This document shows positions 1 to 64,000 of a stretch of 64,000 bases of DNA, one piece after another (position 1 is the stretch's first letter; every line of letters begins with the position of its first letter). The DNA lies in assembly GCF_013141825.1 (NCBI RefSeq), contig NZ_RZNH01000002.1, forward strand, positions 186,001-250,000, written 5' to 3'. The notes under the pieces are model-generated. The model made no database searches. It was given only the letters and a program-made list of their open reading frames with translations, and had not been told where the DNA came from. The stretch is from Marinifilum caeruleilacunae. GTDB lineage: Bacteria > Bacteroidota > Bacteroidia > Bacteroidales > Marinifilaceae. A program made the translations under genes and the position numbers.

Positions 1-69
1 GTTAATTTACGAGTCAAGATAACAAAAAGTGCGATTTGCACTAAAGGATCCAATCAGAAACTTGAGAAA

Positions 70-891
70 TTATTTTTTGATTTCAATCAGAACTGGCAAA
101 TGATCTGATGGGAATCGCCCATTAAACTTGTCATCTATAATCCGATAGCTTTTCACTTTCGTGGATTGATCAACAAAAATATAATCGATTCTATCCCTTA
201 CTGGTTCTGCATGTTTAAAAGCATTAAAGGTTCCCATATCCTGAATCTTATTAATTTGAAGGTGAGCATCCAACATCTTACTGCTTAAAAACTGTATGGC
301 TTCACTCTCTGGTTTCAGGTTTAGATCACCCATTAGGATTACAGGCAATTTCTTTTGATTGAGCTCTTCAACTTTTTGTAATATCAATTTTGAGCTTTCG
401 TACTGAGCCTTTTTTCCCACATGATCGAAATGTGCATTAAAAACAAAAAACTGCTTTCCTGATTTCTTGTTTTCGAACAAAGCATAGGTGCAGATTCTTT
501 CCAAAACAGCATCCCAGCCAACTGAAATCTGATTTGGTGTGGTCGACAGCCAAAATGTTGATTGTTTAACCACCTTGTATTTATCATGATCATAAAAGAT
601 CGCGCAATACTCACCTTTGCTTTTTCCATCGTCTCTACCCACTCCAATGTATGAATAGCTATCCAGTTCATGATTCAAATATTCAAGTTGATGATGCAAA
701 CCTTCTTGTGTTCCGAAAATATCGGGTGAATAATTTACAATTAGCTTTTGAACTTGTTCTTTTCGCAATTCCCACTTGTTAATTCCATCTCCCGGATTAT
801 CGTAACGTAGGTTGTAGGTCATGAATTTTTGAGCATTCATGGAAAGCCCAAAAAACAATATCATTTGAAGTAAAATGATTCTTTTTTTCAT
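70..891 (-). CDS. Endonuclease/exonuclease/phosphatase family protein
   Basis: A 273-residue secreted hydrolase of the EEP (DNase I-like) fold. An N-terminal signal peptide (about residues 1-20, ending SMNA-Q) implies export to the periplasm or surface. Family motifs are visible: GTQEG for the metal-binding Glu, an NAHFDHVG segment, MGDLNLKP with the catalytic Asp/Asn, and a C-terminal SDHLPV with the catalytic Asp-His pair. The length suits a single-domain EEP protein. It lies 47 bp downstream of the GH92 gene on the same strand, with a hairpin between them, so co-transcription would need readthrough. In this phylum such proteins often sit beside glycosidases and may be phosphodiesterases or sphingomyelinase-like enzymes. 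The substrate cannot be told from sequence. The start is an ATG directly before the signal peptide. Confidence 0.88.
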   Translation of the reverse strand: MKKRIILLQMILFFGLSMNAQKFMTYNLRYDNPGDGINKWELRKEQVQKLIVNYSPDIFGTQEGLHHQLEYLNHELDSYSYIGVGRDDGKSKGEYCAIFYDHDKYKVVKQSTFWLSTTPNQISVGWDAVLERICTYALFENKKSGKQFFVFNAHFDHVGKKAQYESSKLILQKVEELNQKKLPVILMGDLNLKPESEAIQFLSSKMLDAHLQINKIQDMGTFNAFKHAEPVRDRIDYIFVDQSTKVKSYRIIDDKFNGRFPSDHLPVLIEIKK

Positions 892-903
892 CTTATATCT
901 TAT

Positions 904-934
904 AAAAAAGGCTGTACAAATCTCACAGCCTTTC
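904..934 (-). terminator. Hairpin between GH92 gene and EEP gene
   Basis: AAAGGCTGT (907-915) pairs with ACAGCCTTT (925-933), and on the minus strand the hairpin is followed by a T-rich tract. It sits just after the GH92 stop codon and fits an intrinsic terminator or attenuator. Confidence 0.6.
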
Positions 935-938
935 TAAA

Positions 939-3122
939 TTATTTCCTTGATTTTAATACAAAAAGTAATTCCCCACCCTGCATAATCTGCTGATGCGTAA
1001 TTGTCAATTGCTGATACTCCTTACCATTAAGCAATACCTTTTCAATATAATGGTTGTTTTTGCCTTGATTTTCTGTAGTAATGGTAAAGGTTTTTCCATT
1101 TGGCAAGTGCAAGACAGCTTTATCCAGCCATGGCGAAGTAATATCGTAAACCCCGTTTGCCGGATTTACTGGATACAATCCCATTGAAGAGAATACCATC
1201 CAGGCCGACATTTGTCCACAATCTTCATTTCCACAATAACCATCAGGTTTGGTCGTATATTGTGTGTTAATAATTCTTCGGACCATTTCCTGGGTTTTTT
1301 CTTCCTGATCGATATAATTGTAGAGGTAAGCAACATGGTGGCTTGGCTCATTTCCATGTGCATACTGGCCAATCATTCCTGTGCTGAAAATTGGCAGTTT
1401 ATCATCTGCCGAAGGGTAATAGGTGAACATAGAATCCAACTTGGCAGAAAACTTTTCTTCGCCTACTGTTTTAATAAATTCAGGAACATCTTGTGGTACA
1501 TACCAAAAATACTGCCATGCATTACTTTCGCAATAGTAGTTGGTGTATTCTTTGGGTACAAAAGGCGAAACAAAATTTCCTTTTGGATCTTTTGGTCTGA
1601 AGAAGGTCGATTTTGGATCATACAAATTCTTCCAGTTTTCTCCCCTTTTCAGGAAATATTCATAATCTTCCTGCTTGTTTAAAGCTTTCGCAAACTGGGC
1701 AATACACCAATCATCGTAAGCATATTCCAAAGTTTTTGAAACCGACCAGTTTTCACCTTCTTCATCGGTTGGAACATAGCCCAGGTGCATGTATTCATCA
1801 ATTTGGCGGCCTTTTTCTTTAGCCGATTCCACACAAGACTGGTAGGCTTTTTCAACATCCATTTCAATTCCTTTGAAATAAGCATCAACAATTACTGGAA
1901 CAGCATGGTAACCAATCATCATATTGGTTTCGTTACCAGCCATAGACCAAACCGGAAGTAAACCCGTCTCGTCATAATGAACCAGGAACGACTTGATAAA
2001 ATCTTCCACTTTATCCGGGCATAAAATTGTATACAGTGGATGAGCTGCCCGGTAGGTATCCCATAAGGAGAATGTGTCGTAACGATCAAATCCTTCTGCC
2101 TTGTGATAGTTTCCATCTGCACCTTTGTGCATGCCATCAATGTCGCTTAGCAAACTAGGAGTCAGGTAGATATGATAAAGATTTGTATAAAACAACTCCT
2201 TCTGATATTCGCTGCCTTCAATTTCGATCTGCCCTAACAATTTTTCCCATTCCATATCGGCTTTGGCAACAGTTGCATCGAACTCCCATCCGCTCAATTC
2301 GGCCTGTAGGTTTTTCTTTGCTCCATCAACCGAAGCCGAAGATAAGGCCACTTTCACCAATACTTCCTCGCCTTCTTCACTCGCAAATGTGGCTACAAAT
2401 TTGGTTTTAGGGCTGACTACTTCCTTTTTATTCGATTTTTCATCTGCTTCGAACAATTCTATCTTCTCGAATGGTCTGGAAAAATGAGCGGTAAAATAAA
2501 CATGCTGATCTCTCGCCCATCCATTAGATTTTCGATATCCAGAAATGGTTGAATCATTTTCCACAATTATTTTGGTATCGTAAGGGTGATCCCAATTTAG
2601 TTTATAGCCCAGGTCAAGGATGATTTTTGAAGCCGAATCCTTCGGAAATGTATATCGGTGAAAACCGACGCGTTGTGTTGTGGTCAACTCTGCTGTGATA
2701 CCCGAACTCAATAGCTCCACTTTGTAATAGCCTGGCGAGGCTTCTTCCTGGTCGTGGGAAAATTTAGAATACGGACGATAATCTCCTTCGGGAGTTAGAC
2801 TCTCGGTAAATTTACTATTCATTGGCATTAGTAATAAATCGTACATGTCGCCAGCACCAGTTCCCGAAAGGTGTGTATGACTGAAACCCGCAATGGTTGA
2901 ATCGGGCCAAAAATACCCTGCAATTCGATCCCATCCAGGCAAGCCATTGTCTGGACTTAGTTGCACCATTCCAAATGGCATCACTGCTCCAGGATAAGTA
3001 TTTCCCGGTCCATCGGTTCCAACAAAAGTATTTACGTAATCGGTAAGTTTCCTGCTCTCTTTTTGTTCATTATTACACGCAAAGAGTCCAATCATTGCCA
3101 AACAGAAGGCTAATAATCTCAT
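939..3122 (-). CDS. GH92 family alpha-mannosidase, lipoprotein
   Basis: A 727-residue glycoside hydrolase family 92 protein. GH92 enzymes are calcium-dependent inverting exo-alpha-mannosidases that trim N-glycan and yeast-mannan branches. The N-terminus (MRLLAFCLAMIGLFAC) is a lipoprotein signal with lipobox Cys16, so the enzyme is probably anchored in the outer membrane. Family hallmarks are the early YVNTFVGTDGPGNTYPG block, the GFSHTHLSGTGAGD segment, the (alpha/alpha)6 region around YDTFSLWDTYRAAHPL, and the late GNEDCGQMSAWM block that carries catalytic or calcium ligands. Length is normal for the family. The next gene downstream is an EEP hydrolase. No SusC/D pair is adjacent, so it is not in an obvious polysaccharide utilisation locus. 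Confidence 0.95.
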   Translation of the reverse strand: MRLLAFCLAMIGLFACNNEQKESRKLTDYVNTFVGTDGPGNTYPGAVMPFGMVQLSPDNGLPGWDRIAGYFWPDSTIAGFSHTHLSGTGAGDMYDLLLMPMNSKFTESLTPEGDYRPYSKFSHDQEEASPGYYKVELLSSGITAELTTTQRVGFHRYTFPKDSASKIILDLGYKLNWDHPYDTKIIVENDSTISGYRKSNGWARDQHVYFTAHFSRPFEKIELFEADEKSNKKEVVSPKTKFVATFASEEGEEVLVKVALSSASVDGAKKNLQAELSGWEFDATVAKADMEWEKLLGQIEIEGSEYQKELFYTNLYHIYLTPSLLSDIDGMHKGADGNYHKAEGFDRYDTFSLWDTYRAAHPLYTILCPDKVEDFIKSFLVHYDETGLLPVWSMAGNETNMMIGYHAVPVIVDAYFKGIEMDVEKAYQSCVESAKEKGRQIDEYMHLGYVPTDEEGENWSVSKTLEYAYDDWCIAQFAKALNKQEDYEYFLKRGENWKNLYDPKSTFFRPKDPKGNFVSPFVPKEYTNYYCESNAWQYFWYVPQDVPEFIKTVGEEKFSAKLDSMFTYYPSADDKLPIFSTGMIGQYAHGNEPSHHVAYLYNYIDQEEKTQEMVRRIINTQYTTKPDGYCGNEDCGQMSAWMVFSSMGLYPVNPANGVYDITSPWLDKAVLHLPNGKTFTITTENQGKNNHYIEKVLLNGKEYQQLTITHQQIMQGGELLFVLKSRK

Positions 3123-3375
3123 AATAAGTATAGTTTATCTTCCAAAGGGTAATTGGAAGATGTAAATAGTAAATTGGCTTTTGGAAATATGCATCAAATA
3201 TAAATAAAAGCTGTGTTTTATCCTTGAAGGAAATTCAAAAAAGAGTAGGAATTATATCGAAAAATGAATTGCCTTTACGTGTTTTACTGATCATGAATAA
3301 ATAAAATTTTAATGATGAAAAGTTGACTAATAATTTTATTAAATTTAGAACACTACTCATCAAATCTTTAACTCA

Positions 3376-4386
3376 ATGAAAGCATTTATCTATCTCATTA
3401 TTGCCATGTGTACTTTCATTTCATGCCAGGTAAGTACAGAAAATACAGTTGAAAATATTCGTGAAGGAGAATATTTAGGGGAAAATGCAAACGACAGTAT
3501 TGCTAAACTATTCGCGCCCAATTTTGTTTCTACTTATATGCACGAAAGAGATTTTACAATGAGCCCTGATGGAAAAGAGATATACTATACGGTTCGAAAT
3601 GGAGCAAGCTATTTTATTGCCGAAAGCAAAATGATTAATGGTGTTTGGACCGAACCCGAATTTGCTTCATTTTCTGGCAACACGAATTACAACGACCTTG
3701 AACCATTCATTTCGCAGGATGGCAAAAAGTTTTACTTTATGTCGACAAGAGCACCCAAAGGCAAAGAACAAAAAGCGGGTTGGTTTTACCAGAACATCTG
3801 GCTAATGGACAAAACAGCTGAAGGCTGGTCGGAACCCTATTTGCTGGAAGGACCAGTTAATACGGATTCAGGGCAGTATTATCCAACATTAACCAATGAT
3901 GGCACCATCTATTACACACACGAAGAAGCAAAGAATGTACAAATGATTTATCGATCGAGCTTGGTTGATGGTAAATATCAAACACCGGAACGATTGCCAA
4001 AGGAGGTGAATCCAACAAATATGCAGTACAATTCGATGGTAGCACCAGACGAAAGCTATATCATTCTATGTACGTTTATTGAGGGAAACAGCATTGGTCG
4101 TTCCGATTATTACATCAGTTTTAACAAAGGAAATGACAGTTGGACTCCGCTAATGAATATGGGTAAAAAAGTAAACTTTCCTAATGCTCACGGTTTATCT
4201 CCTTCTTTATCTCCTGATGGAAAATATTTTATTTTTTCGAGTAATAAGCAAATTCGTCAGGAAAAACCTGTATTAAAAGAGATTAAGAAAAGTGCCATTT
4301 CACCTCAGAATGGGAATCTTGACCTATACTGGATCAAGACTGATTTTATTGAGGAATTGCGAAAGGAAGCATTGAAGAAACAATAA
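3376..4386 (+). CDS. PD40/TolB-like beta-propeller lipoprotein
   Basis: A 336-residue protein with a lipoprotein signal (lipobox ending FISC, Cys17) followed by repeated PD40-type propeller blades. Blade signatures are SPDGKEIYYT (about residue 63), SQDGKKFYFMSTR (about 117), LTNDGTIYYTH (about 170) and SPDGKYFIFSSN (about 280). Such TolB-like lipoproteins are common in Bacteroidota and usually lack a known substrate. It is divergent from the GH92 gene, with 253 bp between, and is followed 31 bp later by an SDR gene on the same strand. I can assign a fold but not a function. Confidence 0.85.
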   Translation: MKAFIYLIIAMCTFISCQVSTENTVENIREGEYLGENANDSIAKLFAPNFVSTYMHERDFTMSPDGKEIYYTVRNGASYFIAESKMINGVWTEPEFASFSGNTNYNDLEPFISQDGKKFYFMSTRAPKGKEQKAGWFYQNIWLMDKTAEGWSEPYLLEGPVNTDSGQYYPTLTNDGTIYYTHEEAKNVQMIYRSSLVDGKYQTPERLPKEVNPTNMQYNSMVAPDESYIILCTFIEGNSIGRSDYYISFNKGNDSWTPLMNMGKKVNFPNAHGLSPSLSPDGKYFIFSSNKQIRQEKPVLKEIKKSAISPQNGNLDLYWIKTDFIEELRKEALKKQ

Positions 4387-4417
4387 TAGATGTGAATTAG
4401 ATTATTAAAATTAGAAT

Positions 4418-5845
4418 ATGCGAATATTACTTACCGGGGCAAACGGCTATATCGGAAAACGTTTACTTCCCATTCTTTTGGAACAGGGACATACCGTATT
4501 TTGTTGTGTGAGAAACAAGCAAAGATTTACGCACAAAGAGCTTTTACATCCCAATTTACATCTGATTGAGGTTGATTTATTACAGGCCAAAACCCTGGAG
4601 AAAATCCCTAAAGATATTGAGGTAAGCTATTACCTGATCCATTCGATGTTACATGGTACCGAAGACTTTGATCAGTTGGAGAAACAATGTGCTCAGAATT
4701 TTATCGATTATCTGAAAAAGACTGAAAATCGCCAGATAATTTATTTGAGTGGCATTGCCAATGAGGATAAGCTTTCGAAACATTTACAGTCGAGAAAAGA
4801 GGTGGAAGAAATTCTAAAACAAAGCAGAAGCTATTATACCATTTTAAGGGCTGGGATTATTGTTGGCTCAGGCAGTGCATCTTTCGAAATCATTCGTGAT
4901 TTGGTAGAGAAACTTCCCATTATGATTACGCCCCAATGGCTTCTCACCAAATGTCAACCCATTGCCATTAGAACGGTAATTGAGTATTTGCACAAAGTGA
5001 TTTTCCATAAAGATTGCCTCAACCAAACTTTTGATATTGGGGGAACTGAAGTGCTGAGTTATAAGCAAATGTTGCAACAATATGCCGAAGTGCGAAAACT
5101 TAAAAGGAAAATCATTACGCTACCAATTATGACTCCTCGTCTTTCGTCGTACTGGCTGTTTTTCATTACTTCTACTTCATACAATTTGGCAGTTAACCTG
5201 GTAAACAGCATGAAAGTTGAAGTGATTTGTCGTCCAAACAATTTTGCACAAATTCTAAATATACAGCCCATTTCGTACAAGGAAGCCATAGAAAGGGCCA
5301 TGGGAAAAATCAAACAACAAATGGTAATCTCCTCGTGGAAAGATGCCCTAAGCAGTGGTAGGCTTTCCAACAGAAACTTTAAGTATGTTGAGCCTCCAAG
5401 TTTTGGTTGTTTCTTTGACACCAAGGTTCTGCCGGTAGAAAACCAACAATTGGCCCTCGATAACATTTGGGCCGTGGGTGGTGACAGAGGCTGGTATTAT
5501 GCCAATTGGTTGTGGAAATTTCGGGGTTTTATCGATAAATTATTCGGAGGTGTTGGACTCAACCGTGGACGAAGACATCCTAATGAAATAGAGATTGGCG
5601 ATTCGCTGGATTTTTGGCGGGTGCTATTGGCAGATAAAGAAAATAAAAGGTTATTGCTTTATGCAGAAATGAAGCTGCCTGGTGAGGCCTGGCTTGAATT
5701 TTCGCTCAACAAAAATCAGTTAGAGCAAAAAGCCATATTCCGGCCAAAAGGTTTGGCCGGAAGGTTGTATTGGTATTTGAGCTATCCATTTCATGTATTT
5801 ATCTTTAGAGGAATGATTCAAGGAATTATACATTACAACAAATAA
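4418..5845 (+). CDS. NAD(P)-binding SDR/NmrA-like protein with DUF2867 domain
   Basis: A 475-residue two-part protein. The N-terminal about 300 residues form an atypical short-chain dehydrogenase (NAD(P)H-binding Rossmann) domain with TGANGYIGKRL as the GxxGxxG dinucleotide loop at residues 7-17. The C-terminal about 150 residues (from PPSFGCFFD) match the DUF2867 family, including the GGDRGWYYANWLWKFRG segment. This architecture is a recognised family of uncharacterised oxidoreductases. It is cytoplasmic, with no signal peptide. The VOC gene starts 10 bp later and the NUDIX gene 12 bp after that, so the three are probably one transcript. The substrate is unknown. Confidence 0.88.
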   Translation: MRILLTGANGYIGKRLLPILLEQGHTVFCCVRNKQRFTHKELLHPNLHLIEVDLLQAKTLEKIPKDIEVSYYLIHSMLHGTEDFDQLEKQCAQNFIDYLKKTENRQIIYLSGIANEDKLSKHLQSRKEVEEILKQSRSYYTILRAGIIVGSGSASFEIIRDLVEKLPIMITPQWLLTKCQPIAIRTVIEYLHKVIFHKDCLNQTFDIGGTEVLSYKQMLQQYAEVRKLKRKIITLPIMTPRLSSYWLFFITSTSYNLAVNLVNSMKVEVICRPNNFAQILNIQPISYKEAIERAMGKIKQQMVISSWKDALSSGRLSNRNFKYVEPPSFGCFFDTKVLPVENQQLALDNIWAVGGDRGWYYANWLWKFRGFIDKLFGGVGLNRGRRHPNEIEIGDSLDFWRVLLADKENKRLLLYAEMKLPGEAWLEFSLNKNQLEQKAIFRPKGLAGRLYWYLSYPFHVFIFRGMIQGIIHYNK

Positions 5846-5854
5846 ATTGAAACT

Positions 5855-6280
5855 ATGAAAAAACGAGTAACAGGAATAGGTGGAATCTTTTTTAAGACCA
5901 AAGATCCGAAAGGAACCAGAGAATGGTACAACAAGCACCTGGGCATTCAGTGTCCTGACGAATATGGTGGAGTGTTTGAGTGGCAAAAAACAAGCAAGCC
6001 TGAAGAAACTGGCTTTACCATTTGGGGGCCGTTCGATGAAAACACGGAATACTTTAAGCCTTCGAAGAAAGATTTCATGTTCAACTACAGGGTAGAAAAC
6101 CTGGAAGAATTGCTAAAAGTTTTAGCCGAAGAAGGGGTTGAAATTGTAGGTGAAATGCAAGTGTTTGAATATGGAAAATTTGGCTGGATTCTTGATCCGG
6201 AAGGAAATAAAGTAGAACTTTGGGAACCCATTGAAGGACCATTTAGTGAAATGTACAAAGGCAAATCAACCTCTGAATAA
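5855..6280 (+). CDS. VOC family (glyoxalase/bleomycin-resistance fold) protein
   Basis: A 141-residue protein of one vicinal-oxygen-chelate domain. Visible features are GIGGIFFKTKDPKGTREWYNKHLG at the start (written here only as position 7-30; key residues are the DPKG turn and the W-Y-N-K-H-L-G helix) and the C-terminal ILDPEGNKVELWEP strand with its metal-ligand Glu. The length is normal for a single-domain VOC protein, which dimerises to form the active site. It has close spacing to the SDR gene upstream and the NUDIX gene downstream. The reaction cannot be assigned; glyoxalase-like isomerase or antibiotic-binding roles are both possible. Confidence 0.85.
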   Translation: MKKRVTGIGGIFFKTKDPKGTREWYNKHLGIQCPDEYGGVFEWQKTSKPEETGFTIWGPFDENTEYFKPSKKDFMFNYRVENLEELLKVLAEEGVEIVGEMQVFEYGKFGWILDPEGNKVELWEPIEGPFSEMYKGKSTSE

Positions 6281-6291
6281 TCAAAATATAA

Positions 6292-6741
6292 ATGACACAA
6301 CCAATTGTTAATTTTTTAGATCCATTAAGTCTACCAGAAGATAATTTGAAATACTCCATTGTCTGTTCGAAATACCAGGACAAATGGGTGTTTGTTCGCC
6401 ATCGTTTAAGAGAGAGCTGGGAAATGCCTGCCGGACATATCGAAGAAAATGAAAGTGCCTTGCAAGCAGCCAGGCGCGAATTATTCGAAGAAACAGGAGC
6501 AAAGGAATTTAGCATCAGGTTGATTGCTGATTATTCCTGCGACTGGAAAGGTGAAATTAATTATGGAAGAATCTTTTTTGCAAACATTAGCCATTTGGGT
6601 GAATTGCCAAAATCCGAAATTGCTGAAATTCGTTTTTTTAAAGATTTACCCAAAGAATTAACTTATCCTGATATTCAGAATTTGGTGTTTGAAGAAGTTC
6701 AAATGGTGTTGAATAAAAAGAGTAAAGTAAATATTCAGTAG
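6292..6741 (+). CDS. NUDIX hydrolase
   Basis: A 149-residue NUDIX-fold hydrolase. The Nudix box (Gx5Ex7REUxEExGU) is complete: G of GHIEENE at about residue 50, then RRELFEETGA. These residues bind Mg2+ and activate water for pyrophosphate cleavage in nucleoside diphosphate-X substrates. It lies 12 bp after the VOC gene and is probably co-transcribed with it. The start ATG leaves a short N-terminal strand before the fold, which is typical. The substrate (8-oxo-dGTP, NDP-sugar or another) cannot be inferred. Confidence 0.92.
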   Translation: MTQPIVNFLDPLSLPEDNLKYSIVCSKYQDKWVFVRHRLRESWEMPAGHIEENESALQAARRELFEETGAKEFSIRLIADYSCDWKGEINYGRIFFANISHLGELPKSEIAEIRFFKDLPKELTYPDIQNLVFEEVQMVLNKKSKVNIQ

Positions 6742-6812
6742 ATACAAAAGAGCGCAATGAATAAGCTAATATCTTTGCGCTCATATATTATCTTACCTAA
6801 GACTCAACGAAT

Positions 6813-7121
6813 ATGTCTAAAATCCATTTCCACTCCGATTTTTATGAAGACATTAAAAATGGGTACAAAACTCAAACTGCAAGATTTAAGGAAGCAGCTC
6901 CTGAACTGGGAAGAGGTGAAGCCATTTTTGATGATAAACCTCCAATTCCCATTGATATCACGAAAGTGAAATACAAAAAGTTTGAAAGCCTAAACCGAGA
7001 AGAAGTACAAAAGGATGGCTTCAATTCAAAAACAGAACTTTGGTCTGTGCTAGTGGGATTTTACCCCCAATTAAAGCCAACAGACCCATTGCTCTTAATC
7101 GAATTTAAACCAGCTGAATAA
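6813..7121 (+). CDS. ASCH-like domain protein
   Basis: A 102-residue protein that resembles small bacterial ASCH/PUA-like domains. It shows the typical short helix then NGYKTQTAR (basic Lys/Arg of the proposed nucleic-acid-binding cleft), an ITKVKYKKFESL strand-turn, an EEVQKDGF segment and a closing LLLIEFKP strand. ASCH domains are thought to bind RNA or act on modified nucleosides. The start ATG at 6813 gives a full domain. Its stop codon lies one base from the stop of the convergent lactonase-family gene, so no separate terminator fits between them. Confidence 0.7.
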   Translation: MSKIHFHSDFYEDIKNGYKTQTARFKEAAPELGRGEAIFDDKPPIPIDITKVKYKKFESLNREEVQKDGFNSKTELWSVLVGFYPQLKPTDPLLLIEFKPAE

Positions 7122-7122
7122 A

Positions 7123-8244
7123 CTAATTCTCAAACAAAACACAAACAGGTTTCGCTGCTTTTGCCTCATCAACGAAAGTGAGTAAACCTGTTTTTTTATT
7201 GCGTTTAAAGCTGATTAAGTTATTGGTATTCTGATTGGCTACTACCAGGTATTTTTCATCTGGGCTCAGTCTAAAATTTCGGGGATGATCGCCACGGGTT
7301 GACACATGGTCGATTAATTCCAAGCCACCATTTTCCATTACTTCAAAAATTGCAATACTGTTGTGTCCGCGATTAGATCCGTATAAAAACTTGCCATCAG
7401 AACTAATATGGATATCTGCGGTAAAACTGCTTCCCTTAAAATCTTTGGGCAAGCTCGATGTGTTTTGAACCACTTGGTAATTGTTTGTATTGATACTGCT
7501 AATGGTATTGTTCAACTCATTGATTACATACATCCACTTCCCATTAGGATGAAAGGCCAAATGACGCGGACCAGCACCTTCTGGCATTGCTATTCGATTC
7601 CTTTCTAAAGCAACAAATTGATCATTCTCAATTTTAGACAGCCAGAGCTCATTGCTTCCTAAATCAACTGCAATAATATGCTTACTATTGGGCTGAAACC
7701 AAACACTATGAGCATGAGGGGCGTCTTGTCGGCCTTGAACACTTCCCGATCCTTCATGCTGATTTACATCCAATAATTCAGATATCATTCCATCTTCGTC
7801 AATTCGCAGAAATCCGGTATTGCCACCTGTGTAATTGGCTGTAAGAATCAGTCCTTCATTATTAGTAGTTACAAAACAAGGGTGTGCGCCTCCACTCGAC
7901 TTTCTGCTCAACAAATCCAGTTCTTCTCCAATTTTATAACTCTCAACACTTCCAACACCGTCAAGTGTGTTAATCTCGTTAATGGCAAGCAGGTTCTTTC
8001 CATTATTGGCAAAGCACAAATAAGAAGGATTTACAGTTTCTGCCTTAAGTTTCAGTTCCCCAAACTTCCCCGATTTATTCATTGAAATCTGATAAATTCC
8101 TTTTGAATCGGTATCGGTATAAGTTCCAATATACATGGAGTAGGCAGACTTTTCCATTTTCTTCTTTCCGGTGTTGTTGCAAGACATAGCCATGAGTAAG
8201 ATGGCCAATAAAAATGCAAATTTGTTGATGTGCTTTAATTTCAT
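7123..8244 (-). CDS. Lactonase (Pgl-type) seven-bladed beta-propeller lipoprotein
   Basis: A 373-residue protein of the 6-phosphogluconolactonase/YbhE-type lactonase family. Blade motifs repeat through the protein, for example MYIGTYTDTDSKGIY, SGGAHPCFVTTNN, GAGPRHLAFHPNGKWMYVINE and RGDHPRNFRLSPDEKYLVVANQ. The start was set at the ATG at 8244 because it places a lipoprotein signal (KFAFLLAILLMAMSC) at the N-terminus. An ATG at 8271 would add nine residues. A GGAGGT motif abuts this ATG, which is too close to act as a normal Shine-Dalgarno site. A Cys lipobox points to an envelope location, unlike cytoplasmic Pgl, so a role in the pentose phosphate pathway is doubtful. Confidence 0.85.
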   Translation of the reverse strand: MKLKHINKFAFLLAILLMAMSCNNTGKKKMEKSAYSMYIGTYTDTDSKGIYQISMNKSGKFGELKLKAETVNPSYLCFANNGKNLLAINEINTLDGVGSVESYKIGEELDLLSRKSSGGAHPCFVTTNNEGLILTANYTGGNTGFLRIDEDGMISELLDVNQHEGSGSVQGRQDAPHAHSVWFQPNSKHIIAVDLGSNELWLSKIENDQFVALERNRIAMPEGAGPRHLAFHPNGKWMYVINELNNTISSINTNNYQVVQNTSSLPKDFKGSSFTADIHISSDGKFLYGSNRGHNSIAIFEVMENGGLELIDHVSTRGDHPRNFRLSPDEKYLVVANQNTNNLISFKRNKKTGLLTFVDEAKAAKPVCVLFEN

Positions 8245-8313
8245 ACCTCCAAAGATAAAAACATTAAGCATTAGGATAACATACAGACAATATGGAATTT
8301 TGATCGACAGTAG

Positions 8314-10929
8314 CTAATCAACAAGTATCACTTTACGTTTCACTTGCTTATCGAGGTATTGAATGAGCAGGTAGTACACACCAGAGGAAAGTCCGTTCAT
8401 GTTTAAATCCAATCGGTTACCCGAATTTAAGTACTCCGTAACTTTTCTGCCGGCCGAATCGAAAGCACTTACCCGAAATTCGCTCACTTCCTCATGCTCT
8501 ACCAAAACGGTAAAAATGCCATTACTCGGATTAGGATAAACTTTCACTTCTCTTTCCGCTTCCTCATCCGGATCTGGGGTTGGATCAGGATCGGGATCTG
8601 TATCCGGATTTGGATCGCCTGCAATGGTATCACGAACCACAATTTTATGCATTCCCTCAGCCAAATCAACCGTAATTTCAAATATTCCATCCTCGTTGGA
8701 ATCGCCAGTTCGGGCCAATTCATCGTTTACAAAAACGCCAAAGGAAGTATTTGCCTGCATATCTACAGCAAAAATTTTAATGGTCCTGTTTCCATCAAGC
8801 GGATTTATGGTGTAAGATGTGTTAAGCGTATCACCATTGGCATGGAAGAGGTACAAATGATTTTCCCAATCTACCCCAATGCTTGATTCGTTTTGGTGTA
8901 GCTCTCCTCCTGCATTGGAAGAATTCTGATTATCGCCAATTTTAATGGTATGCAAAAATACAAGGTCTTCTTTTAGCTCGCTTGGTTCCACTTCGATACG
9001 CCAGGAACCAGGATGTTCTAAATCCAGGTTTGGACTGCCATTGGGCGGATAATTCGTTCCGTTTACCCAATACTCATAATTGTTTCCACCAATTAAAGTG
9101 GTGGTGCTGGCTTCTGGTAACAAAGTACGAATGGCTACATTTCCATTGCCATGCGAAGCCTTATAATCTTTCCCGTTATAAGTAAGAATTTTATCGGGAA
9201 CACTTGTATTTACAATTTGCCCATTGATATCGGGACGATTTGCAAAGTGATTAATGTACTTGGCTTTTCGTTCCCGAGAATTGGTGTTTAGCAGGTGAAT
9301 ATGATCCAAAATCAGGACACGATCAGGTTTGTGATAGAGCAATCGCCTCTCAAATCGATCCAGCTTGTTCGATGCATAAGAATCTGCTGCATCGCTGATA
9401 TAATAGGCATATTCATCGGCGGCAGCAAACTTTAACCACTCACCTCTCCTATGGTCACTATCTGTTACTTCTCCCACATTTTCCAATCGGTCAGTCCATA
9501 TTTGTCCGCCATCATTGGAAACCGATCGACCAAAAGCCCGATAAGATTCCGATGCATCGAAAACACAAACAGAGTTGTGCGCAATGGTTCGAGAATAGTA
9601 GTTGTTGTAATGATCGGTAGCATAAGAATCGTAATAACCTGCATCTAATATTTGTGGTTTATCCCGAATAATAACGAAATGGTTGTTGTCTCTGTGTTCG
9701 TGATCGGCCCTTTTGGCTGGTGCACAATAATACCAAAGCATAGTCGCATCCTCATCCCATGAAGTTCTGCTCACGGCCAAACCTGTTTTATCGGCCCACC
9801 AATCAAGAGGAGGTTCAGGGTGGGAAACTGTAGCTGCTTCAAAATCTTTAAACAATAGCTTCTGAAACACCAGGTTTGTATTGTTCAGGTATTCAGCACC
9901 TCCATATTTCTGCACCAAATATTGACTTCTTGCATCACCAAATTCCGCTGCATGACGATACATTACCCTGTTGGCCTGGTTTAATCCAATTACTGCATCG
10001 CCCAAATGAATGGTGTAATAATCAGGTCGATAAAAATACCAATACTGGTTGATCGATTCCCTGATCCAATCCTGATCCTGGTAATAATCCTTACCGGTGG
10101 CAATTTTCATGTCATCGAAAAACTGGTACTGTCGAGGCAAGCCAAACATGGAATAGGCAGCTCCCCAATTCCAGCCTCCATCATCATCACGAAAGTGAGC
10201 AAAGGCCGGAAGAATACCATTCTCCCACTTATCGACCAGAGTACGATACCAAGAATTTACATCAGACATTTGACCGGATGATAATCCGTCGGCGCCATGT
10301 AGGGCAAGTGCCGCATGCATGGTAATTCCACAGTTATAAATGTTATGGCTGGTAACATATGAATTGCCAGAAGGAGTTAAAACATAGTTATCCATGAAGT
10401 ATTCGAGCACCCGATACAAGGCCCGTGAAAGTTTCTGCCGTTTTGCTTGCGGAACTTCATTGTAGGTCCAATCCAGAAGTATGGCTCCGTAATTGCAATT
10501 GTTACGAAGAAGGTTTTCTTTTGTATCGCCGGAATAGTTATCGAAATTGAGGGAATTGAGGTATTCCACATACCTGGAAATGATAAATTCACAACGCTGA
10601 AGAGCCAAACCATCCGTTCCCATTTTTAGAAGGAAAGCTGTCATTCTGGACATTTGAAAAGCATGGCTCGATCCAAATTCGTAGTTCCACTGACTTGAAT
10701 CCGAACCCACCAGGTAAGTCTTGGAGTTGGTCACCCAATTTCTATCGTAACTGCTTTTAAAGCGTTGGTAGGTTTCCTGGCTTTCCCCCAAAGAGATATT
10801 TTCTTTCAACCAGTCAAATCGTTCCTGACTTAATTCCAATCTTGGATGCTGCTCATTCACAATGGGTACATCTTGCGAATAGCAACCAAACAATAAAAAG
10901 AAAAACAGAAAAACAAAAACACTCCTCAT
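8314..10929 (-). CDS. Heparinase II/III-family polysaccharide lyase with T9SS C-terminal domain
   Basis: A 871-residue secreted protein. Order of parts: a hydrophobic signal (RSVFVFLFFFLLFGC), an alpha/alpha-toroid domain (about 30-380), a heparinase II/III-like beta-sandwich domain (about 390-640) with HEHRDNNHFVII-type His/Asn residues (DHEHRDNNH) and DAGYYDSYATDHYNNYYSR, a variable region, an Asp/Pro linker encoded at about 8557-8625, and a type A T9SS sorting domain (VYPNPSNGIF start, VKRKVILVD end). The family cleaves uronic-acid polysaccharides by beta-elimination. The start was moved from a TTG at 10950 to the ATG at 10929, which begins the signal. The signal ends in LFGC, which looks like a lipobox, odd for a T9SS cargo. 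The substrate is not assigned. Confidence 0.85.
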   Translation of the reverse strand: MRSVFVFLFFFLLFGCYSQDVPIVNEQHPRLELSQERFDWLKENISLGESQETYQRFKSSYDRNWVTNSKTYLVGSDSSQWNYEFGSSHAFQMSRMTAFLLKMGTDGLALQRCEFIISRYVEYLNSLNFDNYSGDTKENLLRNNCNYGAILLDWTYNEVPQAKRQKLSRALYRVLEYFMDNYVLTPSGNSYVTSHNIYNCGITMHAALALHGADGLSSGQMSDVNSWYRTLVDKWENGILPAFAHFRDDDGGWNWGAAYSMFGLPRQYQFFDDMKIATGKDYYQDQDWIRESINQYWYFYRPDYYTIHLGDAVIGLNQANRVMYRHAAEFGDARSQYLVQKYGGAEYLNNTNLVFQKLLFKDFEAATVSHPEPPLDWWADKTGLAVSRTSWDEDATMLWYYCAPAKRADHEHRDNNHFVIIRDKPQILDAGYYDSYATDHYNNYYSRTIAHNSVCVFDASESYRAFGRSVSNDGGQIWTDRLENVGEVTDSDHRRGEWLKFAAADEYAYYISDAADSYASNKLDRFERRLLYHKPDRVLILDHIHLLNTNSRERKAKYINHFANRPDINGQIVNTSVPDKILTYNGKDYKASHGNGNVAIRTLLPEASTTTLIGGNNYEYWVNGTNYPPNGSPNLDLEHPGSWRIEVEPSELKEDLVFLHTIKIGDNQNSSNAGGELHQNESSIGVDWENHLYLFHANGDTLNTSYTINPLDGNRTIKIFAVDMQANTSFGVFVNDELARTGDSNEDGIFEITVDLAEGMHKIVVRDTIAGDPNPDTDPDPDPTPDPDEEAEREVKVYPNPSNGIFTVLVEHEEVSEFRVSAFDSAGRKVTEYLNSGNRLDLNMNGLSSGVYYLLIQYLDKQVKRKVILVD

Positions 10930-11048
10930 TACATCCCTATTTGTAATCAATTGATTTATTAAAATACAAAATATTAAGGGATTAACAGATTAATATTTCA
11001 TAACATGGCTAATTTAGAATCGAAAATTAAGCCTATTATGGCAGAAGT

Positions 11049-12407
11049 TTAGGTCAACTTCTTGTTTAGTTTTTTAAATTCCCAAATGATAAAGATTCCT
11101 GCAATAATGGCCGATCCAACATCTGAAATTGGACCTGCAAACCAAACGCCGTCTAAACCAAGGAATTTTGGAAGTATGAAAAGGATCGGAATGAGTAAAA
11201 TAACCTGTCTCATCAGGGTTAATAAGGTGGAAACACCAGCTCGCCCAATGGACTGAAAGTAATTTCCTACAATAATTTGAAAGCCTACAATTGGCAAGGC
11301 AATCAGGAAGGTTCGTAAACCTTTCGACCCCACTTCAAGCAATTCTTTATCGCTGCTGTTAAAGGCCAGTACCATAGTTTCAGGAAATAGCTGGACCAAA
11401 ATCCATCCAACCAGGGCAATTCCCGTTGCAGCAGTCATGCAGATTTTTAGAGTTTCCTTTACCCTTTCGTAATGTTTGGCACCATGACTAAATCCAAAAA
11501 TTGGCTGAGCTGCCATATTAATGGCAATAATGGTCATTACAATAAGCATGGCAACCGAATTGATTACACCCATTGCTGCTATGGCAATATCGTTGCTAAA
11601 TTTTATGAGCTGTACGTTGTATAAACCTTGTACAAAACTACCTGCAATCTGCATAGAGAATGGTGCAAATCCGATGGTAATGATGTACAAAATAATTTGA
11701 GGATTCAGTTTAAAATTGCTGGCTCGTAATCTGATTACCGATCTGTTGCTTCTAAAATGCTTGATTACCCATACACAAAGAATCATTTGCGAAATGATTG
11801 TGGCATAGGCTGCACCTGCAACACCCATATCCAAAACAAAAATAAAGATCGGGTCTAAAACAATATTTGTTCCGGCGCTTATTAGCATGGAGTACATGGC
11901 AATTTTTGCATTTCCCTCCGAACGAATCAGGTTATTCAGGGAAAAGCCAACCACATTAAAAATGGCTCCATATAGAATAATGTTGAGGTATTCGTTGGCA
12001 ATCGAAACGGTATCGCTTGATACACCAAAAAGTCTTAACAAAGGATCTTTAATGGTAAAGCCAAGAATGGTAATAAATGCCGAAACAATAATCATCAGGA
12101 TAAAAGAGTTCCCTAAAACCCACTCGGCCCTTTTAAAATCTTTTTTTCCCAAATTAATTGAAATTCGAACTCCCGCTCCCATTCCAATAAGCATTCCAAA
12201 TGCCATTAATATCAGCATAATAGGATAAACGGCACTAAGACCCGATAAGGCAACCGATCCAACGCCCTGACCAATAAAAATACGATCAACCACATTATAC
12301 AGCGAGTTAATTACAACTCCCGTAAATGCAGGCCAAAAATATTTCCACAGCAAACTGCTGATTTTGGCATTTTCTAATTCGTATACATTTTGGCTGTTCT
12401 TGTCCAT
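11049..12407 (-). CDS. MATE family efflux transporter
   Basis: A 452-residue inner-membrane protein with about 12 hydrophobic segments, matching the MATE (MatE) family of Na+- or H+-driven multidrug/metabolite exporters. The conserved early motif is WPAFTGVVINSLYNVVDRIFIG, read as key residues P, N, V-D-R-I-F-I-G around residue 20-40, with internal duplication in the second half. The start was set at the ATG at 12407. An upstream in-frame ATG at 12545 would add 46 residues that look like untranslated leader and would make the protein longer than the usual 440-460. It is 165 bp downstream of the cupin gene on the same strand. The substrate is unknown. Confidence 0.92.
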   Translation of the reverse strand: MDKNSQNVYELENAKISSLLWKYFWPAFTGVVINSLYNVVDRIFIGQGVGSVALSGLSAVYPIMLILMAFGMLIGMGAGVRISINLGKKDFKRAEWVLGNSFILMIIVSAFITILGFTIKDPLLRLFGVSSDTVSIANEYLNIILYGAIFNVVGFSLNNLIRSEGNAKIAMYSMLISAGTNIVLDPIFIFVLDMGVAGAAYATIISQMILCVWVIKHFRSNRSVIRLRASNFKLNPQIILYIITIGFAPFSMQIAGSFVQGLYNVQLIKFSNDIAIAAMGVINSVAMLIVMTIIAINMAAQPIFGFSHGAKHYERVKETLKICMTAATGIALVGWILVQLFPETMVLAFNSSDKELLEVGSKGLRTFLIALPIVGFQIIVGNYFQSIGRAGVSTLLTLMRQVILLIPILFILPKFLGLDGVWFAGPISDVGSAIIAGIFIIWEFKKLNKKLT

Positions 12408-12572
12408 AGAAGGTGCACAAATGTACCAAGAATGACTGGCAAGGCAGACGAATTCCAGATAAAAATTCCTAAAAGTCGGTAAGAGGCTATTGTAAGGGGG
12501 CAAAAAGCTCCTGTTAACCTGTAGATTCAGGAAAGACGAGAACAAATAAGCAGCTTGAAATTCTTTAAAGAA

Positions 12573-12905
12573 TTATTTCAGTTTATACCTGTCGCTTTCG
12601 GCAAAATAATCCATTACTATGGTTTTGCTGTTAAATTTGGCCGAGTGCAATACCCCTTCAGGAATGTAGTAATGATCCCCTTTCCTGTAATTTTTTGTTT
12701 TGCCATCAATGGTCAGGTCCATATCGCCATCAATCACCATTCCCCACTGTTCCCCGTGCGAATGTCTTGGTACTTCTCCAATGGGCTCAATCTCAAAAAA
12801 TACAATTTGTTGATTTTCTCCCTGGGCTACCCAACCTCGTACCCCATTAAATGGGATATCAGCCTCAGGCAAATTTTTAATCATTTGCGGATAAATGTCT
12901 TGCAT
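12573..12905 (-). CDS. Cupin domain protein
   Basis: A 110-residue single-domain cupin. Metal-binding signatures are visible: EVPRHSHGEQWG (two His and a Glu of motif 1) and IPEGVLHSAKF (His of motif 2). No signal peptide, so cytoplasmic. It lies 32 bp after the AlkD-like gene at 12938 and is the last gene of a same-strand run that begins at 23250. Small cupins bind metals, sugars or effectors and have varied roles; none can be assigned here. Confidence 0.88.
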   Translation of the reverse strand: MQDIYPQMIKNLPEADIPFNGVRGWVAQGENQQIVFFEIEPIGEVPRHSHGEQWGMVIDGDMDLTIDGKTKNYRKGDHYYIPEGVLHSAKFNSKTIVMDYFAESDRYKLK

Positions 12906-12937
12906 GCTTGTTTCATATTAATGAATTCGAACGAAAG

Positions 12938-13597
12938 TTATAAATATTTACTCCCTTCCCGAATACTCAGTGGAGATAAAGAGTGTTGAGAGATAAATGT
13001 TCTTACCCAGTCGGGATTAAACTTCGAATATTGTCGCAAGGCCCAACCAATTGCTTTATTCACAAAAAACTCATTACTCAGATGATTGGATCGAATTGCT
13101 TTTGAGAGGAATTCTGTATCCACATCATTTTTATATTTCAATTGAAAAATAATTGTGACTCGTTTTAGCCAGATATTGGAATCTATGATCCAATCGTACA
13201 TCACCTCTTGTTTTACTTCGGGATATCCTTTACAAATTACTCCAACCAGTGGTGCCAAGGCATCAACCGAATCCCACCAGGATTTAGATAGGATAAGCAT
13301 CTCTAATTTTGAAAGATCATCTTTTACCAGGTATTTCTGCAGTTTGGAGAGATATTCCAATGCCAGGTATTGATACTCACGTTCTGGCAAATCCCATAAG
13401 TACATAACCATGTTCCAATCGATGCTTTTTTCTTTTATTGCCTCTTTCAGGAACGCTTTGCTAAGCGCAGCTCTTTTGGGCTTTGGTATTCCCAAAAAAG
13501 AGAAATGATTCTTCATGTATGCTGACATGCGTTTGGCATATTCAGGATCGGTATTTTGCCTGAAAATTTCTACAATCTGTAAAGTTTGAGTTTGCAT
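12938..13597 (-). CDS. DNA alkylation repair protein, AlkD-like
   Basis: A 219-residue protein of the AlkD superfamily of HEAT-like-repeat DNA glycosylases. The helical repeats run throughout. The key SWWDSVDALAP motif, with the Trp-Trp-Asp arrangement of AlkD that contacts the lesion and the scissile sugar, lies around residue 105-115. Further family positions are NIWLKRVTIIFQ and the NKAIGWALRQYSK segment. Members excise 3- and 7-alkylpurines. It follows another AlkD-like gene by 26 bp. A full Ada protein is encoded about 25 kb away. Confidence 0.88.
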   Translation of the reverse strand: MQTQTLQIVEIFRQNTDPEYAKRMSAYMKNHFSFLGIPKPKRAALSKAFLKEAIKEKSIDWNMVMYLWDLPEREYQYLALEYLSKLQKYLVKDDLSKLEMLILSKSWWDSVDALAPLVGVICKGYPEVKQEVMYDWIIDSNIWLKRVTIIFQLKYKNDVDTEFLSKAIRSNHLSNEFFVNKAIGWALRQYSKFNPDWVRTFISQHSLSPLSIREGSKYL

Positions 13598-13623
13598 TGT
13601 ACTACATATTTATTGGCATGAAA

Positions 13624-14331
13624 TTAACAGCGAGCAGTTTTCTTCTTTTTACCAACTCTCCCCTTATCAATAATTTTTTGCAGATATTCAGGTGCAAAAG
13701 GCACTTTACAAGATGTTTTGCCCATATACACATCTACTTTCCCAATTTTTTCAGCCGTTTTCATCGATAAATCGGTTAGCTCTTCTACATAGGCTCCTAC
13801 CGAAATCACAAATCCATTCATGGTATACTTTACCCTGTTCAAAGATTGATGAATATCTTTCTCAACTCTCAACAGTAAGCTTTTAAGTTGTGTCACATCC
13901 AACTCTTCATCCTTTTTTAAGGCTACCAGACTCGATAGGGTTGACCAACCTGCAGCGGCGGTATTTTCTTCATCCGATTCAATCCATTCCAATGCCAACT
14001 CCAATCCAAAATCAGACTCTGCGGCTATCCAGGGAACGGTATATTCGCTAATCATCTGCCAGTATGCGCCTTTAACCCACTTCTGAAGATCTGCTTTTGT
14101 CATCTGTTTTTCATCTGCAATCAAACCAGCAAGGTACATGGCATCCGAATTACCAGACTCGTACAATTCCAACGACAATTGATAATCCTTTTTAATTTTC
14201 TTTACAATTTTCTTAAGATCCTGCACCTTTACGCCATAAAAAGGTTCACGAGCACCATGTTTGATCAGAACATTTTTCGTTCCTTCGTTTCCATATGATT
14301 CAAGCTCTTTAAATACTTCTTCTTTGGTCAT
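13624..14331 (-). CDS. DNA alkylation repair family protein, divergent AlkD-like paralogue
   Basis: A 235-residue all-helical protein of the broader AlkD/HEAT-repeat family. Recognisable segments are KVQDLKKIVKKIKKDYQLS, SDAMYLAGLIADE, YTVPWIAAESDFGLELA (key residues W, E, S) and a basic tail GRVGKKKKTARC. The WWDxVD signature of the neighbouring gene is replaced by a WQMISEYTVPW region, so its catalytic ability is uncertain. It lies 29 bp after the 1388-residue protein and 26 bp before the canonical AlkD gene. It could be an active glycosylase of a different subgroup or a DNA-binding HEAT protein. Confidence 0.8.
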   Translation of the reverse strand: MTKEEVFKELESYGNEGTKNVLIKHGAREPFYGVKVQDLKKIVKKIKKDYQLSLELYESGNSDAMYLAGLIADEKQMTKADLQKWVKGAYWQMISEYTVPWIAAESDFGLELALEWIESDEENTAAAGWSTLSSLVALKKDEELDVTQLKSLLLRVEKDIHQSLNRVKYTMNGFVISVGAYVEELTDLSMKTAEKIGKVDVYMGKTSCKVPFAPEYLQKIIDKGRVGKKKKTARC

Positions 14332-14360
14332 TATTTCCTTAATTATTATGATTATCTTTG

Positions 14361-17300
14361 CTAGTTCTTCACTTTATCCGCTGGTGCGTTAATTTTAAAA
14401 ACATCGGCATACACCAATTTAGGTTGATTTTCTTCCGATACTGCTGTGGCAAGACTCTTTATGTTGCCACTGCCCTTAGGACCTCTTTCGAATTCCTGCA
14501 CAATTACCTGAAGCGGTTGATCCTTATACTTTCTGCTCAATTTAAATTCGCGCACCACAGTAAAATAGTTATTTTTTACCACACTGCCAGAAATTGGAAT
14601 GCTAACTCCTTCCTCTTCCAGGCTGTCTTCATTTCTGCCATCGGATACACTTCCATAAACCGGTTGTACCAGTTCAGGGTCAAGGAAACTTATTTCCAAA
14701 TAGTTGCCTGTATTTCCATTTCGATCAAGAGGATTTGAAATTACGCCTTCCACCTGCAATGTAAAACGGGAATTCATATTATCCTTTTTAAAAGTAAGGG
14801 TGGCAATTCGTTCAGGCACCAACTGAATATAGTCTGCCATTACAACCGACGACAAGCATACATCTCGTCCGGCTTTTCGAACCGAATGTGGCTGATATCT
14901 GGCCAAAGCCAACTTTACAAATGGGAAATACATTTTTCCATGATTCAAGGCAAAATCGGCATACCATAGCTTTCGTTCTTTATCGAATTCAACTGGATAA
15001 GCCACAGCATTTACCTTGTGCTTTTCCTTACCGGGATAAACCAAAGCCTTATCGACAGTCGGATTGTGCCTAAAATCCTTAATGGAAGGGTAATTCATGC
15101 CAGCAGGCTTTGATGGACGGATTGGATCCTGTGCCCAATGAGTAAACATACTGTTGAATCCTGCACCTCCCAAAGCAGCAATGGTTTGGGATATTTTCGA
15201 TGGATCAGATCCCGGTAACAAGACTGCAAGCATCTCATCTTCTCCTGTTGAGAACCATGGCCTCTTCAAATATACACGTAAACCGCCACCAAGACGATGC
15301 TGTCGCATTACGCTCGCACTTTTTGTTTTTCTCCACTCGAATGTAGGGATTACATATTCCACGAATGGGATTTTTGGCCGGTCCGAACTTAATATATTCA
15401 CTCGTTCCATCCATTCTCCATCTCTTGTCATTTCCAAACCTTCCGATTGTATCAGCTTGTCGAAATGCTCGGCATAACGAGTGGTTGCTTCGGGGTAATA
15501 ATCTACATAACGATGCTTCGTATCGCCAAACTTGTGCTTTAGTGCACCACTAAACTCACTTGCCAAACTTACCTGCAATTGAGCTTTGGCCTGATTGTTT
15601 TGCCCTTGTATGGCTATTTGTTTCGAAGGATCCTTCTTTTTAGGAAGATTTCCCTTATCCACACTTTTATCGTGGTATGAAATGTCAATTTCTTCTACAT
15701 TGTCTGAATGATCTACCCAATCGGGTTCAACTGTTCTTGGGTCATCTCTTCGATCTTTCCAGCGTGCTTTGTATTCTACTTTATGACTCGAAAATCCATG
15801 AACTGAAAATCTTGTATGCAGCCAGGCATGTGTATCATCGTAATTCTTATCAGGATTAATAATTTCTATTTGAGGCGCTTCAACGGGTTGCAGAACGGCA
15901 TGAGTGAGTTCAATTTCCCTGGCAGGGCTAATCATCCAATGTCTTCCGCTTCGGGCAAGTTCTTTAATTGTATCTATGTTTGCAGGGTTTTCTTCCTGCA
16001 GCAGCTGCCACATGCCCGATAGTTCATTCATATCTTCCTCTCTCCAGAAGGTAGAAAACCTCAGCTTTATTCTTTCTCCCTTTGGCAGGGATACCAATAA
16101 CAGTCGCTCCGAGGCCTTCCAATCAAATGAAGTACTTCCCTCGACCAATTGAATTCGTAGAGATTTTGCTTTGTACCAGTTATCTTCGGAAACCGAAATG
16201 TTTGTATCGTTCGAACTCAATTCAGCATTACCAAAAAAGCTGAACAATCTTGGCTCAAATGCCTGAGAATGTGTTTTATCATATCCATCTGCTAAAAATA
16301 AGGCAACTCCGGCTGCAGCCGGATCTGGCAAATAAATCAAATCAACTTCATCTCCCTTATAGACTTTTTCCTTACCATTCTCCCCTTTTTCCAATTGTAC
16401 TTCTTTCGAACTAATCAGTTCATAAAGTGCCTTGGCTACCTCAGGATTGTTCCCAAATGCCTTATCAAATTTTGAATGTTGTTCTGCAATTAATTGTGAG
16501 TTTCTTGGTGGCAAAAAATGCCTGGTAGCATTTCTGTTCTCGCTAGCATCCAAACTGCCATATCGTTCCTGAAACTCGTCGGTTGTCATATTATAATTGC
16601 TTCGAACTACCAATTCCTCCAATGCTTCACCATCTTTCAATTCCGATCCTAACAATAGAACCGGGTTCATCAAAGCATCGTAACGATAGTAGCGGAAACC
16701 CCTGATCACAGCTTCCGATACTTTCTCGGGCTGCGACTCAAGTGGAACACTATTACCAGCCAAATCTACGGTTCTTACCCGTAGCATGTAATCACGTCCG
16801 AATCGCAGTCTTGGCAAACTGCCTTTTACAGTTTCGGTTTTGGTGTGTAATCGAAATTCGCGGGTAGAATCGAATTGGTATTTTTTTACTTCCACATTCT
16901 TCGAGGTATTCACATAGTCAACTCGTTTCGAAGGATCAACATTTTCATCTTCGGCCTCATTTATGGCAAATCCAGGTTTGGGAACCGATAAACTCCATCC
17001 TTCCCAGCGAATCATATTTTCACCTACAAATAACTCATTGGCATTCTCAGTATCTTCTGCAGCGGCGGTTTGTATAAAACCTTCATCCACCTGAATATCA
17101 TCAATAAACTCCTCTACATTACTGGAATCAAAATAGGAATACGACTCCTTTCTCATGTGTAAAGAGTGCCATTTTTCAGGATCACTAGCGTAAGCAACAT
17201 CCATTCGGTACCCTTGTACAAGGTCTTCGGCGTATAATCTTTCATCAGACAATATCAGCTTTAAGCTGTTATCCATTTTCGATGGATCGATAATTTTGGC

Positions 17301-18527
17301 CTGCAATTGCTTGGCCTGCAAGAACCTGGCATTCAAGCGCTCACCCATTCCGTTTCTGGCAATTCCAATACCCGCCGACCTTAGCGATGGCAAACCTTCC
17401 TTTTCCGGTTCGTCGGCGGGGATTGCTGCATTTTTAAATCGCTTGCTTTTGCCCAGATCGAGCTCTACTATTTTCAGCTTCACCTCTTCCTGTATCTTAT
17501 TGTCTACCATATGGTTCACTTTCATGGCAACACCATCGGTATCAATTTGAAAAGCGGTAAAAGTGTCGGTATTGATTTTTACAAAGCCCAGGTTGATATC
17601 AGAATCCTCTTTTGACTGAGCGTAAAATCCTTTTTCGGTATAACGATATGCTGTTAAAGGAACCGATACTTCTGTATTGGTAATAAAATCGATATTCTCA
17701 ATAATTAACCTCATGGCCTGACTTGCCGGAAAACCCGATGGAATATCAAGACTAAAATCGAGAACCACTCCCAATTTTCTTTGGATTTGCGGATAAGTGC
17801 TAACAACAGCCAAAATATCATGAAACTCGAATTCGGGCTTTTTTATTTTTGCCAATGGCGCATATCTTGTAGGCCGATCGGTTTTATGAAAATCTCTAAA
17901 CTGTGCAAAATCCATTTTGGGGTTGGCCTGTTTTTGGAAAGGGACAAATCCATTCTTTTTTCTCAGTTCTTCCAATCTTTGGCTTGTACTTTCATCCACA
18001 TCCAGGAAATCGGACTCCTTAAATACCCTTCTGCTTGAGCTTGTAGCGTTGCTTTCGGGTGGCTTTGGTGTATCCCTTTTTTTAAATTTGGATATCTGTC
18101 CAAGGCTTTTCGGATCGCTCAGGTCCTTGGGATCAATTAATCGATCAGGATTTTTGGTTCCAAGCCTTTTATAAGTCTCTAAAACAAAACTTTGCACATG
18201 CTTAATTGGATAGGAATGAATACGAGTTTGGCTCAAATCTTCTTGCTGAAATCCATCCACGCGAATGTCTTTGTGCATAAGTTTCATCCACAAGTCATTA
18301 TCCAACAGGTCTGAATTCAAATTAATATCATATTCTGTCCCATTCTTTAATCTTAATTTAAAAGAAGCATTCTTCAGTTTCCCTGGCCAGTTTTCCATAT
18401 CAGGAAAGGAAGATAGTGTTGTAGAAACCGCATTTTCGAGACGTAAACTAACCTGCACCGAGAATCTAAGCTTGTTTTGAGCATCAATTCGGTGTGGCAA
18501 ACATGTGAATATGATCTTTTGTTTCAT
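14361..18527 (-). CDS. Giant uncharacterised protein A (1388 aa)
   Basis: A 1388-residue protein with no signal peptide or membrane segment, so it is probably cytoplasmic or exported by an unseen route. It begins TCLPHRID-NKLRFSVQVSLRLE, then LSSFPDMENWPGKL. Other striking blocks are an LRFGRDYMLRVRTVDLAGNS stretch near residue 580 (fibronectin-III-like strand pattern), GGLRVYLKRPWFSTGEDE near 1080, FTHWAQDPIRPS near 1120, and YFPFVKLALARYQPHSV then SSVVMADYIQLVPER near 1210-1250. The composition is strongly beta with charged loops. From memory, similar blocks occur in large unannotated proteins of actinobacteria and myxobacteria; this is recall, not a search. It follows giant protein B by 61 bp and is probably co-transcribed. 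Function unknown. Confidence 0.9.
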   Translation of the reverse strand: MKQKIIFTCLPHRIDAQNKLRFSVQVSLRLENAVSTTLSSFPDMENWPGKLKNASFKLRLKNGTEYDINLNSDLLDNDLWMKLMHKDIRVDGFQQEDLSQTRIHSYPIKHVQSFVLETYKRLGTKNPDRLIDPKDLSDPKSLGQISKFKKRDTPKPPESNATSSSRRVFKESDFLDVDESTSQRLEELRKKNGFVPFQKQANPKMDFAQFRDFHKTDRPTRYAPLAKIKKPEFEFHDILAVVSTYPQIQRKLGVVLDFSLDIPSGFPASQAMRLIIENIDFITNTEVSVPLTAYRYTEKGFYAQSKEDSDINLGFVKINTDTFTAFQIDTDGVAMKVNHMVDNKIQEEVKLKIVELDLGKSKRFKNAAIPADEPEKEGLPSLRSAGIGIARNGMGERLNARFLQAKQLQAKIIDPSKMDNSLKLILSDERLYAEDLVQGYRMDVAYASDPEKWHSLHMRKESYSYFDSSNVEEFIDDIQVDEGFIQTAAAEDTENANELFVGENMIRWEGWSLSVPKPGFAINEAEDENVDPSKRVDYVNTSKNVEVKKYQFDSTREFRLHTKTETVKGSLPRLRFGRDYMLRVRTVDLAGNSVPLESQPEKVSEAVIRGFRYYRYDALMNPVLLLGSELKDGEALEELVVRSNYNMTTDEFQERYGSLDASENRNATRHFLPPRNSQLIAEQHSKFDKAFGNNPEVAKALYELISSKEVQLEKGENGKEKVYKGDEVDLIYLPDPAAAGVALFLADGYDKTHSQAFEPRLFSFFGNAELSSNDTNISVSEDNWYKAKSLRIQLVEGSTSFDWKASERLLLVSLPKGERIKLRFSTFWREEDMNELSGMWQLLQEENPANIDTIKELARSGRHWMISPAREIELTHAVLQPVEAPQIEIINPDKNYDDTHAWLHTRFSVHGFSSHKVEYKARWKDRRDDPRTVEPDWVDHSDNVEEIDISYHDKSVDKGNLPKKKDPSKQIAIQGQNNQAKAQLQVSLASEFSGALKHKFGDTKHRYVDYYPEATTRYAEHFDKLIQSEGLEMTRDGEWMERVNILSSDRPKIPFVEYVIPTFEWRKTKSASVMRQHRLGGGLRVYLKRPWFSTGEDEMLAVLLPGSDPSKISQTIAALGGAGFNSMFTHWAQDPIRPSKPAGMNYPSIKDFRHNPTVDKALVYPGKEKHKVNAVAYPVEFDKERKLWYADFALNHGKMYFPFVKLALARYQPHSVRKAGRDVCLSSVVMADYIQLVPERIATLTFKKDNMNSRFTLQVEGVISNPLDRNGNTGNYLEISFLDPELVQPVYGSVSDGRNEDSLEEEGVSIPISGSVVKNNYFTVVREFKLSRKYKDQPLQVIVQEFERGPKGSGNIKSLATAVSEENQPKLVYADVFKINAPADKVKN

Positions 18528-18588
18528 TGCTTCAATAGTTAGTTCCTATTTTATCTTTTCCCAATCATGATAGATTGCTTGTTTTTTA

Positions 18589-21500
18589 TTATGCATAAGC
18601 CTGGCAATATTCCAGCCAATCGTTTTCTTCCATAATCATTTGGAAAGTAGGATCGGCATCGGCACCTTTCAATTCTCGACGAGCAGTAAGCGTTACCGTT
18701 TTGCTGAAGAACAGAACTTCTACCTTCACTTTTACGATGGCCTCGCCATACAGCTTTTCAACCTTACCATTCTGGAACATGGCAACAAAAGCCAGGTAAA
18801 TTTCAATTGAGAGGCTTATAATTCCAAGAATTGAGAGGTAACCGTTAAAACGGATATAACCTGTTAAAATGGTTTCGGTATGATCATCAACAATCTCCAT
18901 ACTAAAATAGAAACCACCCATAACCGATACTCCTCCACTTGCCACTCCAAAATTCATCGATAAAGCTGCTCCAAACTCAAAGGCAGCTTCCATTCCCACA
19001 AAGCCTTTCACACTTGTTTTCATGAGGAAATATCCTCCGCCTCCAAATGCCGATACCGTTAATAAAAACGGAGCTTCTCGCTTACAGAAGTTGAATTTAA
19101 GCGTTAAAGGTGCGCCTGTAAATGGTAAATTAACACCTGCACCCAGGGTCATATTTGCAATGGTACAAACCCCAACCTCAACACTTGGAATGGCCAAATC
19201 GAAACCTGCGCTTACTCCTGTCGGAGAAAGTTTCATGTATGGTCCATCAGCAAATCCATTGGAAGGGATTAGATTTTGCAACTGATTTACAAAGCTCAAT
19301 GGTCCCAAAAACAGAATTGAATCTTCCTCGGCCATCTCCACTTTTACATCGGCCTTTTTACCCGAGCCTCCACCAAACTTCAGTGATTTAAAGCTTACGC
19401 GGATCAATTCCTTAATTTCAACATCGAAATCGGTGAAAGAGGCATCTACTCCAAACTGTGTTTTTTGTGATGTATCGAATGGGCGACTTAATTTGCTTAA
19501 AATCTGTAAGGCTTCTTTAGGTTTCTGAACATTTACGGTAAGGAAACCACCAAATAATGATTTACTGGCTTCCATTTCAGGAATCCAGCGATATTCCACA
19601 ACAAATGCTTTATCGGTTTTGTAGGCATTAAAGTTTGGGATTCGTGGCACCTGGCTGGTTAATTGTTGTTCCAGTTCATTCACCTTACTTTCAAGTTGAC
19701 TTCTTAGATTTTGAATTTCCTGTTGTATGGTCGCCTTGGCATCTTCGGCCGCGGATTCCAGCATGGCTTGTTGTTCAAGAATATCCTCTTTTAATGTTTC
19801 CATTTGGTTGCTTAAGCCACTTAAAGCCTCGGATTGTTGATTTCCTTCAGCACCAAAATTCAGATTGCCCAGCAAGAGATCGAATATGGAAACAACACCA
19901 AATAATTTGGCGACAGGCATATCACCTGCCGATGCGAAAAATTCTGCAGGATCAAACTCCAGGTTCTGCAATTTGTCAACCGCTCCACCCATTGGACCTT
20001 TCAATTTAGAAAGAGAAGTGAGCTGCGTATTCGGACTCATAAATCCACCAGACTTGTCTGAACCTCCAGAAAAATCCGCCTTTAAATTATCCAGAACTTT
20101 CGCAAAAACTTTCGCTGCATTGTCATCATCCTGTAATTCAATGCTAACCGGATCTGGATTTCCTGTTAATTCTTCAACAGCTTTTACCTTTACGGATGCT
20201 GTTTTTATGCTAGGATGAAACTTTAAAATGCCAGCAGGTTTGCCCTGGAGAGTAATCGCTCCAAAATCAACAAATTTGGTTTCGAAAGTAGTGTCACCCT
20301 CAATCAATGATTTTGAAAAGGCAATTTTCTGCAGGTTAAAATCCGCTTTAAAGCGATTCATTTCGGCATTGTAAACTGCAACCAACTGTGTCGATTTTGA
20401 TTCATTATATGCTGCAGATTTCCCAATAAATATCAAAGGAAGTTTGATTTTTTGTTCCTCTCCTTCCTGATCCACCAAAAGCAGATCAAAAATTAAGTCT
20501 GTACCTCCGCTTCGAATCAGAAAATTGTAATCTCCGCCCATATTCACAAGGTTTTGCGGAGCATCTAAATCGGGTGTTCTTGTAGCTGGAAGTTCAACAG
20601 TTTGAAATGGAAATGGGATAAATCCATTTTGCGAATCTCTCATTTCATAATAGACTATCGGCTCCAGGATTACAATATACATTCTTTGTCGGTTCACCGC
20701 TGCCCGGGTAGCCTTATCCGGTTTACGCTCGGTTATTTTCACCAGGGCTGCCGTATGTCCAAACGGAAACAGAAAACCTGCTTCAACCACCTTCACATAA
20801 TGGTCTCTTCCCAAAGTAGACAGGTGTTCCCATTCCAGCAATTCCAAATCGGGCTGTGCATGAAAATCGGGATAATCGAAATTTACATTGAAATCGATCC
20901 AGGCACCCAAAGAAGACATCATGAATTTTTTAGCTTGTACTGCTCTTGGCGTATACGATTTAATGGTAAAATTAGAAGTCTGATGTACAATATTGTGCCT
21001 GTCCCGACCATCTAATGCTGTTCTGAACGGTTTATTTCTTGGCGGTTTTGGCATCAATTTTTTAAAGGCATCACGAGCCCAAAGTGCACGGATACTTCTA
21101 AAACCTTCCATACCATATTCGTCAATTTCTCCATTCTTTAGTCTTACCCCCATACGTGAATGCCACAGTTCAGATAGTTTTCCTTTGTTGGTAATTAAAG
21201 GATTATTGAACTGTAGATTTTGAATATTTCCTGTTGCAGTTTCCTGATGATCTTTTATTTTTAATTTTTGTATATGAGAAAATCCCGCCAGCTGATTTGG
21301 TGAAATAAACAATCGGCTTGGTGCTTCGATAGATGTTTCCAGAATGTTAGGCTTTCGCATCTCTAATAGGTTTGCCTTAAGTGATGCATAATTGATTTTG
21401 GCATAGATTTGTCCGCTGACTTCCCCTGGTAAATTTTTCACCAATTGATCTTTATTGTACAAATACCTACTACTTAACCTGTTTTTAGAGTACCTGGCAA

Positions 21501-23250
21501 TGTTTAAGCTTTGTTTGCTGAGAGTTTTTGGTGTGGAAACACTCTTCTTGCCCAGAAAATTACCCAGTTTCTGAAATTTATTAATTACTAGTTTAACAGG
21601 TTCCAGAACTCTTGCCCTGTAATTCACTTTTAATCGAAAACGCGACCAGTTTAAAAGTTCATCCATAATAATTGGCATGCCTTTAAAATTGGCCGGCACA
21701 GAATAAACCAATCGACTTTTGCCACTTCTTATATATTTTGCTGGCAATATCACATTCTCATTGCCTTCTCCACCCGGCAATGAATTGTTTTCCCAAAAGG
21801 CTTGTTCAAGCGTATGCTGAGGAGGAAACACAACTACCATAGTGGCTGGCTTTTTTGGATTATTGATTTCCAAATAGCTTTGTTGATCCTTTTTGATGTA
21901 TCGGAAATTATAAAACTCGAATTGGAGAAATAACATATCCTCTGGGCGAAGTACACTTAGTCTTATAATTTCTTTCTCTTTAATTTTAATTTTCCCCAGC
22001 CTGGAATCAATCACCACTTTCTTTTTCGATTGTAGTTTCCGATCCTGATAATCAATTTCTGCGACTGGTTTTTCCGGATATTCAACCGCCAAACTAATTG
22101 CATCCTGCAGTAAGTATTTGGTTGCACTAACCAGAGCAAGCCCTTTAACAGAATGAATCGTACCATTGCTTCCATTCAATTCGAAAGCCACATGCTCATT
22201 CGGATTTCGCATTTGATATGAAGCATTTGCAGAATTCATCCACACACCAGAATCAGCCAGGCTGGCATAAAAAACCAACTTTTCCTCATTGGCATGTAGT
22301 TCCATTGCCATTTGCGATTGGTAGAGTTTTATGATATCATCCTGTTCCTTATTCACTTTTTTATGAAAGAGAAATCCAGGCTTATTATTTAATTGGCTTT
22401 CATCCAAAAACACGATACTTGAATGACCTGCAAATTGAGAGCTTGATTTTAAGATTTTAATTTCATGAAGAAGATCACCAGATGACTTTAAGTCTGAATT
22501 ATCATTAAATTTCCAGGCATTTAACAAGTGATTAATAGATGTACTGAAAATTGTACATTGCAATACAGGTTTAAAAGTTGATTTGTAAATGGCCAGGTCT
22601 TCTTTCGTTGGAAGACTCATAGAAATTCGATCTGCAAAACATTCTTGTCCATTCCAGCGATAGCTTGCCAGCTGTTTCCCTTTTAAAGTAATTTTCCAGT
22701 ACTTATCAATTATAATATGATAATGATCTTCTATATCCAGGCTATACTTCTGGTTTAAGTTCAAACATTGATTCAAATATGTTAGTCCACTTAATTTACT
22801 TTTCTCATTGATCCAATCTGAAAAATTCAAATCATCCGATACATCGAGTTTGGTAAAATCAATTCTGATTCTCCAGGCAAAATCATAGTAAATAATGGCT
22901 CTAAAATCGATAGGAATTTTAGTTTCCGGAAAAAATGCATTTCTCAATACCAGGTGGTAAGAGTCATTTCTCTTCCTGAAAATTAATTTACTTCTTCCAT
23001 CGAATCGATCAGAATCAATCGTCCATGAATTTCCATCGTTGGAATAAAAAGTAATTTGTTTTGCCTTCTTTTTGTAATGAATATCATTAGATAAAGCATT
23101 GCCTAATGCTTTTAGTGAAGGTTGAAAAGCCAGGAAACCCAAGCCCAAACCTTTTAAGAAATTTCTACGACTTGAAGATTTTGGACCAGAAAAATTACGC
23201 TCATTTCTTGTCCTTTTCAGCTTGACTATATCAATATTCCTTAATCGCAT
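18589..23250 (-). CDS. Giant uncharacterised protein B with Tat signal (1553 aa)
   Basis: A 1553-residue protein. Residues 27-33 read SRRNFLK, a textbook twin-arginine motif, followed by the hydrophobic GLGLGFLAFQ and ending near ALG-N, so it is probably exported folded by Tat. Residues about 50-1130 are beta-rich without a known domain. A coiled coil (about 1140-1200, from QMETLKEDILEQQ to LEQQLTSQ) follows. The C-terminal about 240 residues are Gly/Phe/Ala-rich alternating strands: GVSAGFDLAIPSVEVG, LGAGVNLPFTGAPL, VSAFGGGGYF, FGVASGGVSVMGG, and a final WLEYCQAYA. This end resembles, from memory, the C-termini of large hypothetical proteins in other phyla. First gene of the run ending at the cupin. 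Function unknown. Confidence 0.9.
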   Translation of the reverse strand: MRLRNIDIVKLKRTRNERNFSGPKSSSRRNFLKGLGLGFLAFQPSLKALGNALSNDIHYKKKAKQITFYSNDGNSWTIDSDRFDGRSKLIFRKRNDSYHLVLRNAFFPETKIPIDFRAIIYYDFAWRIRIDFTKLDVSDDLNFSDWINEKSKLSGLTYLNQCLNLNQKYSLDIEDHYHIIIDKYWKITLKGKQLASYRWNGQECFADRISMSLPTKEDLAIYKSTFKPVLQCTIFSTSINHLLNAWKFNDNSDLKSSGDLLHEIKILKSSSQFAGHSSIVFLDESQLNNKPGFLFHKKVNKEQDDIIKLYQSQMAMELHANEEKLVFYASLADSGVWMNSANASYQMRNPNEHVAFELNGSNGTIHSVKGLALVSATKYLLQDAISLAVEYPEKPVAEIDYQDRKLQSKKKVVIDSRLGKIKIKEKEIIRLSVLRPEDMLFLQFEFYNFRYIKKDQQSYLEINNPKKPATMVVVFPPQHTLEQAFWENNSLPGGEGNENVILPAKYIRSGKSRLVYSVPANFKGMPIIMDELLNWSRFRLKVNYRARVLEPVKLVINKFQKLGNFLGKKSVSTPKTLSKQSLNIARYSKNRLSSRYLYNKDQLVKNLPGEVSGQIYAKINYASLKANLLEMRKPNILETSIEAPSRLFISPNQLAGFSHIQKLKIKDHQETATGNIQNLQFNNPLITNKGKLSELWHSRMGVRLKNGEIDEYGMEGFRSIRALWARDAFKKLMPKPPRNKPFRTALDGRDRHNIVHQTSNFTIKSYTPRAVQAKKFMMSSLGAWIDFNVNFDYPDFHAQPDLELLEWEHLSTLGRDHYVKVVEAGFLFPFGHTAALVKITERKPDKATRAAVNRQRMYIVILEPIVYYEMRDSQNGFIPFPFQTVELPATRTPDLDAPQNLVNMGGDYNFLIRSGGTDLIFDLLLVDQEGEEQKIKLPLIFIGKSAAYNESKSTQLVAVYNAEMNRFKADFNLQKIAFSKSLIEGDTTFETKFVDFGAITLQGKPAGILKFHPSIKTASVKVKAVEELTGNPDPVSIELQDDDNAAKVFAKVLDNLKADFSGGSDKSGGFMSPNTQLTSLSKLKGPMGGAVDKLQNLEFDPAEFFASAGDMPVAKLFGVVSIFDLLLGNLNFGAEGNQQSEALSGLSNQMETLKEDILEQQAMLESAAEDAKATIQQEIQNLRSQLESKVNELEQQLTSQVPRIPNFNAYKTDKAFVVEYRWIPEMEASKSLFGGFLTVNVQKPKEALQILSKLSRPFDTSQKTQFGVDASFTDFDVEIKELIRVSFKSLKFGGGSGKKADVKVEMAEEDSILFLGPLSFVNQLQNLIPSNGFADGPYMKLSPTGVSAGFDLAIPSVEVGVCTIANMTLGAGVNLPFTGAPLTLKFNFCKREAPFLLTVSAFGGGGYFLMKTSVKGFVGMEAAFEFGAALSMNFGVASGGVSVMGGFYFSMEIVDDHTETILTGYIRFNGYLSILGIISLSIEIYLAFVAMFQNGKVEKLYGEAIVKVKVEVLFFSKTVTLTARRELKGADADPTFQMIMEENDWLEYCQAYA

Positions 23251-23366
23251 CCTTTTCCATTTTTATCCAATAGAATAGAAATTAAGAAAGACAGACCTGA
23301 AAGTCAAGCAAAAAGCACCTTTATTTTTATTGAGTATAAATAAATTTTGATTAAAGTAAGATCCAT

Positions 23367-23400
23367 AAAAAAAGCTTCACCATTTGATGAAGCTTTTTTT
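23367..23400. terminator. Bidirectional-type terminator
   Basis: A perfect 13-bp stem, AAAAAAAGCTTCA (23367-23379) with TGAAGCTTTTTTT (23388-23400), around an 8-base loop, with A and T tracts on the two sides. It lies immediately after the TonB-dependent receptor gene (minus strand) and separates that transcription unit from the giant-protein run. Confidence 0.8.
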
Positions 23401-23406
23401 ATATGA

Positions 23407-25806
23407 TTAAATATCGTTTTCGTAATGACGCATGCCCGATTTTTTAGGCTTGGCTCTCATAATGCCATATCTCTTTCCTAAATAGTATCGGAAACTTAAT
23501 TTGGCTACCTGGGTTTCTCTATACTGAATTACCTTATTGTAGAAGGTAGGGTCTGCAGTATGAATCTTAAACCTGAAAGTATTAAAGATGTCATTTGCAG
23601 TAAATGAAATACTTCCCTTGCCTTTTAACACTCTTCTGCTCATGCCCAAATCTACATAGTACAGGTTCTGATATTTACCCTGCGGCACCAATATTTCGGA
23701 TTGATAACGGAAACTTGCCTGAAATTTAAACCACTTTTTGAAGTTCATAATGGAAGTAATTTTTCCTTCAACTTCCCACATATCTCGAGAGTCAAAATTA
23801 AACTCACTACTTGGTTTAAACTCTTCATAAATTCCGGCAACATATCCACTCAAACTCCACCATTTATTCAATTTGGTCGATGCTTCAAATTCTAATGATG
23901 AAAAGAACTTAGAATCGTAATTTCCATATTTTACAATGGATCTATTAGTTCCCTCTTCAATAAATCGGTATTGGTTGATTAGATCCTTAAAGTAGTTCAC
24001 ATACAGAGTAGTCTTGTAGCTGGCCTTTTTGCGATCGAAAGACATCGACATCTCCACATTGTGGTTGTAGTATGCACTAATATCCTGCGTTCCACGCTTC
24101 TGATTTTCCGGATCACGAAGGTTTTGAAATGGGTTTAACATTTTTGAATTCGGACGATAGATCATTCTACTGTATGCCAACTGAAACTGTTTTTTATCAG
24201 AAATCTGATAAGATAAATGTACACTTGGGAAAAGGTCAAAATAATCGTCTTCGTAATTTAAATTGGTTTTGATATCGGAATATTCTGCACGAAGTCCCAA
24301 TTCATAACCAAATTTACCGGCACCACCAGAATACATCGCATATAAACCATGAATGTTTTCTTCATAATTAAATGCAGTCGATAAATCGAATTGATCCTCG
24401 TAATCAATTTCATTGTTACGATACATGTATCCCGTTTCGAATTTCCCTTTCTTACCAACTGGTAGCACATAATCAACTTGTGCTACAGATTCCTTTCGGT
24501 CGAGCTTATAAAAATCTCCATATGCATCTGTCAGATTATTCCAGTTGTCCTGATATTCAAAATATTTTCCTTCATTATCTGATGCATTATCGGTATAAGC
24601 AAAATCTACCGAAAGAGTTTCTCCCTTCTTCGCAAATTTATGAATGTAAGAAGCTTTGTAAATCCACGATTCCAAAGCCATATCAACGGCACTGGTTCTA
24701 AAATCCATTGTAGGCATTGCACTGCTCAATAAATTCCTGCGCGTGTAGTCGTATGTTCCATTCCAATTCTGAAGAATATCTCTGTAAGATGCCGAAACGG
24801 TAAATGTATTGTTTTGATCGATCAGAAAATCCATTCCTAATTTGCCAATGTGATACCTGTTTCCAAAATCGACATCTGCATTTTCCAATAGGTGAGAATT
24901 GTTGGTATAAATCGTTCTATCGACATTGTAATCTCTACCAGCCCAATCATCCTTATAGTTATAAGAACCAAAAAAGTTTACACTTCCTGTTCTTAGGTTT
25001 GCTGATAAATTACCCGATTTTTTATCATTGGTTCCTACCGATGCACCCACATTACCACTAAAGCCTTTGGCTCTGTTCTTTTTCATGATAATGTTAATGA
25101 TTCCACCTGCTCCAGTTGCGTCATACCTGGCCGAAGTGGTGCTAATCACCTCTACACGATCAACATCGCTTGCCGGCATACTATTTAAAACTTCAGAAGG
25201 ATCTACACCCAGCAATCCTGTCATTTTACCATCAATCAGGATCTTCACGTTCGAACTTCTTCTAAACTGAATTTCACCATCAGCATTTACACTCACTTTT
25301 GGAATTGTGTTCAACACTTCGTTAATGGTTCCACCATCGGCAACCGGCGATTTGGATACATTGTATACGGTTTTACCAAGTTCAACACGCGAAAATTCAC
25401 GATTGGCTTCTACGGTAACTTCCGATATAGATTTGGTATCAAGCTTTAGGTTGATAGAAGTGGGAAGGACTTTTTTTTCACTATCGCTAAGTGTAAATTC
25501 TTTGCTATAATATGACAGAAATCCCAAATGCTCCACTTTTAAAAAGTAATCATTCGGATTAAGTCTTTTTATTGAAAACTCCCCCTTTTTATTAGTTATT
25601 GTTCCTTTAACAAGAACAGAATCTTTTAATGAATAAATAGAAACAGTTGCAAATTCAAGTGGTTTATTGAATTTACCTTCAAAAACTTTTCCCTTTATCT
25701 CAGAACTCTCGCTTTTTAATTGTTGGTTATTCGCGATGGCGAGAGAAGAAGTAAAAAAACAAATCAAAAGAAATGTAATTTTACCATAAGTAAATTTTAG
25801 GCTCAT
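23407..25806 (-). CDS. TonB-dependent receptor, outer-membrane beta-barrel family
   Basis: A 799-residue outer-membrane receptor. An N-terminal signal peptide (ends SLAIA-N) is followed by a CarboxypepD-regulatory-like domain (about 37-125: GKVFEGKFNKPLEFATVSIY), a plug domain (about 130-225, with EVTVEANREFSRVELGKTVYNV and an ILIDGKMTGLLGVDPSEVL core), and a 22-strand-type barrel ending in FRYYLGKRYGI. It is the OMP_b-brl_3 type of receptor, smaller than SusC. It lies downstream of the LytS/LytR pair with a terminator between, and has its own likely promoter. The ligand is unknown; no lipoprotein partner is adjacent. Confidence 0.9.
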   Translation of the reverse strand: MSLKFTYGKITFLLICFFTSSLAIANNQQLKSESSEIKGKVFEGKFNKPLEFATVSIYSLKDSVLVKGTITNKKGEFSIKRLNPNDYFLKVEHLGFLSYYSKEFTLSDSEKKVLPTSINLKLDTKSISEVTVEANREFSRVELGKTVYNVSKSPVADGGTINEVLNTIPKVSVNADGEIQFRRSSNVKILIDGKMTGLLGVDPSEVLNSMPASDVDRVEVISTTSARYDATGAGGIINIIMKKNRAKGFSGNVGASVGTNDKKSGNLSANLRTGSVNFFGSYNYKDDWAGRDYNVDRTIYTNNSHLLENADVDFGNRYHIGKLGMDFLIDQNNTFTVSASYRDILQNWNGTYDYTRRNLLSSAMPTMDFRTSAVDMALESWIYKASYIHKFAKKGETLSVDFAYTDNASDNEGKYFEYQDNWNNLTDAYGDFYKLDRKESVAQVDYVLPVGKKGKFETGYMYRNNEIDYEDQFDLSTAFNYEENIHGLYAMYSGGAGKFGYELGLRAEYSDIKTNLNYEDDYFDLFPSVHLSYQISDKKQFQLAYSRMIYRPNSKMLNPFQNLRDPENQKRGTQDISAYYNHNVEMSMSFDRKKASYKTTLYVNYFKDLINQYRFIEEGTNRSIVKYGNYDSKFFSSLEFEASTKLNKWWSLSGYVAGIYEEFKPSSEFNFDSRDMWEVEGKITSIMNFKKWFKFQASFRYQSEILVPQGKYQNLYYVDLGMSRRVLKGKGSISFTANDIFNTFRFKIHTADPTFYNKVIQYRETQVAKLSFRYYLGKRYGIMRAKPKKSGMRHYENDI

Positions 25807-25844
25807 TGTAGTTATAGATTAGTTTAGATTGTAGTTGGGCAGAA

Positions 25845-25852
25845 CAAATATA
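25845..25852 (-). promoter_or_regulatory. Candidate -7 element for the TonB-receptor gene
   Basis: On the minus strand the sequence reads TATATTTG, matching the Bacteroidota -7 consensus TAnnTTTG, 39 bp upstream of the start codon. TTTG/TTG candidates for the -33 element lie 16 and 23 bp further upstream, neither ideally spaced. Confidence 0.4.
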
Positions 25853-26004
25853 TAAGATTATGGTGAAACAAACATCAAGATTGATCATTATATTGATGTT
25901 TTAATACAAAAAAAAAGGCAGTCTATCTACATTTTTTGTTGTTTCACTTATATTTTAGAGAATCATATACTCCTATCTTTTGATGCTCCGAACATCAAAT
26001 TCCA

Positions 26005-26037
26005 TAAAAAAAGCCGCTACCTAAAGGTAACAGCCTT
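26005..26037 (-). terminator. Terminator of the LytS/LytR operon
   Basis: On the minus strand an 11-pair stem with a few G-T pairs (26011-26021 with 26026-26037) is followed by a run of T. It lies 25 bp downstream of the response-regulator stop codon. Confidence 0.65.
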
Positions 26038-26062
26038 CTTTTATTTTCGCTTTTTAATCTTC

Positions 26063-26809
26063 CTAAATTTCCAATTGCTTTTTGAGGAGCTTAAATCCAT
26101 TTCTACTTACTTTTAGGCTTTCGCCTGATTTTAAAATGACAACCCAGCTGTCTTTTTCATAGGGCTGGAGTTGTGAAATCTGATCGATTCGAACCAGGTA
26201 AGAACGATGAATTCTGCAGAATTCATTTGCACTAAGATGAGTCTCAAAAAACTTCATGGTTTTCTGCTTTAAATAGTGCCCGTCATTTGTGTAAATCATT
26301 ACATAATCATCCTGTGCTTCGAAATATTTGATCTTATTTACTGCAATAACATCGATTTTATTTCTCGATTTTACCACCACTCTATTTAGTAGTTCATCAG
26401 AATCATCGTTATGAGATTTTATCTTCTCTATCTGATCAAGATTTTCTGTAGTATTGGCTATTCTCTCTTTTGCTTTTGCCAGTGCCGATGAGAATCGATC
26501 TTTTGAAAATGGTTTGAGCAAATAATCGATGGCATTGTGTTCGAAGGCTTTTATTGCGTACTCGTTATAAGCTGTTGTAAAAACAATATTACATGGTTTG
26601 TCGAGCAATTCAAGCAACTCAAAACCTGTCAGTTTAGGCATTTGCACATCTAAAAAAACCAGGTCAGGATTCAACTCATTGATGGCTTTTAAACCTTCGA
26701 AACCATTTGAATACTCGCCAATTACTGTGATTTCTTCTTCTGTTTCCAAATATGAAGCAACAAGCTCTCGCGCTAGTGATTCATCATCTATTATAATTGC
26801 TTTTATCAT
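26063..26809 (-). CDS. LytTR-family response regulator
   Basis: A 248-residue response regulator. The receiver domain (1-120) has the acidic pair DDE at 8-10, the phosphoacceptor Asp54 in VFLDVQMPKLTG, and the conserved Lys in IDYLLKPF. The C-terminal LytTR DNA-binding domain (about 145-245) contains NKIKYFEAQDDYVMIYT and a FCRIHRSYLVRID segment typical of the fold. The kinase gene ends two bases before this start, so the two are a translationally linked pair. Targets are probably the operon's own promoter or the nearby receptor gene; no operator repeat was identified. Confidence 0.93.
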   Translation of the reverse strand: MIKAIIIDDESLARELVASYLETEEEITVIGEYSNGFEGLKAINELNPDLVFLDVQMPKLTGFELLELLDKPCNIVFTTAYNEYAIKAFEHNAIDYLLKPFSKDRFSSALAKAKERIANTTENLDQIEKIKSHNDDSDELLNRVVVKSRNKIDVIAVNKIKYFEAQDDYVMIYTNDGHYLKQKTMKFFETHLSANEFCRIHRSYLVRIDQISQLQPYEKDSWVVILKSGESLKVSRNGFKLLKKQLEI

Positions 26810-26811
26810 GA

Positions 26812-27861
26812 CTATTTAACTTGTGGGAATTCTAAATTAACTGTAAACTGGCTTTCTGTTTTTACGATTTTGAGCAAATCAGTTCTTCCATAAATCAAAC
26901 CCAATCTCTCCTGAATGTTTTTTAAGCCAATGCCATTTCCTCGCGGTGGAATGGCTTCCGGGTCAAAATTGTTACTAATTGTGATTTTGAGCACATCATC
27001 AATCATTTCACAATTGGTATCAATACTTACCGGTTCGAGGCTTTCGTGCACACCATATTTAATGGCATTTTCATAAATTGGCTGCAAAATCAGGTTGGGG
27101 ATTTTTAGCTCTTCACAATCGGTTGTTGACTTAAAGTTTAGAAGCAGCCTGTCTCCAAACCTTACCTTCTCAATATCCAAATACAAGCGAATGTTATTCA
27201 ATTCGTTTGCTAAACTGTTAAGCTCCTTTAAATCCTGACCGAGTGAATACCTTAGAAAAGTGGATAACTTTACAACCATTTCTCTCGATTGCTCTGGTCT
27301 CGACATGGTTAGTGAACTAACAGAATTGAGGCTATTGAATAAAAAATGTGGATTGATCTGAGATTTTAAGGCATTCAACTCAGCTTCCTTTACCAGGTTT
27401 TTTAGCTCCGATTCCATTACTGCCTTGTCTTTAAAGTTTCTGTAATAAATAATCAGGTAATAGATTAATATGATATAATCGTAGACACAGAAAGCAAAGA
27501 ATATTTGCCAGTGTATCGGAATAAAATAGTTGATTCCTTCCGGATCTTCGCCAAATAAACCGACTCTAATTTGATAGCCTACCGACACCCAAACTCCAAC
27601 CACAACGGCTGCCGCCGTTAAATGATGAAGAAGAAAGCCCAGAATTCCCGACTCATCCATACTCACATAACTCACCACATACCAAATACATGCTCCCAAA
27701 ACAAGCAATGGCAATGAAAAGCTAATGGAGTTTACAAATGACGAATACCAATCATTTCCATCGAAATACCAACCGATAAAAAACAGAAGGAGAACAAAAA
27801 GTATCCAGGAGCCAATGTAAATTGGAATTCCATAATGGTTTCGCAGTAAAGGATGTCTCAT
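26812..27861 (-). CDS. LytS/YehU-type sensor histidine kinase
   Basis: A 349-residue membrane sensor kinase. Four to five hydrophobic segments occupy residues about 10-140, with no obvious periplasmic sensor domain. The His_kinase domain follows, with phospho-acceptor His172 in SQINPHFLFNSLNS and an ATP-binding end with the N box LQPIYENAIKYG and the glycine box GNGIGLKNIQERL. It partners with the LytTR regulator encoded directly downstream. Immediately upstream are two LiaI/LiaF-like membrane proteins, which suggests membrane-state sensing. Confidence 0.93.
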   Translation of the reverse strand: MRHPLLRNHYGIPIYIGSWILFVLLLFFIGWYFDGNDWYSSFVNSISFSLPLLVLGACIWYVVSYVSMDESGILGFLLHHLTAAAVVVGVWVSVGYQIRVGLFGEDPEGINYFIPIHWQIFFAFCVYDYIILIYYLIIYYRNFKDKAVMESELKNLVKEAELNALKSQINPHFLFNSLNSVSSLTMSRPEQSREMVVKLSTFLRYSLGQDLKELNSLANELNNIRLYLDIEKVRFGDRLLLNFKSTTDCEELKIPNLILQPIYENAIKYGVHESLEPVSIDTNCEMIDDVLKITISNNFDPEAIPPRGNGIGLKNIQERLGLIYGRTDLLKIVKTESQFTVNLEFPQVK

Positions 27862-27866
27862 TGGTA

Positions 27867-28595
27867 TTATTTATACGATTTGATTTCGCAACCACCAAGG
27901 GCAACAAATCCTTTGATAATTAACTCTTTTTTCGGTTCAACCACATAATTGGTTGTTGGCATGCGTTTATCCGAAACACCTCCCAATACAGCCGAAACTT
28001 CTACTTTCACATCCCAGTCGGAAGGCACAATCAGCACGCAACCTCCGAACATGGCAAATACATCGATTACATTCGTTCCTTCGGCCAAATCGGCATTGGT
28101 AAGGTTAATTTCTGATCCTCCAAAAACACAGGTTACTTTCCCTCCTTTAAAGTTTTTGGTATTGATCATTTTTTCTCCTCCACCAAAAATATTTAGTTCG
28201 TCGATATAGCCCGATCCTATATTTTCTGTTGTGCTTCCTCCAGGCACACATTCATTTCTCTTACGGATAATGAAAATACCCACTACGATTAGAATTACCG
28301 GCCAGAACAGACCTTTCCAATGGAATCCCCAATCGAAAATAATAGGTAGTAAGAATAATCCTCCAACACCCATTAGGATAACACCCGTGGTTTTGTCTTT
28401 TTTACCTACATAGAATAATGCACCTAACCCAAGCAGCAATGCCGGCCAAGAGAAGATAATATCCTTCATGTAATAAGGAAAAATATCAAGGTTTTTTAAT
28501 ACCAATAAACAACCAAACAAGATTAAGAAAACCCCAAATATTACCCTGTTGTTTTGCTTCGATTCGTGATCTTTGTGATGATGATGATGTCTCAT
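27867..28595 (-). CDS. LiaF-like membrane protein with DUF5668-type transmembrane region
   Basis: A 242-residue protein. The N-terminal half has four hydrophobic segments in the LiaI/DUF5668 pattern (NRVIFGVFLILFGCLLVLKNL as the first, key features the ILFG turn and LKNLDIFP). The C-terminal about 110 residues form a repetitive beta region with FGGGEKM, VFGGSEINL, MFGGCVLIVPSDWDVKV and LGGVSDKR, typical of the LiaF C-terminal domain. The protein starts with a natural run of five histidines (MRHHHHHKDH), which might bind metal. LiaF proteins restrain LiaS-type kinases in Firmicutes; here the partner would be the LytS-type kinase 5 bp downstream. Confidence 0.85.
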   Translation of the reverse strand: MRHHHHHKDHESKQNNRVIFGVFLILFGCLLVLKNLDIFPYYMKDIIFSWPALLLGLGALFYVGKKDKTTGVILMGVGGLFLLPIIFDWGFHWKGLFWPVILIVVGIFIIRKRNECVPGGSTTENIGSGYIDELNIFGGGEKMINTKNFKGGKVTCVFGGSEINLTNADLAEGTNVIDVFAMFGGCVLIVPSDWDVKVEVSAVLGGVSDKRMPTTNYVVEPKKELIIKGFVALGGCEIKSYK

Positions 28596-28626
28596 AATTT
28601 ATCTATTTATACGATTAATTTATATT

Positions 28627-28965
28627 TTATTTTTTACAATTCTTCGAAACAGGCTGAAAAATAAAAGCTACTCCACCTAATATCAGTGCAGCTGGTAAAA
28701 ACCATACTTCCCAATTGTATGGTAGAAAGAACATTTCATCCATTAAAAAGTATGCACCTACCATGATGGCTGCAATGCCTCCAAAGAATTTTCCTCTCAC
28801 AAGAATAAGTAATAAGCCAATAAATATTACTAAGGATTCCCATCGATATAGCCAAGACCATATAAAATCAGGATAAAAATCGATTCGCTCCAGCATCACA
28901 ACCAGGCCAACCGTTATTAATAATATCCCCAAAAACAAACTTTTATTTCTCCTGTGCTCATCCAT
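28627..28965 (-). CDS. Small LiaI/DUF5668-like membrane protein
   Basis: A 112-residue integral membrane protein with four hydrophobic stretches. NKSLFLGILLITVGLVVMLERIDFYPDF at the start is paralogous to the N-terminal region of the next gene (shared features: LILFG/LITVG turn, then a DxFP/DFYP element). It has a charged N-terminus and no C-terminal beta domain. It is the first gene of the four-gene membrane-sensing operon, 31 bp before the LiaF-like gene. It is probably a regulatory or structural partner of that protein. Confidence 0.8.
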   Translation of the reverse strand: MDEHRRNKSLFLGILLITVGLVVMLERIDFYPDFIWSWLYRWESLVIFIGLLLILVRGKFFGGIAAIMVGAYFLMDEMFFLPYNWEVWFLPAALILGGVAFIFQPVSKNCKK

Positions 28966-31275
<2,310 letters not shown>

Positions 31276-31291
31276 GCATTTACCTGTACTT

Positions 31292-31879
31292 ATGAATTTT
31301 ACGGCAATAGATTTTGAGACCGCAAACGGGAAAAGAAACTCGGCATGTTCACTTGGATTGGTGCGTGTTGAAGATGGAATCATTGTGGAGAGCAAAGAGT
31401 GGTTAATTTCTCCGCCCGAAATGTATTTCCATCCGATAAACATTAGCATTCATGGCATTACGGAAGAAGATGTAGCCGATCAGCCAAGCTTTAATTACAT
31501 TTGGGAAGAAGTGGAAGATTACTTGCACGGAAATATGGTAATTGCCCATAATGCCAGTTTCGATATTGGCGTTCTACGTGCTTGTTTGCAGACTTATGGC
31601 CTTTCCAATCCCGATTTTGATTACATGTGTACGGTTCAGATCAGTCGAAATTTGTGGCCCAATATGCCCAATCATAAATTAAATACCCTGGCTCATCTTT
31701 TTGATATTCCTCTGAAACATCACGATGCATTGGAAGATACTCTGGCTTGTGCTAAAATCGCTGTTAAAGCATGCACTACAATGAATGCAAACAGCATGGA
31801 AGAATTGGCGAGCCAGATTAAGATTAAACCTGGTAAACTATACCATGGTGGTTATCAATCTCCAAAAAAATATAAATAA
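31292..31879 (+). CDS. DEDDh 3'-5' exonuclease (DNA polymerase III epsilon-like)
   Basis: A 195-residue exonuclease of the DnaQ/RNase T superfamily. All Exo motifs are seen: Exo I FTAIDFETAN (Asp/Glu), Exo II AHNASFDIGVLR, and Exo III H-H-DALEDTLAC with the DEDDh histidine. A short basic tail (GGYQSPKKYK) follows. Similar proteins in this phylum are proofreading-like exonucleases or standalone repair nucleases. The close spacing to ligA suggests co-transcription and a repair role. Confidence 0.93.
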   Translation: MNFTAIDFETANGKRNSACSLGLVRVEDGIIVESKEWLISPPEMYFHPINISIHGITEEDVADQPSFNYIWEEVEDYLHGNMVIAHNASFDIGVLRACLQTYGLSNPDFDYMCTVQISRNLWPNMPNHKLNTLAHLFDIPLKHHDALEDTLACAKIAVKACTTMNANSMEELASQIKIKPGKLYHGGYQSPKKYK

Positions 31880-31987
31880 TCTTAAAAAGAAATGAGGCTC
31901 TAAAATTTTTCATAACTTGTAATTTTCAATTTATGCTAATCTAAAGCCTCTCGACATTGGGTCGATAATTAAACTATTATTCTTACA

Positions 31988-32530
31988 ATGAGTCTCATCC
32001 AGAACATTAAGCAAAAACTCTCTGATCGTATTATAAAGGGTAAACTGAATAAAAATCCAAGAAAAAAGGAGTTTCATAACCTCGATAGTGCAAAAAACAT
32101 TGGAATTTTATTCGATACTCTAGATGATAAAAATTACCCTATTGTAAAGAAATTCTCGGAAGACTTGTCAAAAAAGGGATACAAGGTTCAGACGATTGGA
32201 TGGATTAATGCAAATGAGCTTCCTGATTTTGGTGTAGCACAAAAAATCATTTTCTATACCAATAAGGATGTGAAATGGACAGGTGAACCATTGGCAGATG
32301 AGATTAAGGATTTTATGAACAAGAGGTTTGATTTGCTGTTTATTCTTTCCGATTCGGATCACATATCGTTCAGGTATTTGGCTGAGCTATCGAATGCTGC
32401 CTGTAAAGTGGGAGCTGTATCGGAACAAAGCGACCGATTAGACCTGATGATTGATCAGGGGAAAAATAAATCGGTTGATCATCTTATAAAAGAAAGCTTA
32501 AACTACCTATCACTAATAAAAAAACACTAA
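31988..32530 (+). CDS. DUF6913 family protein
   Basis: A 180-residue cytoplasmic protein. It matches, by recognition, the DUF6913 family that sits next to dapA in many Bacteroidota. Features are a basic N-terminus (KQKLSDRIIKGKLNKNPRKK), an NIGILFDTLDDKNYP strand-turn, KGYKVQTIGWINA, and FDLLFILSDSDHISFRYLAELSNAACKVG. The alternation suggests an alpha/beta fold. Its stop is one base from the dapA start, so the two are translationally close. Function unknown; the conserved pairing suggests a link to lysine or diaminopimelate synthesis, which is inference. Confidence 0.8.
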   Translation: MSLIQNIKQKLSDRIIKGKLNKNPRKKEFHNLDSAKNIGILFDTLDDKNYPIVKKFSEDLSKKGYKVQTIGWINANELPDFGVAQKIIFYTNKDVKWTGEPLADEIKDFMNKRFDLLFILSDSDHISFRYLAELSNAACKVGAVSEQSDRLDLMIDQGKNKSVDHLIKESLNYLSLIKKH

Positions 32531-32531
32531 C

Positions 32532-33428
32532 ATGACTACAAATAAATTCATCGGAACAGGGATTGCCATTATTACACCATTTCTTGATAATGGTGAGGTA
32601 GATTTCGATTCGCTTAAAAATCTTGTAAACTTCCAGATTAGCAATGGTGTAAACTACCTTGTTGTATTGGGAACTACAGGCGAAGCTGCTACTTTAAACA
32701 AGGAAGAAAAAAATGCTGTGATTGATTGTGTGATTGAAACCAATAATAGCAGAGTTCCAATTGTTGTAGGCTTTGGTGGAAACAATACGCATGAGATTGT
32801 ACAACAAATCGAAAATTATCAGAATTTCGACAAAATCGATGCAATTCTATCGGTAGCACCATACTATAACAAGCCAAGTCAGGAAGGTTTGTTTCAACAC
32901 TATAAATTGATAGCCGAGAGCAGTCCGGTACCAGTAATCATTTACAATGTACCAGGCAGAACAAGCGTTAACATTAATGCTGAAACAACATTAAGAATTG
33001 CACGGGAATTGCAGAAGGTCATAGCAGTAAAGGAAGCTTCAGGAAACCTGGAACAAATCATGCAAATTATCAAAGATAAACCAGAAGATTTTCTTGTAAT
33101 TTCGGGTGATGATGCCATTACCTACCCAATGATTCAATTGGGTGCATCGGGAGTGATTTCGGTAATTGGTAACGCTTTTCCAAAAGAATTTAGCTGCATG
33201 GTGATGCAAGCAATAAAAGGAGAAAACAAGCCAGCTCTGGATACTCATTACAGATTGTTTGAACTGATAAAAGGAATTTTTACCGAAGGTAATCCTGCTG
33301 GCGTAAAAGCAATTCTTCACCAAAAAGGCATCATTTCGAATCACTTGCGTCTTCCTTTGATTCCGGTGAGCGAATCGCACTATAAAAAATTGAATGCGTT
33401 GAGAGAAGATTTTACCGTTATGGCATAA
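32532..33428 (+). CDS. dapA: 4-hydroxy-tetrahydrodipicolinate synthase DapA
   Basis: A 298-residue TIM-barrel enzyme that condenses pyruvate with aspartate semialdehyde in the lysine/diaminopimelate pathway. The Schiff-base Lys167 sits in VIAVKEASGN. The catalytic triad residues Thr48-Thr49 (VVLGTTGEAATL) and Tyr138 (IIYNVPGR) are present, as is YYNKPSQEG. Normal family length. It follows the DUF6913 gene and precedes an LpoB-like lipoprotein gene on the same strand, which places cell-wall precursor supply next to a possible PBP regulator. Confidence 0.97.
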   Translation: MTTNKFIGTGIAIITPFLDNGEVDFDSLKNLVNFQISNGVNYLVVLGTTGEAATLNKEEKNAVIDCVIETNNSRVPIVVGFGGNNTHEIVQQIENYQNFDKIDAILSVAPYYNKPSQEGLFQHYKLIAESSPVPVIIYNVPGRTSVNINAETTLRIARELQKVIAVKEASGNLEQIMQIIKDKPEDFLVISGDDAITYPMIQLGASGVISVIGNAFPKEFSCMVMQAIKGENKPALDTHYRLFELIKGIFTEGNPAGVKAILHQKGIISNHLRLPLIPVSESHYKKLNALREDFTVMA

Positions 33429-33499
33429 AAATTGTAAACCGTTAAGAGGTTATTTAAATATCACAAAATTGATTTTACAAACAAAAAATGATTAGTTAT

Positions 33500-34084
33500 A
33501 TGAAATATTCATTTCGCCTATTTGTTATTGCTCTTGCTGTAATCAGTCTTGCATCATGTTCAAGACAGATAACAAGAGTATCTCCAGATCAGCAAATTGA
33601 TTTAAGCGGACGTTGGAATGATACAGATTCCAGATTGGCCGCCGAAGCTTTAATCGACCAGGTTTTAAACCAGGGATGGATTGAAGATTATCGACAAGAG
33701 TTTAATAAAAAACCAGTGGTTACTGTTGGTTTAATTACCAATAAAAGTTCTGAGCACATCGATTCAGATACTTATATCAAAGACATCGAAAAAGCAATCT
33801 TGAATGATGGTCGTGTTCGATTGGTTCAGGCTGGTGCGAAACGAGAAGAACTACGCCAGGAAAGAGCTGATCAGCAGGATTTCGCTTCAAAAGAAACCAT
33901 CAAGAAATGGGGTCGCGAATTAGGAGCTGATTTCATCCTTCAAGGTGACATTACTTCGATTATCGATAGCTACAAAAAAGAAAAGGTACGCTACTATCAA
34001 TTGAACCTGGAGTTAACAAATCTTGAAACCAACGAATTGGTTTGGATTGGAGACAAAAAAATCAAGAAATACGTTAATCGATAA
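33500..34084 (+). CDS. LpoB-like penicillin-binding protein activator lipoprotein
   Basis: A 194-residue lipoprotein (start at the ATG at 33500; an ATG at 33488 would add four residues). The signal ends ISLASC, lipobox Cys about 18. The mature domain resembles LpoB/CsgG-like activators: VSPDQQIDLSGRWNDTDSRLAAEALIDQVL, VVTVGLITNKSSEHIDSD, and DFILQGDITSI (key residues for the fold). E. coli LpoB activates PBP1b from the outer membrane. The COG3014-like gene follows by 49 bp; this pairing is known from proteobacterial genomes. Confidence 0.85.
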   Translation: MKYSFRLFVIALAVISLASCSRQITRVSPDQQIDLSGRWNDTDSRLAAEALIDQVLNQGWIEDYRQEFNKKPVVTVGLITNKSSEHIDSDTYIKDIEKAILNDGRVRLVQAGAKREELRQERADQQDFASKETIKKWGRELGADFILQGDITSIIDSYKKEKVRYYQLNLELTNLETNELVWIGDKKIKKYVNR

Positions 34085-34133
34085 ACTTACATAAGGGAAG
34101 CACTGTTCTTCCCTTCTTTCCTCTCCTATTGCA

Positions 34134-35543
34134 ATGAATAAGCTTTTTACAAATAAGGCAATTTTTCTGCTTGTTTTTATTTCGAGTATTTTACTTTCGA
34201 GCTGTGCCACCTATTATGCGCAAAACGAAGCATTTAACCAACATTTCCAAAATGGAGATATTGCCAATGCGGAGCGTGCCCTCGATCAGGATGCAAAGAA
34301 TAAACGAAATAAAAACCGTTCGCTTTACCTTCTTAATAAAGGTACACTTGCGTGGATGCAGCAAGATTACCAAAGAGCTACTGCATATTTTAACGAAGCT
34401 GATTTATTTATCGAAGATCAGCGAAAGAACATTGCAAATGAAGCTTTGGCGCTACTCACCAATCCTGCCACTAAACCTTACGTTCCTGAGGATTTTGAGA
34501 ACGTGATGCTTAATTTCTACAAAGCATTAAGCTACATAGAAATGGGTGATACTGAATCGGCATTGGTAGAATGTAGAAGAGTAAACGAAAAGCTGTATGC
34601 CTTAAACGATAAATATCCGAAGAATTATAAAAACCGATACAGCGACGATGCCTTTGCGCACGTTCTAATGGGTTTGATATACGATTCATCGAAAGATTAC
34701 AACAATGCATTTATTGCCTACCGTAATGCATTAAAGATATATGAAGAGAACTACACGAAAAATTTTGGTACTCCTGCACCACTTCAACTTAAAGAAGATC
34801 TTTTAAGAACTGCCTATCAGACAGGATTAAATCAGGAATACGAATTTTACAAGGATAAATTTGGTTTCGACTTCGCAAAATCAGATCAAAACAATGGTGA
34901 TCTGGTCTTTATTTGGCTAACAGGTTTAGGACCTGTAAAAGACGAATGGAGCATCAACTTTAGTGCCCTGAATGGTCGCGATGGATACCTGACTATGGTA
35001 AATGAAGGTGAAGATATTACCTTTCCGTTTTACGTGGGCAATATGGATCGAAACACTCGCAGTTCACTAAACGATTTAGAATTTGTTAGAGTTGCTTTCC
35101 CAAAATATGCCGAAAGAATTCCTGTATTTACCGATGCCTCAATTTTGGTAAACGATTCGCTTTCTTATCAGCTTGACAAAGCCGAAGATATCAATGCCAT
35201 TGCATTTAAAACACTTCGCGACAGAATGTTAAGAGAAATGGCAAATTCTTTACTTCGCCTGGCTACAAAAAAGGCCTTAGAGAATTATGCACGTAGTAAA
35301 GACGATACCATTGGCCTTTTCGTGGGAATTCTAAATGCGGTTACCGAAAAAGCAGATACCAGAAACTGGCAGACATTGCCTCATAGCATTCACTATAGGA
35401 GAATCAGTTTAAAGGAGGGAGAAAATAATCTTACCCTGCAGGTTCAATCTCCAAATGGAGCCGTACAAAATCAAAACATACGGGTTACAATAAAAGCTGG
35501 ACAAACCAACTTTTTTACTTTCCACAATATGGAATCAAACTAA
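34134..35543 (+). CDS. COG3014-like TPR lipoprotein
   Basis: A 469-residue lipoprotein, lipobox ending ILLSSC (Cys about 23). TPR-like helical repeats are seen: FNQHFQNGDIANAERAL, YLLNKGTLAWMQQDYQRATAYFNEA, LNFYKALSYIEMGDTESALVECRRV and ALKIYEENYTK. The C-terminal half is beta-rich with VFIWLTGLGPVKDEW, typical of the COG3014 family. Partner of the LpoB-like gene upstream. Its stop overlaps by nine bases the stop of the convergent H-NOX-like gene. Confidence 0.8.
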   Translation: MNKLFTNKAIFLLVFISSILLSSCATYYAQNEAFNQHFQNGDIANAERALDQDAKNKRNKNRSLYLLNKGTLAWMQQDYQRATAYFNEADLFIEDQRKNIANEALALLTNPATKPYVPEDFENVMLNFYKALSYIEMGDTESALVECRRVNEKLYALNDKYPKNYKNRYSDDAFAHVLMGLIYDSSKDYNNAFIAYRNALKIYEENYTKNFGTPAPLQLKEDLLRTAYQTGLNQEYEFYKDKFGFDFAKSDQNNGDLVFIWLTGLGPVKDEWSINFSALNGRDGYLTMVNEGEDITFPFYVGNMDRNTRSSLNDLEFVRVAFPKYAERIPVFTDASILVNDSLSYQLDKAEDINAIAFKTLRDRMLREMANSLLRLATKKALENYARSKDDTIGLFVGILNAVTEKADTRNWQTLPHSIHYRRISLKEGENNLTLQVQSPNGAVQNQNIRVTIKAGQTNFFTFHNMESN

Positions 35544-36089
35544 AACTCGTGTTTTACTAAGGGTGAAACAAACCGTTTCTTTATCTTCTACGGTTTTTGT
35601 TTCTGTATACAATACCAAATCTTCGTTAAAGAATTTCTGACATCCCATAAATAAACCAATGGCTAAATCAATCAGTTCTTGCTTTGATTGAAAGCTTACT
35701 TTAAATGTGCTTTCGTTGAGTCGTTCGGTTTTAAAACCTTTTATTCCATCGTGAGGAAATTTTTCCTGCATCTTCACGTGTATAAAATAGTCTATCTGTT
35801 CCAAAAACTGGAAAATATCAGAATTTCCGGCGAATTGCGGTCGGTACAAAATCACCAGTCGGCTAAAAAGATATTCTCCAAAATTTTTAGCAATATCGGA
35901 AGGTGATAATTTTACCTCCTGACTTAAAAGCAAAATGAGGTCGTAAAAATGATTGAATGAATAGTCGGTAAGTGGCTGGAATACTCCGTGATACCCGGCA
36001 TCTAGAGATGAAATAACCTTTTCGACAGTAGGAGAACCATACTCCCTTTCTGTCATTTCCAAGAATTCTGTAAAAAATATCCCTTTCAT
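35535..36089 (-). CDS. H-NOX (heme NO-binding) family protein with degenerate ligand motif
   Basis: A 184-residue protein that starts MKGIFFTEFLEM, the typical H-NOX N-terminus. The proximal histidine has a candidate, His104 in DYFIHVKMQEKFP. The heme-propionate YxSxR motif, which holds heme in sensor H-NOX proteins, reads F133-Q-S135-K-Q137 here, so Tyr and Arg are both changed. H-NOX domains sense NO or O2 and usually partner with a histidine kinase or cyclase; none is adjacent. It could bind heme weakly, bind another ligand, or be a structural homologue. Cytoplasmic. Confidence 0.75.
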   Translation of the reverse strand: MKGIFFTEFLEMTEREYGSPTVEKVISSLDAGYHGVFQPLTDYSFNHFYDLILLLSQEVKLSPSDIAKNFGEYLFSRLVILYRPQFAGNSDIFQFLEQIDYFIHVKMQEKFPHDGIKGFKTERLNESTFKVSFQSKQELIDLAIGLFMGCQKFFNEDLVLYTETKTVEDKETVCFTLSKTRVLV

Positions 36090-36193
36090 CTACATCTATC
36101 TATTTGAACAACAAAAGATTGATTTTCTATTAAATTTAAGAAAAATCAATCTAATGTGTCAAACGTAAATGAAACTTTTTTATTGTTTAGAAC

Positions 36194-37378
36194 TTACAAT
36201 TGTGCTTTATTTTGCTCTTGATTCCTTAATTCTTCGATTAGTTTCTGCATGGCCAGGTACTTTTGCTCATAATCCCATCTGCCCTTGTCTTTTTTATGAG
36301 CTGCCTCGTAAAACTTTAATGCCTGCTGGTGTTTTTCGGTTACTTCGTAAATTTCTCCGGCATAAAAATAGGGCTCGGCTTTCTCGGGATAGTTTACCGA
36401 AGTATATGTTAAAAATTTAATGGCTTCCTGGTATTTTGCCTCCTGTTTTAATTGCAAACATACACTCTCTAAAAGGGAGTATGGTAACTTCTCTTTTCTA
36501 CCATAGTTTAACATGATATCGCGCAGATAACTATTGGCTGTCTTAATTCCTCCTTTGGCAAGATCTTCAACCGATGGATATTTATAGTCCTTAAAAATGA
36601 TCTCCATTCCTCTCATCAGGCTTTTACGATACAAGCTATAATGATTCTCATCAGGCATCCATTCATAGTTCCACTTTAAATCCTTTGGCGCTTTCTCTTC
36701 CATCAACTTGGTTAGATCTTTGCACGCTTCGAGCATGTTTTTAGCCTCCTTCGCAAAGCTCATGAATAAATACTTTCTAATGCTGGAGTTCTCTGTTAAG
36801 TGTCGATCCATGTCGTTTATCATGGCGGTATTATTCCACCATAAGGTTGGGCTAAAAGACATGTACCTGTCGAACAACTCTGGTCTTGATAAAAAGGCAT
36901 GCATTACAAACAAGCCGCTATAGTTATGCCCAAGCACCAGGCGTCGTGAACTGCCACGATATTCCTTTGCAACAAATGGGAAAATATCGGTTTCCAATAC
37001 TTGCAAGAAAGTATCGGCTCCACCACGAGTGGGGAAAATGGTTTTATTCAAAACCGAATCAACAGGAGTCATATCCCTAAAACGATCGGTATTGGTTATT
37101 CCAACCACAACATGTGGAGGGATAAAATGATTATCCATAAGGAAGCTAAGCACTTCTATACCAGTGCCAAAATTAGATTCCGCATCTAACAAATAAATTA
37201 CAGGATATCGGAAGTAGGTATCACCAAACTCGCTTGGCAACAAGATCTGGAGTTCGCGCTGTTCTTTTAAAATGGATGAATAAACGCTGGTGCTGACAAG
37301 GTTTTTAGGATTAATCTTAGCAAATACACTACTTACACATAAAATCAATACAAATGTCGCAAATAAACTTCGCTTCAT
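36194..37378 (-). CDS. Esterase-fold (IroE/Fes-type) protein lacking catalytic Ser, with TPR tail
   Basis: A 394-residue exported protein: signal peptide (1-20, ending SVFA-K), an alpha/beta-hydrolase domain of the esterase D/enterobactin-esterase type (about 30-270), then a TPR-like tail (about 300-385, AEPYFYAGEIYEVTEKHQQALKFY pattern). The nucleophile elbow reads G150-H-N152-Y-S-G155, where active relatives have G-H-S-x-G-G. The DNA codon is AAC, so the Ser is truly replaced by Asn. Ser154 sits two residues later. The downstream PELFDRYMSFSPTLWW block and NHYS are kept. It may be a pseudo-enzyme or use a shifted Ser. Confidence 0.8.
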   Translation of the reverse strand: MKRSLFATFVLILCVSSVFAKINPKNLVSTSVYSSILKEQRELQILLPSEFGDTYFRYPVIYLLDAESNFGTGIEVLSFLMDNHFIPPHVVVGITNTDRFRDMTPVDSVLNKTIFPTRGGADTFLQVLETDIFPFVAKEYRGSSRRLVLGHNYSGLFVMHAFLSRPELFDRYMSFSPTLWWNNTAMINDMDRHLTENSSIRKYLFMSFAKEAKNMLEACKDLTKLMEEKAPKDLKWNYEWMPDENHYSLYRKSLMRGMEIIFKDYKYPSVEDLAKGGIKTANSYLRDIMLNYGRKEKLPYSLLESVCLQLKQEAKYQEAIKFLTYTSVNYPEKAEPYFYAGEIYEVTEKHQQALKFYEAAHKKDKGRWDYEQKYLAMQKLIEELRNQEQNKAQL

Positions 37379-37498
37379 ACAAAAAGGGGGTTTTTACTGT
37401 TATAACCTTTGTAAATTACGATTATTTACAATATCAAAAAAACAATCCTTTATTAACGGGTGCTTTACTGTGATAAACAGCTTTATTTTTAGTAGAAA

Positions 37499-37527
37499 AA
37501 AACCGGCATCTAAGTAGATCCGGTTTT
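37499..37527 (-). terminator. Terminator downstream of yceI
   Basis: AAAACCGG (37499-37506) pairs with CCGGTTTT (37520-37527), and an inner ATCT/AGAT pair extends the stem. On the minus strand an A/T-rich tract follows. It sits 16 bp after the YceI stop codon. Confidence 0.75.
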
Positions 37528-37543
37528 GTATTCATTTATCTTA

Positions 37544-38143
37544 TTATTGCAGATAGAGGTCGAGGCTCAGTTCAAAATCATCATAGATGGTTTTATCACC
37601 TAAATTATCGAAAAAGCTTCCTGACCCATATCGAACATTAAACTTACTTCTATCAATTACAATTTTACCGCTTACATGTAAATCATCGCCATGCTGATGC
37701 ATATTTACATTAAAACTAATTGGTTTGGTTATACCTTTAATGGTAATATTACCATGCACTTCGTAGTTTCCATTACCCAGCTTTTTGGTCTTCACGATCT
37801 CAAATGTTGACTTTGGATGTTGCTCAACTCCAAAAAAGTCATCCGATTTTAAGTGACCAACCAATTTAGCACGATAACCTTCATCTTTAATATCGGTATT
37901 TTCGATTGTAGACATGTCTACAACAAAACTTCCTTTCTCTAACTGATCATCTTTAAACACAAGATGCCCTTCCGAGATTTTAATTGTACCGGAATGTTCA
38001 CCGGTTACTTTCTTACCCAGCCATTCGACCTTACTTTTTTCACTGTTTAATTTTTTACTACCATTATCTGCAAGAACATTGCCTGCAAATACGAATGATA
38101 AGATCACAAATAAACTTGTAAGCTTTAGTATTGATTTTTTCAT
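37544..38143 (-). CDS. YceI family protein
   Basis: A 199-residue exported protein with a signal peptide (ending FAGNVLA-D) and one YceI lipocalin-like domain. Typical positions are LNSEKSKVEWLGKKVTGEHSG, DMSTIENTD, SDDFFGVEQHPKSTFEI and IDRSKFNVRYGSGSFFDNLGDKTIYDDFELSLDL. Such barrels bind isoprenoid or polyprenyl ligands in the periplasm. It forms its own unit with a terminator directly downstream. The tRNA-Arg gene upstream is divergent. Confidence 0.93.
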   Translation of the reverse strand: MKKSILKLTSLFVILSFVFAGNVLADNGSKKLNSEKSKVEWLGKKVTGEHSGTIKISEGHLVFKDDQLEKGSFVVDMSTIENTDIKDEGYRAKLVGHLKSDDFFGVEQHPKSTFEIVKTKKLGNGNYEVHGNITIKGITKPISFNVNMHQHGDDLHVSGKIVIDRSKFNVRYGSGSFFDNLGDKTIYDDFELSLDLYLQ

Positions 38144-38467
38144 ATTACTAAATTTTTAAAATCATATTTTTAATAATAACTGAAGTATATATGCTCTGTA
38201 TAACAATCGCAACTCCTTATTTGTTTTTATTCCAATTAAAAATAAGAAAATATTAAGTAGGTATCGATATGAATTCGTGTTAAAGCTGTGTTAAATATTG
38301 CTCGAAAGTTCGAAAATGATTCAGAAACTGAAAAAATATTTCAAAGCTAAGTTTCTACCAACAAACCGATTAGAATTACAGGGTTATTTTTTTGTAAAAA
38401 AAAGATAAGAATAGCTTGCATAAACCATTCTAAAACCCCTATATTTGCAGCGCCTTTAAGGAAAAAC
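38144..38467. other. Intergenic region upstream of yceI and tRNA-Arg
   Basis: About 320 bp of AT-rich DNA between the divergent YceI gene and the tRNA. It contains the tRNA promoter (listed separately). No ORF with coding character or repeat was seen. Confidence 0.5.
38415..38447 (+). promoter_or_regulatory. Promoter of tRNA-Arg
   Basis: TTG at 38415-38417 and TATATTTG (TAnnTTTG consensus) at 38440-38447, spaced 22 bp, form a Bacteroidota sigma-ABfr-type promoter. The predicted start would be around 38454, just before the tRNA. Confidence 0.55.
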
Positions 38468-38541
38468 GGACGCGTAGCATAACTGGATAGTGCACCACAT
38501 TACGGCTGTGGAGGTTGGGGGTTCGACTCCCTCCGTGTTCA
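38468..38541 (+). tRNA. tRNA-Arg (anticodon ACG)
   Basis: A full cloverleaf folds: acceptor GGACGCG with CGTGTTC (two G-T pairs), TA at positions 8-9, D stem GCAT/GTGC with loop AACTGGATA, anticodon stem CCACA/TGTGG around loop TTACGGC, giving anticodon ACG. The variable loop is AGGTT, and the T arm GGGGG-TTCGACT-CCCTC. Discriminator base A at 38541. The CCA end is not encoded. ACG is read as ICG after deamination, decoding CGN arginine codons. Confidence 0.95.
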
Positions 38542-38591
38542 CATTAACAAGCTTACTTGGGCTAAAGGGGCTTCCACCCTTCCAAGTCAAG

Positions 38592-38627
38592 AAATCGTCA
38601 CCCTTCATCCGGTGACGATTTTTTTTT
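38592..38627 (+). terminator. Terminator of tRNA-Arg transcript
   Basis: A perfect 11-bp stem (AAATCGTCACC at 38592-38602, GGTGACGATTT at 38611-38621) with an 8-base loop, followed by a run of T. It lies about 50 bp after the tRNA. Confidence 0.88.
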
Positions 38628-38756
38628 GCCTTATTTTCAAAATCACTTTCCTTTTTCAAGTCGATTAAAAAAGAACTTGTCAATTTTTCGGTAGCATAAA
38701 ACATTTTACCAACTTAGCTTTGTTCTGTATATTTAAAGAGAGAGGAACAGACAAAC

Positions 38757-39836
38757 ATGAATATCAAATTAAGCTTTGAAGAAAAATACGATGCCATTGG
38801 TAAGGCAGAATCTGATTATGAAGGCGTTTTCTATACTGGCGTGGTGACAACAGGAATCTTTTGCCGACCATCTTGCAGGGCAAGAAAGCCCAAGCCCGAA
38901 AATGTGATTTTTTACGATACCGCCCAACAGGCCATTCAGAATGGTTTTCGTCCATGTAAAATCTGTAAACCTATGGAACAGGCAGGAGAAACGCCCGATT
39001 ATATCAAAAATCTAATCAATGAGCTACATGCCGATCCTTATCTAAAAATTAAAGATTACGATTTAAGACAAAGGGGTATAGAGCCAAGTCAGATTCGCAG
39101 ATGGTTCAAGAAACATCACAACATGACCTTTCATGCCTACCAACGTATGATGCGAATTAACAAAGCTTACAACCAGATTCGGGGCGGAAATTCGGTCACC
39201 AATACTGCATTTGGAGTAGGTTATGATTCTTTGAGCGGCTTTAACGAAGGTTATCGCAAGATATTTTCGAACTCACCTACGGGAGATCAATCAAAAAATG
39301 TAATCAACATCATCAGGTTTACCACCAAACTGGGCCCTATGTTTGCCTGTGCTACAGAAAAAGGCTTGTGCTTGCTGGAGTTTACCGATCGTAGGATGTT
39401 GGAAAGAGAATTTCAGGATCTCTGTAAAAGATTGGATGCAGTGATTCTGCCCGGCCAAAATCCTATACTAAGTCAGGTTCAGGAAGAGATTGCCGAATAC
39501 ATGGAAGGGAAACGATCTAATTTTACAGTGCCTCTTCACAGCCCTGGAACCGACTTTCAGAATTCTGTTTGGGACTTACTGAAAAACATTCCTTACGGAG
39601 AAACCCGATCGTACCAGGAACAAGCCAATTTACTAGGCAAACCCAAAGCTGTAAGAGCCGTTGCCAATGCCAATGGAATGAACCGCATTGCCATTATCAT
39701 TCCCTGCCACAGGGTAATTGGTAGTAATGGCGAACTTACTGGTTATGCAGGTGGTTTAGGACGTAAAAAATGGTTGTTGGAGATGGAGAAACAATGCTGC
39801 GAATCACCTAAAACTGGAGAATCATCTACTAAATAG
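38757..39836 (+). CDS. ada: Ada: methylphosphotriester sensor, AraC-type activator and O6-alkylguanine transferase
   Basis: A 359-residue three-domain Ada. The N-terminal Zn domain has Cys36, Cys40, Cys67 and Cys70 (GIFCRPSCRAR and RPCKICKP), with Cys36 the methyl acceptor from phosphotriesters. An AraC-type helix-turn-helix follows (about 100-175, SQIRRWFKKHHNMTFHAYQR pattern, key residues IRRWF and AYQRMMR). The C-terminal transferase has the active Cys317 in IIIPCHRVIG. It repairs O6-methylguanine and, when methylated, activates its own regulon. It probably shares function with the AlkD-like genes at 12938-14331, which are not adjacent. The gene is convergent with a TonB receptor gene, 36 bp away. 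Confidence 0.96.
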   Translation: MNIKLSFEEKYDAIGKAESDYEGVFYTGVVTTGIFCRPSCRARKPKPENVIFYDTAQQAIQNGFRPCKICKPMEQAGETPDYIKNLINELHADPYLKIKDYDLRQRGIEPSQIRRWFKKHHNMTFHAYQRMMRINKAYNQIRGGNSVTNTAFGVGYDSLSGFNEGYRKIFSNSPTGDQSKNVINIIRFTTKLGPMFACATEKGLCLLEFTDRRMLEREFQDLCKRLDAVILPGQNPILSQVQEEIAEYMEGKRSNFTVPLHSPGTDFQNSVWDLLKNIPYGETRSYQEQANLLGKPKAVRAVANANGMNRIAIIIPCHRVIGSNGELTGYAGGLGRKKWLLEMEKQCCESPKTGESSTK

Positions 39837-39872
39837 TAAGAGTTGGTTGGATCATCGTAAATCTAATCCCTC

Positions 39873-42218
39873 CTAAAAATCAATCACAATTCCAATGGTT
39901 GGGATTGGCGCTCCTTCCTCTTCTACTACCTGTTCCAGACTTCGGGGTTCAATTACATTACCCATATCATCTCTTGCGAGGATATATTCGGGTGCTTCTG
40001 GTGTTTTGCGCATAAGCAGGTTTTGAATCTCTAGAAAAAATTCCAGCGATAGCTTTTTGAAATTGTATTTCTTATCGATTCTTACATCCAACTCGCTAAA
40101 AACTCCTAGCTTCTCCTCTCCCATGCGGCTATAATCCAACACAATTTCAGGATAACGGATCAAGGTCTCATCCAAATTGGTTGGCACAATTGGTGTTTCC
40201 CCTGCAAAGCGATATCGGGCACTAATCTCCCAGTTTTTCTTTAGCTTATAACCTCCCGTGAACGACAACAAGTGACGACTATCCCAAACCGATGGCAAAT
40301 ACTTACTTCGATCGAATCCGGTAAACTCGCTATAGAAAAAAGTATAGGCAAACAATCCGTAAAAACGCTTGCTTAATTTTTGCTGAAACTGCAGTTCCAA
40401 TCCATAGCTTCTGCCTTTTCCAACAGTCTCTACAGCCTCGTTACCCAAGATTTCGAAATCGGCTCCTTTATTGGCCAGCGATACCTGGTCGACAATGGAA
40501 ACAGGGTAATCCTCGTATTTTTTGTAAAAGGCCTCCAGGCTGATACTGGCTGCCGGACCAAGAATTCTTTCCAGGCCCAGTACAAAATGATCACTCCTGG
40601 TGTAATCGACATCTTTATTTACGAAAGTCCCATTTTCCTGGAATCCCAATATGGTGTAGGGCGCAATCTTGTAATATCTTCCCACCGATGCTTTTACTTT
40701 CCAGTCGTCGGTAAACTCGTACGACAAGGCCATTCTGGGCGATAAATTAGAGAATATATCGTTCCCCCTGGTGAAGCTATCAGCATCCATTCGTACACCT
40801 ATCGAGAAATCGAGACGTTCATCCAGAAATGTACGTGTAAGATTCGCATAAGCTCCGTATTTCATAAAATCGATCTCGGTTTCGTAGGCATAATTATCGT
40901 TCAGGTCCAGAGTAATGTTCTCATAATCGCTGTATTGAATATTCACCCCGGTTTGAATTTTCCAGTCTTTTTGAAAGTAAGTCAGTCCCCATCGAAGTTT
41001 GGTCTCCATTTCGCGGGAATCATTCCTGAAATAGAGTCCGCTTTGAGTTCGGTTGTCTTCGTAACGTGAAAAATCGTTCACCAGTAAATTGTTGCTTATG
41101 CTGGTTTGCATGAATCCCTTACCGGATTTAAACCTGTGTCGCCAGCTTAAACCAATGGTATTGGTTCGTTGTTCGATAAACGGAGCCTGTTCCAAAATCG
41201 ACAATTCATCTCCTTCAATATCCCCACTGGCATCTACTGCAAAGTCGTCAATCGATCCAAGACCAATTAAATTTAAGGTGTTGTAATCATCAATTCGATG
41301 TGTGATTTTGTACTGGTAATCCCAATAATCAGGACGAATAGGCAAACCTACCAATTCGAATAAAAACTGCAAATAGGACCTTCGGGCCGAAATCATGTAA
41401 CTCGTTTTGCTCTGCTCCTCTCCTTTTTTAAATAATGGTCCTTCGTGGGTTAAGGCAGCTTCGCTTGCACTCAACCTAAAGTTCGTATGATAGGAAGATT
41501 GACTGCCTTCGCGCTGACTAAACTGCAAAACCCCAGACAATGCATTATCGTACTGACTGCCAAAAGCAGAAGTCGATAAACTAACATCATCGATAAAGGA
41601 AACATTCAACATGCCAACAGGTCCACCCGAACTTCCCTGTGTACTAAAATGATTGATATTTGGAATCTCTATCCCATCAAGGTAATACACCGATTCGTTG
41701 GGTGCTCCTCCACGAATAATTAAATCGTTGCGAAAACCGCCAGGCGATGGTGAAATTCCAGGAAACGACTGGGCTACGCGGACCACATCATTATTCCCTC
41801 CCGGATAGGTAGCAATTTCAACTGACGATAAGGTTTGTGTCGACAGTGGCGTTTCTCTAGGTCTTGTAATCTTATTCTGATTGGAAACCACAACTTCCGA
41901 CAGATTGGTAGCAGACTCTTTAAGTACAAAATTGTAGAGTTGGTTTCCAACCGATCTTAAGTCGATATTGTATCGGGTCTGACTTTTATATCCCAAATAA
42001 CTTACCACCAAATTATACGAACCCGGTTTTACATTATCGATTTGGTAATATCCCTTCTCGTTGGTAATGGAACCTTGAATTGTATTTTCAAGATAAACCG
42101 ACGCTCCAATTAAAGCCATCCCGGTTTCATCTTTCACATAGCCCCTTATGGATGTACTAATTTGTGTAAAGCCTTCGAATGTTAGCAATATCAAAAGTAT
42201 TGTAAAGAGTTTTTTCAT
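39873..42218 (-). CDS. TonB-dependent receptor with CarboxypepD-regulatory domain
   Basis: A 781-residue outer-membrane receptor. Signal peptide (1-18, ending GFT-Q), regulatory domain (about 22-110: ISTSIRGYVKDETGMALIGASVYL pattern, key motif GAxVxLxNT), plug (about 115-225, with FRNDLIIRGGAPNESVYYLDGIEIPNINHF pattern and a YLDGIEIPN core), then a barrel to residue 781. It is the FecA/CirA-like rather than SusC type. The gene upstream on the same strand is a small lipoprotein with a hairpin between them. The ligand is unknown. Confidence 0.9.
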   Translation of the reverse strand: MKKLFTILLILLTFEGFTQISTSIRGYVKDETGMALIGASVYLENTIQGSITNEKGYYQIDNVKPGSYNLVVSYLGYKSQTRYNIDLRSVGNQLYNFVLKESATNLSEVVVSNQNKITRPRETPLSTQTLSSVEIATYPGGNNDVVRVAQSFPGISPSPGGFRNDLIIRGGAPNESVYYLDGIEIPNINHFSTQGSSGGPVGMLNVSFIDDVSLSTSAFGSQYDNALSGVLQFSQREGSQSSYHTNFRLSASEAALTHEGPLFKKGEEQSKTSYMISARRSYLQFLFELVGLPIRPDYWDYQYKITHRIDDYNTLNLIGLGSIDDFAVDASGDIEGDELSILEQAPFIEQRTNTIGLSWRHRFKSGKGFMQTSISNNLLVNDFSRYEDNRTQSGLYFRNDSREMETKLRWGLTYFQKDWKIQTGVNIQYSDYENITLDLNDNYAYETEIDFMKYGAYANLTRTFLDERLDFSIGVRMDADSFTRGNDIFSNLSPRMALSYEFTDDWKVKASVGRYYKIAPYTILGFQENGTFVNKDVDYTRSDHFVLGLERILGPAASISLEAFYKKYEDYPVSIVDQVSLANKGADFEILGNEAVETVGKGRSYGLELQFQQKLSKRFYGLFAYTFFYSEFTGFDRSKYLPSVWDSRHLLSFTGGYKLKKNWEISARYRFAGETPIVPTNLDETLIRYPEIVLDYSRMGEEKLGVFSELDVRIDKKYNFKKLSLEFFLEIQNLLMRKTPEAPEYILARDDMGNVIEPRSLEQVVEEEGAPIPTIGIVIDF

Positions 42219-42306
42219 CTTGATAGCAGGTAAGTTTTTTGTTCTATGCTTTTAAACAATTAAGATAGAAATATGTTTGCAATTATTAACTGTTTATAAA
42301 CAAGAA

Positions 42307-42329
42307 AGGAGCCCTAAAAAAGGGCTCCT
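42307..42329 (-). terminator. Hairpin after the small lipoprotein gene
   Basis: AGGAGCCCT (42307-42315) and AGGGCTCCT (42321-42329) form a perfect 9-bp stem with a 5-base loop. On the minus strand TTTCTTGTTT follows. Probably the end of the SusCD-protease transcription unit. Confidence 0.65.
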
Positions 42330-42382
42330 ACACGATAACACTAACTAAATCAGATGTTCTAATAAAACCAAAAATTAGAACT

Positions 42383-43225
42383 CTAATGCTTTTTGTTCTT
42401 TACATATCTTTTATACAGACTATATGCGTTATCCCAGTTCATACTTACCAAACGAACCTGTTCAGGATTCAAATTCATCATATAATCGGCCTGAGTTTTT
42501 CTCATTTCGATAAAATCCTTGTTCGAATCTTCGAGCATTCCCTTACCAATGATAAACAGATCTTCCGATATACCGATTTCTTCACCCTTGCTAATGGTAA
42601 TGTGATACAAATTGTCCTTTACCTCAGTTTTTGCCAATAACCTTTTAAAAGCTCCCTGAAACATTTGAGCTGCTACCTTTTTTTGCTTGTCGGTAGCATC
42701 TTTTACTTTCTCAAAATCTACCTTCAAAAAGAAAAAGTATTTGTATTTCTCATGACGTTTTACCGCAGCGAACAAATCTTTGGCAGCACACCCATAAATT
42801 TGAACAGAATCTTTACCATGCTTAATATACAGGCGATTTCGAACATCTTCCATTACCTGCTTTTTTACAGGACCTTTAGTAGTTTCGCTCTTTAAAAATT
42901 CCAGGAAGTAATATGGGCGCTCAAAACCATATTTTTTCGCTTCAATCTTGGCCTCTTCGGGCGATAACATCAGGTTTTTTCCCAATTGGTACCACGAATA
43001 ATTATCGATATAGAATCGGTCGTTGGCAATTTTTTCTGCCTTAAACTCTTCAATGCTTTGTCCTCTAGCACTAAGCAAACGAGCTGAATCGTGTTTGTTT
43101 ACGGTATAGGAATTGATTTCCTTATCGAAATCAGCCTTAAACTTTGCAATATAAGCCTCATGGTCGTAAGAATTACACGCCGCAACAAGCAAGCTTAATA
43201 CCAGTAAAATATGTGAATGTTTCAT
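42383..43225 (-). CDS. Uncharacterised small lipoprotein, paralogue of the 56393 gene
   Basis: A 280-residue lipoprotein with lipobox VAAC (Cys17). The N-terminal third carries a block LSPEEAKIEAKKYGFERPYYFLEF (residues about 87-110) that closely matches TPEEAKQMAEKRGFKHPYRFYEY in the 203-residue protein at 56393-57004, with further similarity before and after it. The C-terminal half is a mixed alpha/beta region with YKYFFFLKVDFEKVKDATDKQK pattern (key feature: alternating aromatic strand then Lys-rich helix). No family was recognised. Downstream of the S46 peptidase gene by 74 bp, probably the last gene of that unit. Confidence 0.75.
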   Translation of the reverse strand: MKHSHILLVLSLLVAACNSYDHEAYIAKFKADFDKEINSYTVNKHDSARLLSARGQSIEEFKAEKIANDRFYIDNYSWYQLGKNLMLSPEEAKIEAKKYGFERPYYFLEFLKSETTKGPVKKQVMEDVRNRLYIKHGKDSVQIYGCAAKDLFAAVKRHEKYKYFFFLKVDFEKVKDATDKQKKVAAQMFQGAFKRLLAKTEVKDNLYHITISKGEEIGISEDLFIIGKGMLEDSNKDFIEMRKTQADYMMNLNPEQVRLVSMNWDNAYSLYKRYVKNKKH

Positions 43226-43299
43226 AAGTAAATTGTTTAATAGGCTTCGTTATTGTTTTTCAAAATTCTACAGCATCTCTTGCACCCTAAATTTCCGCA

Positions 43300-45459
43300 C
43301 TACTTCCACTCTTCGAGCAAATTGTCGGCATGCAGCTGATGTTCCAGAACGAATCGAATGTATCGGATATCAACAGCAATATGGCGGGTTAATTCAGGCA
43401 TATATTTGTAATCGCCAACCAAGCCATTTCCTGCACGGTCGAAATTCAAACCAATTATTTTTCCCTTGGCATTCAATACCGGACTTCCCGAGTTTCCACC
43501 TGTTGTATGGCTATTGCTGATAAAACAGGTTGGAATGGCCTTTTTCGATTCTTTTATGGCCTTCTTGCAGGTATCGATATAAGCTTGAGGTGCTGCATAC
43601 ACTTTAGGGTCTTTGCTGTTTTTTTCTACCAACTCATTCAAATAAGCAATAGGAGCATAATTTTTGCCATCATCCTCAATTCCTAAAATATTACCGTAGG
43701 ATACTCGTAAAGACCTGTTGGCATCGGCAATAATTTTTTGCCCGGCCATCATTTCCTTTTTGGCCTGTAAGTACTTGTTGTGATACTTGCCATACTCTTT
43801 TCTGATATCCACACGTTGGCGATATACCATATCCTTATTGATTAGAAAGTAACTCAGGCACAAATCAAACACAGGATCATTTTGTAGTTTCTTCGCATCT
43901 TCCTTTGTGAAGTACTTCAAAAACTCATTCAATTTCTCTTTCGAAGCAAACATTGAATTGCTGAAAGCATCATCGATATATCGATCGAAATTGCCATTGT
44001 ATTTGGCTCTGGCCTCTATAATAGGTTTTGGCTTGTACTTATCACCCACATTTTCGTCATAAAGTTTCACCAATGTTTTCAGGAATTCTTTTTCTGTTTC
44101 CAGATCATAAGCATTAAAGAAGTTGGAAGCTTCCACTCTTAATCGTCTCAACTCTTTGTTCAGGCGTTTCTCATTTACATTCTTTCGCGAGGCAATTGCA
44201 TTCAACATGTCGAATTTTCCAGCAAAAGAAACAAAATTACCCCCTTTTATTCCACCTTCGAATACATACATATTCAGCTTTTCAATGGTATCCAAACGGG
44301 CAACACAATCCTCAATTCCCGGAATCACTTCTGCATATTTCTTTTTCAACTCTTCCGAAGAATTTATCCATTGGGTAAAGGCTTCCTCTTCCTTCCTTTT
44401 CAGATTCACAAGGTCCAGTTTCTCGATTCCACGAAGCTCGGCTTTCCATCTCAGCAAACTGTTCGATGTTTTTGCCATAAAATCTGAATACTTTAACCAC
44501 AGATCTTCATTCTTGTTCATGGCCTTGCTAATAATCTCCATTTTGGCCTCTCTGATTTTGATGCCATGATAGTTCGTTACTTCAGCAATTTGCTGAACTG
44601 CACGAGCCGTTAAATATTGCTTGGTACTACCCGGAAAGCCGTATACCATGGCAAAATCACCCTCCTTATATCCTTTCAATGATAATTCCAAATGGTTTAC
44701 AGGTGTAATTGGCTCGTTTGCAATTGAATATCTTAAAGACTCATGATTAGCATTTCCATAGACTCTTAGAACAGCAAAGTCAGCCGACTGGCGAGGCCAT
44801 CTCCAGTTATCGCTTTCACCTCCAAATTTTCCCAAAGCCAATGGAGGCATAGCTACAATTCTTACATCGCGATAAATCTCGTACACCTCAAGAAACATCT
44901 GCGTTCCACCAAAATACGATTTCACCTTAACTTTGTAATGATTTCCTTCTCTTACCTTTTTGGAAATCTCCTTGGCTCTCTTATCAACCAAACGACTCTT
45001 TTCCACATCGCTTAATGATTCAGTTCCTTTCAGAAGGTTTTCAGTCACATCTTCCAGGCGAACAAGACGTGCCAGAGTTAAACCTTTGGCTGGCAGTTCA
45101 TCTGTTTTATTCTGCGCATAAAAACCATCTCTCATGTAGTTCAATTCTTCGCTGCTGTGCTTGTGCAAATAACTCACCACAGTATGATGGTTGGTCAATA
45201 CCAATCCACTTTCAGAGATAAATGATCCGCTACCAGTAAAAGTGGTAGGATTACTTTTGCTACCCAATCCGAGTATGGCATCTTTCAGGCATATTTTATT
45301 GATATCGTAAACATCTTCGGCAGACAATTTAAATCCTGCCTTTTTCATGTCTTTGATATTGTATTTCTTTAGTAATGAAGGAATCCACATTCCCTCGTCT
45401 GCTTTCACCGATGCTGCTGATAACAGCAGGCAAATCAACAATAATTTAAATCTTAGCAT
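43300..45459 (-). CDS. S46 family dipeptidyl-peptidase (DPP7/DPP11 type)
   Basis: A 719-residue exported serine peptidase. Signal peptide (about 1-20, ends SVKA-D). The triad is visible: His91/His92 in LVLTNHHTV, Asp in QSADFAVLRVY (about 230), and Ser657 in GGNSGSPVLNAKG. The residue 18 after the Ser is Arg675 (GLNFDR), which corresponds to Arg673 of Porphyromonas DPP11 and predicts cleavage after Asp/Glu. The usual NHHC(G/A)(Y/F) motif is NHHTVVSY, a departure. It releases dipeptides in the periplasm. It is 94 bp downstream of a zinc protease gene. Confidence 0.93.
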   Translation of the reverse strand: MLRFKLLLICLLLSAASVKADEGMWIPSLLKKYNIKDMKKAGFKLSAEDVYDINKICLKDAILGLGSKSNPTTFTGSGSFISESGLVLTNHHTVVSYLHKHSSEELNYMRDGFYAQNKTDELPAKGLTLARLVRLEDVTENLLKGTESLSDVEKSRLVDKRAKEISKKVREGNHYKVKVKSYFGGTQMFLEVYEIYRDVRIVAMPPLALGKFGGESDNWRWPRQSADFAVLRVYGNANHESLRYSIANEPITPVNHLELSLKGYKEGDFAMVYGFPGSTKQYLTARAVQQIAEVTNYHGIKIREAKMEIISKAMNKNEDLWLKYSDFMAKTSNSLLRWKAELRGIEKLDLVNLKRKEEEAFTQWINSSEELKKKYAEVIPGIEDCVARLDTIEKLNMYVFEGGIKGGNFVSFAGKFDMLNAIASRKNVNEKRLNKELRRLRVEASNFFNAYDLETEKEFLKTLVKLYDENVGDKYKPKPIIEARAKYNGNFDRYIDDAFSNSMFASKEKLNEFLKYFTKEDAKKLQNDPVFDLCLSYFLINKDMVYRQRVDIRKEYGKYHNKYLQAKKEMMAGQKIIADANRSLRVSYGNILGIEDDGKNYAPIAYLNELVEKNSKDPKVYAAPQAYIDTCKKAIKESKKAIPTCFISNSHTTGGNSGSPVLNAKGKIIGLNFDRAGNGLVGDYKYMPELTRHIAVDIRYIRFVLEHQLHADNLLEEWK

Positions 45460-45553
45460 TTCAATTTCAGTTGTAGGTTTCCCTGTTTGATGAATATGAA
45501 TTCATCAATTATCTTTTCAATTCGCTTAATTCTGTACTTGTATGAACTGTATT

Positions 45554-47905
45554 TTAGTTCAGGATATATGTTAGGAAGGTGAAATGCTTTTTCACTTCTT
45601 CATTCCCTTTTTCTGTTTTTTTACTTGCCATATTTTTTACAGCATTCAACTCAGCTTTAATATCAGCCATGATCAAATTATTAAATACATGCCCCCCATC
45701 TTTGGCATTGTCTTCTAGCAATTTCTGTAAGCCTTTCACGTATTCAACCTGTATATTTCTCATCCAGCTTGTTGCCTGTTTCTTGCTCGAAACCGAAAAT
45801 ACACGTTCTGTGATATCGCTTAAATATTCGCTAACTGCATAAGGATCGGTCGACTGACTCGAACAGGTATACATTCTCACCAAAACAGCCCTGTTGATTA
45901 ATCGATTGATGATTTCACCTTGCGATTTCATAATTTCCCGATCCAAACTTCCCAGCCTTCTCTCAAACTCATTGGTTTTCATCCAGTCGTACTGACTCAA
46001 TAACTCATCCATGATGTAATCCAAAGCCTCCTTCTGTTTGTCTCGACTTACCGCTACATATTTTTCAGGATGTGTTTCGTTGGTTACATCGAACTCATAC
46101 ATCCCGCCAAGGCGCGCTTCGGCATGTTTAAAATACCTGTTGTATTGTTTGATCACTCCTTCATACATCCATTCCAAATGATTGTTTCCAAGCTCATCGG
46201 CGGCAGTCCATTCCACAAGGTTTTTCATAATTAGCTTGGTGTTTGCCGCACCATAACGACTGGCTTTTATCACATCATTTCCTAAAGATTCTGTCAATAC
46301 CGAAGGATCCAACATGCCATCACCCATTCCATTTTTGGTGCCAAACAGGTACATATCATCATTGCTTCTCTCTTCGAACCATTTGTTCAGTGTTGCCTTT
46401 TCTTCTTCAGCATTATCGGCATTATAAATAGGTTGGTAAGCCCATTTAATGGCAAAATAATCGTATACTCCCAGTAAAGGAGGTGTTAAGCTTACTCCTT
46501 TATCTTTTGGCTGTGCGATATAATTGTTTCGGGCATAATCCATAATCGAAGCGGCCGTTCCGTATTTTTTTGTAAAACTTGCCGAACGCAATGAATCTAC
46601 CGGATAAGCATAGGAAGCACGATAGTTGTGTTTCATCCCCAGGCAGTGTCCTATTTCGTGAGCAGCTGCGTATCGAATTAGTTCGCCAAGGATCTCATTT
46701 GGCACATTTTCCATATTTCCCCTGATTGCAGGATCGTTAGCCGCAGTCTGAGAAAAACGCCACTGATACAATTTGCTGATTACATTGTGATAGAAAAGCA
46801 CATCGCCCTGAAGAATTTCACCCGAACGCGGATCAACCCAGTGGTTGCCCATGGCATTTGCTTTATCGGTTGTGATGTATCTAAAACATGAATTGGTAAA
46901 ATCATTGGCATGGAAAGTTGTATCGTTTACCGGATAATCTTTTGCTATGATTGCATTCTTAAATCCAATGGCTTCGAATGCCATTTGCCAGTCTTCAATA
47001 CCAGCTTTAATATAAGGTTTCCATTTTTCAGGAATCGAATTGTCAACGTAAAATACAATTGGTTTCTTAGGTTCAACCAATTCGCCATTCTGGTGGCGTT
47101 TCTCATCTTCTTTTTTGGCTTCGAGCCTCCATCTTTTAATATAGGTGTAGGATTTAACATCCATATATTCAGATGATAATTCTTTTCTTACTTCTTCGTA
47201 ATAATTTATCTGCGAACTCCCTAAACGAGGACGCATTGGTTTTTTGGGAAGCAACACAATAGAGCGATGTAAAGAGCACATAAATTGTTTGCGTTTTCCC
47301 ATAAATCCCATCTGGCTAACAATTTCAACATTGCTATCATAAGCTCGTGCTTCAATGGTTTTTGTAGCTTCAGGAATTACTTTTCCCCTGCTCCCGCCTC
47401 CAAAAGGTGAAATCTGAGGAATCTGATTGTTAAAGAATTTTGTTACATCGATAACCGATGCATTGTTTTTTGCATTTCTGGCTTCTATTTTAAAAGCAGA
47501 ATAAATGGTTTGAACATTGTTTCGATTGAATGAAATACTGATTGGATCGTTTGGATCCATCTGCTTTTCCAGGCTAATAACATGTAGGTAAACAGCTTTG
47601 GCATCCTGACTGAATTGCACCAACATTGGGTTGTGCATCATTTGCCCCGCCACTGCACTCCTGGTAGAACTAATTTCCTCTACCCTGCTGCCAATTAACA
47701 AATCTCTTCCCATAATGCTATCAGGAATTTCGAGCCACAGCTTGCTGTCATTCATGTGTACGCTTATAAAACCGCTGTCGCTGATATCAGCCTTATTAAG
47801 CAAAGGCTGGTACTTTTTAGCCAATGCCGCATAATTGCTTTGAGCACTTGCCGAAATGCTTAGTGCCAAAATGAAGAAAAGAGTTGATAATGTAAATCGA
47901 AACAT
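45554..47905 (-). CDS. Zinc-dependent metalloprotease (DUF5117/DUF4953 type)
   Basis: A 783-residue exported protein with a signal peptide (ending SISASA-Q). The zinc site reads HEIGHCLGMKH from His416, that is HExxHxxGxxH with His416, Glu417, His420 and His426, and SIMDYARNNYIAQ supplies a metzincin-type Met turn. The N-terminal part (DUF5118/5117-like) includes WLEIPDSIMGRDLLIGSRVEEIS. This family is common in Bacteroidota and often encoded with SusCD pairs. It is followed by the S46 peptidase gene, suggesting stepwise proteolysis: endoprotease, then dipeptidyl-peptidase. Confidence 0.92.
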   Translation of the reverse strand: MFRFTLSTLFFILALSISASAQSNYAALAKKYQPLLNKADISDSGFISVHMNDSKLWLEIPDSIMGRDLLIGSRVEEISSTRSAVAGQMMHNPMLVQFSQDAKAVYLHVISLEKQMDPNDPISISFNRNNVQTIYSAFKIEARNAKNNASVIDVTKFFNNQIPQISPFGGGSRGKVIPEATKTIEARAYDSNVEIVSQMGFMGKRKQFMCSLHRSIVLLPKKPMRPRLGSSQINYYEEVRKELSSEYMDVKSYTYIKRWRLEAKKEDEKRHQNGELVEPKKPIVFYVDNSIPEKWKPYIKAGIEDWQMAFEAIGFKNAIIAKDYPVNDTTFHANDFTNSCFRYITTDKANAMGNHWVDPRSGEILQGDVLFYHNVISKLYQWRFSQTAANDPAIRGNMENVPNEILGELIRYAAAHEIGHCLGMKHNYRASYAYPVDSLRSASFTKKYGTAASIMDYARNNYIAQPKDKGVSLTPPLLGVYDYFAIKWAYQPIYNADNAEEEKATLNKWFEERSNDDMYLFGTKNGMGDGMLDPSVLTESLGNDVIKASRYGAANTKLIMKNLVEWTAADELGNNHLEWMYEGVIKQYNRYFKHAEARLGGMYEFDVTNETHPEKYVAVSRDKQKEALDYIMDELLSQYDWMKTNEFERRLGSLDREIMKSQGEIINRLINRAVLVRMYTCSSQSTDPYAVSEYLSDITERVFSVSSKKQATSWMRNIQVEYVKGLQKLLEDNAKDGGHVFNNLIMADIKAELNAVKNMASKKTEKGNEEVKKHFTFLTYILN

Positions 47906-47956
47906 TTGTTGTTATTTATAGTTCTGTGGGTTGTTTCTGTTTGTTGAAAAAAGGAT

Positions 47957-47982
47957 AAGTGACCGGCTTTCGCCGATCACTT
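47957..47982 (-). terminator. Hairpin after the Calx-beta lipoprotein gene
   Basis: AAGTGACCGGC (47957-47967) with GCCGATCACTT (47972-47982), one G-T pair, GAAA-type loop on the minus strand, then ATCC and a T run. It lies 10 bp after the lipoprotein stop codon and may reduce readthrough to the protease genes. Confidence 0.65.
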
Positions 47983-47991
47983 TTAGTTGAA

Positions 47992-49539
47992 TTATTTCCA
48001 GTTGATGTACTTAATTCTCATTGTATAAGTATCTCCGTCATTCGAAATATAATATTTAGGATCAATCTCGAAGTCATCATCAGAACATGTGAATGTAATA
48101 TCTACAATAATTTCTTTGCTTGTAGCATTAAATGTTCCTACTGATCTTTCTACAGTAATTGTAGCAGGTGTTACTTGTGAAGATTTAGAGATGTCTCCAC
48201 CATTTAATTTAGAATCAGCATACCACCAGTAATAATACTTTGATTTAATTTCTCCATTAACATCAACATCAACGTAAGTTTTAGCTTTCCAGGCATCAAT
48301 ATCATTTGCTTTATAAACAGTTAATGTTTGAGCAGGAACAACAACGTCACCAGTTGTAGCATTTACTTCCTTGGCTGCAAAACGGAACCATCCAGTTTCC
48401 GATTTGATTTGAGAAGAGTTAGAGCTATAAACCGCTTCGTTATCAAAAAACTTGGTCAATCCCAGGTAATCACCACCTTGATATTCTGTTCTTTCAAAAT
48501 CTGTAGTATAAACAAATTTACCACCAACTTTATGCTCAAATGTATTTGTTACATCAGTCCATTGGTTACCATCAGTTTCTGAAACATTCAATACATTACC
48601 TCTCGATAAAGATTTCCAATCTTCAGCAACAGAATCCCAATAGTATCTTTTTGTCCAATATGCCATATTGGATTTAAATACATAAGTGTCTGTAGTATTG
48701 TCTTCTCTAAAACCAGTGTAGTCGTTAGTTTCGTTAAACCATACAGAAAAATCAACCTGTGGATCAACAGCATTAATTGCGAAAGTATTCTCAGTAGCTT
48801 TCACAGCATAATCGGTTACCGATGGAGCAGCAAAACCAAAAGTTACAGTTTTGTCCATATCAACCACGGCAGTATTTTTCATTGTTACAGTAAAGTCTGC
48901 TGAAACCGATCCGGCCGGAATTGTAATTGCATTGTTGCTTAAACCAGCAATTTCATAATCTGTATCAGCAACTAAATCTCCATCGATAGTCAATGGAATT
49001 ACAAGATCAGAAGCATAAGTTTTGCTCAAACCAACTGTAATGGTTTTCACCTCTTCCATATATGGATTAGTTACAAAATCAGATGTTCCAAAAGAAACCT
49101 CAGGAGCATCCGAAGGAGGATTAGCATTGTCAACAATGGTGATGTTTACATTTGCAGGAGTAGACAATTCATAACCTGTACCTGCTTGTAGTGCAATTGC
49201 CAATGTTTTGCTTGCTTCAATGGCTGAAACATTAATTGGGTTAACAAAAATGTTAGCCGTAGTCTGGTTTGCAGGAATGGTTACAGTTTTTGCAATATCC
49301 TGGAAGTTTACACCTTCAACAGCAGTTCCCGATAAAGCAATACCTACAGTGTATGCAGTTTCAAGAGGAGCATCAGCATTTACTTTTACAAGCAAAGCAG
49401 AAGTAGCTGTTTCCGAAATTTCGATTGCATCAGCAGTCAATGATAGTTTTGGGATGATTGGATCATCATCGTCACTACAACTTGCTAAAATTAGCGCAGC
49501 TACCATTAGCCACATCATGTTTAAATAACTCTTTTTCAT
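47992..49539 (-). CDS. Surface lipoprotein with two Calx-beta-like domains (SusE/F position)
   Basis: A 515-residue lipoprotein, lipobox LASC (Cys21), followed by SDDDD, the export signal for surface exposure in this phylum. Two Ig-like/Calx-beta-like repeats follow (about 34-138 and 150-258): in each, a VxxxVxLS strand, a G-x-A-V-E/A-x-V/T-x-Y/F segment (ALSGTAVEGVNFQ), and an (I/V)TIPAG(N/S) strand. The C-terminal half is a Tyr/Trp-rich unknown domain (SNMAYWTKRYYWDS, KYYYWWYAD). It follows SusD by 81 bp and occupies the SusE/F position, so it may bind substrate at the surface. Confidence 0.82.
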   Translation of the reverse strand: MKKSYLNMMWLMVAALILASCSDDDDPIIPKLSLTADAIEISETATSALLVKVNADAPLETAYTVGIALSGTAVEGVNFQDIAKTVTIPANQTTANIFVNPINVSAIEASKTLAIALQAGTGYELSTPANVNITIVDNANPPSDAPEVSFGTSDFVTNPYMEEVKTITVGLSKTYASDLVIPLTIDGDLVADTDYEIAGLSNNAITIPAGSVSADFTVTMKNTAVVDMDKTVTFGFAAPSVTDYAVKATENTFAINAVDPQVDFSVWFNETNDYTGFREDNTTDTYVFKSNMAYWTKRYYWDSVAEDWKSLSRGNVLNVSETDGNQWTDVTNTFEHKVGGKFVYTTDFERTEYQGGDYLGLTKFFDNEAVYSSNSSQIKSETGWFRFAAKEVNATTGDVVVPAQTLTVYKANDIDAWKAKTYVDVDVNGEIKSKYYYWWYADSKLNGGDISKSSQVTPATITVERSVGTFNATSKEIIVDITFTCSDDDFEIDPKYYISNDGDTYTMRIKYINWK

Positions 49540-49563
49540 GTGTTAATAGATTTTTGATTATTC

Positions 49564-49591
49564 GATCTTCCCAAGGGGATCCGGGAAGATC
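49564..49591. repeat. Inverted repeat between susD-like and lipoprotein genes
   Basis: GATCTTCCC (49564-49572) and GGGAAGATC (49583-49591) form a perfect 9-bp stem around a 10-base loop, with no strong T tract. It may stabilise or attenuate the mRNA between SusD and the following gene. Confidence 0.6.
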
Positions 49592-49620
49592 TTATGTTAA
49601 AACTTAATTATCTTTAAATA

Positions 49621-51063
49621 TTAGTATCCCGGATTTTGAACCATATTTGGATTTCCTTCAATTGCATCTTCTGGAATTGGCAGAACAAATAAATCGCTTG
49701 GATAATCGACATTTACATTTTGAGTAGCATTACAATCCACTCTTCTCAAGTCTCTTCCCATTCTTACAATATCAAAGAACAAATGCCCTTCAAAAGCCAA
49801 TTCTCGTCTTCTCTCCAGGAAAAGTTCTTCTTTTAAAGCAGCTCCTGACAATTGTAGGTTTGTAGCATTGGGATTTGCACGTTTGCGAATGACGTCTAAG
49901 TCGGCACGAGCCTGCACCTCATCTATTGCTGGTAGATTAAGAGAAGCTTCTGCTCTAATCAGGTACATTTCAGCCAAACGTACCACTGGGATATAATGGT
50001 CTTTATCGGCCATTTCTGTCCATTTAGCAGTTAGAGATTGTACAACATCTTTTGCTTCTTGCTCGCCAAATAGTTGTTTTCTTACATCTTCATCATCATA
50101 CAAGTCAATAATATCATTGCTTGGCAGCAAGTAAAAACGATCTCTGTTTTCACTGATTCCAATTCTATCCGACAAGGGAGCAGCATTATTGCGACCTCCA
50201 TTATCAATCGCAAAAAGATCTTCGTTAGTAGGTGTATTGTTCGAATAGTAATCTAAAACTTCCGAATTTGGCAGTAAAGAAGCACTACCACTTTCTATAA
50301 CTTTCGTAGCATATTCTCTAGCTTTGTCCCAATCGCTCTTGTACAGATAAACTCTTGCCAAAAGAGCCTGAGCTGCAACCTTAGACATATAGAACTTTGC
50401 CGACTTTGCTTCTTCTACCCCAATTGCGGTTCCTAAATTCTGCTCAGCTTCCAAAAGATCTGCAATAATGTTTTCGTAGTTATCGTAAAGCAAATCACGA
50501 CTGGTTAATTCGTGGTAAGCAATATTTTTTTGCAGATATGGAATTCCTAAATGCTGAGCATTAGCGGTGTAAGAATATGGTTGTGCATATAGCCTGGCCA
50601 AATCGAAATGTGCCAATGCACGAATTGCTTTTGCTTCTGCCACAGCTTGTAACTTTTGAAGATCACTTGCATCCTCCACGTAATCAATATTTTCAATCAC
50701 CATGTTTGCAGCACTAATCACTTCATAAATCTGTCCGTAACATCCATCAAAGTAATCATCTTCTCCTTCAACTGTATGCGTAAATTCAAATGCTGGGATA
50801 TAGTAGAATGAAAATGGACTTTCAAAATTAAGGTCGTCAATTTTCAAATTTCCACCTTTAACTTCGGCAGCCATAATCATTTGAGTTCCGTAATAATTAG
50901 TTGCTCCCATTTCGTAATATGCGCCATTCAAAGCCTCTTCAACTCCACTTAGTGTAGAAAATAATCTATCATTAGATATTTTTGTTTCATCATCGATATC
51001 CAAAAAATCGGAACATGAAGCAAAACCTAATGCCAATAATCCTATGTATATTAATTTTTTCAT
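49621..51063 (-). CDS. RagB/SusD family nutrient-binding lipoprotein
   Basis: A 480-residue lipoprotein, lipobox ending GFASC (Cys17), then SDFLDIDDE. It has the SusD fold: N-terminal SusD-like helices with SGVEEALNGAYYEM, TPR helices with EAKAIRALAHFDLARLYAQPYS, and the C-terminal RagB block with RLAEMYLIRAEASLN, RKRANPN, and LFLERRRELAFEGHLFFDIVRMGRD. SusD lids the SusC barrel and captures ligands. It follows susC by 25 bp. The pairing with proteases downstream suggests peptide rather than glycan ligands. Confidence 0.95.
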   Translation of the reverse strand: MKKLIYIGLLALGFASCSDFLDIDDETKISNDRLFSTLSGVEEALNGAYYEMGATNYYGTQMIMAAEVKGGNLKIDDLNFESPFSFYYIPAFEFTHTVEGEDDYFDGCYGQIYEVISAANMVIENIDYVEDASDLQKLQAVAEAKAIRALAHFDLARLYAQPYSYTANAQHLGIPYLQKNIAYHELTSRDLLYDNYENIIADLLEAEQNLGTAIGVEEAKSAKFYMSKVAAQALLARVYLYKSDWDKAREYATKVIESGSASLLPNSEVLDYYSNNTPTNEDLFAIDNGGRNNAAPLSDRIGISENRDRFYLLPSNDIIDLYDDEDVRKQLFGEQEAKDVVQSLTAKWTEMADKDHYIPVVRLAEMYLIRAEASLNLPAIDEVQARADLDVIRKRANPNATNLQLSGAALKEELFLERRRELAFEGHLFFDIVRMGRDLRRVDCNATQNVNVDYPSDLFVLPIPEDAIEGNPNMVQNPGY

Positions 51064-51088
51064 ATCTATCTCCTTTTAAACTTCATGA

Positions 51089-54076
51089 TTAAATCCCCAG
51101 CTTTAACTGAAAAGCAACTGTTCTGGACTGTGGGAATGGGTAACGGTATTCGGCCAATCCATTTCTGCCTGATTTTCCTCCCTCTTTGTACCATGTATAA
51201 ACATTTGAAACATTCACTCCAAGCGAAGCATTGGCCAATCTCATGGAAGAACACAAACTTTTTGGAAGGTTGTAGTGTAGAGCAATTGAACGAACCGAAA
51301 CATTGGATTGATCGAACAAAAATCGGGTACTGTAGGCATTGTATTTGATATCCTTATCCAATCTAGGAATATCAGTACGGTCACCAGGTTTTTGCCACCT
51401 GTCCAATAAATTCACACTTTTATTGTAAATATTCAGTGTCTTGATATTTTCCATATCCCTGGCAGGGTAAGGCATCATTTTATCAGCTCCATACTCAAAG
51501 GCAATCATGAATGAAAGGTTAAAACCTTTATAATTGAAATTGTTTGAAAAACCACCTGTAAAATCAGGATTGGACTTCCCTATGATTTGCTTATTATCAA
51601 CCCCAGATAAATCACTAGGATCTTTTGTGATGCTTCCGTCTTTCATTTTCCATTGCGGATCACCTGTATTAGCATCAACACCAGCATAAACATTTCCCAT
51701 AATTAAAGAAGTAGATTCACCGACAATTAATCCGGCAGTTCCCGAAACAAATCGCTCAGAATAAAGTGCCAATTTGTCTAACCTACTCTTATTAAAACCA
51801 ATATTAAAGTTGCTGTTCCATTGTACTTTTCCAAGCATAATATTACTTGCCTTCAAAGTAAATTCCAGACCATAATTCGTCAAATCAGCCGTGTTCACAG
51901 AAATAATATTCCATCCCGTTTCCGGTACCACATTCAATGAAAGGATACCATCTTTGGTTTTATTGTTATAATACTCTGTCTCAAGAGTAAATTTTCTCAA
52001 GAACTTCACAATCAAACCTGCATTAAACTTATAGGATTGTTGCCATCCTAAGTCTTCATTAGGAGCGGCATATGGTTGAGCAATTAATTTCCCATTATAA
52101 CTGGAGGATGTGCTATAACTATATAATCCTCGAGCCGAGTATGATCCTACTTTCGCATTTCCCAACTTTCCGAAAGAAGATTTCAACTTCACGAAATTGA
52201 TGATATCATTCTCTATCCAAAAGTTCTCTTTTGAGATAATCCATGAGCCACCAATGGAAGCGAAATTTTCCACTTTTTGATCTCCTCCAAAGTAGGATGA
52301 TGCATCGGAACGGAAGTTCATTGACAAGAAATATTTCTTTCCAAAGTCATAATTGAATCGACCATAGTAAGATCTCATTGCACTTTCACTCTCCGATGAA
52401 CTTACTGAACTGTCTTCATCATCACCATTTCCTGGAATACGAATCTTTTCCGAAACCAAATTCTCTTCTGAAACAGATGTTTGGTTTCGCTCATCATGTT
52501 TTAGCTGAATACCGGCAGTGGCGCCGAATGAATGTTTTTTTACCGATCCGTTATATTCCAATTGTGTATAAGTAACCCAATTATTATTCTCGGTACGTTT
52601 TTCTTTGATTACTCCATTCTTTTTACGGCCCCTTCCATTTTCTTTCGAATAAAAGGAGTATTGTTTGGTGTTGGTATAATCCAATCCAAACATACTTGAT
52701 GAACTAAAGTTTTTCGAAATCTTCACCTTCAGGTTTAAACTGTTATTCGAGTAGAACTTCTCAGACTCATTGGTATTCTGAGCCAAATCTGCCAATGGAT
52801 TGGCATAAGTCTCCATCTGAGTATATTTTCCTTCTTCATCGTACACCGGAATATTTGGTTTGTATGCATAGGTTGCAAAAGCTGCATACTTCTCCGATTT
52901 AAAACTACTTATACCACCACTGTATGATAATCTTACTCCTTTCGCCAATTCAGTATCCAAACTCAAGCGAGAAATAATTGACTCCGAATCATTTCCTTTT
53001 GTGGTTGTTTCATTGTCTTTGTAGCCAAACGACAAACGATATGTTGTTTTATCGGAACCTCCAGAAATATTCAAATTGGTTTGGTGCGCCACTGAATTTT
53101 GCAATGTCAGATCACGCCAATTCGTATAAACATCCGTACGACCAACTTCTTCTGGAATACTTTCCTCTGAATAACCCGAATTTCGATAATACTCAGTAGC
53201 CAATTCAACATACTGATCGGTATTTAAATATTCAATTTTATTAATAGGTGTACTTAATAAGGTTTTGTGGGAGATGTTGACCCTGGTTTTCCCTTTCACC
53301 CCTTTCTTAGTGGTAATGATTACTACACCATTTGCCGCATTTGCACCATAAATCGCTGCTGCAGAAGCATCTTTCAATATGGATACCGATTCAATATCCT
53401 CCGGATTAATCAAGGCTAACGGATTGATGACTATCTGATCATCAGCAGCAGCACCAGATTTCTGATCAACATTTGGGTTTAATGCATCAACCAAAGGCAC
53501 TCCATCCAAAATATACAATGGCTCACTTGAAGCTGTAATATTCGAACCTAAATCAGGCAACGAGTTATTCCCACGAATACGCACTTTTACCGGACTGTTC
53601 GGGTTTCCATCATCCGACTCCAAATACACACCAGCAACCTGTCCTTCCAACATTTGGTCGACACTTTGCGCATTACTGTGCTTTAACAATTCGTCTGATT
53701 TTACCTGCTCTACCGAACCTACAACAGCTTCGCGCGATTTTACGCTACCGTATCCCAGTACTACCACCTCGTTCAGTTTCTGGTCTGCCGATTTTAGCTG
53801 CACGTTGATTACTTTCTGCCCTTTTACCGGAATAAATTGGGTTTCGTAACCAATGAATGAAAACATCAGTTCAGCATTCGCTTTGCTTACTTTTAAAGTG
53901 AATTTTCCATCGAAATCGGTGGTTACGCCATTCGATGTGCCTTTTTCTAGCACAGTAACACCTGGTATGCCAAGCTTATCGCCTGCATCGGTAACTGTTC
54001 CTGCTACTGTTAGTCCCTGGGCAAAAAGCTGGAACTGCAGTAAAACAAGAAGTGCTATTAAATAGATTCTTACCAT
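51089..54076 (-). CDS. SusC/RagA family TonB-linked outer-membrane protein
   Basis: A 995-residue TonB-dependent transporter of SusC type. Signal peptide (ending FQLFA-Q), CarboxypepD-like domain (LTVAGTVTDAGDKLGIPGVTV pattern, key residues G-T-V-T-D and I-P-G-V-T-V), plug with NEVVVLGYGSVKSREAVVGSV, LYILDGVPLVD, ASAAAIYGANAANGVVIITTKKG, then a 22-strand barrel. It is the channel partner of the SusD-like protein next to it. Upstream by 31 bp is the membrane ferredoxin gene. RagA of Porphyromonas, a relative, imports oligopeptides. Confidence 0.96.
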   Translation of the reverse strand: MVRIYLIALLVLLQFQLFAQGLTVAGTVTDAGDKLGIPGVTVLEKGTSNGVTTDFDGKFTLKVSKANAELMFSFIGYETQFIPVKGQKVINVQLKSADQKLNEVVVLGYGSVKSREAVVGSVEQVKSDELLKHSNAQSVDQMLEGQVAGVYLESDDGNPNSPVKVRIRGNNSLPDLGSNITASSEPLYILDGVPLVDALNPNVDQKSGAAADDQIVINPLALINPEDIESVSILKDASAAAIYGANAANGVVIITTKKGVKGKTRVNISHKTLLSTPINKIEYLNTDQYVELATEYYRNSGYSEESIPEEVGRTDVYTNWRDLTLQNSVAHQTNLNISGGSDKTTYRLSFGYKDNETTTKGNDSESIISRLSLDTELAKGVRLSYSGGISSFKSEKYAAFATYAYKPNIPVYDEEGKYTQMETYANPLADLAQNTNESEKFYSNNSLNLKVKISKNFSSSSMFGLDYTNTKQYSFYSKENGRGRKKNGVIKEKRTENNNWVTYTQLEYNGSVKKHSFGATAGIQLKHDERNQTSVSEENLVSEKIRIPGNGDDEDSSVSSSESESAMRSYYGRFNYDFGKKYFLSMNFRSDASSYFGGDQKVENFASIGGSWIISKENFWIENDIINFVKLKSSFGKLGNAKVGSYSARGLYSYSTSSSYNGKLIAQPYAAPNEDLGWQQSYKFNAGLIVKFLRKFTLETEYYNNKTKDGILSLNVVPETGWNIISVNTADLTNYGLEFTLKASNIMLGKVQWNSNFNIGFNKSRLDKLALYSERFVSGTAGLIVGESTSLIMGNVYAGVDANTGDPQWKMKDGSITKDPSDLSGVDNKQIIGKSNPDFTGGFSNNFNYKGFNLSFMIAFEYGADKMMPYPARDMENIKTLNIYNKSVNLLDRWQKPGDRTDIPRLDKDIKYNAYSTRFLFDQSNVSVRSIALHYNLPKSLCSSMRLANASLGVNVSNVYTWYKEGGKSGRNGLAEYRYPFPQSRTVAFQLKLGI

Positions 54077-54107
54077 AGACTTGTTATTTAATTGATTTTA
54101 GCGTGGG

Positions 54108-55979
54108 TTAGTTTGTAAGTTTAAATTTGAAAGGGTTTGCCACCTGCTCGCTTTCTCCATTGGTATACACCAAAGTCATCTCTTCTTTTGCTGCCCATTC
54201 TACCATTTCATCAGGATTAACTTTATCCTGGATGTAGAAGAATCGAACGGTTGGTTGTGCCTGGTAATCGGCATGAATACCAACAACTCCCTTGTATTTT
54301 TTAGCTACGTGATTTGACAACTCCTTAAACTTGTTTTCGTTTTTCGGGAAATCTTCCAATACCAGCATGATTGATCGTAATTGCTCTCTTGGGTAAGATT
54401 TAAAGTTGTTAAATGTTGCCTTGTGTTTCTTAAAGGTTCTCTTCATCAATCCAATTCCGTTGATTGGCACATTAGATTTTACCACGTCTTTTACCTCGTA
54501 CGGATAGCTTCTTCTGTGTTTAATCGATGTAATCAACTTTTCGATTTTCGATTCACTCATTTCCGAATCACAGAAAGCCAATAATCTGATTTCTGTATCG
54601 AATTGTGTTTCCAATTGGTAGATGCCTTCATTCTGAAGTGCCTCAGCCATAATTTTCAAATCGGCTTCGGTCAAATACTTGGCTACACGAAGTTTATGAA
54701 CTGCAAGTTCCTGATCAAGCTTAGGAGCTTTTACAAATTGCTTCGATCGGGTGTAAAGCATTTTTCGAATGCTCAACTCGTCAATCTTGGTGGTATCGTA
54801 AGTAATTTCGGCTTTGTGATCGCTGATGTAAGTATTTACACCAAGAACTCCATCTACCTCTTTCATTTGGCGTACAAATCCCATAGAGCTGCTAAAGCAG
54901 GTCAAATGGCTCATGTGTTCGATGGTAAATTCTTTCGACTGGTCCATTTCGGTAGTATTACCCCAGGCTTTAGAAACTGTTGGCAAATTGTACTGACTTG
55001 CAATTACCAATCCGGCAATAAACAAAACAACTACCAATACCGATGGTAACCATTTTACATTCAGTTTTTCATTTAAGGTCAATGCTCCATCTTTCGGACA
55101 AGCTGAAACACAATCGCCACAAATGTTACAGTCCGGGTGTTTCACCATTTCCATATCTGCTACATCAATTCCCTGTGGGCAGCTTCTTGAACACAATCCA
55201 CAATCGATACATGTGTGTGTATGGCGCGTAATTTTTAATACAGATTGTTGTTTGGTTTCCACTTTCAGGATTTCCAACACATAACCCACCAGGCAGATAA
55301 TTCCAACAATAATACTGATATCAACACCTACTTCGAAGAAGTACATTGAGCCTAAAATGGCTACTACTACTCCTACTCCTATCCAATATTTAAAAATGTT
55401 TGATATCGCACCAAGCGGACACAGGTACTTACACCAGAACAATCTAAATACTATGGAGCCTAAAATAAATATAGAAATAGAGATTGTTGCGAAAAGGTAG
55501 TTTACCCTGTGACCGTATAGTGTGATACTTGTATAAAAAGGATCGTATTGTTTACAAAACAGTTCACCGGTTTTTAAGGTAATGGTTAGGGTAAAGAACA
55601 GAAGAATGTATTTTAAACTTCTTAAGGCTTTATCGGTAACACCATTAATATCTCTTCTAATTTTAAAGCGATCTGCTGCTTTTCCAATTGCTTCCGATAC
55701 CGTTCCCAGCGGACAAAGATGACTACAAAACAGTTTACCCAGTACCAATACAGTAAATAAGAATACTGCACCCAATACCATTTGGGTTACTGTCATATTA
55801 CAAGCGATTAATCCATCCTGCATTAAAGTTAGAATGGCTTGAATTCCCCCCATTGGACAATATGTCTCAAAATCGACTACACTTAAGCCTAGCTGATTTC
55901 CGATAAAGAACAGGATAATCAGAGAGAGTACAGAAAACTGTAAAATGTTTCTGAATAGGCTAACTCGTTTTTTACTCAT
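54108..55979 (-). CDS. Membrane 4Fe-4S protein with tandem HMA-like modules
   Basis: A 623-residue inner-membrane protein. The N-terminal half has about six hydrophobic segments of the NapH/NosR-like type, with Cys85/Cys89 (FCSHLCPLG) and Cys183/Cys187 (WCKYLCPLG) pairs. Two 4Fe-4S ferredoxin sites follow: Cys257/260/263/267 and Cys284/287/290/294. A last hydrophobic segment (about 312-328) leads to a C-terminal region with a heavy-metal-associated-like module (about 350-412, TIEHMSHLTCFSSSMGFVR, one Cys instead of CxxC) and two more degenerate modules (about 425-490 and 530-605). It may move electrons or metal across the membrane. First gene of the SusCD-protease unit, 31 bp before susC. Confidence 0.85.
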   Translation of the reverse strand: MSKKRVSLFRNILQFSVLSLIILFFIGNQLGLSVVDFETYCPMGGIQAILTLMQDGLIACNMTVTQMVLGAVFLFTVLVLGKLFCSHLCPLGTVSEAIGKAADRFKIRRDINGVTDKALRSLKYILLFFTLTITLKTGELFCKQYDPFYTSITLYGHRVNYLFATISISIFILGSIVFRLFWCKYLCPLGAISNIFKYWIGVGVVVAILGSMYFFEVGVDISIIVGIICLVGYVLEILKVETKQQSVLKITRHTHTCIDCGLCSRSCPQGIDVADMEMVKHPDCNICGDCVSACPKDGALTLNEKLNVKWLPSVLVVVLFIAGLVIASQYNLPTVSKAWGNTTEMDQSKEFTIEHMSHLTCFSSSMGFVRQMKEVDGVLGVNTYISDHKAEITYDTTKIDELSIRKMLYTRSKQFVKAPKLDQELAVHKLRVAKYLTEADLKIMAEALQNEGIYQLETQFDTEIRLLAFCDSEMSESKIEKLITSIKHRRSYPYEVKDVVKSNVPINGIGLMKRTFKKHKATFNNFKSYPREQLRSIMLVLEDFPKNENKFKELSNHVAKKYKGVVGIHADYQAQPTVRFFYIQDKVNPDEMVEWAAKEEMTLVYTNGESEQVANPFKFKLTN

Positions 55980-56392
55980 AAGATTAGATTGATTTTTGAT
56001 TTCAACCGAAAAGTGGGAAATGATGCAAACCCAGGCGCTGCATTTTGGAATATGGGACTTTTAGAACCGTATCAAATTGGATAATGACACCTCCATCTAT
56101 CTCTTTATCTGCACCTTGCCTTTTTAAGTGGATTCGCTCTAAAATATGTCTGACATCTTACTGTTTTGAACCATTCTATACTACTCTCTCGTTTTTCTCC
56201 TTTTAGCACTTTCATCTTATTCTATTTTTTCACAAAATCACCAGGTATTTCCTTTTCTTAAAATGGTGTTGCAAATTTGAGAGAATTGACTTGGCTATGC
56301 AATCGCATGATTGTGGTATTTTTTTTAAACAAAAAGGCAGAAAAAAAGCCTGTACAATAAATACAGGCTTCTCTGTTTACTCTTCTTAAAAA
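55980..56392. other. Intergenic region, about 410 bp
   Basis: AT-rich DNA upstream of the membrane ferredoxin gene and downstream of the 203-residue gene. It holds the terminator of the latter (56342-56370) and presumably the operon promoter. No clear TAnnTTTG/TTG pair, RNA gene or coding ORF was seen. Confidence 0.5.
56342..56370 (-). terminator. Terminator after the 203-residue exported protein gene
   Basis: AAGCCTGTA (56346-56354) and TACAGGCTT (56362-56370) form a perfect 9-bp stem, followed on the minus strand by seven T. It lies 22 bp after the stop codon. Confidence 0.8.
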
Positions 56393-57004
56393 TTATCTTC
56401 TGGTTCTGCGCTCTTTCATTCGTTGTTCCCTCACTTTTAGAAAATCCTCAATTCTTTTGGGGTTTATCTTTAGAGCTTCGCTTAAAAATTTTCGTTGATT
56501 CAACTCGGCAACATTTGATCTCTCACTGGCCTTTGCAACTTTATCGCGCAAGTCCTTCATGAATTGTTTCATTTCATCGTCCCATTTATCTTTATGAAAC
56601 CTGAAATACTCATAAAACCTGTATGGATGTTTAAAACCTCTCTTTTCAGCCATTTGCTTTGCCTCTTCCGGAGTAATCCATAAATAGTAACTCGATTTTA
56701 AATGACTATAGGTAATACGATTTGAGGCAATTCTTCCCTGATCCCAATTCCCAAATTCCCCCACTAATACAACTCCCAAAGAGTCTTTCCATGAATCTAT
56801 TCTTTCTGGGATAAATCTAAACTTAGTTACGATTGAATCAAACTTTGCAGAAGGAATATTTATTTTATAATCTTTATTCAAATGCTCATATTCATGTGTC
56901 AGGTAGTCGTAATCCAGATACTCTTGTGGAATTTTTCGAGGCTGCTGCTGAGCGCTAATCGTCAATGAAATTAGTAGTAGTGAAAATACAAATAGAATTC
57001 TCAT
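56393..57004 (-). CDS. Uncharacterised exported protein, paralogue of the 42383 lipoprotein
   Basis: A 203-residue protein with a signal peptidase I-type signal (ends TISA-Q, no lipobox). The block TPEEAKQMAEKRGFKHPYRFYEY (about residues 109-131) is shared with the lipoprotein at 42383-43225, along with a preceding region (RIASNRITYSHLKSSYYLW here, KIANDRFYIDNYSWYQLG there). The C-terminus is Lys/Arg-rich and probably helical (KVREQRMKERRTRR). No known family was recognised. It has its own terminator and lies 413 bp upstream of the SusCD-protease unit, so the two paralogues bracket that unit. Confidence 0.75.
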   Translation of the reverse strand: MRILFVFSLLLISLTISAQQQPRKIPQEYLDYDYLTHEYEHLNKDYKINIPSAKFDSIVTKFRFIPERIDSWKDSLGVVLVGEFGNWDQGRIASNRITYSHLKSSYYLWITPEEAKQMAEKRGFKHPYRFYEYFRFHKDKWDDEMKQFMKDLRDKVAKASERSNVAELNQRKFLSEALKINPKRIEDFLKVREQRMKERRTRR

Positions 57005-57244
57005 AAGTAAATGTTTTTGTTATTTATTTTGATATTAACTCAATATAGTCAGTATATTATGCGGGTTTCACCTCACAACACACTCCTTAAAATTATTAAC
57101 TTAAAATAACAAAAGGGTTAATTAAAAAACCATGATTTTCACTTAACAGATTCTATAAATATGTATCATTTCACAAAATGACACCTTCTATTGGCTCACA
57201 TTATGAATTTTAATCGATTAAATAGAACTTCTCTAAATTCTGTA

Positions 57245-58357
57245 TTAAGATTTCGATTTGATATACTCGGTAGGTGTGATATCGTGAAATTGTTTAAATA
57301 CACGATTGAATGAAGATTTTGAATTGAAGCCACAATCGAAGGCCAGGTATAGTAAGGTTTTGTCTTCGTGAGCTTTTTGCTCGATCAAGTGTATAAAATA
57401 GTTAATGCGATAAGAGTTGATAAAATCGGAATAAGATCGATTGGCACTTCGGTTAATGGCCTGAGAAATGGTATGCTCTGGCACATCAATCATAGCTGAT
57501 AATTTTCGAAGCGTTAAGTCTCCATCTTTGTAAACCTCTTTTTGCTCTATAAATTCACAAATCTGTTGAAACTGTTCATCGTACGGATTTTCATCATCTA
57601 CAACCACCTGTTCTCTGGAATTGTTTGCTGCTGGAGCAACAAGTGCAACACTTAAAGGATGAGCAAAAATGTAGGAATACTTCGTGTATATATATACAAA
57701 TGAGATGACAAAAACAGAAACGATAATATTAATCAACATCACCTGGTCGATTACAAAATGAACACCATTGGATCCCAACAATTTGATCAGAAATACCACC
57801 GACAACAAAATGAGCACTCCATTACCAATACTGCTGATCCATTTTACTCCATAAGGATTTCCTTTGGTAAAGGATTTATTCTTTTGAACTTTCAAAATCA
57901 TAATATAGCCCGTTAATACATAAGCCAAAATGATTAAGAATTTCATGTAAACAGAAATAACAGCATAGATATTATCGGAATGCGAACAACCGCCTTCTTC
58001 CAAACAATCGACCAAACCTAAAGATTTTGTGGTGGTTTTGTATCCCATGTAAATTCCGAAAGGAATCAGGTGAAGCAGGTGCTTCTTTCCGAAAGAAAAA
58101 TCAGGATTTACAAGACTTAGTACATAGAAATAGAACATTGTACCATGCAATACATGACTGGCACAAGCAAACTCGTAAACCCAATGAAAATCGTGAAACA
58201 AATTTTGAGAAGACAAAAAGAAGGTTACTTCGGCAAGCGCAACAAGGAAAAGCCAGAAAGTGAAAATTTTATCGGACAGGTGATTTGCTTTACGCGACAT
58301 GATAGACACCATAAAAAACACCAGGATGGCCAAACAAATCACAAACAAATAATCCAT
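57245..58357 (-). CDS. Membrane-anchored AraC family regulator
   Basis: A 370-residue protein with about seven hydrophobic segments in residues 1-235 (for example YLFVICLAILVFFMVSI, LLHLIPFGIYMGY, IIVSVFVISFVYIYT) and a C-terminal AraC DNA-binding domain (about 265-368). The first helix-turn-helix is LTLRKLSAMIDVPEHTISQAIN, the second YLAFDCGFNSKSSFNRVFKQ. Integral-membrane AraC regulators are common in Bacteroidota and presumably sense the envelope. It is divergent from the potassium channel gene. Targets unknown. Confidence 0.9.
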   Translation of the reverse strand: MDYLFVICLAILVFFMVSIMSRKANHLSDKIFTFWLFLVALAEVTFFLSSQNLFHDFHWVYEFACASHVLHGTMFYFYVLSLVNPDFSFGKKHLLHLIPFGIYMGYKTTTKSLGLVDCLEEGGCSHSDNIYAVISVYMKFLIILAYVLTGYIMILKVQKNKSFTKGNPYGVKWISSIGNGVLILLSVVFLIKLLGSNGVHFVIDQVMLINIIVSVFVISFVYIYTKYSYIFAHPLSVALVAPAANNSREQVVVDDENPYDEQFQQICEFIEQKEVYKDGDLTLRKLSAMIDVPEHTISQAINRSANRSYSDFINSYRINYFIHLIEQKAHEDKTLLYLAFDCGFNSKSSFNRVFKQFHDITPTEYIKSKS

Positions 58358-58732
58358 ACTCTACCAACTTCTCTTTTAATTACTTTCGCTTATTTGACTA
58401 GCAATGTTAACTATTTTTAAGCATTTCAACAACTTATAATACAAATTCTCAGACTACAATTCTCATCAAATCAGATAAATAAAAACATAATTGTAAATCT
58501 TTCAGGAGTAATACAAACATGAAACACCAATATAAATAAGCTTTAAAATGATGTTGTAAATGCTATGTTTTAAGAATTATAGCTCAATCTTAAAAAAAAC
58601 ATAAATTGGTAATACCAAAGATTATCGCATACTTTATTGAAAATAAAATTATCGAAACTTAAAAGGTTCTACATTTGTAAAATAGAATCGCTATAAATTA
58701 TATTTAAGAATTAATTAACAAATCGATCATAC
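58358..58732. other. Divergent intergenic region, about 375 bp
   Basis: AT-rich DNA between the AraC gene and the ion-channel gene. A TACATTTG at 58670-58677 matches the TAnnTTTG consensus for the channel gene, but no -33 element at the expected spacing was seen. No RNA gene or repeat was seen. Confidence 0.45.
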
Positions 58733-59470
58733 ATGAGAGAGTATATCAGAAATATCGTAGAAGACAATACCACAAAAAAGGGAAAGATATTCGATTATAT
58801 CATCCAGGTTTTAATCATGCTTTCGCTGATTTCTTTTTCGGTAGAAACTTTACCCAATAATTCTGAGCATGTAGTTTTGCTTCTTGAATATTTCGAGGTC
58901 TTTTGTATCATCGTTTTTTCCATAGAATATTTATTGCGAATTTTTGTTTCGAAGAAACCACTCTCCTATATCTTTAGCTTTTATGGCATTATCGATTTAC
59001 TGGCCATTCTACCTTTCTACTTGCGCGGAACGCTTGACTTTAGAGCCATTCGAGCTTTTCGTATTTTCAGGGTATTCAGAACCTTAAAACTAATCAGATA
59101 CAACAGAGCTTTGCATCGTTTTCATATCGCTGCCAAAATTGTAAAGGAAGAAATCATTCTCTTCTTTATCGTAACCGGAATCTTGATTTTCTTATCGGCA
59201 TCGGGCATTTACTTTTTTGAAAACGAAGCCCAGCCAAAAGTATTTGCATCGATATTTCATAGCTTGTGGTGGGCAATTGTAACCCTTACCACGGTTGGTT
59301 ATGGCGATGTATATCCTATCACGGTTGGCGGAAAAATATTCACTTTTTTTGTGCTGTTAATTGGCGTTGGTGTGGTTACCGTTCCGGCTGGATTGGTTGC
59401 CACTTCACTTTCCAAGGCAAGAGAAATTGAAGAAGAAGAAAGAAAAAACACGCCCTCTCAAACCTCATAA
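58733..59470 (+). CDS. Voltage-gated-type potassium channel (ion transporter family)
   Basis: A 245-residue six-transmembrane channel. An S4-like positively charged helix is visible: FRAIRAFRIFRVFRTLKLIR pattern at about 104-124, with Arg or Lys every third residue. The pore has TLTTVGYGDVYP (about 185-196), the K+ selectivity filter. S1-S3 and S5/S6 hydrophobic stretches are present, and the C-terminal tail is short and acidic (EEEERKNTPSQ). It resembles KvAP/Kch-type channels and would control membrane potential. Divergent from the AraC regulator, and upstream of the thiamine operon on the same strand. Confidence 0.94.
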   Translation: MREYIRNIVEDNTTKKGKIFDYIIQVLIMLSLISFSVETLPNNSEHVVLLLEYFEVFCIIVFSIEYLLRIFVSKKPLSYIFSFYGIIDLLAILPFYLRGTLDFRAIRAFRIFRVFRTLKLIRYNRALHRFHIAAKIVKEEIILFFIVTGILIFLSASGIYFFENEAQPKVFASIFHSLWWAIVTLTTVGYGDVYPITVGGKIFTFFVLLIGVGVVTVPAGLVATSLSKAREIEEEERKNTPSQTS

Positions 59471-59526
59471 TGTGCAACTTACAACCCCACACTCATTCCT
59501 TGAATCTTTTTTTTGAGTAAATTATG

Positions 59527-59557
59527 ATTGTTATTCAAGAAATTTCATTTAAGTTTG
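59527..59557 (+). promoter_or_regulatory. Promoter of the thiamine operon
   Basis: ATTG at 59527-59530 (-33 element) and TAAGTTTG at 59550-59557 (-7, TAnnTTTG consensus), with a 19-bp spacer. The predicted start is near 59564, a few bases before the TPP riboswitch. The fit is good. Confidence 0.65.
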
Positions 59558-59570
59558 CCAACATTATTAA

Positions 59571-59634
59571 CAAGGGGTGCCTATAACGGCTGAGATTATA
59601 CCCTATGAACCTGGGCGAGTAATGCCGCCAAGGG
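59571..59634 (+). promoter_or_regulatory. TPP (THI-element) riboswitch
   Basis: The conserved thi-box is complete: GGGGTGCC, GGCTGAGATTATACCC, GAACCTG, TAATGCCG and AAGGGA in order. The aptamer binds thiamine diphosphate and represses the operon. About 44 bp separate it from the thiS start. No strong terminator hairpin lies between, so control may act on translation initiation. This is inference. Confidence 0.95.
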
Positions 59635-59677
59635 ATTGTATCTATCTCCTGTTTCTACTCCTGTAATCTTTTTTGTA

Positions 59678-59881
59678 ATGAACATTTTTTGTAATGGTAA
59701 TCCAATTGCTTTGGATGATTGTACTTCGCTATTTACACTTTTATCGGTGACTGAATACGTGAACCAAAAAGGTATTGCAGTGGCTGTAAACAATTGTGTA
59801 ATCAAAAAACAGGATTGGGAATCTCACCAACTTCAGGAAAACGATAAAGTATTGATTGTTTCGGCTACTAAGGGAGGATGA
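59678..59881 (+). CDS. thiS: Sulfur carrier protein ThiS
   Basis: A 67-residue beta-grasp sulfur carrier that ends in Gly-Gly, the site of adenylation and thiocarboxylation. Key features are MNIFCNGNPIALDD at the start and VLIVSATKGG at the end. The start was placed at the ATG at 59678; an in-frame TTG at 59636 would overlap the riboswitch. ThiS hands sulfur to ThiG for the thiazole ring. First gene of the riboswitch-controlled operon. Confidence 0.93.
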   Translation: MNIFCNGNPIALDDCTSLFTLLSVTEYVNQKGIAVAVNNCVIKKQDWESHQLQENDKVLIVSATKGG

Positions 59882-59960
59882 AAGTAATTTTCATTGTACA
59901 ACAGCAGTAGATTCAACTTACTTCGTTTTGCGTCTCTTGTTTTCATTTTAAGAACATTAA

Positions 59961-61775
<1,815 letters not shown>

Positions 61776-61778
61776 AGC

Positions 61779-62405
61779 ATGAAATTGATATTGGTATCAT
61801 ATCCAGATTTTTTTAAAGGGGAAACCAGCATTGTTTCCTCTTTACTGGATTCTTATGATTTCACATTTCATCTGCGAAAACCTCAAGCTTCCAAACAGGA
61901 ATTAATTGATTACCTGGATGAAATTCCTACCAGACTACATTCTAAAATTGTCTTGCATAACGAAATAGAAGTTTTTTCGAGCTACAAGCTTGAAGGAATG
62001 CATTTCTCGGGAGCAAAAAGAGAATCTGCCCAGGAACTGGCAAAAACTGTGACGAAAGGAACATCTTGCCATTCCATATCAGAGATTAAATCTTTAGAAA
62101 AAACTTTCGACTATGTCTATTTAAGTCCGATTTTCGAAAGCATTTCAAAACAAGGCTATCAGGGAAACCTGGATATGGAAGAAGTGAAAGTATTTCTGGA
62201 AGAAGCAAAACAAAACCAGGTCTACGCACTGGGAGGAATAGCTATCGAGAACATCCATCACATCAAGCAATTCGCATTCGATGGACTTGCTGTTTTAGGT
62301 GCAGTCTGGACCCTTAACCCTCTAAAGAATCGGGATATGATTCAATCCAATTTCAATAAAATCTACTCAAAAATTCAGTCTGTTTATGAAAAAAGCAATT
62401 CCTAA
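61779..62405 (+). CDS. Thiamine phosphate synthase-like protein (TenI/ThiE family)
   Basis: A 208-residue TIM-barrel protein of the ThiE/TenI family. It has FHLRKPQASKQE at strand 2, a YVYLSPIFESISKQGY loop and YALGGIAIENI. The pyrophosphate-loop residues differ from ThiE (LSPIFESISKQG rather than GPFRHTSTK), so it is more like TenI, an aromatizing isomerase of the thiazole product. It overlaps the start of thiE by 20 bp, and follows thiC by three bases. A second transferase role cannot be excluded. Confidence 0.85.
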   Translation: MKLILVSYPDFFKGETSIVSSLLDSYDFTFHLRKPQASKQELIDYLDEIPTRLHSKIVLHNEIEVFSSYKLEGMHFSGAKRESAQELAKTVTKGTSCHSISEIKSLEKTFDYVYLSPIFESISKQGYQGNLDMEEVKVFLEEAKQNQVYALGGIAIENIHHIKQFAFDGLAVLGAVWTLNPLKNRDMIQSNFNKIYSKIQSVYEKSNS

Positions 62406-62994
62406 AATTCAATATATCACACAGGATCATCCTGAATTGTCGCATTCCATGCAAGCCAAACTGGCATTTGAAAAAGGCATTGAGGCAGTTCAAATCAGGA
62501 TGAAAAACAGTAGTGAAAAAGAAATATTAACGGAGGCCAGAATGGCAATGCAATATGCCGATGAGATGGATGGCACTTTAATTATTAATGATTCCATTGC
62601 CATTGCCAAAGAAATTGGAGCACATGCCCTGCATCTAGGATTGAATGACACTCCAATTGATGAAGCCAGGAAAATTCTTGGTGCAGAAATCATTATTGGT
62701 GGAACTGCAAATACACTGGAAGACATTGTTATTCAAAAATCCCGTGGAGCGGACTATGTAGGCCTTGGACCATTCAGACATACAAGTACGAAGAAGAATT
62801 TAAGTCCAATTCTTGGTTTGGAAGGGTATCAAAATATCCTATCTAAAATGAATGAAAAGGGATTAGAAATTCCAATTGTAGCAGTAGGAGGAATACTTCT
62901 TGAAGAAATTGAATTATTGCAAAACGCAGGCTTGTACGGACTTGCCATTTCAGGTGCATTATTGAAAACACTAAACAACCAAACTCATGAATGA
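62386..62994 (+). CDS. thiE: Thiamine phosphate synthase ThiE
   Basis: A 202-residue TIM barrel that joins HMP-PP and thiazole phosphate. Key segments are [34 protein letters not shown] (key residues N-D and H-L-G), [15 protein letters not shown] (the phosphate loop with Thr/Ser/Thr) and IPIVAVGGI. Normal length. It overlaps the preceding paralogue by 20 bp and the following thiG by 8 bp, so translation is coupled. Confidence 0.95.
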
Positions 62995-63763
62995 TTTAAA
63001 ACTAGGAGATAAAATATTTACATCCCGCCTTTTCACCGGAACCGGGAAATTCAGTTCGAACGAAGTGATGAAAGAAGCCATCGAAGCTTCGGGTTCAGAA
63101 TTGGTAACCATGGCTTTAAAAAGAATTGACATAGAGGATGAGAATGACAATATGTTGCAACATCTTCAGATACCAGGTGTTAACTTACTGCCAAATACTT
63201 CGGGCGTACGCAACGCCAAGGAAGCGGTATTTGCTGCACAACTAACAAGAGAAGCCCTGGAAACCAACTGGTTAAAATTAGAAATTCATCCAGATCCTAA
63301 ATATCTTTTACCCGATGGAGAAGAAACCTTAAAAGCTGCAGAAGAACTTGTAAAGCTTGGCTTTCACGTATTGCCTTACGTACAGGCAGATCCCGTGCTT
63401 TGCAAAAAGCTGGAAGAAGTGGGTACTGCTGCCGTAATGCCATTGGGATCACCAATTGGATCGAACAATGGTTTACAAACCATCGATTTTTTAAAAATTA
63501 TTATCGAGCAAAGTAATGTTCCTGTTGTAGTTGATGCCGGAATTGGAGCTCCTTCACATGCAGCTGCTGCCATGGAAATAGGTGCTGATGCCGTTCTTGT
63601 GAATACAGCAATTGCAGTATCACCCAATCCGGTTGAAATGGCAAAAGCTTTTAAAATGGCTGTTGAAGCAGGAAGAATGGCTTTTGAGGCAAAACTGGCA
63701 GAACGATCGATGGGTGCTAATGCAAGCAGTCCTTTAACAGCATTCCTCGAAGATTTGGATTAA
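62987..63763 (+). CDS. thiG: Thiazole synthase ThiG
   Basis: A 258-residue TIM barrel. The Schiff-base Lys97 lies in [10 protein letters not shown]. Other conserved blocks are [53 protein letters not shown] (key residues D-A-G-I-G) and the [19 protein letters not shown] end. It forms the thiazole from DXP, ThiS thiocarboxylate and dehydroglycine (from ThiH). thiH begins 48 bp downstream. Confidence 0.97.
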
Positions 63764-63811
63764 TATCGTAACATGAGAAAGTTAAAAGGCATAACCTATT
63801 AAGTCATAAGA

Positions 63812-64000
63812 ATGAGTTTCTATAACGAAATACAAAAATACAATTGGGAGGAAGTCAAAGATCAAATCTATTCCAAAACCACGGATGATGTAAAAAGAGC
63901 CCTGCAAAAGGAGAAAATTGATTTGCATGATTTCCAGGCGCTCATTTCGCCTGCTGGCACAGAATATTTGGAGATTATGGCGCAGAAAAGTATGCATCTT
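63812..64000 (+). CDS. thiH: 2-iminoacetate synthase ThiH, cut by the window end
   Basis: The first 63 codons of an open frame from the ATG at 63812 run off the window. The start MSFYNEIQKYNWEEVKDQIY, a DDVKRALQKEKIDLHDFQAL segment and ISPAGTEYLEIMA match the N-terminus of ThiH, a radical-SAM enzyme that cleaves tyrosine to give dehydroglycine. The CxxxCxxC cluster would lie beyond the end. Its place after thiG supports the call. Confidence 0.9.
   Translation, partial: MSFYNEIQKYNWEEVKDQIYSKTTDDVKRALQKEKIDLHDFQALISPAGTEYLEIMAQKSMHL

What the first reader, a model, noticed from the sequence alone, without database searches (positions are those of the whole stretch)
14361..23250. Paired giant proteins (1553 and 1388 aa) of unknown function
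Two adjacent genes, 61 bp apart, encode giant beta-rich proteins with no recognised domain. They take up nearly 9 kb. Distinct conserved-looking blocks (LRFGRDYMLRVRTVDLAGNS, GGLRVYLKRPWFSTGEDE and YFPFVKLALARYQPHS in A; FGVASGGVSVMGG and the WLEYCQAYA tail in B) suggest selection on sequence. From memory, similar blocks occur in large hypothetical proteins of actinobacteria and myxobacteria, which would make this a widely spread, undescribed two-protein system. That distribution is unverified recall.
Basis: partly seen in the sequence, partly recalled or inferred. Interest (0 to 1): 0.85.

Follow-up and report, generated by a model that had tools for sequence, protein, structure and literature searches.

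The report
Undescribed giant two-protein exported complex
Two adjacent giant bacterial genes with no relative in the searched family libraries are passed on together in distant bacteria; one partner usually carries a tag for export in folded form and none was found on the other, so they are probably one large exported complex whose job is still unknown.

Summary
In detail: B (1553 aa) and A (1388 aa) are intact, 61 bp apart, under purifying selection, with no match in Pfam, NCBIfam, PHROGs, PADLOC or PDB sequences beyond coiled-coil-type noise. In 296 Bacteroidota-phylum genomes A rings in 14 and B in 14, 13 shared; at each pair locus fetched, B lies directly upstream of A on the same strand. 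The pair also sits on Streptomyces, Rhizobium, Cupriavidus, Diaphorobacter, Agrobacterium, Ruegeria and Sinorhizobium plasmids. A and B trees mirror each other (r = 0.91). A 3000-aa-B subfamily, a second divergent pair in the window's own genome and a more distant pair type keep the same order.

Best reading: one exported complex, A riding out on B. A models as Ig/FN3-like beta-sandwiches; B ends in long amphipathic strands (weak models). One Bacteroidota branch adds a probably secreted protein and a probable outer-membrane barrel. The job is unknown; hydrolase neighbours hint at antagonism, unproven.

The parts
18589..23250 (-). Gene B, 1553 aa, first gene of the pair
   Evidence: ORF and translation; relatives in 14 of 296 phylum genomes and 14 plasmid records
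14361..18527 (-). Gene A, 1388 aa, second gene; no signal element found; starts with the family motif (W/F/L)TxLP
   Evidence: ORF and translation; relatives in 14 of 296 phylum genomes and 10 plasmid records; motif in 30 of 36 A rows
18528..18588 (-). 61-bp gap between B and A. In 29 relatives the gap is 2-30 bp in 13 and 99-336 bp in 4, and the ORFs overlap in 12, where A's first possible start was taken and may be too early
   Evidence: coordinates; distances
23101..23172 (-). Tat signal of B, residues 27-50: twin arginine R28-R29 (S-R-R-N-F-L-K) followed by a hydrophobic stretch
   Evidence: translation; same kind of element in 24 of 34 B homologues
19660..19833 (-). Long helix / coiled coil of B, residues 1140-1197
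   Evidence: AlphaFold model helix 711-768; coiled-coil-type Pfam noise at the same place
18673..19005 (-). B residues 1416-1526: run of six strands of 12-18 residues, most with one hydrophobic and one polar face, holding the FGVASGGVSVMGG block
   Evidence: AlphaFold model (low confidence) and face hydropathy
18592..18618 (-). C-terminal tail WLEYCQAYA of B, conserved at the extreme end (WxxYCxAFA)
   Evidence: 23 of 37 B rows by a strict pattern
16749..16808 (-). A block LRFGRDYMLRVRTVDLAGNS (residues 574-593); looks like the Y-x-R-x-R-A-x-D-x-A-G-N strand of FN3-type domains (recalled resemblance)
   Evidence: conserved columns; 28 of 36 A rows; aligned in the distant A of L058
15234..15287 (-). 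A block GGLRVYLKRPWFSTGEDE (residues 1081-1098)
   Evidence: conserved columns; 27 of 36 A rows
14883..14930 (-). A block YFPFVKLALARYQPHS (residues 1200-1215)
   Evidence: conserved columns; 30 of 36 A rows
12573..14331 (-). Possibly the same transcript: two AlkD-type DNA alkylation repair genes (13624-14331, 12938-13597) and a cupin (12573-12905), gaps of about 30 bp; order kept in the Marinifilaceae loci L013 and L015
   Evidence: ORFs, order in relatives, Pfam PF08713 and PF07883. Link to A/B function not shown
23407..25806 (-). Neighbour upstream of B: outer-membrane beta-barrel with plug and CarboxypepD_reg domains; a similar-looking 799-801 aa gene is at the same place in L013 and L015 (start compared by eye). 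Link to A/B not shown
   Evidence: Pfam PF14905, PF07715, PF13715; order

Best explanation
A and B are the two subunits of one giant complex that acts outside the cytoplasmic membrane. SHOWN by sequence: the genes are a co-inherited pair with B first, and B carries a Tat-type signal in most lineages examined while no signal was found on A. INFERRED: B and A fold and bind each other in the cytoplasm, and the complex leaves through the Tat system on B's signal, A as a signal-less hitchhiker. Outside, A is a string of Ig/FN3-like beta-sandwiches (a binding or scaffold arm), and B's C-terminal sheet of long amphipathic strands is the membrane- or lipid-facing part. In one branch of the Bacteroidota the complex works with a probably Sec-secreted protein (C) and a probable outer-membrane barrel (D), so it would end at or beyond the outer membrane there. 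Step probabilities (my estimates): functional pair 0.95; B exported where it has the signal 0.8; A co-exported 0.45; lipid/membrane contact by B 0.3. What the complex is for is left open; the antagonism, surface-structure and lipid rivals below are partly compatible with this, so the odds are not exclusive.
For: Pairing: 13 shared of 14 and 14 genomes among 296; B directly upstream on the same strand in 12 of 12 fetched strong loci (one B cut by a contig end), in 5 of 5 further genomes and in 11 plasmid loci plus a fourth giant pair. Co-inheritance: A and B tree distances correlate at r = 0.906 over 27 loci, best of 10,000 permutations 0.277. The proteobacterial clade sits beside the Bacteroidota loci L072-L075 in both trees, as expected if the unit moved between phyla as one. 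Tat: 24 of 34 B homologues, including the four giant plasmid pairs; tatA directly after A in the Sinorhizobium pair; TatC in 20 of 20 genomes tested (TatC is common, so this only permits). Fold: A's model matches Ig/FN3-type ectodomains and alpha-2-macroglobulins; B's C-terminal strands. Envelope partners: the 12 genomes with the best D hits among 149 are exactly the 12 A-positive ones, though 7 of the 12 had seeded the profile, and in three of the other five (G269, G358, G369) D lies on another contig than A.
Against: Ten of 34 B homologues have no Tat signal (L018-L023, L049, L052, L057, L070), nor do the distant or cut B of L058, L071 and L089, so export by Tat is not universal. A and B together are 2,941 residues here and 4,800 to 5,200 in the giants, far larger than usual Tat cargo; PMC4273604 (abstract and part of the introduction seen) gives 20-70 angstrom as the substrate range. 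Two genomes hold an extra full-length A without any B beside it (L077, L078). The trees agree in the main but place L017, L047, L056 and the f42 loci differently, and branch supports were not examined. The models are weak (mean pLDDT 68 for A, 57 for B; pTM 0.49 and 0.38) and no listed fold hit exceeds a TM-score of about 0.3, so fold statements are soft. D was not found in the window's own genome or its relatives. No direct evidence of an A-B contact.
Confidence: 0.45

Rival explanations
1. Antagonism or lysis particle: A and B are the carrier of a secreted or lysis-released killing system, and the variable hydrolases beside them are its cargo, as in other large toxin complexes.
For: Hydrolase genes close to the pair in unrelated loci: Tle1-type phospholipase on the same strand 581 bp upstream of the distant B of L089, zinc phospholipase C 1.4 kb upstream in Ruegeria, patatin 0.8 kb downstream in L018, astacin-type protease overlapping the A stop by 4 bp in L024, M23 peptidase 49 bp after an A fragment in L083. 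Gene 'E' is full-length in 2 of 72,556 plasmid records, the query's own Rhizobium record and one Streptomyces, in both within about 2.1 kb of B; its C-terminal half is also in a phage protein coded just after a holin, one small gene between. Absence of signals in 10 of 34 B would suit release by lysis.
Against: Hydrolases are common genes and no background rate was measured; neighbours were scanned with Pfam in only part of the loci. 'E' was not found near most pairs: phmmer over ORFs of 41 fetched loci rings only in those two, and 0 of 21 Bacteroidota-phylum genomes have it (without positive control). In L021 'E' is on the opposite strand. Immunity genes were not looked for. No toxin-family domain in A or B by Pfam.
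Confidence: 0.2
2. Surface adhesin or structural layer: the pair forms a passive fibre or coat on the cell surface, with C and D as its outer-membrane holder in one branch.
For: Ig/FN3-like string in A with mastigoneme and receptor ectodomains among fold hits; C has a signal-like start and, in L048, RCC1 repeats; D looks like a barrel, 8 of 9 full-length copies ending in Trp, and its orthologue tracks A/B; C-like and D-like genes are widespread, C-like open frames reaching about 4,000 codons.
Against: Tat rather than Sec export; no tandem repeats in the window genes beyond one minor 34-bp match, whereas many adhesins are repetitive (recalled); present in Streptomyces, which has no outer membrane.
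Confidence: 0.2
3. Intracellular complex: A and B work in the cytoplasm, and the Tat signal of B is a secondary addition in some lineages with A never exported.
For: No Tat-type element in any of 29 A rows examined; B lacks one in 10 of 34 and in L058, L071 and L089; in the Marinifilaceae the pair is followed by DNA repair genes.
Against: Tat signals are found in Bacteroidota, Streptomyces, Rhizobium and the four giant plasmid pairs, more easily explained as ancestral with some losses; the f42 loci seem by eye to keep the segment that precedes the signal elsewhere.
Confidence: 0.2
4. Lipid shuttle: B is a large lipid-binding protein and A its scaffold, moving lipids across the envelope.
For: Weak fold matches of B to P47/OrfX and LBP-type lipid-binding proteins, microsomal triglyceride transfer protein and LptD; hydrophobic faces on B's C-terminal strands.
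Against: E-values 1e-3 to 1e-1 on a model of mean pLDDT 57; porins score as well, which suggests only 'long beta strands'.
Confidence: 0.12

Closest known systems
Tat 'hitchhiker' heteromers (e.g. hydrogenase HybO-HybC, PaoABC)
   Same: Signal on one subunit only, partner without signal (described in PMC10924467, passages, and PMC4273604, abstract and part of the introduction); here the genes are side by side
   Different: No cofactor-binding domain recognised; much larger (sizes of the known ones recalled); both partners of unknown family; some lineages lack the signal altogether
Bacterial alpha-2-macroglobulins
   Same: Among the best fold-search targets for A; long strings of beta-sandwich domains
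   Different: A has two cysteines only and no CxEQ thioester motif (motif recalled); TM-scores about 0.1; no sequence match
P47/OrfX (TULIP) and large lipid transfer proteins
   Same: Weak fold resemblance of B's strands
   Different: No sequence match; no A-like partner recalled
Two-partner secretion (TpsA/TpsB)
   Same: Two adjacent genes, giant beta-rich protein
   Different: No filamentous haemagglutinin, POTRA or FhaC-type barrel domain reported in either partner
Tc / Rhs toxin complexes
   Same: Giant beta-rich multi-gene units; hydrolase-like genes nearby in some loci
   Different: No Rhs/YD, TcA or TcB domain by Pfam; Tat signal. B's fold hits to TcdB2-TccC3 and YenB/RHS2 are weak (E 4e-3 and 1.5e-2, probability 0.09)

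Membership tests
Tat pathway substrate (protein B) | (S/T)RRxFLK-type motif followed by a hydrophobic stretch near the N terminus | tested here: met
   Window B residues 27-50; 24 of 34 homologues
Tat pathway substrate (protein B) | Export depends on TatC | not testable with these tools
   TatC present in 20 of 20 genomes, which only permits it
Tat hitchhiker complex (A on B) | Partner encoded alongside and lacking its own signal | tested here: met
   Pair order; 0 of 29 A rows with a Tat-type element by pattern and hydropathy; no dedicated signal-peptide program was run
Tat hitchhiker complex (A on B) | Physical complex formed before export | not testable with these tools
   No complex prediction available; tree correlation only
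Alpha-2-macroglobulin family | Sequence match to MG/A2M domains | tested here: not met
   No such Pfam match in P0001 or 32 rows
Alpha-2-macroglobulin family | CxEQ thioester (in most members; recalled) | tested here: not met
   Cysteines only at 9 and 1224, neither in CxEQ
Fibronectin type III domain protein (A) | Match to FN3 profile | tested here: not met
   No FN3 hit
Fibronectin type III domain protein (A) | FN3/Ig-like fold | tested here: inconclusive
   Fold hits to FN3 ectodomains, E 1e-5, TM about 0.1-0.2, model pLDDT 68
TULIP lipid-binding proteins (B) | Fold or profile match | tested here: inconclusive
   Fold match to P47 at E 2.4e-3, probability 0.28; no sequence match
Outer-membrane beta-barrel (B) | C-terminal barrel with terminal aromatic, host with an outer membrane | tested here: not met
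   B ends in WxxYCxAFA in 23 of 37 rows, not in an aromatic residue; homologues in Streptomyces. Weak fold hits to barrels exist
Two-partner secretion | POTRA/FhaC barrel in one partner | tested here: not met
Known anti-phage defence system | Match to PADLOC models | tested here: not met
   Only a ZorA match in the coiled-coil stretch, 14.5 bits

The most novel reading that the evidence does not exclude
A and B found a new class of exported machine: a giant heteromer, 3,000 to 5,200 residues, pushed folded through the Tat system with A as hitchhiker, and used as a carrier for interchangeable lytic enzymes (phospholipases, peptidases, 'E') against other cells; it has spread between phyla, partly on plasmids.
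Probability: 0.15. Interest if true: 0.88.

Novelty: categorically new. Interest (0 to 1): 0.63.

Why it matters
A pair of genes of more than 4 kb each, kept together across at least three phyla and under purifying selection, must do something costly and useful, yet it has no entry in the family libraries searched. If A really leaves the cell on B's Tat signal, it would be one of the largest folded cargoes proposed for that pathway (my recall of the field) and would test its size limit directly. If the hydrolase neighbours are cargo, it would be a new delivery system.

Tried and rejected
Known families: Pfam, NCBIfam, PHROGs, PADLOC and PDB sequence searches gave coiled-coil-type noise only. 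Viral origin: no A in viral contigs, where 52 pattern stretches were found and none confirmed; no A or B in 50,697 phage records. A viral fold search of B gave nothing usable. TatC as a discriminator: present in all 20 genomes tested, so uninformative. C and D as universal partners: rejected, since D was found in only 2 of 14 genomes checked, not in the Marinifilaceae, the f42 family or G133. 'E' in Bacteroidota: 0 of 21 genomes, without a positive control. The divergent A of the window's own second pair has no relative among plasmids. NCBIfam on C, D and a giant B: nothing. Literature searches for a description of the pair: nothing relevant (listings; passages seen in PMC10924467 and PMC6791001, abstract and part of the introduction in PMC4273604; other papers seen as listings only). 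The PG_binding_1 domain in the S. nigrescens A is below its cut-off (22.1 against 23 bits), so not used as evidence.

Full report
OBSERVATION. Both ORFs are present as described, on the minus strand. B, 18589-23250, is transcribed first; A, 14361-18527, follows after 61 bp. Pfam, NCBIfam, PHROGs, PADLOC and the PDB give nothing beyond coiled-coil-type noise at B 1110-1204. Against Marinifilum L008 dN/dS is 0.039 (A) and 0.042 (B); against L013 it is 0.105 for B and not computable for A; dS is saturated. The host is a Marinifilaceae bacterium by its nearest named relatives, Marinifilum and Labilibaculum.

DISTRIBUTION. In 58 close relatives (own genome included) A is in 6: four of the six genomes of genus g1 and one genome each of two other genera of the family, so it is patchy even there. 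In 296 genomes spread over the phylum, A matches 14 and B matches 14; 13 genomes have both (chance 1e-20 by genome, 2e-12 by genus, relatedness ignored). The A-only genome G133 has a very distant A (E 1.8e-6) with its own distant partner upstream. The B-only genome G288 has its B at a contig end. In 149 genomes of one class, 12 have A. Among 72,556 plasmids A is in 10 records (Streptomyces 3, Rhizobium 3, Cupriavidus 2, Diaphorobacter 1, Ensifer 1) and B in 14. With a giant A as query, 15 records ring. No phage record has either.

GENE ORDER. B lies directly upstream of A on the same strand in the window, in 12 of 12 strong loci fetched from the phylum sample (L046-L057; in L046 B is cut by the contig end, in L052 its end is in a second frame), in 5 of 5 further genomes of the class sample (L072-L076), and in 11 plasmid loci (L017-L024, L025 with A in two ORFs, L026, L029) plus L081. 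Exceptions, all told: Ensifer L028 (A-like fragment, no B; the ORF beside it looks like a transposase by eye), Rhizobium Pop5 L082 and Bradyrhizobium L083 (A fragments with annotated transposases nearby), Paraburkholderia L027 (a B fragment), an A piece at a contig end of G269 (L080), and two extra full-length A copies without B traces in genomes that also hold a pair (L077, L078). The window's own genome holds a second, divergent pair on another contig: L070, B 8725-13692 and A 13680-17996. A still more distant pair type (L058) has A related by profile (probability 96%, E 9e-9, over a region that includes LRFG...AGNS) and B only weakly, at the C terminus (E 4e-4, probability 34%). A second genome (L089) repeats that pair type in the same order; only 2 of 345 genomes of the class had it.

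CO-INHERITANCE. Over 27 loci the A and B tree distances correlate at 0.906; the best of 10,000 label permutations reached 0.277. The permutation ignores shared ancestry of the hosts, branch supports were not examined, and L017, L047, L056 and the f42 loci sit differently in the two trees. But the proteobacterial loci L019, L020 and L022 fall beside the Bacteroidota loci L072-L075 in both, which fits transfer of the two genes as a unit.

EXPORT. B begins with a twin-arginine signal in 24 of 34 homologues: the window, 22 of the 32 rows (the L022 pattern there was set aside as an artefact of an over-long start) and L081. The ten without are L018-L023, L049, L052, L057 and L070. Rows are not independent: four of the 24 are Marinifilaceae. 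Five further Marinifilaceae B (L009, L011, L012, L014, L015) have it, and the distant or cut B of L058, L071 and L089 do not, which makes 29 of 42 in all. The four giant plasmid pairs (B 3,043-3,311 aa) have it, and in Sinorhizobium a tatA gene follows A. No A row of 29 has a Tat-type element; A starts instead with a (W/F/L)TxLP-type motif in 30 of 36 rows. No signal-peptide program was run. TatC is present in all 20 genomes tested, which is not discriminating. That untagged partners can leave on a tagged one is established for other proteins (PMC10924467, passages; PMC4273604, abstract and part of the introduction).

FOLD. AlphaFold on A 189-1388 (24 rows) gives mean pLDDT 68, pTM 0.49; on B 430-1553 (21 rows) 57 and 0.38. 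Rows from plasmid records were not accepted. A's best fold hits are alpha-2-macroglobulins, mastigoneme proteins and FN3-type receptor ectodomains, E about 1e-5 with TM near 0.1: a string of beta-sandwiches, not one known protein. B has a long helix at 1140-1197 and, at 1416-1526, six strands of 12 to 18 residues, most with one hydrophobic and one polar face. Its weak fold hits include outer-membrane barrels, P47, triglyceride transfer protein and LptD. I read this only as 'long amphipathic strands'.

PARTNERS. In eight Bacteroidota loci of the first set two further families flank the pair (C also in a ninth). C has a signal-like start and, in L048, RCC1 repeats. D is barrel-like by sequence: Pfam gives only sub-threshold porin-type matches, and 8 of 9 full-length copies end in Trp. 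Both belong to large families (D-like in 111 of 149 genomes; C-like in 71 of 149 at E 1e-20), but the 12 genomes with the best D hits are exactly the 12 A-positive ones; 7 of these 12 had seeded the profile, and in G269, G358 and G369 D is on another contig. D was not found in the window's genome and in 11 other genomes of the 14 checked, so C and D are optional. Elsewhere the neighbours vary and some are hydrolases: astacin-type (L024), patatin (L018), zinc phospholipase C (L026), Tle1-type phospholipase (L089), M23 (L083), M15 below cut-off (L071). Gene 'E' is full-length in two plasmid records, the query's own and one Streptomyces, both close to A/B but in different phyla; a third record (Vibrio) holds only its C-terminal part. 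That part is also in a phage protein coded just after a holin, with one small gene between. No background rate was measured and not all neighbours were scanned, so this is a lead only.

VERDICT. A real, widespread but patchy two-protein system with no match in the libraries searched; most likely one exported complex with A carried by B. What it does is open: envelope machine, surface structure and antagonism particle all remain possible. I rate it categorically new as a system, since no defining feature of any compared family was met apart from the Tat signal and the signal-less partner encoded beside it; later work may still place its job within a known kind.

Noticed in passing
L070 8725-17996 (window's own genome, contig C191 around 128724-137995): A second, divergent B-A pair in the same genome, without Tat signal on B; A matches the family profile at E 1e-13, B at 2e-68.
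   Followed up: partly
L021 8871-9851 and L081 3218-4138: A 306-326 aa family ('E') near A/B in a Streptomyces and a Rhizobium plasmid, full-length in no other of 72,556 plasmid records; its C-terminal half is in a phage protein coded just after a holin, so it may be a cell-wall hydrolase.
   Followed up: partly
L048 15012-19801, L051 186-4921 and the like: C and D: a protein with a signal-like start and a PPPNQL..DLWxVxLxN domain and a barrel-like protein, members of two large families in this Bacteroidota class (71 and 111 of 149 genomes) without NCBIfam match in the rows tried; C-like open frames elsewhere reach about 4,000 codons.
   Followed up: partly
L077 4854-9104 and L078 10055-14293: Extra full-length A genes without B beside them in two related genomes that also hold a complete pair.
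   Followed up: partly
window 12573-14331: Two AlkD-type DNA alkylation repair genes and a cupin follow A at about 30-bp spacing, order kept in L013 and L015; why DNA repair genes would share the transcript is unexplained.
   Followed up: no
L029 22856-23023: A tatA gene directly after the giant A of Sinorhizobium meliloti plasmid pC.
   Followed up: no
L028, L082, L083, L027: Decayed A or B fragments, some near transposase genes, on rhizobial and Paraburkholderia plasmids: the pair may be gained and lost often.
   Followed up: no
L018 9652-13975 and L052 8847-13250: B is in two overlapping frames in these loci, so possibly broken or a sequencing error; only described.
   Followed up: no
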